This document shows positions 1 to 26,338 of a stretch of DNA of 26,338 bases, in pieces. A program made the position numbers and the translations under genes. How positions within the stretch are numbered: the first letter of the stretch is position 1; each line of letters opens with the position of its first letter. The stretch comes from a virus. The notes beneath the pieces are model-generated. The model made no database searches. It saw only the letters and a program-made list of their open reading frames with translations, and was not told where the DNA came from. The DNA lies in IMG/VR virus record IMGVR_UViG_3300044911_000600, positions 1 to 26,338 of that record, one strand, 5' to 3'.

Positions 1-2
1 TC

Positions 3-650
3 ACCTTCAACAGCAGTAACACACCATCCGGGGCGTACACAGGTTTCGTCTTCACTAACGGTAATGAAGGCGTAGATACGCCGTATGACAGCCTCACGGT
101 GGAGTATGACTCGCTAACTGTTGCGTATGCGTTCGATGCCATCTCTGGGACATACATCCCGTTCAACGATATCGGTGTGGAGTACGGGACAGAGACTCTC
201 CATAACCGCGTGGTGATCGGGCGAGAGGGCAGCGCGACGACCGCAGCAGCAGATGACACGGTAAGCCAAGCGGCGTTTGGTATCTCCACGTTGTCCCGGA
301 CTGGGCTGCTGTTCGCCTCTGACGATCAGTTGGCACCGATGGCGGAATACCTAGTGAACCGTTACGGGACGCCGCAAGTTCGTATCCGTAGCGTCGGAGT
401 GGATGTGGGTAACAGCCCGGATAAGAGTGGGCTGCTTGGACTGGACTTCGGGGATGTGGTCCGCGTCAGGTTCACGCCAAACGGTATCGGTGCCCCTATC
501 GACCAGTACCTAACGATTGAGGGTATCTCACACGAGGTATCCCCATCACGGCATCAAATGACATTCCAGTTCGAGCGGATCACCTACTTCCCATTCGAAC
601 TGGATTCGACCGACTACGGTATTCTGAACACGAACGTTCTGGGATTGTGA
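3..650 (+). CDS. Minor (distal) tail protein, C-terminal part; gene enters from the left edge
   Basis: The reading frame is open from base 3 with no start needed, so the gene begins before the window; the stop is at 648-650. The visible 215 residues end in a domain resembling the C-termini of siphophage minor tail proteins: a run around LDFGDVVRVRF, then YLTIEGISHEV and a final FQFERI-type strand. In such phages this kind of protein sits at the baseplate or tail tip. Six bases separate it from the next structural gene, which fits a tail-tip operon. The tail assignment rests on the C-terminal motif and position; the exact role is unknown. Confidence 0.6.
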   Translation, partial: TFNSSNTPSGAYTGFVFTNGNEGVDTPYDSLTVEYDSLTVAYAFDAISGTYIPFNDIGVEYGTETLHNRVVIGREGSATTAAADDTVSQAAFGISTLSRTGLLFASDDQLAPMAEYLVNRYGTPQVRIRSVGVDVGNSPDKSGLLGLDFGDVVRVRFTPNGIGAPIDQYLTIEGISHEVSPSRHQMTFQFERITYFPFELDSTDYGILNTNVLGL

Positions 651-656
651 GGACTC

Positions 657-1181
657 ATGGCTGGCGCGGGTAGAAAGACGTTTGTCGCGGGTGACGTACT
701 CACCGCGTCTGACGTTAACTCGTATCTGATGGATCAGGCGGTGATGCGGTTTGCTACGGCATCGGCTAGGTCTAGCGCGTTGCCCTCACCGTCTGAGGGA
801 ATGGTCGCCTACCTAGACTCCACTAATGCGGTGGAGGTCTATGACGGTTCATCTTGGGTGAATGTTGCGGGTGACGAAATACCCTTTTCTCAATATGCGA
901 CGCGCGTTATCGCTCCGCTTGGATTCTCATTTGGTCCGGGCGATGGGATTACTACGGCGGCTACCATCACATTCCCCACCGGGCGGTTTAGTGTGGCGCC
1001 TATTTGCTTCACAACTCCGATTAGTAATGCTGCGGGTTCGTATCGCTTGATGTACACGCCTGACCCTAGCGCGTCAGCGGTAACGGTTTATGTGACGAAC
1101 GCTAACATTTCGGCGTCAGTTGCAAGCGTGGCGTTCGCGCTCACGGCGATTCAGATGACATCAGGGAGTGCGGCAGGATGA
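657..1181 (+). CDS. Small tail fibre/tip structural protein
   Basis: 174 residues. The N-terminus (KTFVAGDVLTASDVNSYLMD, then an ALPSPSEGMVAYLDS stretch and YDGSSWVNV) matches a pattern very common in small phage tail-fibre or tip proteins: a short attachment segment followed by a beta-rich region. The C-terminal half is Ala/Thr/Val-rich and beta-like, with no enzymatic motif. The gene sits six bases after a tail protein, and its stop TGA overlaps the next ATG (ATGA at 1178-1181), indicating translational coupling. It is probably a virion component. The receptor-binding role usual for this gene position is inferred. Confidence 0.6.
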   Translation: MAGAGRKTFVAGDVLTASDVNSYLMDQAVMRFATASARSSALPSPSEGMVAYLDSTNAVEVYDGSSWVNVAGDEIPFSQYATRVIAPLGFSFGPGDGITTAATITFPTGRFSVAPICFTTPISNAAGSYRLMYTPDPSASAVTVYVTNANISASVASVAFALTAIQMTSGSAAG

Positions 1182-1357
1182 GCGAACCTACACCCTCATA
1201 TGACCATGTGGCAGAGTGTTCTAGTCTGTGCTTGCGTCCACCATGCCCGAACGAGGGGATTGTCTACGATGTTCCGTCATTGGACGGGCGTATCTCGCAG
1301 ATGATTTGCGGAACGTGCGGCGTTAACTTTACTACTAACGTTGTTCCGAAGGAGTAG
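1178..1357 (+). CDS. Small Cys-rich protein, possible zinc-binding
   Basis: A 59-residue reading frame starting with an ATG that overlaps the previous stop (ATGA). The protein has five cysteines: C14, C18 and C23 near the N-terminus, and a CGTC pair (C47, C50) near the C-terminus followed by a GVNFTTN segment. The final CxxC looks like half of a zinc ribbon. The gene is fully flanked by tail genes with a 3-base gap downstream, so it is almost certainly translated. Function is not recognised; a small metal-stabilised accessory or structural protein is possible. Confidence 0.55.
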   Translation: MSEPTPSYDHVAECSSLCLRPPCPNEGIVYDVPSLDGRISQMICGTCGVNFTTNVVPKE

Positions 1358-1360
1358 ACC

Positions 1361-1840
1361 GTGGCAGGCACAAGCAACTACCCCGGTGCGCTAGACAACT
1401 TCGCAGAAGCATCCCCGACAAACCTGGGGGATGAAGACAGTACAGGGCGTACCCATAGTGAGCGCCACGACGACGTAGAAGCCGCTATGGAAGCCGTGCA
1501 AGGCGAGTTGGGCACGAATCCCGCAGGTTCCGCGTCTACCGTTTCTGCTCGCTTGGATGATGTTGACACTACCGTTAGCAACTTGATTTCCGCGTCAGCA
1601 GTCACGGCTTCCCTATCTGCAATTCAGTCAGATGTGGACTCTAAGATTGCCGCTTCCGCTTTCATCGCAGCAGGCGATTTGCTTGTCGGCGCTGGTTCCG
1701 CATCTGTGGGTACGCTAGCGATTGGCAGTAACTCTACGGTTCTCACGGTAGACACAAGTGAACCGTTTAAGGTGAAGTGGGCACCCCCGGCGACGATAGA
1801 AGATACTACGATTAGCCCGCTTTTGTTGATGGGAGCATGA
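1361..1840 (+). CDS. Tail fibre-type structural protein
   Basis: 159 residues from a GTG start (GTG GCA GGC) three bases after the previous stop. The N-terminal half contains the pattern THSERHDDVEAAMEAVQGEL followed by GTNPAGS and a TVSARLDDVD segment, seen repeatedly in small phage tail proteins; the heptad-like Ala/Val/Leu spacing suggests a short coiled coil before a beta-rich C-terminal part. It has no catalytic motif. Its position in a run of tail-tip genes supports a virion role. The next gene starts four bases downstream. Confidence 0.6.
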   Translation: MAGTSNYPGALDNFAEASPTNLGDEDSTGRTHSERHDDVEAAMEAVQGELGTNPAGSASTVSARLDDVDTTVSNLISASAVTASLSAIQSDVDSKIAASAFIAAGDLLVGAGSASVGTLAIGSNSTVLTVDTSEPFKVKWAPPATIEDTTISPLLLMGA

Positions 1841-1843
1841 CTC

Positions 1844-2173
1844 ATGTCTATTAACTACAAAGTGTTGGGCCAATCTGCCCCGTCTGCGACAACGCCTGAC
1901 ACCCTTTACACGGTGCCTTCCGCAACTGAGACTATCGTTTCCACTCTGTTCGTTTGTAATCGCGGGGCTACTGCCGGAACGTTCCGTATCTCTGTGCGAC
2001 CAAACGGCGCTACGCAAGCCGATGAGCATTACATCGCTTACGATATTTCTATCGACGCTAACGCGACTATCCCGTTCACGACTGGTATCACTATCGACGC
2101 GGCAGATGTTTTAACTGTGTACGCGTCCACGGGTGATATGTCATTCTCTGCGTTTGGATCGGAGATTACCTGA
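1844..2173 (+). CDS. Small beta-rich tail/fibre protein
   Basis: 109 residues beginning MSINYKVLGQ. The sequence has alternating hydrophobic strands (DTLYTVPSATETIVSTLFVCN, a TFRISVRPNG segment, then ISIDANATIPF and ADVLTVYAS). This is the layout of a small beta-sandwich protein often found among fibre genes of phages from aquatic bacteria and actinobacteria. No enzyme motif is visible. The stop TGA shares one base with the next ATG (TGATG at 2171-2175), showing tight coupling to the glycine-rich protein that follows. Confidence 0.6.
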   Translation: MSINYKVLGQSAPSATTPDTLYTVPSATETIVSTLFVCNRGATAGTFRISVRPNGATQADEHYIAYDISIDANATIPFTTGITIDAADVLTVYASTGDMSFSAFGSEIT

Positions 2174-3444
2174 TGAGTATTGAGCAGATTCCTGCGCGTC
2201 AGGCGGCTGCTGGCGGTGCAGTTGTTTCATGGAATCCTGTTCCCGCTACAGGAACTTACGCCTTGCAGGATCCTCTGGACGCTGGGCTCTATCGTGTCGT
2301 AACGGATACTACGCAGAGTATCGCATCAGCAAGCGTTAAGATTCTAGGCTCATCCGGTTATCAGTTCGGTAGTATCGCTATTCGTGGTGGATTGGGTTAT
2401 GTCGCGGTCGCTGATACGGCAGCATCTTTCAGCGTTAACGCCGGAACGTTCCCTTTGCTTATCGGGTTTGAGAAGTTGGAAACATACGCGCTGCGTAGTG
2501 CCCCAACGAATGTTTCTGTCAATTACACTAGCGCATCCGCGCCCTACACGTTTACCGCGTCGTACACCGCTCCGTCTGGCGCAGCGAGTATCGGCATCTT
2601 TTGGCCTAACGGAACCTTCACGAACTACGGCGTTGCTAGCGGATCGTTCTCTGCTTCCCTTGTGGGCGTAACGCCTGTTAGCGGTTCGCCTGTGTCATTC
2701 GTCATTGCGGCTAGTGATACTAACGGAATCTTTGGTATCGGCGCTTCCGCATCTGAGCCGTTCCCGTATTATCTGTTTACGTCGTCTGGTACTTACACGC
2801 CTCCCCCTGGCAGTAGTTTCGCTGATGTGTGGGTTGCTGGCGGTGGCGGTGCTGGCGGCGGCGCGACTAGCAATTATTCGCGCGCTGGCGGTGGCGCTGC
2901 TGGCACCCTTGTCCATTCTGCGTCTGTTGCTACTAGTGCATCTGTATCCGTGACTATCGGCGCTGGTGGCACGGCGAACGCGAGCGGTAACGGTGGCACG
3001 GGCGGCGCGTCAAGTTTCGGCGGCGTATCCGCTAGTGGAGGTGTAGGCGGCGCGGTCAACGGTTCTAACGGTCTTAATGGTGAGGTAGGTAGCGGGGCGG
3101 GAGCGCCACCGAATCGCACAGGTGGCACGGCGACTATCGGTTTCGCGGGAGGTAACTCTAACTACGGTAGCGGTGGCGGCGGCGGCATGGGTGGCGCTGG
3201 CGCTAACGCAACGGGCGCATCCCCTAGTGGCACCGCCGGTGGCAGCGGATCGGTTGTTTCTGGCCTCACGATCTCTAGCGGAGGAAACGGGGCGAACAGG
3301 TGGAGTCCAACCGGGTCGCTTATCCAAGGTGGCGCTAATCCCGTCAGGGGCGGCGGCGGCGGTGGCGCGTCGAAGGGTACCGGGGCAAATGTCGCCGGAT
3401 CGAACGGCACCGATGGGATCGTTCTCGTCAAGGCATTGTTCTAG
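2173..3444 (+). CDS. Glycine-rich adhesin-like tail protein
   Basis: 423 residues. Residues about 1-110 are an unassigned beta-rich head, and about 111-195 look like an immunoglobulin/fibronectin-type beta sandwich (PTNVSVNYTSASAPYTFTAS and following). From about 200 onward is a typical glycine-rich domain: it opens with YLFTSSGTYTPPPGSSFADV, continues with long GGGG runs broken by Ala/Ser/Asn, and closes with a DGIVLVK strand. In other phages such domains form polyglycine-II sandwiches in tail-tip adhesins that bind host receptors. The fibre neighbourhood supports this. The receptor is unknown. The protein is a plausible substrate for the modification enzymes encoded downstream. Confidence 0.65.
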   Translation: MSIEQIPARQAAAGGAVVSWNPVPATGTYALQDPLDAGLYRVVTDTTQSIASASVKILGSSGYQFGSIAIRGGLGYVAVADTAASFSVNAGTFPLLIGFEKLETYALRSAPTNVSVNYTSASAPYTFTASYTAPSGAASIGIFWPNGTFTNYGVASGSFSASLVGVTPVSGSPVSFVIAASDTNGIFGIGASASEPFPYYLFTSSGTYTPPPGSSFADVWVAGGGGAGGGATSNYSRAGGGAAGTLVHSASVATSASVSVTIGAGGTANASGNGGTGGASSFGGVSASGGVGGAVNGSNGLNGEVGSGAGAPPNRTGGTATIGFAGGNSNYGSGGGGGMGGAGANATGASPSGTAGGSGSVVSGLTISSGGNGANRWSPTGSLIQGGANPVRGGGGGGASKGTGANVAGSNGTDGIVLVKALF

Positions 3445-3468
3445 TGAGTGAGTAGGTGACTATCCATT

Positions 3469-3780
3469 ATGGCTATTTATGCTATTCACGACGGTAGCAA
3501 CGTTGTTAATGTAGTCGTGGCAGATTCGTTAGAAAGCGCACAAGCCAATGCTGACGGCAATCTCCAAGTAGACGAAGTAACTGACGGCTTCGTCAGCGTA
3601 GGGTGGGAAGCGCACGACGGATACTGGCGTCCTCTTGCTACTTATCCTTCATGGGTTTGGAACGCTGATTCGCGCGAGTGGGAAGCGCCGATTCCAGAGC
3701 CGGAACCTACTGAGGAACTGCTGCATTATTGGGATGAAGATACCGTGTCGTGGGTCGCTTACGAAAGACCAGTAGGCTAA
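3469..3780 (+). CDS. Small Trp/Pro-rich fibre-associated protein
   Basis: 103 residues beginning MAIYAIHDGSNVVNVVVAD. It contains a WRPLATYPSWVWNADSREWE segment, a proline/glutamate spacer (PIPEPEPTEE), then a YWDEDTVSWV motif. Proteins with this Trp-rich pattern and acidic-proline linker recur beside fibre genes in phages of aquatic bacteria and resemble tail-fibre accessory or assembly proteins. A 24-base gap containing AGGTGA precedes the start. It is the last gene of the fibre run before the enzyme cassette. Function is inferred from context only. Confidence 0.5.
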   Translation: MAIYAIHDGSNVVNVVVADSLESAQANADGNLQVDEVTDGFVSVGWEAHDGYWRPLATYPSWVWNADSREWEAPIPEPEPTEELLHYWDEDTVSWVAYERPVG

Positions 3781-3790
3781 CTTAAGCGCC

Positions 3791-4615
3791 ATGAAGGTTC
3801 ACTTCATGGCTGGTATGCCACGTTCCGGCACGACGCTGCTTGCGTCTATTCTGAATCAGAATCCCGCCGTTTACTGTTCGCCCAATAGCCCTTTGTATGA
3901 GCATCTGCGAGATATTGACACGGCGAACTATGAGAGTTACCGCATGGGCGTGATGCAAGATTGTAAGCGCAGCCTGCTTAATGGAGCCATAGACAGTTTC
4001 TACAAACACAAAGATGCCGATGTGGTCATAGATAGGTCAAGGGTATGGGGCGTGCCCTACTACATGAGGTTGTTGCGTTATGCGCTAGGGATGAACAGCC
4101 CGAAGATACTTTGCCCGGTGCGACCATTAGCGGAAGTGGTCGCATCCTTCATCGTCAAAGCGCAGGCTAATCCCAATAACTTCATAGACCGAAGCATGAT
4201 GGAACAGGACTTTTTGCCCCTGTGGAGAAAGCCAATAAATGATGCGCGGGTGGATTGGTTGCTGAGTCCTAACAGCATGTTAGACACGGCGATACTGAGC
4301 GTGCATACGGCTCTAAGGTCTGAGGATAAGCATCTATTTCATGTGTTCTCCTATGACGATCTAGTCAGCAAGCCCGGTGGCACGATTAACGATATCTACG
4401 ATTTTCTCGGGCTTGACAGTTTCTCACATGATTACACGCGCATCGCTAACACGGAACCTTACGACGATATGAACGCGTTTGGCATCCCTGACCTTCATTT
4501 GGTGGATCACAAGATTCGCCCTAGTCAGGTGAAGCCGGAAAGTGTTCTATCGGAGTATGCGCTAGAGCGATGCGCTCTAGAAGATTTCTGGACGAGGAAA
4601 CTTGATGATAGATAA
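3791..4615 (+). CDS. Sulfotransferase family protein
   Basis: 274 residues. The N-terminus has the P-loop-like 5'-phosphosulfate-binding motif GMPRSGTTLLASIL (residues 8-21), with R11, S12, G13, T14 and T15 in the positions used to bind PAPS. IDRSRVWG (80-87) corresponds to the second conserved block, and CPVRPLAEVVASF (108-120) resembles the 3'-phosphate-binding motif, with R111 and S119. The family transfers sulfate from PAPS to hydroxyl or amino groups of carbohydrates, lipids or tyrosines. The acceptor cannot be read from sequence. The gene directly follows tail-fibre genes and overlaps a 2OG oxygenase by 11 bases. Composition is AT-richer than the head genes (27/60 G+C in row 3961-4020), suggesting separate acquisition. 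Confidence 0.8.
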   Translation: MKVHFMAGMPRSGTTLLASILNQNPAVYCSPNSPLYEHLRDIDTANYESYRMGVMQDCKRSLLNGAIDSFYKHKDADVVIDRSRVWGVPYYMRLLRYALGMNSPKILCPVRPLAEVVASFIVKAQANPNNFIDRSMMEQDFLPLWRKPINDARVDWLLSPNSMLDTAILSVHTALRSEDKHLFHVFSYDDLVSKPGGTINDIYDFLGLDSFSHDYTRIANTEPYDDMNAFGIPDLHLVDHKIRPSQVKPESVLSEYALERCALEDFWTRKLDDR

Positions 4616-5174
4616 CGACTTGTCGCTGGTGCAGCCGCTTTTAATGGCAGGCGCAATAGAAGTTTACGACAATGCGTTTGACCCGGATAGTGCGCTCTTT
4701 CGGCGTTTGATGGATAGCGAAACTTGGGAGCGTGCGAAGGTCGGAACTGACAATGTTGTATCTGAGGTACGCACTAGCAGTAACTACTTCCTGAGTTTGT
4801 CGTCGCTTTCTAACCCGGTAGATGTATTCATGTTTGGTCGCACGTTGTATGCCTACCTTAATGATTACGGTAAGCGATATGATGTTGCGTTCGCAGGCAT
4901 TGAGGATGTGTGCATTAACCGCTATGAACCGGGGCAAAGTTACCGCAAGCATAGCGATGCTGGTCCGGGCTACAATCGCGTGATCTCGGCTTTGGTTTAT
5001 CTTAACGATGTTGCATCCGGTGGCGAAACGGTATTCACGTTGTTTGATGAGGCTGTAACGCCTAGGGCTGGCAGGCTGGTTATCTTCCCGTCTAACTATG
5101 CGTATGCGCATGAGGCGCGACCCCCGGCTATGGGAATCAAGTATTCGTTAGCGGCGTGGGCGGTTTCCCTATGA
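4605..5174 (+). CDS. Prolyl-4-hydroxylase-like 2OG-Fe(II) oxygenase
   Basis: 189 residues from ATG 4605 (a TTG at 4602 is also in frame); GAGGAAA at 4594-4600 is the likely ribosome-binding site, inside the end of the sulfotransferase gene. The double-stranded beta-helix signature is clear: RYEPGQSYRKHSDAG gives the HxD pair (H116, D118), then LVYLN, GGETVF and PRAGRLVIFPS, with the distal histidine H169 and the 2-oxoglutarate-binding lysine K179 in GIKYSL. This is the P4Hc layout, whose members hydroxylate proline or other residues in proteins or small molecules using Fe(II), O2 and 2-oxoglutarate. All iron ligands are present, so it is probably active. The substrate is unknown; phage fibre protein is one candidate. 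Confidence 0.8.
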   Translation: MIDNDLSLVQPLLMAGAIEVYDNAFDPDSALFRRLMDSETWERAKVGTDNVVSEVRTSSNYFLSLSSLSNPVDVFMFGRTLYAYLNDYGKRYDVAFAGIEDVCINRYEPGQSYRKHSDAGPGYNRVISALVYLNDVASGGETVFTLFDEAVTPRAGRLVIFPSNYAYAHEARPPAMGIKYSLAAWAVSL

Positions 5175-5842
5175 GGATCGCTGTAGTCACTTCCTTGTTC
5201 GGTGCGTATGACCCGCTTTCCCCACCGCCTGCGGGATTCGATGACGCCGTGTGCGTAACGGATTCGGCAAACGGTATCCCTGACGGCTGGCGAACAGTAG
5301 CGCAAGAGGGCACGGATGATCCACGCCTAGACAGCAAGACCGCGAAGATGCAGCCGTGGCGTTACACGGACTGTGACGCGGCGATTTACCTTGACGCGAG
5401 CATCGAAGTAACTTCCCCAAATCTGCGCGCATGGGTAGAACCGCAACTAGCCGCTAATGATCTGGTTGTGTGGTCGCACCCGGAAGGTCGGACCTGTTAT
5501 CGGGATGAGGCGGCGGTCTGTTGGGACTGGCCTAAATACTCGGGGTATGACTTGCGCGGTCAGATCGCAGCGTATGAGGCAGACGGGATGCCTGCGGGTT
5601 GGGGCTTGTTCGCGTGCGGCATGATCGGCTGGCGATTCACAGACAAGGCTAAGGCGTTCGGGGACGCGTGGCTAGGGGAGCAACATAAATGGTCGTGCCA
5701 GGATCAAGTATCTTTACCTTACCTACTGTGGCGTGAGGGCAAGGCGTTCGGTATCTGGCCTGCGAACCAGTACCAGAATCCTCACATTCGGGTGAGGTGG
5801 GATCGGCGTGCCGTGGGCAACGGACCTACCGCAACACATTAG
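5171..5842 (+). CDS. DUF616-type (TOD1/MUCI70-like) glycosyltransferase-like protein
   Basis: 223 residues from ATG 5171, which overlaps the previous TGA (ATGA); an in-frame GTG at 5156 is less likely. The N-terminus MRIAVVTSLFGAYD is typical of the DUF616 glycosyltransferase-like family, followed by KTAKMQPWRYTDCDAAIYLD (residues 56-75) ending in the acidic YLDASIEV block. A second region near the C-terminus has CQDQVSLPYLLW. Family members have a GT-A-like fold; plant relatives act in cell-wall polysaccharide synthesis. Donor and acceptor are not predictable. Placement after a sulfotransferase and a P4H-like oxygenase suggests a shared modification pathway. Confidence 0.65.
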   Translation: MRIAVVTSLFGAYDPLSPPPAGFDDAVCVTDSANGIPDGWRTVAQEGTDDPRLDSKTAKMQPWRYTDCDAAIYLDASIEVTSPNLRAWVEPQLAANDLVVWSHPEGRTCYRDEAAVCWDWPKYSGYDLRGQIAAYEADGMPAGWGLFACGMIGWRFTDKAKAFGDAWLGEQHKWSCQDQVSLPYLLWREGKAFGIWPANQYQNPHIRVRWDRRAVGNGPTATH

Positions 5843-5851
5843 TGTCGGATT

Positions 5852-6022
5852 ATGGCCTACGTTTACATAGTTGCTAGCAAAGAAGATGCTTACGAGTCAG
5901 CCGTATTCTCCCGAAAGGGGGAAGCGATTGACTATGCCAAGATGATTCGGGCAGTAGCCGTGGATCAAGTGGAACTAAATAGCCCTAACTCTGAACGCGA
6001 GGTATGGAATATTAACGAATAG
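5852..6022 (+). CDS. Small hypothetical protein
   Basis: A 56-residue reading frame beginning MAYVYIVASKEDAYESAVFS and ending EVWNINE, too short for a 60-residue cutoff. A plausible alpha/beta mini-domain can be read (YVYIVA strand, EDAYESA and EAIDYAKMIR helices, then VDQVEL strand). No family is recognised. It is the last + strand gene before the opposing operon; its stop lies seven bases from the stop of the convergent - strand gene, with no terminator-like hairpin visible between them. Confidence 0.45.
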   Translation: MAYVYIVASKEDAYESAVFSRKGEAIDYAKMIRAVAVDQVELNSPNSEREVWNINE

Positions 6023-6029
6023 TCTTTAG

Positions 6030-6683
6030 TCAGCCCCACAGTAAATGGTCGGGGTGCTTATGCCCCCAATGATGCGCGCACAGGCTATCGGGGTGCGGCT
6101 TACCCCACGGCGTATCAGTCCACGGGTTGCAGTATCTAGCGGCCAGCACCGGGGTATCTGGGTACTGCTCCTCCTTTATGCGAGTGAGCAACTTGGGTCC
6201 GGTCTGCCAGTCGATAGATCGCGTCTCCGCTGCGATGTTGCCGGGGATCGCGTCGATAACGGAACGGATGAGCGGCTGCTGTGGGGCGCTTAGCATCCAA
6301 GCGTTAGAGATCAGCCAATCGTCAATCTCATTCGCGAGTAGCACATCGTAATCAAGGAACTCCTGCGGGATGGGTCGGAGTGGCTCCATGTCCGTGTTCA
6401 CGTACAGTCCGCCGAAAGAGTAGAGCAGTTCATATCCGAGCAGATCGGCTTGGGCTACCTGGATGATGCTGGCTTGCTTTGCTGCCCCAGCGATGGGCGT
6501 CCAGATATTTCCGCACTCATGAAATAGGTCTTCGTTGATGAGTTGCGGGACTGTTGCGTAGGTCCAGTCGATGAGGTGCCAATCGGGATTAAGATCGCGC
6601 CACTTCTCCCCGTACTCGACGTACTCTCTCGGCATTTCCCTCGGGCCGAACCATGCCCGGTGAATCAGTTTGGGGATCGCCAT
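6030..6683 (-). CDS. OCH1-like DXD sugar transferase
   Basis: 217 residues from the ATG at 6683 (reverse strand), chosen because it has an upstream GAGGG and gives the family-typical start MAIPKLIHRAWFG; a longer version to 6710 is possible. IPKLIHRAWFG opens the glycosyltransferase sugar-binding (DXD, PF04488) family, and QADLLGYELLYSFGGLYVNT (79-98) is its core. The metal-binding acids are D98 and E100 of NTDME. Such enzymes add mannose, galactose or related sugars to glycans. The start overlaps the end of the epimerase gene by 19 bases, making this the last gene of the - strand operon. Acceptor unknown. Confidence 0.75.
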   Translation of the reverse strand: MAIPKLIHRAWFGPREMPREYVEYGEKWRDLNPDWHLIDWTYATVPQLINEDLFHECGNIWTPIAGAAKQASIIQVAQADLLGYELLYSFGGLYVNTDMEPLRPIPQEFLDYDVLLANEIDDWLISNAWMLSAPQQPLIRSVIDAIPGNIAAETRSIDWQTGPKLLTRIKEEQYPDTPVLAARYCNPWTDTPWGKPHPDSLCAHHWGHKHPDHLLWG

Positions 6684-7681
6684 GCCACACCCTCGTTGTC
6701 TCTGTACCAATCGACCGTGCGCTTGATTCCTTCACTAAGAGGGATGAACTCTGTGTGATTCATGCCGATAGCCAACAGGGTAGTAACGTCAGCAGATACG
6801 ACGGTTCCCAACTGTCGTACGGTGCGGCGAACATCTGTAGGCCTCAGACCGGGATTGGCTCGGACCACGGCATCTTCGACGATACGGAGGTCATACTCGG
6901 TGCTGATGGGGCCACCGTGAGGCTCTCCGGCTCTCATAGGGACCGCTTCGATGATCGCCCCAGGTACGTTCCGCTGGACTTGCTCTGCGACCTTCAGGAC
7001 CGTCGTAGGCTCCGCATTGCCGACATCTACAGGATGGTCCGGGACGATGCCCTCGCTGGCCTTCTCCAATGCCTGCACGAACACGCTCGCTACATCAGTA
7101 ACAAATACGCAGTCGCTTACCTGAGTGCCGCCACCGTACAAGCGCATCGGGTCACCCGACAAGGCGGAGCATATGAATGAAGGCACGATCTTGCGTACCT
7201 TGCTGCTTCCGTACGGGGCAGGCGTCGACTGACGAGGACCGTATGCGTTCATCGGGCGCACGCTCGTTACTCTGAGGCCGCGATCTTCTCGGTACATATT
7301 CACGAACGCTTCTGCGGCTGACTTTGTAATGCAGTAGGTGCCCCGAGCGATATTTGCGTTACCTACTGCGGCGAACACGACGGGCAGATCGTAGCGGGAT
7401 GCTGATTCGAATACGTTGAGAGTGCCGATGATGTTGGTGTCTGCGGCGGGGAGAGGGTTGTCGATAGTCTCGACTGTCCCGAGGACGGCTGCCATGTGGA
7501 TGATTCCGTCTACGTGTGCAGCGAGTTCCTGAACTATGGTGGCGTCACGAACATCACCAAGCATCGAATCTGTGCCGCGACCCTTGTGGTCAAGGATGAG
7601 TGCTTCGTGGCCTCGGCGCTGTATCTCTTCAACGATGTATCCGCCGATGAAACCGTTACCTCCGGTGACTCCGATCTTCAC
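6665..7681 (-). CDS. NAD-dependent epimerase/dehydratase (extended SDR)
   Basis: 338 residues. The N-terminal nucleotide-binding loop GVTGGNGFIGG (GxxGxxG at G7, G10, G13) and the YxxxK active-site pair (Y116, K120 in GTYCITKSAAE) identify an extended short-chain dehydrogenase/reductase of the NDP-sugar epimerase/dehydratase type. VTSVRPMNAYGPRQ (about 136-150) is the usual substrate-pocket block. Members interconvert or dehydrate nucleotide sugars in the cytoplasm, supplying donors for glycosyltransferases. Its start overlaps the upstream GT2-like gene by four bases (ATGA) and its end overlaps the OCH1-like gene, so the three are probably co-translated and share a pathway. The exact sugar is not predictable. 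Confidence 0.8.
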   Translation of the reverse strand: MKIGVTGGNGFIGGYIVEEIQRRGHEALILDHKGRGTDSMLGDVRDATIVQELAAHVDGIIHMAAVLGTVETIDNPLPAADTNIIGTLNVFESASRYDLPVVFAAVGNANIARGTYCITKSAAEAFVNMYREDRGLRVTSVRPMNAYGPRQSTPAPYGSSKVRKIVPSFICSALSGDPMRLYGGGTQVSDCVFVTDVASVFVQALEKASEGIVPDHPVDVGNAEPTTVLKVAEQVQRNVPGAIIEAVPMRAGEPHGGPISTEYDLRIVEDAVVRANPGLRPTDVRRTVRQLGTVVSADVTTLLAIGMNHTEFIPLSEGIKRTVDWYRDNEGVAWRSPN

Positions 7682-8325
7682 TTCATTCCCCTCACCCTGT
7701 TCTCCCAGTACGACATATCACTACGGGAAGTTATGTTGTCATTATGGAGAACGTACTCGTAGTCGATGTTTGGGGAAGCCTGGAAACGTGCCCCGTTCTT
7801 AGCGGCATCTATCCAGAACATCCAGTCCTCGCAGATCATGTCCCGGTACCCCTGCTTCTCCCAGACAGAACGCCGGAAGGGTGACCCCGAGAAGACGAGG
7901 TTGTGCTGCGAGCGCAGGACATCCTTAGCAGTTACATGGTGTGCTGGCATCCATTGTTCCCCGACCTGTATCCCGAACATGAACACATCAGCGAGACAGT
8001 CATGAAGGCTATTGAAAGCGTGCGGAAAGATCAGATCATCCACATCCATCTTGCAGATCCACTCCGTGCTCATGGAGGAGATGCCTTCGTTCACGAGGAC
8101 TTGCGGATGCCAGCGGAATGTCCCATGCGCCTGCTTAAACGTAACACTACTCAGGTGCGCTCCACCTAGGCGAGCGATGCAGTCAGGCGGATCATCGGTA
8201 ACGACCATGATCTGGTCAGGTTGCCGTTCCAGCATCGTCATGGCACGCATCCAGCGCGGCAGGAAGGCGCGATACTTCTCCCCGTGCGCGACCGCCACCA
8301 CTCCTACAGTCACAGCGCGTACCAA
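7678..8325 (-). CDS. GT2-like (GT-A fold) glycosyltransferase
   Basis: 215 residues from a TTG at 8325 (AGGAAG two bases upstream); a GTG at 8313 overlapping the previous stop (GTGA) is an equally reasonable start, giving 211 residues. The sequence begins with a strand-loop VTVGVVAVAHGEKYRAFLP, has KMDVDDLIFP (residues 92-101) with the acidic DVDD metal site, and later ICEDWMFWIDAAKNG, which matches the ED-containing acceptor/catalytic block of family 2 transferases. Compared with full GT2 enzymes (often 230-300 residues) it is compact. It belongs to the - strand operon with an epimerase and a second transferase. The sugar is unknown. Confidence 0.65.
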   Translation of the reverse strand: MVRAVTVGVVAVAHGEKYRAFLPRWMRAMTMLERQPDQIMVVTDDPPDCIARLGGAHLSSVTFKQAHGTFRWHPQVLVNEGISSMSTEWICKMDVDDLIFPHAFNSLHDCLADVFMFGIQVGEQWMPAHHVTAKDVLRSQHNLVFSGSPFRRSVWEKQGYRDMICEDWMFWIDAAKNGARFQASPNIDYEYVLHNDNITSRSDMSYWENRVRGMK

Positions 8326-8582
8326 GTCTTCCTGTCGATGACACCGGTCACAGCGAGATCCGACGCATCCTGAAACGCACGCACCGCCTTACTGACAGCG
8401 AGATCGTAGCGGCCATCAAGGGGACCATCGTAATGACCCAGTTCCGTCAGCCTGCTCTGTGCCCACAGCACCAGCGCACCACGATCACCAGTATCTAGTG
8501 AATGGCGATACGGAAGTACCGCATCACTTTCAGATGGCGTCTCGGTTGTGTGGATACGGGCTTTACGGTTATCGCCTACCAT
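8310..8582 (-). CDS. Stand-alone peptidoglycan-binding domain protein
   Basis: 90 residues from ATG 8582; longer in-frame starts would run into the divergent + strand gene. AGGA elements lie just upstream. Residues about 29-90 form a PG_binding_1 domain: LDTGDRGALVLWAQSRLTEL, then GHYDGPLDGRYDLAVSKAV and FQDASDLAVTGVIDRKTW. No catalytic domain, signal peptide or membrane segment is visible. Such domains normally target hydrolases to the cell wall. Here it is encoded alone, opposite to and divergent from the lysis cassette and as the first gene of the glycan operon. It could be a virion wall-binding protein or a lysis accessory. Confidence 0.7.
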   Translation of the reverse strand: MVGDNRKARIHTTETPSESDAVLPYRHSLDTGDRGALVLWAQSRLTELGHYDGPLDGRYDLAVSKAVRAFQDASDLAVTGVIDRKTWYAL

Positions 8583-8642
8583 AGTCCTGTATCCTAAGGC
8601 AGTTGCGATCTTGATTGCGGGAGCGTTCCGGGAGTGTCGGTA
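8583..8642. promoter_or_regulatory. Divergent intergenic region, probable promoters
   Basis: This 60-base gap separates the - strand glycan operon (start 8582) from the + strand lysis cassette (start 8643). It is the only divergent junction in the window, so promoters for one or both directions are expected here. A TATCCT hexamer at 8590-8595 could be a + strand -10 box, but no good -35 is found at proper spacing. On the - strand, TAGGAT in the same region is an equally weak candidate. GGGAG at 8630-8634 serves as the ribosome-binding site of the + gene. Assignment rests on gene orientation more than on motifs. Confidence 0.35.
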
Positions 8643-8930
8643 ATGGGTGCAAAGCCTTCGTGGAAGTTGCGTCGCCGTGCCGTCTTTGGCTCCATGCTCT
8701 TCGGGGCAGCGATCATCGTGTATGTGGCGTTCCGCTGGGATGACACAGCACTCGCGCAAACCCTGGCTCTCTCAGGCTTCGGACTGATCGGTGCTGTGGT
8801 CGCCGCCTACATTGGTGGCGCAGCGTACGAGGACGTACGGCTCAGGCCAGACGCACAACTTTACGTTACACGCTCGGCGACCCAGGATGACTACTCGCTA
8901 GAGGCGGACGAATATCAGGAGGGGAAATGA
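8643..8930 (+). CDS. Two-helix membrane protein of the lysis cassette (holin/antiholin candidate)
   Basis: 95 residues from ATG 8643, preceded by GGGAG at eight bases; a GTG at 8634 is in frame but less well placed. A basic N-terminus (KPSWKLRRR) is followed by a membrane segment (VFGSMLFGAAIIVYVAF), a short loop RWDDTALAQT and a second membrane segment (LALSGFGLIGAVVAAYIGGA), then a polar acidic C-terminus. The gene overlaps the r1t-type holin gene by four bases. Two-helix proteins beside holins commonly act as a second holin or antiholin. That role is inferred from position and topology, as no named family was confirmed. Confidence 0.65.
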   Translation: MGAKPSWKLRRRAVFGSMLFGAAIIVYVAFRWDDTALAQTLALSGFGLIGAVVAAYIGGAAYEDVRLRPDAQLYVTRSATQDDYSLEADEYQEGK

Positions 8931-9154
8931 TGTGGACTAAGGCTTTCTGGATGGACGCCACCGAGAGGGCTATCAAGACATTTGCACAGGTGATCCTGGC
9001 CTTGGGGGTCGCTGGCGCTCTAAACGCCTTCGCTGTGGACTGGATGACCGTCCTGGGTATCGGCCTCGGTGCGGTGCTGCTGTCTTACGCCTCTTCGATC
9101 ACGACTGCTGAGATCCGTAAGAGTGGCACGGCGAGCCTCGTCAAGCCCGAGTAG
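8927..9154 (+). CDS. r1t-type phage holin
   Basis: 75 residues starting ATG ATG in a four-base overlap with the previous stop. The sequence MWTKAFWMDATERAIKTFAQ followed by a membrane segment (VILALGVAGALNAFAV), DWMTVLGIGLGAVLLSYASS (second segment) and an ending GTASLV is characteristic of the phage r1t holin family (PF16945), found mostly in phages of Gram-positive hosts. Holins accumulate in the cytoplasmic membrane and open it at a set time so the endolysin reaches the wall. Length and both hydrophobic segments are normal for the family. The endolysin gene lies two genes downstream, consistent with a lysis cassette. Confidence 0.85.
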   Translation: MMWTKAFWMDATERAIKTFAQVILALGVAGALNAFAVDWMTVLGIGLGAVLLSYASSITTAEIRKSGTASLVKPE

Positions 9155-9190
9155 TAACACCACATAACTGAATAACGTTAGGAGTGGCGC

Positions 9191-9490
9191 GTGAACTTTC
9201 AGGAGCAAGCCATCAGCATCGCGGCACTCATCGCAGCCGTCACAGCCATAGCAATCTTCACATACCGCGTCTACAAGATCGCTCGACGCATCGACGACAC
9301 CCTCGGGGTGGACAAGGAAGGCCGAACCATTAGCGACAGGCTTCAGCGAGTCGAGCATCAACTGTTCCCTAACGGCGGTACCAGCCTGAGCGACAAGATC
9401 ACGCGCGTCGAGAGTGAGCAGCGTGTCATGCAGGGGAAACTAGATACGGTTGAGACAATCGTGAACAGTCTACTGAGGGAGAGCAAGTGA
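9191..9490 (+). CDS. Membrane-anchored coiled-coil protein of the lysis cassette
   Basis: 99 residues from GTG 9191, with AGGAG at 9180-9184. Residues about 8-27 are one membrane helix (ISIAALIAAVTAIAIFTYRV), followed by a basic stretch and a long heptad-patterned region (RLQRVEHQLFP, NGGTSLSDKITRVESEQRVM, GKLDTVETIVNSLL). The RVEHQLFPNGGTSLSDK block recurs in small membrane proteins encoded beside actinophage endolysins, sometimes annotated DUF2746. It could be a spanin-like, antiholin or superinfection-related protein; none is shown. A GTGA overlap couples it to the endolysin gene. The 36-base gap upstream is one of the few spacers in this region. Confidence 0.6.
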   Translation: MNFQEQAISIAALIAAVTAIAIFTYRVYKIARRIDDTLGVDKEGRTISDRLQRVEHQLFPNGGTSLSDKITRVESEQRVMQGKLDTVETIVNSLLRESK

Positions 9491-10245
9491 GCGTATGGCT
9501 GAAAGATCTGAATAAAGTGCTGAAGAAAGCAGGCGTACCCGTTATCCAAGAGAAGTACACGCACGGACCGTACAGCGGGAAGACCTGGAAGACCGTGGGT
9601 TTCAACGGGCAGGGATACAGGGCCTTCGATTTCATTCTCTGGCATCACGATGCTTCGCCGCAGGGCGATTCGCCCGGTGCGCTCGAATGGATGAAATACA
9701 TGGAGATCGCCCCGGCTGGTGCTATCTGGGTCTGCTCAGGCTGTAACGGTAAGCACGCGTCTGGGACTTGGCATTTGATCGCGGCTGGCCTGTCGAATCA
9801 CGCAGGTACAGGCGGCAACGACCCGAAGCGACGCGGTAACACTTGGGGAGTGCCGGTCGATGGGATGAACGCCGTCGCCCTGGGTATCGAAACCGATCAT
9901 ACCTATGGGGAGCGCTGGACCGGGCCAAAGAAGCAAGCCCAACTGAACTCCCTGCGTCGGGGCACGGCAGCGATCATGCTCGCTTACGACCTGAACCCGA
10001 AGCCTGGACTGATGCGACATCTGGACTGGACCAACGGTCTGATCGACGGTAACGGCAAGTTCGTCACCTACGGGCGTAAGAACGACGTAGACGGCCTAGA
10101 TTTGGCTGACGAGCGTAGGCGCGTGAAGCGCATCATGGCGGCCCTGAGTGCCGCTGAGGACCCGGCAAAGGTCACTACAGAGGAAGCGATGGGCCAGCAG
10201 CCCCGAAGCCTCCTTCGTCGCCTATTCCGCCGAGCCGATGCCTAA
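9487..10245 (+). CDS. Endolysin, N-acetylmuramoyl-L-alanine amidase
   Basis: 252 residues from GTG 9487 (GTGA overlap). The amidase_2/PGRP-type fold is recognised by FILWHHDASPQGDSPGA (H53, H54), GTWHLIAAGLSNHAGTG (93-109), GIETDHTYGERWTG, MRHLDWTNG (H178) and the closing GRKNDVDGLD (D200, D202). H54, H178 and a residue of the DVDG segment are the expected zinc ligands. The enzyme cuts the bond between muramic acid and the stem peptide of peptidoglycan, releasing progeny once the holin has acted. There is no signal peptide, as expected for holin-dependent export. The C-terminal ~40 residues are basic and could be a short wall-binding tail. It lacks the extra domains of large mycobacteriophage lysins. 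Confidence 0.8.
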   Translation: MSVWLKDLNKVLKKAGVPVIQEKYTHGPYSGKTWKTVGFNGQGYRAFDFILWHHDASPQGDSPGALEWMKYMEIAPAGAIWVCSGCNGKHASGTWHLIAAGLSNHAGTGGNDPKRRGNTWGVPVDGMNAVALGIETDHTYGERWTGPKKQAQLNSLRRGTAAIMLAYDLNPKPGLMRHLDWTNGLIDGNGKFVTYGRKNDVDGLDLADERRRVKRIMAALSAAEDPAKVTTEEAMGQQPRSLLRRLFRRADA

Positions 10246-10486
10246 GCCAAGCCTCGCCGAAGCGTTAGCAGGGCAACAGCCTAGATACGGTGGACCGTCC
10301 TGCCGAGTCTGCGATCTGCTACCGACACTACCCGACGAAGACGCCAAAGCACTCCGCACAGCGTTCGAAGACAGACGCTACACAGGCACCATGATCGTGA
10401 ACGCACTCAAAGACTACGGCGAGGATATGTCTATCAGCACGGTCCGCAGGCACCGTCGCAGAGAGTGTTCCTCCCAAAGATCGTAG
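10238..10486 (+). CDS. Small HTH-like protein, possible small terminase subunit
   Basis: 82 residues from ATG 10238, overlapping the end of the endolysin gene by eight bases. An N-terminal CRVCDLLPTLPDEDAK segment with one CxxC is followed by FEDRRYTGTMIVNALKDYG and SISTVRRHRRREC, which reads as a helix-turn-helix with a strongly basic recognition helix. Proteins with this ending (S-x-x-T-V-R-R-H-R-R) recur in actinophages near packaging genes. A DNA-binding or small-terminase role is therefore plausible, but no large terminase gene is in the window to support it. The long hairpin region begins just after its stop. Confidence 0.55.
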   Translation: MPKPSLAEALAGQQPRYGGPSCRVCDLLPTLPDEDAKALRTAFEDRRYTGTMIVNALKDYGEDMSISTVRRHRRRECSSQRS

Positions 10487-10638
10487 GTCGAGCGCTCCCT
10501 ACACGGTGGGGAGGGGTGGCGATCCCCCTCTCGTTGCCCCTCCCTACCACCGAGTAGCGCGACACGTTAGACACTAAACAAAGGGAAGCGTTACGCCGGT
10601 AACGGATATTCTTGTTGCTGGCGGAAGGCGGTGCGGGT
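10487..10638. other. Largest non-coding gap (152 bases)
   Basis: This is the longest stretch without a gene. It contains the GC-rich hairpin at 10504-10552, then an AT-richer part, then a perfect inverted repeat CGTTAC-GCCG-GTAACG at 10589-10604 that could be an operator or a second small hairpin. GGAAGG at 10622-10627 is the probable ribosome-binding site of the next gene. No convincing -10/-35 pair was found, although transcription of the next genes may start here. Confidence 0.5.
10504..10552 (+). terminator. Strong GC-rich hairpin, probable terminator of the lysis transcript
   Basis: Arms CGGTGG-GGAGGGG (10504-10516) and CCCCTCC-CTA-CCACCG (10537-10552) pair over 13 base pairs with a three-base bulge; the 20-base loop itself contains a C-run that could compete for the G-run. 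It begins 18 bases after the stop at 10486. No T-tract follows, so a classical intrinsic terminator is uncertain; many actinobacterial terminators also lack one. A packaging or replication signal is an alternative. Confidence 0.45.
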
Positions 10639-10887
10639 ATGTCTGAGAGTGCTTCGATAGAGAGCCGGATCGACGATGCGGTGATGGCTTATCTGCGTGA
10701 GACTTATGAGGCTCCTGCGATCTTGACTGGCTGGGTTGTCGTGGCTGAGTTTGTCGATACTGACGGGACTCCTGAACTTGCCGCGTTCGCTTCGACGGGT
10801 ATGCCGTATTGGAAGATCAACGGAATGATTGAGGCTGCACCGCATGAGATGGAGTACGCCTACGAGGATGAGGACGAGGATCTGTGA
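10639..10887 (+). CDS. Small acidic hypothetical protein
   Basis: 82 residues from ATG 10639 (GGAAGG upstream); an in-frame TTG at 10612 would add nine residues. The sequence runs SIESRIDDAVMAYLRETYEA, then ILTGWVVVAEFVDTDG and MPYWKINGMIEAAPHEMEYA, ending in a run of Asp/Glu. An alpha-beta fold is likely. Similar small proteins with a TGWVVVAE-type strand and a MPYWKINGM-type block occur in actinophages, with no known function. It overlaps the next gene by four bases (GTGA). Confidence 0.55.
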   Translation: MSESASIESRIDDAVMAYLRETYEAPAILTGWVVVAEFVDTDGTPELAAFASTGMPYWKINGMIEAAPHEMEYAYEDEDEDL

Positions 10888-11051
10888 GCGATCTTGCCGC
10901 TACCCTCGATGATTGCGTTACTCGTGTCGGTGAGATGCCTGACGATGAACTGATGGAGTCTTCGCTGCTGGTTGAGCGTGCGTTAGTGCACATGCTTGTT
11001 GAGCAGCAGTTGCGCGTGAACGCCAGCGTGTCGTACCTACGCAGCGTCTAA
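10884..11051 (+). CDS. Small helical hypothetical protein
   Basis: A 55-residue reading frame with a GTG start at 10884 that overlaps the previous TGA. The protein (starting MSDLAATLDDCVTRVGEMPD) is acidic and almost entirely helical by eye, with EDELMESSLL-like and LVERALVHMLVEQQL helices. No family is recognised. The coupling and the lack of any other reading on this stretch make translation likely. It lies just before the GP88 gene. Confidence 0.45.
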   Translation: MSDLAATLDDCVTRVGEMPDDELMESSLLVERALVHMLVEQQLRVNASVSYLRSV

Positions 11052-11067
11052 CTCATGTCACGATTCG

Positions 11068-11832
11068 GTGGTGGCGTACTTCACGCAGAACCGCGAGATG
11101 AAGGCAGATGGAGTCTGGAACTTCACTCTGCCTGCCTGGGTTGTGGAGTTACCTGACGGTAGCCACTTCAACGTCTGCCCGAACGCTGGAGCCTGCGCAA
11201 AGTTCTGCTACGCACGGAATGGGACTTTCCTGTTCCCGAAGGTTCGCGGGAAGCACCTGAGCAACCTCGAACTCGTCAAGGACGATCCTCTGTGGACTGC
11301 GGCGTTGGCGGAGGAGTTGGCGCACAAGCGCTTCAGGCCCACAGGAATAAGCCGAGTCATACCGGGACTAACGGACGTAACGCATCTGTCTCCGCGTGTG
11401 CAGGCTTGGATTCGTGACGGTGGCGCGGCTGTCCGTATCCACGACTCTGGAGACTTCTTCTCTCGGGAATATCTGCTTGGATGGGTCGGTCTGGCGAATA
11501 TGTTCCCCGACATCCTGTTCTACGCATACACGAAAGAGGTCGCGTTACTCAGGACTGTCGATCTGCCGGACAACTTCCTCATCATCTTCAGCATGGGTGG
11601 CAAGCAGGACCACCTCATCGACCCAGACGCCGATAGGCACGCTGATGTGTTCCCCGATGCGCAAGCGATAGAGGACGCTGGCTACATGACGCAGCACCAG
11701 TCAGACCTCCTGGCTGTCCTGCTCCCCACGACGCGTGTCGGTATCCCACAGAACAACATCCCGCACTTCAAGAAGCGTCTCGCTGGCCGCACCTTTGCGG
11801 AGGCGCAGCGTGACAGGGTGAGGCACAGGTGA
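11068..11832 (+). CDS. GP88-family protein (Fe-S/radical-SAM-like cysteine motif)
   Basis: 254 residues from GTG 11068 (a second GTG follows at 11071); no good ribosome-binding site is visible and an ATG at 11055 is out of frame. The N-terminus TQNREMKADGVWNFTLPAW leads to FNVCPNAGACAKFCYARNGT, with C37, C43 and C47 (CX5CX3C). RIHDSGDFFSREYL and FYAYTKEV follow. This matches the GP88 family (PF17338) named from mycobacteriophages and resembles the Gp37/Gp68 phage proteins with radical-SAM-like cores. The cysteine cluster suggests an iron-sulfur cofactor, but the reaction is unknown. The stop overlaps the WhiB-like gene by four bases, placing two Cys-cluster proteins in one unit. Confidence 0.75.
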   Translation: MVAYFTQNREMKADGVWNFTLPAWVVELPDGSHFNVCPNAGACAKFCYARNGTFLFPKVRGKHLSNLELVKDDPLWTAALAEELAHKRFRPTGISRVIPGLTDVTHLSPRVQAWIRDGGAAVRIHDSGDFFSREYLLGWVGLANMFPDILFYAYTKEVALLRTVDLPDNFLIIFSMGGKQDHLIDPDADRHADVFPDAQAIEDAGYMTQHQSDLLAVLLPTTRVGIPQNNIPHFKKRLAGRTFAEAQRDRVRHR

Positions 11833-12083
11833 AGGCGTGGATCGGGATGCTGGCGGAGAGGGCTGCCTGCCGGAACGCCGACCCCGGCCTCTTCGATAAC
11901 GTCGATGGGCCTCTCGTCTATTACGCGTTAGCGTACTGTCAGCGTTGCGATGTCGTGAAGGAGTGCGACACGTTCGTGAGGCCACGCCGATCCCTGTATG
12001 ACGGTGTTGTGGCTGGAAGGTTGTGGCGGAATGGCAGGATCGTCGATGCCGCTCAGGATTCCTTGTGGGACGCGGTAAACTAA
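11829..12083 (+). CDS. WhiB-family transcriptional regulator
   Basis: 84 residues from GTG 11829 (GTGA overlap). The four cysteines C14, C37, C40 and C46 form the C-Xn-C-X2-C-X5-C iron-sulfur signature (RAACRNADPGLFD, then AYCQRCDVVKEC), followed by YDGVVAGRLWR, which corresponds to the GVWGG beta-turn and basic tail of WhiB proteins. Host WhiB proteins bind a [4Fe-4S] cluster and the primary sigma factor to redirect transcription; phage versions (such as TM4 WhiB) can repress host whiB genes and block septation or superinfection. The turn is GVVAG rather than GVWGG. The family is essentially restricted to Actinobacteria and their phages and is the best host marker here. Confidence 0.8.
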   Translation: MKAWIGMLAERAACRNADPGLFDNVDGPLVYYALAYCQRCDVVKECDTFVRPRRSLYDGVVAGRLWRNGRIVDAAQDSLWDAVN

Positions 12084-12087
12084 CACG

Positions 12088-12234
12088 ATGAAGCAGCAGG
12101 CAGCGCTCACTCCACTTCAGGTATTTGTTGTCTCGCTTCACGAGTTATTCTTGGCGTTTCGTGAGGCGGGATTCACGGAGTCGCAGGCGATGTTCCTTAC
12201 GGCGCAGAGGATGAACGCAGATGCACGGAGATGA
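12088..12234 (+). CDS. Small helical hypothetical protein before portal
   Basis: A 48-residue reading frame (MKQQAALTPLQVFVVSLHEL start) that overlaps the portal gene by 14 bases. The sequence looks like two amphipathic helices (LQVFVVSLHELFLAFREAGF and ESQAMFLTAQRM). Short helical proteins of this kind often occupy this position in actinophage genomes without known function. The start is four bases after the WhiB-like gene's stop, and there is no obvious ribosome-binding site. Confidence 0.5.
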   Translation: MKQQAALTPLQVFVVSLHELFLAFREAGFTESQAMFLTAQRMNADARR

Positions 12235-13495
12235 CACAGGCTCAGGCCGGGACGAGTTCACTGAACTAGGGTCCTCCGGTCTGCGGCGTTCAGGCGGGAT
12301 CATCAATGAAGAGTTCCTGCCGAACCTTCAAGGCGTCAAGGGCTTCAAGGTCTACCGCGAGATGCGGGATAACGACCCCGTTGTTGGGGCGATGCTGTAC
12401 GCGATCGACAAGGTCATCACTCGACTGGAATGGAAGGTCGAGGGTGAGGACGAGCGTACGGCTGTGTTCGTTCAGGAGTGCCTGGATGACATGAGCGATT
12501 CGTGGGATGCGACATTGCAGAACATCCTGTCGATGCTTGTGTACGGCTGGTCCTTTCATGAGATCGTGTACAAGATCCGTGGCGGCTTGACTGGCGACCC
12601 GAAGACGAACTCACGCTTCAAGGACCACCGTATCGGTTGGCGGAAGTGGCCTGTCCGGGCGCAGGAAACTCTTCAGGAGTGGATGCTGGACGAGCGTGGC
12701 GGTATCCAGGGAATGGTCCAGATGGATCCTTCTGGTGGCGGTCTGCACCGTATCCCGATCGACAAGGCTGTACTGTTCCGCACGACGACTAACCGCAATA
12801 ACCCCGAGGGCTACTCGCTACTGCGTAACGCTTACCGTCCTTGGTTCTACAAGCGCAGGATTGAAGAGATCGAAGCGGTCGGTATTGAGCGTGACCTTGC
12901 TGGGCTGCCGATGGCGTTCGTGCCTCCCGAGTATCTGATGGGTTCGGCTAATGCCGCGCAGAAGGCTGTCCTTCAGGCGGTCACGGAGATCGTGCAGAAC
13001 GTGAAGCGTAACGAGCAGGAGGGGATCGTGTTCCCCGCTGCCTACGATGAGCAGGGGAACCGGGTATTTGATCTTCAGTTGCTTTCGGCTTCCGGCGCGA
13101 GGCAGTTCGATACGGGCGCGGTCATTCAGCGTTACGACCAGCGCATCAGTATGTCGCTGCTGTCGGACTTCTTACTGCTCGGTAGCGACAAGGTCGGTTC
13201 GTTCGCGCTCGGCACCGCCAAGGTGGACCTGTGGACGCTAGCGGTGGACAGTATCGCTAAGACGATCGCTGAGGTCGTGAACCAGTACGCGATCCCGCGC
13301 CTGCTGAAACTGAACGCGATGCGGACCGACAAGATGCCTGAACTCACCTACGGTCAGGTGTCGAGCGTCGAACTCAGCGAGGTCGCGGACTACGTCTCGA
13401 AGTTGATGGGTGTCGGCGCGATCCTGCCTGATCCGGGACTGGAAGGACATCTGCGTTCGCTTGGGGATCTTCCCGAGTCTGAGCCGCTACTCTGA
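12221..13495 (+). CDS. Portal protein (DUF935/Mu gp29-like)
   Basis: 424 residues. The sequence FKVYREMRDNDPVVGAMLYA (about 46-65) followed by LEWKVEGEDER and ILSMLVYGWSFHEIVYKIRG is the hallmark of DUF935-type portal proteins. Portals form the dodecameric ring at the capsid vertex through which DNA enters and leaves. The middle and C-terminal parts (YYRP-like LRNAYRPWFYKRRIEEIEAV, LLSDFLLLGSDKVGSFALG) are typical too. Length is within the normal range. The next gene is a MuF-type head protein, the usual partner. The large terminase, normally just upstream, is not found here. Confidence 0.85.
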   Translation: MHGDDTGSGRDEFTELGSSGLRRSGGIINEEFLPNLQGVKGFKVYREMRDNDPVVGAMLYAIDKVITRLEWKVEGEDERTAVFVQECLDDMSDSWDATLQNILSMLVYGWSFHEIVYKIRGGLTGDPKTNSRFKDHRIGWRKWPVRAQETLQEWMLDERGGIQGMVQMDPSGGGLHRIPIDKAVLFRTTTNRNNPEGYSLLRNAYRPWFYKRRIEEIEAVGIERDLAGLPMAFVPPEYLMGSANAAQKAVLQAVTEIVQNVKRNEQEGIVFPAAYDEQGNRVFDLQLLSASGARQFDTGAVIQRYDQRISMSLLSDFLLLGSDKVGSFALGTAKVDLWTLAVDSIAKTIAEVVNQYAIPRLLKLNAMRTDKMPELTYGQVSSVELSEVADYVSKLMGVGAILPDPGLEGHLRSLGDLPESEPLL

Positions 13496-13499
13496 TCCG

Positions 13500-15374
13500 A
13501 TGCTGCTGTTTAAGGCGTACAGGAAGTCGCCAGCGCTGACGCAGGAGACTACGCCGAGCCAGCGCAGGATCACCCGCATCCTGAGTGAAGCGCAGCAGGC
13601 GGCTGCTCGGGAGTTTGGGGAGCGGCAGCGTGAGGTCGCTGATCTTCTGTCCCGTGGTCAGGTTGATCGTGTCGTGGCGATGCTGCCGACCGAGCCTTGG
13701 TTAGTGGCACAGCAGCAGATGGCGGATGAACTCCTGGGTGAACTGCTGGACGCGGGATCACGCGTAACGCTCCCTTCTATCCAGAAGGAAACCCTGTCAT
13801 TCTCCTTTGACCGTGACCGTCCTGAGTCTGTGTCGTGGGCGCGGCAGCAGGCAGGCAGCCTCATCGCAGAGATCACAAGCGGTCAGAGGAATGTCGTCCG
13901 TGACGTCGTCGCTACCGCTGCGACTGGTGAAGCGGACTGGGGGGATGTTGCTCGTCAGGTGCAGGGATCTATCGGGCTGACGACGCAGCAGGCAGGCTGG
14001 GTGTCTAACTTCTATGAGCGTTCGTTCTCTAACGCTATCCGTGGTGGGGCGAGCAGCAGTCGGGCAGCAGCGATAGCGAGCGACCAGGCGGCTCGGTACC
14101 AGACGAGCGTGCACCGTTACCGTGCTAACACGATCGCTCGTACTGAGACGATGCGTGCCGCTAGCGAGGGCAGGATGCAGGCCTGGGGCCAGGGGCTAAC
14201 GGACGGCTTCATTTCTCCACTGTGGGAGAAGGAATGGATCGCGGAGGCTGACGGTTGCGAGATATGCCTCGGTATGAACCGCAAGAAGGTGAAGGTTAAG
14301 GAATCGTTCTCGGTGGGGGAGCCTCCGGCGCATCCGAATTGCCGCTGCGATGTGCTGCTTGTTCCGCCGAGCGTGAAGCCTCAGACCGGGGGTGGGCTTG
14401 GATTCACCGTCTCCGATGTCCTATTCAATCTTCCTATCGACGATCTGCTAGTGGCTGGCCTTCAGAATCTCCCGCTTCCGAGGGTGCCCGGCTGGGCGAC
14501 TAGGCAGACGACGCCGGAGGTGACGCGACCAGCAGAACCGCCACGCTTCCCTGAGATCAAGGACAGGCCGTCATTCGATGAGGTCATGGAGCAGGCCGAC
14601 GACATCTTTGATCGTGTCGCGGCGCAGGCGCAGAGTGAGATTACTGCGGGAAGAGAACTTGACCTAGGTGACCGTATCCTTCACGAGTTGTACAAGACGA
14701 TGGGATACGACGATTTACCTATGGTCGCGGATGAAGACGTATTTCAGAAACTCGCTGAAGGGCAAACGATTTGGATGCGCGGCCTCCGCGATAAGTTAGC
14801 CAGCGCGAACAGTCCGCGTGTATCGGCGGCGGAACTTCTGGACGCGTTGCGGTCTGGCCGGTACTACGCCGGATACGGTGTGTTCGGTAACGGCACCTAT
14901 ACCACGAACGTAGCGGGTACCGCTGTTCAGTACGGTGGTGGCGAAATAGGCAACGTTGTGCGTATTTTGCTGTCCCCTGCCGCTAGGGTAATTGAGCAGA
15001 AGCAACTATTTGACCTTTACAGCGACTTCATAGATACCCAGCCTTCCGATAACGCCAAGCGGATCGCAAGCGACCTTGGGCGCTTTGCCGCCGCGCTCGG
15101 CTACGACGCGATCAGGGTTGATGGAGCCGGTTTAGGGGCAAATGAAGATTATTTGGTGATCCTGAACCGTGGGGCTACGGTAATTGCGGGGAGCAACGGA
15201 CTGGGGCCAGGAGTGATTTCCTCACGGACGCTCATGCGAACCTGGAATGACGCCATCTCTGAGGACCCGAGCCTGCTGCAAACGTTCGACAGTATGTACA
15301 GTTACGCGATCAGCAGAGGCTTCACTTCGGTCTTGGATGGCGACAAGGTACGGGACATATCGGAATTCCTGTAG
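13500..15374 (+). CDS. MuF-type minor head protein with C-terminal ADP-ribosyltransferase-like domain
   Basis: 624 residues from ATG 13500, five bases after the portal stop (in-frame starts as early as 13410 exist). Residues about 205-288 are the phage Mu F / SPP1 gp7 head-morphogenesis domain: NTIARTETMRAASEGRMQAW, then a DGCEICLGMN block (C253, C256) and PPAHPNCRCDVLLVP (H278, C281, C283). After a Pro-rich linker (about 325-355), residues about 385-560 look like an ADP-ribosyltransferase: IWMRGLRD (R427), YYAGYGVFGNGTYTT (455-469), RILLSPAARVIE, and an ALGYDAI...NEDYLVILNRGA ending. MuF proteins are packaged inside the head, so the domain could be injected with the DNA. No EXE motif is obvious, so activity is uncertain. 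Confidence 0.75.
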   Translation: MLLFKAYRKSPALTQETTPSQRRITRILSEAQQAAAREFGERQREVADLLSRGQVDRVVAMLPTEPWLVAQQQMADELLGELLDAGSRVTLPSIQKETLSFSFDRDRPESVSWARQQAGSLIAEITSGQRNVVRDVVATAATGEADWGDVARQVQGSIGLTTQQAGWVSNFYERSFSNAIRGGASSSRAAAIASDQAARYQTSVHRYRANTIARTETMRAASEGRMQAWGQGLTDGFISPLWEKEWIAEADGCEICLGMNRKKVKVKESFSVGEPPAHPNCRCDVLLVPPSVKPQTGGGLGFTVSDVLFNLPIDDLLVAGLQNLPLPRVPGWATRQTTPEVTRPAEPPRFPEIKDRPSFDEVMEQADDIFDRVAAQAQSEITAGRELDLGDRILHELYKTMGYDDLPMVADEDVFQKLAEGQTIWMRGLRDKLASANSPRVSAAELLDALRSGRYYAGYGVFGNGTYTTNVAGTAVQYGGGEIGNVVRILLSPAARVIEQKQLFDLYSDFIDTQPSDNAKRIASDLGRFAAALGYDAIRVDGAGLGANEDYLVILNRGATVIAGSNGLGPGVISSRTLMRTWNDAISEDPSLLQTFDSMYSYAISRGFTSVLDGDKVRDISEFL

Positions 15375-15387
15375 GGGAGATGACTAG

Positions 15388-15576
15388 GTGTCTGTAGCCA
15401 GCAATCCAGATGACTCACGCAGATTAGCGTTAGCGATGTACCGAGCCGACATGACTGGCGCGGAGCGTATTGATGCTGCTCGCGCGGCGATGCAGGCCGC
15501 GACCTGGAAAGACCTGCCACAATGGTTACGCAACATAGTCGCGGAGACAGAACGGGAACATGATGGATCTTCTTGA
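15388..15576 (+). CDS. Small helical hypothetical protein
   Basis: 62 residues from GTG 15388, with GGGGAGATGACTAG just upstream. The protein is highly charged and helical (DDSRRLALAMYRADM, ERIDAARAAMQAATW, LPQWLRNIVAETEREHD). It overlaps the next gene by 17 bases (or 14 if the second ATG is used). Its position between the MuF and XkdF genes suggests a head-assembly accessory role, but no family is recognised. Confidence 0.5.
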   Translation: MSVASNPDDSRRLALAMYRADMTGAERIDAARAAMQAATWKDLPQWLRNIVAETEREHDGSS

Positions 15577-17653
15577 TCGCGTGAACGCGCTAACGGATGA
15601 CCAGTTGCAGATGGTCGCTGAGCGCGACGATGCCTCCGGTGTCCTCGCCGCCTATCGGCTCGCTGAGTTGCGTGGCCTGCCGTACCCGGACCGGGAGACT
15701 GTGATCTTGGGTGAAGGCTATGTCATTGTGGCGCAGAACGGACAGATCCAGAAACTCCCTATCGAATCTGTCAGCAAGGTCATCCGTGAGGAGTCTGGCG
15801 AGTACTGCGTGTATTCGGAGGACGGTGCGCGCTCGTTTGGCTGCTACCCGACGATGGAGCAGGCAGAGGAGCGGCTGCGCCAGATCCACGTGTTCCGTGC
15901 TGCGCTGCGCGAGGGATCTTTCGTTTCGTGGAACTCTTCTGGCGGTCGCGCTAGGGGCCAGATCGAACACATCATGTACGAGGGAACGCTCGGCGTACCG
16001 GATAGCGACTTCTCTATCAACGCCGAGCCGGACGATCCTGCGGTACTGATCCGTATCTGGCGGCAAGGCTCCGAGGGTTGGGCAGCAACCGAGACACTCG
16101 TCGGTCACAAGATGTCTACCCTCACGAGCATTCAGTCGCTGAAGAAGGAGACGAAGCGCGAAGACGATGAGGACTTCCCTCCTGAGGCGTTCGCTTATGT
16201 GCCTGATCCTGAATCTCCTTCGACTTGGAAGTTGCGGCTATGGGACTCGATGGAAGAGAAGGTAACCGCTGCTCAGGTGGGTCGTGCGCTCGCTGCGCTG
16301 GGACCGGGTGGCTTTCGTGGGAACAGGGTTCAGATCCCAGCGGAGGATCTTCCTGCTGTGCGCCGCAAGATCCTTGCTGCATGGCGGACCGTCCATGAAG
16401 CAGACGAAGCGATCCCAGACGTACTGAAGAAGGAGACGTTCGTCCCGCCGCAGGGTGTTCAGGAAGCAGCACAGCGCGCGTTGGAATGGATCGCTGAAGG
16501 ACACGCGGGTAGCGGCTTCACGGATGTCGGTCGTGCAAGGGCAGCGCAGTTGGCTCGCGGTGACGCGGTGAGTGAGACGACTATCGGGCGTATGCGTTCG
16601 TTCCTCGCTCGGCATGGCGTGAACCGGAACAAGCCCGGATGGAACGCTGGCGATGAGGGCTTCCCTTCGGGTGGGCGTGTCGCGTGGGATGCGTGGGGTG
16701 GTGACGCTGCTGTCTCGTGGACTGAGCGCATCATGGGGCAGATCAGGGATGACGAGAAGCAGTACGAACCTGATGATGTTTTGACGTTGCGCCAGGAACT
16801 CATGTACGAGAAGTATGAGTGGATCGCGGAGATGCTTGGGCCGTGGGACGGCGGTATCAGCGGTTCGGGTGCCCACTACATCCCCGCTGCGGATAACGTG
16901 TTTGCTGAGTCCGGTATCAAGTGCGCCAACTGCGTCTTCTTCGAGGGTGGCGGCGGCTGCGAGATCCTGACGCAAATGGTTGAGCCGGAGGGTGCCTGCA
17001 AACTCTGGATCATCCCCGAGGGACAGGTGAAGGAGACTGTGAAGTCTCTGTCCCGCGATGACAGGTTCCTCCGCAAGCAGGCCGCTAACAGATTCACGCT
17101 TGGGCCTCTGTATGTGCCGGACTTCATGGACGCGCATGGCGAGTGGACTGATAGCGACGAGTTGCAGCAGGCCGTGTGGAAGTGGGTTCAGGGTGGCGAC
17201 CGCACCATCTACCTTCAGCACGATAGGAAGGTTCGGGCTGGCGAGTGGGTTGAGGTCATGACGATGCCGCAGCCTTGGACCGTCGATATGCTGAACGGGC
17301 AGGGCGAGTCGATCGGGAAGATCACCTACCCGAAGGGCACCGTCTTCCTCGGCGTTATTTGGGATGAGGGTCCCTGGCGGCAAATCCTGAACGGCGAGTT
17401 GCGCGGGTACAGCATCGGCGGATTCTCTGACCGTGTGCTTGCTGATCTCCCGGAAGAGGCTGCTCGGGACGGGATCGAACTAGAGCAGGAACCATCTTTG
17501 GCTAAGTCGATCGCTGACGCGGTTGCCGAGGCGATGAGACAATCTCAGCCAGTCGTGAATGTCGTGATGCCGGAGCCTGGTAAGGCGAAGGTCCGCAGGA
17601 TTGAACGGGACGAGCATGGCAACATCGCTCGCATTATCGAAGAGGATGAGTAA
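15560..17653 (+). CDS. XkdF-type prohead protease within a large multidomain protein
   Basis: 697 residues, starting ATG ATG. Domains in order: an N-terminal region with a CYPTMEQAEERLRQIHVF motif (95-112); a DUF2945/TUDOR-like block from SFVSWNSSGGRARGQIEHIM (120-139) to about 187; DFPPEAFAYVPDPESPSTWK (205-224) with a DUF6582-type follow-up to about 275; an ARAAQLARGDAVSETTIGRM (326-345) block with GGRVAWDAWGGDA; a four-cysteine patch (C455, C458, C467, C480); and the C-terminal XkdF domain (about 500-625) with RFTLGPLYVPDFMDAHGEW, IYLQHDRKV (H554) and GELRGYSIGGF (S618). XkdF belongs to the assemblin-like serine proteases that mature the capsid; H554 and S618 are the likely catalytic pair. 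Many XkdF proteins are far shorter, so the extra domains are unusual. Confidence 0.75.
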   Translation: MMDLLDRVNALTDDQLQMVAERDDASGVLAAYRLAELRGLPYPDRETVILGEGYVIVAQNGQIQKLPIESVSKVIREESGEYCVYSEDGARSFGCYPTMEQAEERLRQIHVFRAALREGSFVSWNSSGGRARGQIEHIMYEGTLGVPDSDFSINAEPDDPAVLIRIWRQGSEGWAATETLVGHKMSTLTSIQSLKKETKREDDEDFPPEAFAYVPDPESPSTWKLRLWDSMEEKVTAAQVGRALAALGPGGFRGNRVQIPAEDLPAVRRKILAAWRTVHEADEAIPDVLKKETFVPPQGVQEAAQRALEWIAEGHAGSGFTDVGRARAAQLARGDAVSETTIGRMRSFLARHGVNRNKPGWNAGDEGFPSGGRVAWDAWGGDAAVSWTERIMGQIRDDEKQYEPDDVLTLRQELMYEKYEWIAEMLGPWDGGISGSGAHYIPAADNVFAESGIKCANCVFFEGGGGCEILTQMVEPEGACKLWIIPEGQVKETVKSLSRDDRFLRKQAANRFTLGPLYVPDFMDAHGEWTDSDELQQAVWKWVQGGDRTIYLQHDRKVRAGEWVEVMTMPQPWTVDMLNGQGESIGKITYPKGTVFLGVIWDEGPWRQILNGELRGYSIGGFSDRVLADLPEEAARDGIELEQEPSLAKSIADAVAEAMRQSQPVVNVVMPEPGKAKVRRIERDEHGNIARIIEEDE

Positions 17654-18009
17654 TGGCTGGTCTTGTTGATGCTGGCAAGCATTTGATGCTGAACGGTTTC
17701 GCTGGCTCTGTCACGTTTGTTTCTCTGCACACGGCTGACCCTTCTACGGGTGGCACGAGCGAGGTGTCTGCTTCTCCCTACACGCGGGAGAGTGTGTCTT
17801 GGGCTTCTGCCGCGAGTGGCTCGGTGCAGAACTCGGCGCAGATCGTGTTCGACGTGCCCGGCTCTACTACGATCACGCATCTCGGATACTGGTCGGCATC
17901 GGCTAGCGGCACGTTTTATGGTTCGCGTGCGCTGGACGCTAATCAGACTTTCGCGACTGTGGGTACTTACACCATCCCGACTGGGAACATCACTGAATCC
18001 ATAACGTAA
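17653..18009 (+). CDS. Small beta-rich structural protein
   Basis: 118 residues; its ATG shares a base with the previous stop (TAATG). The motifs VTFVSLHTADPSTGGTSEV, YTRESVSWASAASGS, IVFDVPGSTTITHLGYWSA and SGTFYGSRAL are the signature of a small beta-barrel protein widespread in actinophages and cyanophages and usually called a minor tail or head-decoration protein. There is no enzymatic motif. Its location between the protease and scaffold genes favours a head- or connector-surface role over a tail role, which would be atypical here. Confidence 0.65.
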   Translation: MAGLVDAGKHLMLNGFAGSVTFVSLHTADPSTGGTSEVSASPYTRESVSWASAASGSVQNSAQIVFDVPGSTTITHLGYWSASASGTFYGSRALDANQTFATVGTYTIPTGNITESIT

Positions 18010-18902
18010 TGTCTTTCCCGTACGACGATCCGAGGGTCCCGTATTCTGTCGGGAAGATCCGTTACGACGGTTCTGCTGGTGGGCTTATCCCGGGACTCAA
18101 TGCCCTTTCTGGCGGCACGCAGGGTGGCACGAGTAGCACGGTCGGGTCGGTATCTGGCGCGGCTGGCTATTCGGGGTCAGCATCAGGATCTTCCGATAAT
18201 CAGGGTGCTACTACTGGCGCGAGTGGCTTCTTCGGTTCAGTATCAGCGATTGAAGCGACGCCTGGTAGCGCTACTGGTATCTCTGGATTTGTTGGCGCTG
18301 CATCGGGGATGCTTGGCAGCGCCGCATCTGCCTCTGGCTCACCGCAGTTCACCGGTCGCGTGGCGGCTGAGGCAACCGTATCGGGGGCTGTCTCGGGAGC
18401 GGAAGGCGATCTAGGCGTAATCGCGGGATCAGTAGAGTCCCAGGGCAACGCTTCCGGCTCGCCCGATATCGTGGGCGCTTCTTCTGCCACTACCAGCACA
18501 TCAGCGTTTATCTCTGGCGCAAGCCTGCTGACTGCTTCCGGTGCCGTATCAGGTCAGGTCACCTCTAGTGCAAGTGGCACGACTGGTTCACCAGGATTGA
18601 ATGGCTCCGCATATGGCGAGAGTTCCGCAATCGGCGCGGTGGCCCCACTAATTGCCACTGTCACACCAGATGCCCCGGCGAGCGGAGGATACGCCTGGTC
18701 ATTCTCCGGTGACAGCACGCAGATCACAGACGTGTTCGCTGTTGTAGACGGGATTAGCAGATCTATCGGATCTACGGCTGGCGTTATCGGGTATGTCGGT
18801 GCTGTTCACGCACTCGCGCCTAGCATGGGGAGTGCTGACGGGAGCGTTCGTATCCGAGAGCAGGACGATATGGAGGTTCTGGAACTCCTAGGCATCCTCT
18901 AA
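18009..18902 (+). CDS. Ser/Gly/Ala repeat structural protein
   Basis: 297 residues, one-base overlap with the previous stop. The N-terminus MSFPYDDPRVPYSVGKIRYD precedes a low-complexity region that is really eight tandem degenerate 20-residue repeats (residues 47-206). The C-terminal part (about 220-297) contains ATVTPDAPASGGYAWSFSGD and ends in an acidic EQDDMEVLELLGIL. The repeats suggest a stacked beta structure, perhaps a spike or fibre from the capsid or neck. The Ser/Thr-rich surface would be a good O-glycosylation target, but that is inference. No close named family was recognised. Confidence 0.55.
   Translation: MSFPYDDPRVPYSVGKIRYDGSAGGLIPGLNALSGGTQGGTSSTVGSVSGAAGYSGSASGSSDNQGATTGASGFFGSVSAIEATPGSATGISGFVGAASGMLGSAASASGSPQFTGRVAAEATVSGAVSGAEGDLGVIAGSVESQGNASGSPDIVGASSATTSTSAFISGASLLTASGAVSGQVTSSASGTTGSPGLNGSAYGESSAIGAVAPLIATVTPDAPASGGYAWSFSGDSTQITDVFAVVDGISRSIGSTAGVIGYVGAVHALAPSMGSADGSVRIREQDDMEVLELLGIL
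18147..18626 (+). repeat. Eight tandem 60-bp (20-residue) degenerate repeats inside a structural gene
   Basis: Reading the protein in blocks of 20 gives a constant frame xx[ST]Gxxx-hydrophobic-xG with no insertions from residue 47 to 206. Unit starts are SVSG, ATTG, SATG, SASG, AVSG, NASG, FISG and SASG; position 4 is Gly in all eight, and position 10 is Gly in seven (Ala in the seventh). The DNA copies have diverged, so this is an ancient protein-level repeat rather than a recent duplication. Confidence 0.75.
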
Positions 18903-18911
18903 CATTGGGGC

Positions 18912-19115
18912 ATGGCTAACTTCGTACGTCCTGGAACCTACGTCAAGGTTGAGACTGATGCAGGCAGGATCAGGCACGTCAGGGTCACGGCTGTAACGGA
19001 TCAGGACAATGTGACTGTGCGGATCGGGACACCGAAGACGAGCGCTTCAGCCACATTCGATGCGGATCGCGTTGCTTCTACGACCACTCGGGGCACCATC
19101 TTCATCGAAGATTAG
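18912..19115 (+). CDS. Small beta-barrel hypothetical protein
   Basis: 67 residues from ATG 18912. The sequence alternates strands and turns (TYVKVETDAGRIRHVRVTAV, DNVTVRIG, GTIFIED) and resembles an SH3-like or OB-like mini-barrel. No named family was confirmed. It lies between the repeat protein and the scaffold-like gene; a small head-accessory role is possible. The 48-base gap after it holds TATCAT at 19134-19139, a weak promoter candidate for the capsid genes. Confidence 0.5.
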   Translation: MANFVRPGTYVKVETDAGRIRHVRVTAVTDQDNVTVRIGTPKTSASATFDADRVASTTTRGTIFIED

Positions 19116-19163
19116 GCGCTTCCCAAACTCATGTATCATTATCCGTGAAGTAGGAGGTGCGGC

Positions 19164-19994
19164 TTGGCGCGCAAAGCCCCAAAGATGACTGAACTCGTCA
19201 TTGAGGAAACGTCTGGCGTCGATCATCCGGCGCATTTGCACGAAGGCTGGCTCGTCATCAAGGCGTCTAATACTGAATCTGTGGCAGATGTGCTCGCCGC
19301 TCTGCCCGAACCGTTAGGAGAGAGCATGTCGGAACAGGCCACAGAGGTCACGGCTGCTGACGATGACGTAACTCTTGCCGTCGATGAGGAGAAGATGGAC
19401 GGCATGGACTACGAGTCGAAGCAGATGGAAGAGGAACTGGCGATGGCGCAGGCGCGTATCGCTGAGTTGGAGGCTCGCATCTCGGAACTTGAGGGTTCCG
19501 CTGATGAGATGCCGATGGAGGAGGCAGCCGACGATGTCGTTGCTCTCGCGAAGTCCGCACCTGAGCCGATCCGCAAGGCTATGGAGCAGTTGGCTAAGGC
19601 GAAGGCCGAGGCTGAGAATGCTCTCGCGAAGGAGCGGGAGGATCGCGCTGACGCCGACGCCATCGTCAAGGCACGCGACACCTTCAAGCACCTCACGCTC
19701 GACCCGGAGAAGGTTGGGCCTGCGCTCCGCCGTCTCGCGGCTATCGACGCCGATCTTGCGAAGAGCGTTGAGGATGCTCTCGCCTCGGCGGACGCGCAGA
19801 ACGAGTCGGCTGACATCTTCACGGAGGTCGGCAAGGGCTTTGTTCCTGCGGGTGACGCGATCAACAAGATGACTTCCTTGGCTAAGGCAGCGGTAGCCGA
19901 GGGTAAGGCCGCGACCGTGGAGCAGGCAATGGCTCAGGTAGCAATCGACAACCCTGCCCTATACAACGATTACCTGAGTGAGAGAGGAGCCTGA
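19164..19994 (+). CDS. Scaffold-like coiled-coil head protein
   Basis: 276 residues from a TTG start at 19164, chosen because TAGGAGGT at 19151-19158 is the best ribosome-binding site in the window and because the protein begins with a conserved-looking TELVIEETSGVDHPAHLHEG segment. A long acidic helix follows (MEEELAMAQARIAELEARIS, EPIRKAMEQLAKAKAEAENA), then a more globular C-terminus. Acidic, Ala/Glu-rich, coiled-coil proteins just before the decoration and major capsid genes are usually internal scaffolds. The strong Shine-Dalgarno with a weak start suggests tuned high expression. It could instead be a capsid-associated protein; scaffold is the leading hypothesis. Confidence 0.6.
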   Translation: MARKAPKMTELVIEETSGVDHPAHLHEGWLVIKASNTESVADVLAALPEPLGESMSEQATEVTAADDDVTLAVDEEKMDGMDYESKQMEEELAMAQARIAELEARISELEGSADEMPMEEAADDVVALAKSAPEPIRKAMEQLAKAKAEAENALAKEREDRADADAIVKARDTFKHLTLDPEKVGPALRRLAAIDADLAKSVEDALASADAQNESADIFTEVGKGFVPAGDAINKMTSLAKAAVAEGKAATVEQAMAQVAIDNPALYNDYLSERGA

Positions 19995-19996
19995 GA

Positions 19997-20395
19997 ATGG
20001 CTTTCGAGTTCTCTAACGCCGCAGTAAAGACCACGTTCGTCGCTGGTGAGGATCTGTCGGCTAAGCAGTACCACTTCGTCAAGATCGACAATGGCGATGG
20101 CGAGGTCGTTGCCGTCAGCGGCGCTACCGACCGTCCCATCGGTGTCCTCCAGAACGCGCCTACCGCTGGTCAGGCCGCGGAGGTCACCATCGTCGGAGGC
20201 ACCAAGATCGCTTGTGGCGGCTCCGCTTCCTTCGGGCAGCCGCTCTTCGCGTCTGCTTCCGCTACTGCCGTTACGCTTACGTTCGGCACGACCGCTTCAG
20301 CCGCGTTCAGCGTCGGCACGTTCATTGAGAACGCTGCTGCTGGCACTGACGTCGCTGCCGTCATCGACTGCGCCAACGCTGCGCGTGGACTCTAA
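19997..20395 (+). CDS. Capsid decoration protein (DUF2190-like)
   Basis: 132 residues, two bases after the scaffold-like gene. AKQYHFVKIDNGDGEVVAV, then TDRPIGVLQNAPTAGQAAEV and IVGGTKIACGG form the beta-rich pattern of head decoration/cement proteins of the DUF2190 type, which sit on the mature capsid surface and stabilise it. The position directly upstream of the major capsid gene (13-base gap with AAGGAGA) is the usual one. The Ala/Thr-rich C-terminus is normal for the family. Confidence 0.7.
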   Translation: MAFEFSNAAVKTTFVAGEDLSAKQYHFVKIDNGDGEVVAVSGATDRPIGVLQNAPTAGQAAEVTIVGGTKIACGGSASFGQPLFASASATAVTLTFGTTASAAFSVGTFIENAAAGTDVAAVIDCANAARGL

Positions 20396-20408
20396 GGAGA
20401 GTTGAACA

Positions 20409-21386
20409 ATGCCACAGCCCACTAGCAGTCAGGTCCATGTTGACGCAATCCTGACTAACATCTCCGTTGCTTACCTTCAGCGTGCGGAGTCTTTCATCGC
20501 TGACAAGGTGTTCCCGGTTGTCCCCGTGGACAAGCAGTCCGACAAGTACTTCGTCTACTCCAAGAATGACTGGCTTCGTGATGAGGCTCGCGTTCGTACG
20601 GATGGCACGGAGTCTGTCGGTTCCGGTTACAACATCACGACGGATAACTACTACGCAGACGTCTTCGCGATCCACAAGGACATCGGCGACCAGACCCGCG
20701 CCAATGCGGATGCCCCGATCAACGTGGACCGTGAGGCTGCGGAGTTCGTCACGCACCGACTCCTGACCCGTCGCGAGATCCAGTTCGTGACCGACTTCAT
20801 GACGACTGGCAAGTGGTCAGTGGACGTTACTGGCGTTGCTGCTTCACCGACTACGAACCAGACGATCCAGTGGAGCGACTACACCAACTCGGATCCGATC
20901 GAGGACATCGAGGCTGGCAAGGCTTCTATCCTGAGCACGACGGGCCTGGAGGCCAACACTCTCGTTCTCGGATACGACGTCTTCCGTCGTCTGAAGAACC
21001 ACCCGGATCTCGTGGACCGCATTAAGTACACGAGTTCGCAGACGATCACGGAGGACATGCTTGCTCGCATGTTCGACATCGAGCGCGTCCTGGTGTCGAA
21101 GTCCGTGAAGGCCACGAACGCGGAGGGCGCGACTGGCGCTTACTCGTTCACCACGGGCAAGACGGCGCTCCTCGCGCACGTTGCCCCGAATCCCGGCATC
21201 CTGACCCCGTCTGCTGGCTACACGTTCTCGTGGACCGGCGTCTCGCAGGGTCTCGGCCTGACGATCGGTACGTCCTCGTTCCGCCTGGAGTCGCTGCGCG
21301 CGACCCGCGTGGAGGCTGAGTTGGCGTTCGACAACAAGGTCGTCGCGTCGGATCTCGGCTACTTCTGGAACACCATCGTCGCCTGA
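20409..21386 (+). CDS. Major capsid protein
   Basis: 325 residues from ATG 20409, preceded by AAGGAGA. The motifs RAESFIADKVFPVVPVDKQS, DKYFVYSKNDWLRDEARVR, SVGSGYNITTDNYYADVFAI and DIGDQTRANADAPINVDREA match a well-known group of phage major head proteins, expected to adopt the HK97 fold. Length is typical for this group. The context is decisive: portal, MuF, protease, scaffold-like and decoration genes come before it, and connectors follow. Composition is the most GC-rich of the window, consistent with strong codon selection for high expression. A good terminator hairpin follows within 60 bases. Confidence 0.85.
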   Translation: MPQPTSSQVHVDAILTNISVAYLQRAESFIADKVFPVVPVDKQSDKYFVYSKNDWLRDEARVRTDGTESVGSGYNITTDNYYADVFAIHKDIGDQTRANADAPINVDREAAEFVTHRLLTRREIQFVTDFMTTGKWSVDVTGVAASPTTNQTIQWSDYTNSDPIEDIEAGKASILSTTGLEANTLVLGYDVFRRLKNHPDLVDRIKYTSSQTITEDMLARMFDIERVLVSKSVKATNAEGATGAYSFTTGKTALLAHVAPNPGILTPSAGYTFSWTGVSQGLGLTIGTSSFRLESLRATRVEAELAFDNKVVASDLGYFWNTIVA

Positions 21387-21414
21387 TCCGGTATCCATAA
21401 CTGAATAGCGCGGG

Positions 21415-21447
21415 AGCGGGATCACCTACACAATGGGTGGTCCCGCT
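21415..21447 (+). terminator. Intrinsic terminator after the major capsid gene
   Basis: AGCGGGATCACC (21415-21426) pairs with GGTGGTCCCGCT (21436-21447) over 12 positions with a single G-T wobble, leaving a nine-base loop; TTTC overlaps and follows the stem. It begins 28 bases after the capsid stop codon. This would separate highly expressed capsid mRNA from the connector genes, or act as an attenuator between them. Confidence 0.7.
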
Positions 21448-21500
21448 TTCGGCTATCTGCTGCCGGATTGCGATTACACTAGGGAACAGGAGGTTGCCTC

Positions 21501-21914
21501 ATGACTTGGAGTTATTCCGGTAACCCTGGCGCGTCGAACCTTGATCACATCAGGTTTCTTATCCAGGATACGGACACGACAGAGCAACTGTTCAGCAACG
21601 AGGAACTGACATTCCTGTTCAACCAGTACGGGGATGCCTACTCTGCGGCGATCGCTGCGGTGACGACGCTGATCGCTAAGGGTTCGCGTGTGGCGGAGGA
21701 GTCTAAGACGGTCGGTGACCTGTCTCTGTCCGTGAAGTCCGGCGCTCTTGTTTCGCAATGGGAAGCGCTACTGAAGTATCTGAAGGCAGAGCGGTTCCGT
21801 TACGCTCCCGCTGCCCCTGTCATCAACCTGAACGCTATCGTGCCAACTGTCGAACGGGTCGAGGAGGACGAATCCACAGACTTCGTAGTCGGGCAGATGG
21901 ATAACCGGACATGA
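21501..21914 (+). CDS. Head-tail connector (adaptor) protein
   Basis: 137 residues from ATG 21501, with CAGGAGG upstream. The sequence SNLDHIRFLIQDTDTTEQLF, then SNEELTFLFNQYGDAYSAAI and ALLKYLKAERFRYAP is helical, as in the adaptor proteins that bind beneath the portal ring. It follows the capsid gene in the usual order and overlaps the next neck gene by four bases. TACACT at 21475-21480 could be a weak -10 box restarting transcription after the terminator. Exact type (gp15- or gp6-like) is not resolved. Confidence 0.7.
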   Translation: MTWSYSGNPGASNLDHIRFLIQDTDTTEQLFSNEELTFLFNQYGDAYSAAIAAVTTLIAKGSRVAEESKTVGDLSLSVKSGALVSQWEALLKYLKAERFRYAPAAPVINLNAIVPTVERVEEDESTDFVVGQMDNRT

Positions 21915-22258
21915 GTATCGAACGGAACTTCCGCGAACTCTTCTCGCAGACTGTCACTCTGTTTCCACCGACATCTTCTTCCTCTATCGACAAATACGGG
22001 AAGCGGTCTTTCAGCGCTTCAGCGTCGGTGTCAGCCTGCGCCCATTACGTCAGCGAGACTGTGCTTCGCCGCACGGCAGATGGGCGAGAGGTCGTTGAAG
22101 ACGGAAGATTCTATCTGTACGGGATCTTTCCGGTCACGACAGACTACAAGTTGCGACTTGATGATGGGGCCGAGCCAATCATTGTCGCTGTAGATACGCC
22201 ATACGATCAGAACGGTGCACACCATACGGTCGTTCATGTGGGAGGGAAACTCCAATGA
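21911..22258 (+). CDS. Head-closure / neck protein
   Basis: 115 residues in a four-base overlap with the adaptor gene. It is beta-rich (RELFSQTVTLFPPTSSSSID, then GRFYLYGIFPVTTDYKLRLD, and PIIVAVDTPYDQNG with a final HHTVVHVGG strand), as expected for head-closure (stopper) proteins that plug the portal after packaging. Family confirmation is not possible by eye; gene order between adaptor and HK97 gp10-like gene is the main support. It overlaps the next gene by four bases. Confidence 0.65.
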   Translation: MSIERNFRELFSQTVTLFPPTSSSSIDKYGKRSFSASASVSACAHYVSETVLRRTADGREVVEDGRFYLYGIFPVTTDYKLRLDDGAEPIIVAVDTPYDQNGAHHTVVHVGGKLQ

Positions 22259-22671
22259 AGGATGGCATCGAACTCAAAGGCATGAAGAAACTGATCGAAG
22301 TCACCGAGCGTGTCGATGGCGGCGAGCAGATTCTGGCGCAGGCGATGTATGCCGAGGCGACGACTATCTTGAACGAGTCGAAGAAGATCGTGCCTGTCGC
22401 GACGGGCAATCTGCGCGCTTCGGGCAGGGTCGAGCGTCCCGTTACAGGAAAGGGTCGGGCGTCTGTCGAGATCACCTACGGCGGTGCCGCAGCACCCTAC
22501 GCTCTCATCGTCCATGAGGTTCCCCCGAACACGGGTGGCCGCTGGGGGACTGGCCTGACGCACGCCGCAGGCAAGTCCTACAAGTATCTGGAGATGCCGG
22601 TGATGGCGCACAAGGACAAGTTCGTTGATGGTGTGCGTGGTCGCGTGAACGAGATGCTAGAGGGTTCATAA
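22255..22671 (+). CDS. HK97 gp10-like neck/tail-completion protein
   Basis: 138 residues. The arrangement LKGMKKLIEVTERV, then ILNESKKIVPVATGNLRASG, VEITYGGAAAPYALIVHEVP and a C-terminal helix is characteristic of HK97 gp10-like proteins, which join the head-closure ring to the tail. PVATGNLRAS is the diagnostic block. Gene order and length are normal. Overlaps of four bases upstream and one base downstream show the neck genes are translationally coupled. Confidence 0.8.
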   Translation: MKDGIELKGMKKLIEVTERVDGGEQILAQAMYAEATTILNESKKIVPVATGNLRASGRVERPVTGKGRASVEITYGGAAAPYALIVHEVPPNTGGRWGTGLTHAAGKSYKYLEMPVMAHKDKFVDGVRGRVNEMLEGS

Positions 22672-23063
22672 TGCTGGAAGCGTTAGCGGATAAGTTGCAG
22701 TCTGCCAGTATCGCTACTGCCGGAGTCAACCTCTACATCGGTTTGATGCCGAGTTCTCCTGATGTGTGTGTCGCTCTTTATGAGTATGCGGGGGAGCCGC
22801 CTCTGGAAGTTCTGCGCGATAACGCCGCGACGCTGGAGCGACCGAGCGTTCAGGTAATGGTGCGCGCTGGTCGAAATGACTATCCGACTGCTCGCAACCT
22901 CATCAAGAATGTTCGTGACAGTCTCACCGGCATCACGGATGAGACTATTTCGGGCGTTCGCTTTCTACGTGTGAATCAGAACTCAGCGATCAACTCTGTC
23001 GGCACGGACGAGAACGACAGGCCCATCTTCACGTTATCTCTTCTGACGGTTGTGGAGCGTTGA
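22671..23063 (+). CDS. Tail terminator protein
   Basis: 130 residues from ATG 22671, sharing one base with the previous stop. LYIGLMPSSPDVCVALYEYA, then PPLEVLRDNAATLERPSVQV and NDYPTARNLIKNVRDSLTGI correspond to phage minor capsid/tail terminator proteins (PF12691 type), which cap the tail tube and dock it to the head. RPSVQVMVRAG followed by DYPTARN is diagnostic. The major tail protein would normally be next, but a Com-like gene and enzymes follow instead. Confidence 0.75.
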   Translation: MLEALADKLQSASIATAGVNLYIGLMPSSPDVCVALYEYAGEPPLEVLRDNAATLERPSVQVMVRAGRNDYPTARNLIKNVRDSLTGITDETISGVRFLRVNQNSAINSVGTDENDRPIFTLSLLTVVER

Positions 23064-23200
23064 TGGACCCGTATGGTCGCGGCGCTGTTACGATTGAGCG
23101 TCCGAGGTGCTGGAGGTGCAACAAGTTACTCGCTGAACAGGTGACTGCCCCGTGGCGGATCACATGCCCCCGCTGCAAGGCGGCGAACCAGCAGGAGTGA
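23063..23200 (+). CDS. Com-like zinc-ribbon protein
   Basis: A 45-residue reading frame sharing one base with the preceding stop (TGATG). It has two CxxC knuckles: RPRCWRCNKLLAEQ (C16, C19) and ITCPRCKAANQ (C35, C38). This spacing, the RC-x-x-C-N-K-L-L-A start and the I-T-C-P-R-C-K second knuckle match the Com family of phage Mu (PF10122), a zinc-ribbon mRNA-binding protein that switches on translation of the DNA-modification gene mom by opening a hairpin. No mom-like gene is adjacent; the next gene, one base on, is a metallophosphoesterase. A different RNA target is likely. Confidence 0.7.
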   Translation: MDPYGRGAVTIERPRCWRCNKLLAEQVTAPWRITCPRCKAANQQE

Positions 23201-23201
23201 A

Positions 23202-24368
23202 ATGAGCCTAAAGGACGAGTTCACGAAACAGATCCAGGCGGCAGAAGAACTAACAGCAAGGAAGCGCAAGTGGATACCGGGTGTCGAGTGGCTCGGCTCC
23301 GAGGGGACCGTCACTACTGACGCTGTTCAAGGGGACCCCGAATGGGAGCATATTCTTCGGGCTTGGGACCTTGACCCTAACGAATTTCAGATCGTCGAGC
23401 CGGTCTTGTTTAACTCGTGGGGCGGAGACGACGGCCTGACGAATCGGCAGTTCAAGGCAAAGGTGATTCGCCGCGTTCATTCATTTGTGGATATTGAACC
23501 GTTGATAGCAGAGGCTATGCGGCACAAGCCCAAGCGGAAGAACTACGAAGGCAGCGGAACGCTGAACGCTGTCCTCGCAGACTGGCAGATCGGCAAGGCT
23601 GACGGAGACGGGCTAGAGGGTACGATCCGCCGCGTCATCGACTGCCGTGACGCTCTCATTCATCGGGTGAAGGAACTGCGGAAGATAGGGCGCTCTGTCG
23701 CGCATCTGAACGTTCTCTGGACCGGCGACAGCATCGAAGGCTGCTTCGGACATTACGCATCGCAGACTTTCTCGGTAGAACTCAACCGCAGAGATCAGGT
23801 AAAGGTAACTCGTCGCTTGCTGACGGATACGTTGCAGGCCTGGGCACCGCACTTCGAGACGATCACGGTCGCCGCTGTCGGGGGCAACCACGGAGAGCAT
23901 CGTAACGGCAGCGGGAAGATGTTCACCGGGATTGACGACAATGATGATCTGGCGATCGTCGAACAGGTGTCCGAGATCCTTGCCGCGAATGAAGCCGCAT
24001 ACGGGCACATCCGTTTCGTTATCGCGCGGGATTCGGTCACTTGTACTATCCCATCAGCAGGATGGATATTAGGCATCACGCACGGTCATGTGTCCCGCAA
24101 CGGTGCGACTGCCGAGGGCAAGTTGCGTTCGTGGTGGGAGAAACAGGCTGCGGGTAAGCAGCCGATCGGTGACGCAGACATCCTGGTATCTGGGCACTAT
24201 CACCACTTCCGTGTCGCTGACTGGGGAGGGTGCCTGTGGATGCAGTCTCCTGCGCTAGATGGGGGAAGCGACTGGTGGAGGACGTATGCCGGTGAAGTGT
24301 CAGAACCGGGTATGCTCACTTTTGTTACGACCGAGGAGCAGAGGGTCGGCGACATAGCCATACTGTGA
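23202..24368 (+). CDS. Metallophosphoesterase (calcineurin-like)
   Basis: 388 residues, with AGGAG upstream. The five metallophosphoesterase blocks are readable: LADWQIGKAD (D127), WTGDSIEGC (D176), GGNHGEHR (N229, H230), THGHVSRN (H294) and SGHYHHFRV (H332, H334). Block I has DWQ where DxH is usual. The N-terminal ~115 residues are a separate helical region of unknown role. Members hydrolyse phosphoesters of nucleic acids, nucleotides or proteins with two metals. Phage versions are often placed near replication or head genes. Nuclease versus phosphatase cannot be decided by eye. Confidence 0.75.
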   Translation: MSLKDEFTKQIQAAEELTARKRKWIPGVEWLGSEGTVTTDAVQGDPEWEHILRAWDLDPNEFQIVEPVLFNSWGGDDGLTNRQFKAKVIRRVHSFVDIEPLIAEAMRHKPKRKNYEGSGTLNAVLADWQIGKADGDGLEGTIRRVIDCRDALIHRVKELRKIGRSVAHLNVLWTGDSIEGCFGHYASQTFSVELNRRDQVKVTRRLLTDTLQAWAPHFETITVAAVGGNHGEHRNGSGKMFTGIDDNDDLAIVEQVSEILAANEAAYGHIRFVIARDSVTCTIPSAGWILGITHGHVSRNGATAEGKLRSWWEKQAAGKQPIGDADILVSGHYHHFRVADWGGCLWMQSPALDGGSDWWRTYAGEVSEPGMLTFVTTEEQRVGDIAIL

Positions 24369-24375
24369 GGGGTTC

Positions 24376-24651
24376 ATGGACATCGTTGAGGAACGCGCGA
24401 AGAGTTACGGGGATCCGGCTGAAAACATCACGCGCATCGCGGCTCTCTGGTCTGCGTATCTCGGTGTCGAGATCTATGCTCATGATGTCTCTTGGATGAT
24501 GGTGATGTTGAAGGCGAGTCGATCTAAGAACGACCCTGGCAATCTGGACAACTACGAGGACGGGCACGGTTACGTCGAGATCGCTGAACGGCTACGCTTC
24601 ACGGAGAAGTTACGGATGATCGCCCATCGCAGGAAGGACACGCTGCTGTGA
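24376..24651 (+). CDS. DUF6378 domain protein
   Basis: 91 residues starting MDIVEERAKSYGDPAENITR, followed by IAALWSAYLGVEIYAHDVSW, MMVMLKASRSKNDPGNLDNY and a GHGYVEIAERL ending. This is the pattern of the DUF6378 family, small all-helical phage proteins proposed by some to resemble MazG-type nucleotide pyrophosphohydrolases. Conserved acidic residues (E5, E16, D49-type positions) are not enough to prove that. It overlaps the next small gene by four bases (GTGA) and follows the metallophosphoesterase by seven. Confidence 0.7.
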   Translation: MDIVEERAKSYGDPAENITRIAALWSAYLGVEIYAHDVSWMMVMLKASRSKNDPGNLDNYEDGHGYVEIAERLRFTEKLRMIAHRRKDTLL

Positions 24652-24797
24652 TCTGCCCATCGTGCAAACTAGGGGGGGAACTGAACCGAGAGGGCAACCC
24701 GGATACAGCGGCGAAGTACCACCGCAAATGTCAATGGCCTAATGGCGGGTGCTTCTGCCAGCACGCGGTAGGCGATAACGGATATGTCCGATCTTAG
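24648..24797 (+). CDS. Small Cys-rich zinc-finger-like protein
   Basis: A 49-residue reading frame with a GTG start (GTGA overlap) and a 14-base overlap with the next gene. CPSCKLGGELN (C3, C6) opens the protein and CQWPNGGCFCQH (C32, C39, C41, H43) follows, giving a possible treble-clef or zinc-ribbon site. No family is recognised. Coupling on both sides makes translation likely. Two other tiny Cys-rich genes lie at 1178-1357 and 23063-23200. Confidence 0.5.
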   Translation: MICPSCKLGGELNREGNPDTAAKYHRKCQWPNGGCFCQHAVGDNGYVRS

Positions 24798-25839
24798 TAT
24801 CGCGTTCATCAGCGGCGACTGGAATAACCAGGTCGATCCGCCAGAGCCGAACGGATGCGCTTACTACCGTCAGGTGTTGCCTTGCCAACTGATGCAGGAG
24901 CAGGGCTACGACACGCTAGTTGGGCAGCCGAGACCGCACGACACTATGGGTATCGGCTTAGCGAAAGATGACGGTGCGCTATTCGGCTTCGACATAAACA
25001 TCTTCAAACTAATGATGCACGCTTCTGTCCCTCAACTGTTTCACACAATGCAGTCCGAGGGGCAGATTGTCGCTATCGACATCGACGACTTCCACTTCGA
25101 TCTGCACACTGAGAACATCGCGCACTCCGCGACGAATCCGCACACCAACCCCACAAATAACCGCATGTGGTACGAGGTTGGTATACGTCAGGCGGATTTC
25201 ATCACCGTATCTACTGCTTTCCTCGCAGACTTCTACGGGCGACGCTGCCGCGATGTGCGCCTAGTGCGTAATGCGGTAGAGACTGAGCGCTTCACACCTG
25301 TCGAGCAGCCGGAGACGCCGACGTTTGGATGGCTTGGCGGCACACTTTGGCGGTCCGGCGACATCGAACTTCTGCGCGACTGGCTGCCAGGATTCGTGAA
25401 GCAGCACAACGTCCCTGTTTCTCATTCTGGGCACATCCCCGGCGACCCCCGGCACTTCGCCGTGCGCGCAGGACTGAAGCGCGTCGAGACCACCCCTATG
25501 CGAACGATCAGTAACGTTCCAAAGATGATGAATTTTAACGTCGGGCTGGTCCCGCTCGCCCGTAACGGATTCAATGAGGCGAAGAGTTACTTGAAGGGCT
25601 TGGAGTATGCGGCGGCTGGGATCCCGTTCATCGCCACCCCGACAGAGGAATACAGGTTCTTAGAAGCCGCAGGAGTTGGCAGGCTGGCCTCTTCCCCTGA
25701 CGAGTGGATTGACCACGCTACGGCGCTCCTAGACCCGTCTACGCGCATCGCAGAGGCCGAGCGCAACCGCGCCATCGTGAGGCAGAGGTTTGACATCTCA
25801 GGGATGGGGGAGGAATGGGCTACCGCGATTACTTCTTAA
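24784..25839 (+). CDS. GT4-like (GT-B fold) glycosyltransferase
   Basis: 351 residues. NGCAYYRQVLPCQLMQEQGY (23-42) is the usual opening of GT-B glycosyltransferases that act on phage or host surface glycans; AIDIDDFHFD and ITVSTAFLADFYG belong to the N-terminal domain, and VRLVRNAVETERF starts the linker. GWLGGTLWRSGD and the donor-site block NEAKSYLKGLEYAAAGIPFI near the C-terminus match family 1/4, with the E-x7-E-like acids. The donor sugar is probably UDP- or GDP-linked. It overlaps both neighbours and sits with a methyltransferase-like gene, suggesting a second modification cassette. Confidence 0.75.
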   Translation: MSDLSIAFISGDWNNQVDPPEPNGCAYYRQVLPCQLMQEQGYDTLVGQPRPHDTMGIGLAKDDGALFGFDINIFKLMMHASVPQLFHTMQSEGQIVAIDIDDFHFDLHTENIAHSATNPHTNPTNNRMWYEVGIRQADFITVSTAFLADFYGRRCRDVRLVRNAVETERFTPVEQPETPTFGWLGGTLWRSGDIELLRDWLPGFVKQHNVPVSHSGHIPGDPRHFAVRAGLKRVETTPMRTISNVPKMMNFNVGLVPLARNGFNEAKSYLKGLEYAAAGIPFIATPTEEYRFLEAAGVGRLASSPDEWIDHATALLDPSTRIAEAERNRAIVRQRFDISGMGEEWATAITS

Positions 25840-26338
25840 ACCACGCAGGCTGCATTGCGGTGCAGAGTGAAGCGACGATACATGCACTAGACCGCAGTAT
25901 CCCGCTGCGACCACTCGCGATGCTACTCATCGGTGTCGGAAACGGCGGAACAGTCGAGATCTGGCGCGGCACACTTCCCGAAGGATCAAGCGTTACCGCG
26001 ATTGACGAGAATCCTGCTGCTGCTGAGATCCCAAACCTGGACGTTATCGTGTGTGATATGCGAGACCGTATCGCCATGAGACAAACCCTCAAAGGCCAAT
26101 GGTTCGATGTCATCATCGACACGACGGGAACCATGCAGCCCTATGCCTGGCCGTTCCTGAAGGCAGGGGGAGTTCTCATTTACGAAAGTTACATTCCTGA
26201 AATGATAATGATGCTTGTGCAGGATCTCGCCTCTGGCGGGGACTCGTGGCTTCCTGGCGAGGAGATCATGCGGATCGACACATACCAGTCCTGCGTCGTT
26301 ATTGAGAAGCGTAACCCTCGCGTCGTCCCATATCTGAA
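25815..26338 (+). CDS. SAM-dependent methyltransferase-like protein, truncated by the window edge
   Basis: 174 residues are visible from ATG 25815, which overlaps the glycosyltransferase gene by 25 bases; GGGGGAGGA lies directly upstream. The frame is open to the last base, so the C-terminus is outside. LLIGVGNGGTVEIWRG (37-52) is the glycine-rich SAM-binding loop, TAIDENP supplies the acidic residue after strand two, and FDVIIDTTGTMQPYAWPFLK with GGVLIYESY form the later Rossmann strands. This fits class I methyltransferases of the TylF/CmcI type that methylate sugars or small molecules, but the target is open. The row 26161-26220 is AT-rich (24/60 G+C). Confidence 0.65.
   Translation, partial: MGYRDYFLNHAGCIAVQSEATIHALDRSIPLRPLAMLLIGVGNGGTVEIWRGTLPEGSSVTAIDENPAAAEIPNLDVIVCDMRDRIAMRQTLKGQWFDVIIDTTGTMQPYAWPFLKAGGVLIYESYIPEMIMMLVQDLASGGDSWLPGEEIMRIDTYQSCVVIEKRNPRVVPYL

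What the first reader, a model, noticed from the sequence alone, without database searches (positions are those of the whole stretch)
14640..15374. ADP-ribosyltransferase-like domain fused to the MuF head protein, with a composition break at the junction
The C-terminal third of the MuF protein reads like an ADP-ribosyltransferase (R427, a GxFGxGTYTT block, ALGYDAI and DYLVILNRG). Hand counts give 39/60 G+C in row 14161-14220 (MuF part) but 28/60 in 14701-14760 and 31/60 in 14941-15000, so the domain looks like a later addition. Because MuF proteins travel inside the head, this could be an effector delivered into the host with the genome.
Basis: partly seen in the sequence, partly recalled or inferred. 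Interest (0 to 1): 0.7.

Follow-up and report, generated by a model that had tools for sequence, protein, structure and literature searches.

The report
Swappable phage-head effector with partner gene
The tail end of this phage's head protein is a swappable, probably NAD-using effector that phages trade as a two-gene cassette together with a tiny neighbouring gene that probably encodes its antidote; the arrangement is a known kind, but this effector family and its partner have no named family in the databases searched.

Summary
The MuF gene (13500-15374, 624 aa) carries a C-terminal domain that folds confidently as an ADP-ribosyltransferase (ART): pLDDT 93.7, and all 50 listed Foldseek PDB matches are ART-superfamily proteins. 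The composition break is real but mild and weak evidence. The better evidence is modularity. Close relatives of the same MuF protein carry a divergent ART, a VIP2-type ART, zeta toxin, a RelA/SpoT-like domain, an acetyltransferase-like domain or nothing in this slot. Pairs of phages with 88-96% identical flanking DNA differ in exactly this domain plus the small gene after it.

Homologues follow this ART family in 39 of 77 non-redundant ART clusters, were absent from 66 ART-less loci, and other effector types have other small genes. The best reading is an effector-immunity cassette of the MuF polymorphic-toxin kind (Jamet 2017; Bxa, Apk2), with an ART family and partner family that lack a Pfam, NCBIfam or PHROGs functional name. 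Arg427 and Tyr467 are nearly invariant; the third-motif glutamate is not, so transferase activity is unproven and NADase activity possible. Head delivery, toxicity and immunity are inferred.

The parts
13500..14540 (+). MuF part of the head protein (residues 1-347); the constant, delivery-type half
   Evidence: PF04233 E 2.2e-10 at aa 178-285 and PHROG head morphogenesis/maturation families down to 4.7e-35; PPAHPNCRCD motif shared by close relatives
14385..14570 (+). linker / junction region; mosaic breakpoint about 14,530-14,560
   Evidence: window vs L003: 78% DNA identity left (659/840), 99.4% right (809/814), Fisher p 1e-50; DNA homology to L010, L011, L013 and L032 ends at 14,380-14,384
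14571..15374 (+). ART-fold effector domain with its C-terminal tail (residues 358-624)
   Evidence: AlphaFold2 pLDDT 93.7, pTM 0.89; ART-superfamily fold matches; 66-member alignment A3
14778..14780 (+). Arg427, motif 1 (position of His in H-Y-E type ARTs)
   Evidence: R in 65 of 66 family members
14871..14900 (+). GxGxFGNGTY block (458-467) with motif-2 Tyr467
   Evidence: G463 and G465 in 66/66, N464 in 63/66, Y467 in 65/66
15144..15149 (+). Glu549-Asp550, position of the usual third catalytic acid; acidic here but variable in the family
   Evidence: Glu within the four residues concerned in only 40 of 85 members
15162..15170 (+). Leu555-Asn556-Arg557 family signature
   Evidence: 64, 65 and 66 of 66 members
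15388..15576 (+). 62-aa partner gene, predicted immunity protein (three-helix bundle)
   Evidence: family found immediately after ART genes; pLDDT 92.3, helices 7-19, 24-36, 45-61; no Pfam or PHROG match
12221..13495 (+). portal protein, gene before MuF (context)
   Evidence: PF06074 E 3.9e-36
15560..17653 (+). XkdF-type capsid protease gene after the cassette (context)
   Evidence: PF14550 E 3e-13

Best explanation
The segment is the effector half of a MuF polymorphic toxin. The constant MuF half makes the protein part of the phage head. The exchangeable C-terminal half is an ART-fold, NAD-dependent enzyme that would reach the next host's cytoplasm with the genome and modify a host target or consume NAD. 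The 62-aa gene that follows makes a three-helix protein that neutralises the enzyme in the cell where virions are built. Effector domain and partner gene are inherited and exchanged as one cassette. Shown here: the fold (by prediction), the motifs, the modularity, and the tight linkage of partner to ART. Inferred: head delivery, enzymatic activity, toxicity, and the immunity role of the partner.
For: Fold; sub-threshold Pfam hits by family members include ART-PolyVal, PARP and DUF3990. Slot polymorphism among close MuF relatives. Cassette swaps: L010 and L032 share DNA at 88% and 91% on the two sides, broken over the C-domain plus small ORF; L017 and L021 share 5.9 kb at 96% up to the break, and L017/L020 homology resumes at the end of the small ORFs, with ART in one and zeta toxin in the other. 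Breakpoint in the window's own lineage: ART 99.4% and partner 100% identical to L003 while the MuF half is 78%. Partner: an HMM seeded with 5 sequences and run over 12,000 ORFs of 178 loci gave 79 hits, none in 66 ART-less loci; the large majority start right at the ART stop, often with a 4-base overlap. MuF genes without a C-domain (L019, L031) have no small ORF there; the two zeta-type loci share their own small ORF family (E 5e-11). In two bacterial genomes the only strong partner match lies next to the ART gene.
Against: No wet data. The third-motif Glu is not conserved across the family. About half of the ART clusters, including most cellular Nocardia copies and the tandem arrays, lack a recognisable partner next door. 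Fold matches are individually weak (best PDB Foldseek E 0.016; Z at most 7.1), so the case rests on their uniformity. No co-fold of ART and partner was run.
Confidence: 0.68

Rival explanations
1. Alt-like early takeover enzyme rather than a competitor-killing toxin: the injected ART modifies host proteins to favour the phage, and the small protein is a chaperone or timing inhibitor that keeps it off, or loads it into the head, before lysis.
For: No tyrosine integrase (PF00589) or serine recombinase (PF00239) found in five 50-54 kb relatives, so the phages may be lytic; T4 Alt is a head-packaged, injected ART (PMC5512222, PMC9503650); Microbacterium phages with MuF-VIP2 fusions and no temperate features exist (PMC7302621).
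Against: Exchange for zeta-toxin or RelA/SpoT-like domains, each with its own small ORF, looks more like toxin-immunity pairs than one takeover function. The relatives may be fragments, so a missing integrase is not proof.
Confidence: 0.3
2. NADase or NAD phosphorylase of ART fold rather than an ADP-ribosyltransferase: it kills or arrests by destroying NAD.
For: The third catalytic acid is not conserved while Arg and Tyr are; ART-fold NADases and phosphorylases with altered motifs are known (RES and Ntox40 families, described in PMC9503650; ParT, a RES-type protein by general knowledge, is among the fold matches).
Against: The window's own copy has Glu549-Asp550 at about the right place; ART-PolyVal (H-Y-D) is predicted to modify proteins (PMC5512222).
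Confidence: 0.35
3. Inactive, structural ART-fold appendage of the head protein.
For: The MuF protein of phage Mu itself carries a C-terminal domain described as inactive (PMC5512222); third motif variable here.
Against: Near-invariant Arg427, Tyr467, Asn556 and Arg557 over members about 30% identical; close relatives live with other enzymes or with nothing in this slot; a dedicated partner gene would be hard to explain.
Confidence: 0.12
4. The small ORF is an ordinary head gene that happens to lie between MuF and the protease.
For: It sits in the structural operon.
Against: Absent from ART-less MuF relatives that keep the same flanking genes; present after ART genes with no recognised MuF motif (357-aa L094, 1682-aa L096); swapped together with the C-domain.
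Confidence: 0.05

Closest known systems
MuF polymorphic toxins (Jamet et al. 2017, PMC5576092)
   Same: N-terminal MuF domain, variable C-terminal toxin, small ORF right after; ART, RelA-like and other toxins in the slot; 89.4% of 191 followed by a small ORF; 14% putative ARTs
   Different: This ART belongs to no named Pfam/NCBIfam family, its partner family is unnamed, and no integrase was found in five long relatives whereas Jamet et al. report temperate phages only
Bxa of a Bacteroides stercoris prophage (PMC11699363)
   Same: MuF-ART fusion with adjacent small immunity genes; shown to be antibacterial
   Different: Bxa modifies arginines and has two immunity proteins, an ADP-ribosyl hydrolase (BAH) and a binder (Bsi); here only one 62-aa gene lies in the cassette
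Apk2 MuF toxins
   Same: MuF fusion with partner genes neutralising the toxin (as told in PMC11699363)
   Different: Apk2 makes (p)ppApp, not an ART
ART-PolyVal, PF18760 (Iyer et al. 2017, PMC5512222)
   Same: Phage effector ART, GxGxY-type motif 2; motifs 1 and 2 align by hhalign (low probability)
   Different: His in motif 1 and Asp in motif 3 there, Arg and a variable residue here; no match at the Pfam cut-off
Alt/VIP2-type ART (PF03496) fused to MuF, e.g. Microbacterium phages Percival and Goodman (PMC7302621)
   Same: Same slot and same fold superfamily; L014 of this very MuF group has one (E 1.3e-11)
   Different: R-S-E active site, separate family
N4-like ARTs of the H-Y-[EDQ] clade fused to MuF (PMC9503650)
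   Same: Published statement that such ARTs are fused to MuF; one member of this family hits a PHROG named polymerase
   Different: No profile of that family was at hand, so identity with it is open

Membership tests
MuF polymorphic toxins | N-terminal MuF domain | tested here: met
   PF04233 E 2.2e-10, above its cut-off
MuF polymorphic toxins | C-terminal domain varies between homologous MuF proteins | tested here: met
   Two kinds of ART, zeta, RelA/SpoT-like, GNAT-like or none in relatives
MuF polymorphic toxins | small ORF directly after the toxin gene, matched to the toxin type | tested here: met
MuF polymorphic toxins | encoded by temperate phages | tested here: inconclusive
   No PF00589 or PF00239 in five 50-54 kb relatives, which may be fragments
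MuF polymorphic toxins | toxic activity and neutralisation by the partner | not testable with these tools
   needs expression assays
ADP-ribosyltransferase superfamily (fold) | ART fold | tested here: met
   pLDDT 93.7 model; all 50 listed rows of the Foldseek PDB search are ART-superfamily proteins, best E 0.016; VIA Z up to 7.1; phage ART-PolyVal models E 6e-5
ADP-ribosyltransferase superfamily (fold) | NAD-binding motif 1 (His/Arg) and motif 2 (Tyr/Ser) | tested here: met
   Arg427 and Tyr467, 65 of 66 each
ADP-ribosyltransferase superfamily (active transferase) | conserved third-motif Glu/Asp/Gln | tested here: inconclusive
   E549-D550 in the window, but Glu in only 40 of 85 members and Glu or Asp in 60 of 85
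ART-PolyVal PF18760 | match above Pfam cut-off | tested here: not met
   No match for the window domain; 4 of 66 members only sub-threshold, best 0.0047
ART-PolyVal PF18760 | H-Y-D active site | tested here: not met
   Arg in place of His; definition from PMC5512222
ADPrib_exo_Tox PF03496 (Alt/VIP2) | match above Pfam cut-off | tested here: not met
N4-like ART family | profile match to the published family | not tested
   no profile at hand; PMC9503650 gives no motif that could be searched

The most novel reading that the evidence does not exclude
A widespread, so far unnamed Arg-Tyr family of ART-fold effectors in phage heads, mostly known only from metagenomes, paired with a dedicated family of 50-80 aa three-helix immunity proteins, and traded as a two-gene cassette even among phages that appear to lack integration genes.
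Probability: 0.5. Interest if true: 0.66.

Novelty: new variant of a known kind. Interest (0 to 1): 0.56.

Why it matters
MuF toxins are known mostly from a few prophage cases, and what they do during infection is open. Here nature supplies near-isogenic phage pairs that differ in effector plus partner (L017/L021, L010/L032), a small ART domain with clear residues to mutate, and a 62-aa candidate antidote. That makes the questions of what the head effector does, and whether the small gene is immunity or chaperone, directly testable.

Tried and rejected
G+C break as proof of late acquisition: real but reached at 8.7% of positions, set aside in favour of mosaic evidence. Direct sequence look-ups of the C-domain: no Pfam, NCBIfam or PDB sequence match at a useful level. 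Relatives in the isolated-phage collection: only the Gordonia phages GodonK/Phendrix (1479-aa protein) and cyanophage PSS2 were found to carry the ART; the partner is not recognisable in PSS2 and only weakly suggested in GodonK (E 0.016). Fold search with the 62-aa protein: nothing below E 5. Orphan partner genes in bacterial genomes: none convincing in about 335 genomes; three weak partial hits inside long frames were discounted. Profile comparison with ART-PolyVal was limited to one sequence because relatives were too few.

Full report
What was checked. The MuF gene runs to 15374 on the + strand; the likely start is ATG 13500, just after the portal gene ends, giving 624 aa. PF04233 covers residues 178-285. 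The hand G+C counts are right, but the contrast (61.6% against 55.5%) is not rare in this window, and the ART part is closer to the window mean than the MuF part is.

Context. The window is a 26,338-base IMG/VR fragment with portal, MuF, XkdF-type protease and major capsid genes in order. The nearest isolated phages by MuF are Arthrobacter phages at 30-40% identity, which match only the MuF half.

Fold. A 66-member alignment of the domain (A3) gave an AlphaFold2 model with mean pLDDT 93.7 and pTM 0.89. No PDB match reached E 0.001, but all 50 listed Foldseek rows are ART-superfamily proteins: diphtheria/ExoA/cholix-like catalytic domains and PARPs. VIA-align repeats this with Z up to 7.1 and adds ParT and a cyanophage A4 pre-ejectosome protein. 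Among viral models, phage proteins named ART-PolyVal match at E 6e-5. Single family members touch ART-PolyVal, PARP and DUF3990 below threshold. A single ART-PolyVal sequence aligns its H-G and G-x-G-x-W blocks to R427-G and GNGTY (low probability, supportive only).

Active site. Arg427 and Tyr467 are each kept in 65 of 66 members; the GNG block, Asp525, Gly534-Tyr-Asp536 and Leu-Asn-Arg 555-557 are also nearly invariant. The third ART acid is not: Glu stands in the right four-residue stretch in 40 of 85 members, Glu or Asp in 60. Published ART-PolyVal has H-Y-D (PMC5512222), and RES-type NAD phosphorylases have R-Y-N (PMC9503650). So the NAD pocket is likely, but whether the enzyme transfers ADP-ribose or just cleaves NAD is open.

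Modularity. Among MuF proteins 43-84% identical to this one, the slot after the PPAHPNCRCD motif holds this ART family (L003, L009, L011, L013, L017, L032), a VIP2-type ART (L014, PF03496), zeta toxin (L020, PF06414; L027 alike), a RelA/SpoT-like domain (L025, weak), a GNAT-like domain (L010, weak), a long multi-domain tail (L029) or nothing (L019). DNA homology between the window and L010, L011 or L013 stops at 14,380-14,384 and resumes between 15,462 and 15,563. L010 and L032 are 88% and 91% identical on the two sides, with an acetyltransferase-like domain in one and the ART in the other; L017 and L021 are 96% identical for 5.9 kb up to the break, with ART in one and zeta toxin in the other. 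In these pairs homology resumes at the end of the small ORF. Between the window and L003 the ART is 99.4% and the partner gene region 100% identical while the MuF half is only 78%; the MuF halves of window, L003 and L009 are all about equally distant, so which side moved cannot be told.

Partner gene. ORF 15388-15576 belongs to a family typically beginning M-x-P-[DE]-x-S-R-R-x-A with a D-L-P motif later. An HMM started from five members and iterated over 12,000 ORFs of 178 loci converged on 79 hits in 78 loci. None lies in the 66 loci without this ART (34 clusters); the large majority start at or just after the ART stop, often with an ATGA overlap. By non-redundant cluster, 39 of 77 ARTs have it next door; most cellular Nocardia copies and most members of tandem arrays do not. 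The HMM search missed at least one case: in Paractinoplanes the partner is the first 60 residues of a longer frame directly after the ART stop. In 36 genomes of the Bacillus family searched and 299 of the Paractinoplanes order, strong partner matches occur only beside an ART. The partner is predicted as a three-helix bundle, pLDDT 92.3, with no Pfam or PHROG family.

Reading. This is what Jamet et al. defined as a MuF polymorphic toxin (PMC5576092), with Bxa (PMC11699363) as the closest tested analogue: a MuF-ART that kills bacteria unless its neighbouring immunity proteins are present. What is new is this ART family with Arg-Tyr and a non-conserved third acid, its own partner family, and the clean cassette exchange. 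MuF-fused ARTs as such were already described, including an N4-like family of the H-Y-[EDQ] clade (PMC9503650) to which this family could belong; that was not testable here. Whether the host phages are temperate is unclear: no integrase or resolvase was found in five 50-54 kb relatives. Delivery, catalysis and immunity remain inference. The name 'immunity protein' for the 62-aa product is a prediction; a chaperone or an inhibitor of premature activity would fit the same data.

Noticed in passing
L095 (IMGVR_UViG_3300043625_000003), 1118-8101: Six ART ORFs of this family in tandem in one phage contig; one partner gene at 709-918 precedes the array, none recognised between the copies.
   Followed up: partly
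L127 and L109 (IMGVR_UViG_3300028800_000001, 327 kb): Jumbo phage contig with five ART copies in one stretch (two with a partner gene) and another ART elsewhere.
   Followed up: partly
L185 (genome handle G011, contig C82, 54877-55422); L173, L174: In Nocardia cyriacigeorgica the ART domain lies inside an open frame reported as 20,955 codons, in a very large protein.
   Followed up: no
L020 1660-2774 and L027 5844-6948: Zeta-toxin domains in the MuF slot, followed by small ORFs homologous to each other (38% over 58 aa, E 5e-11), a likely zeta-specific partner family.
   Followed up: partly
L010 1573-2993: GNAT-like acetyltransferase domain in the MuF slot with its own ~80-aa following ORF.
   Followed up: no
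PDB 9k3a chain B, cyanophage A4: Top VIA fold match (Z 7.1) is a protein of a solved cyanophage pre-ejectosome, hinting at an ART-fold domain among ejected proteins; the paper was not held.
   Followed up: no
window 8310-8759 (-) and 9487-10245 (+): Two endolysin-like genes on opposite strands close together.
   Followed up: no
window 5156-5842 and 24784-25839: Two glycosyltransferase-like genes on either side of the structural block, and a 2OG-Fe(II)-oxygenase-like hit at 4602-5174.
   Followed up: no
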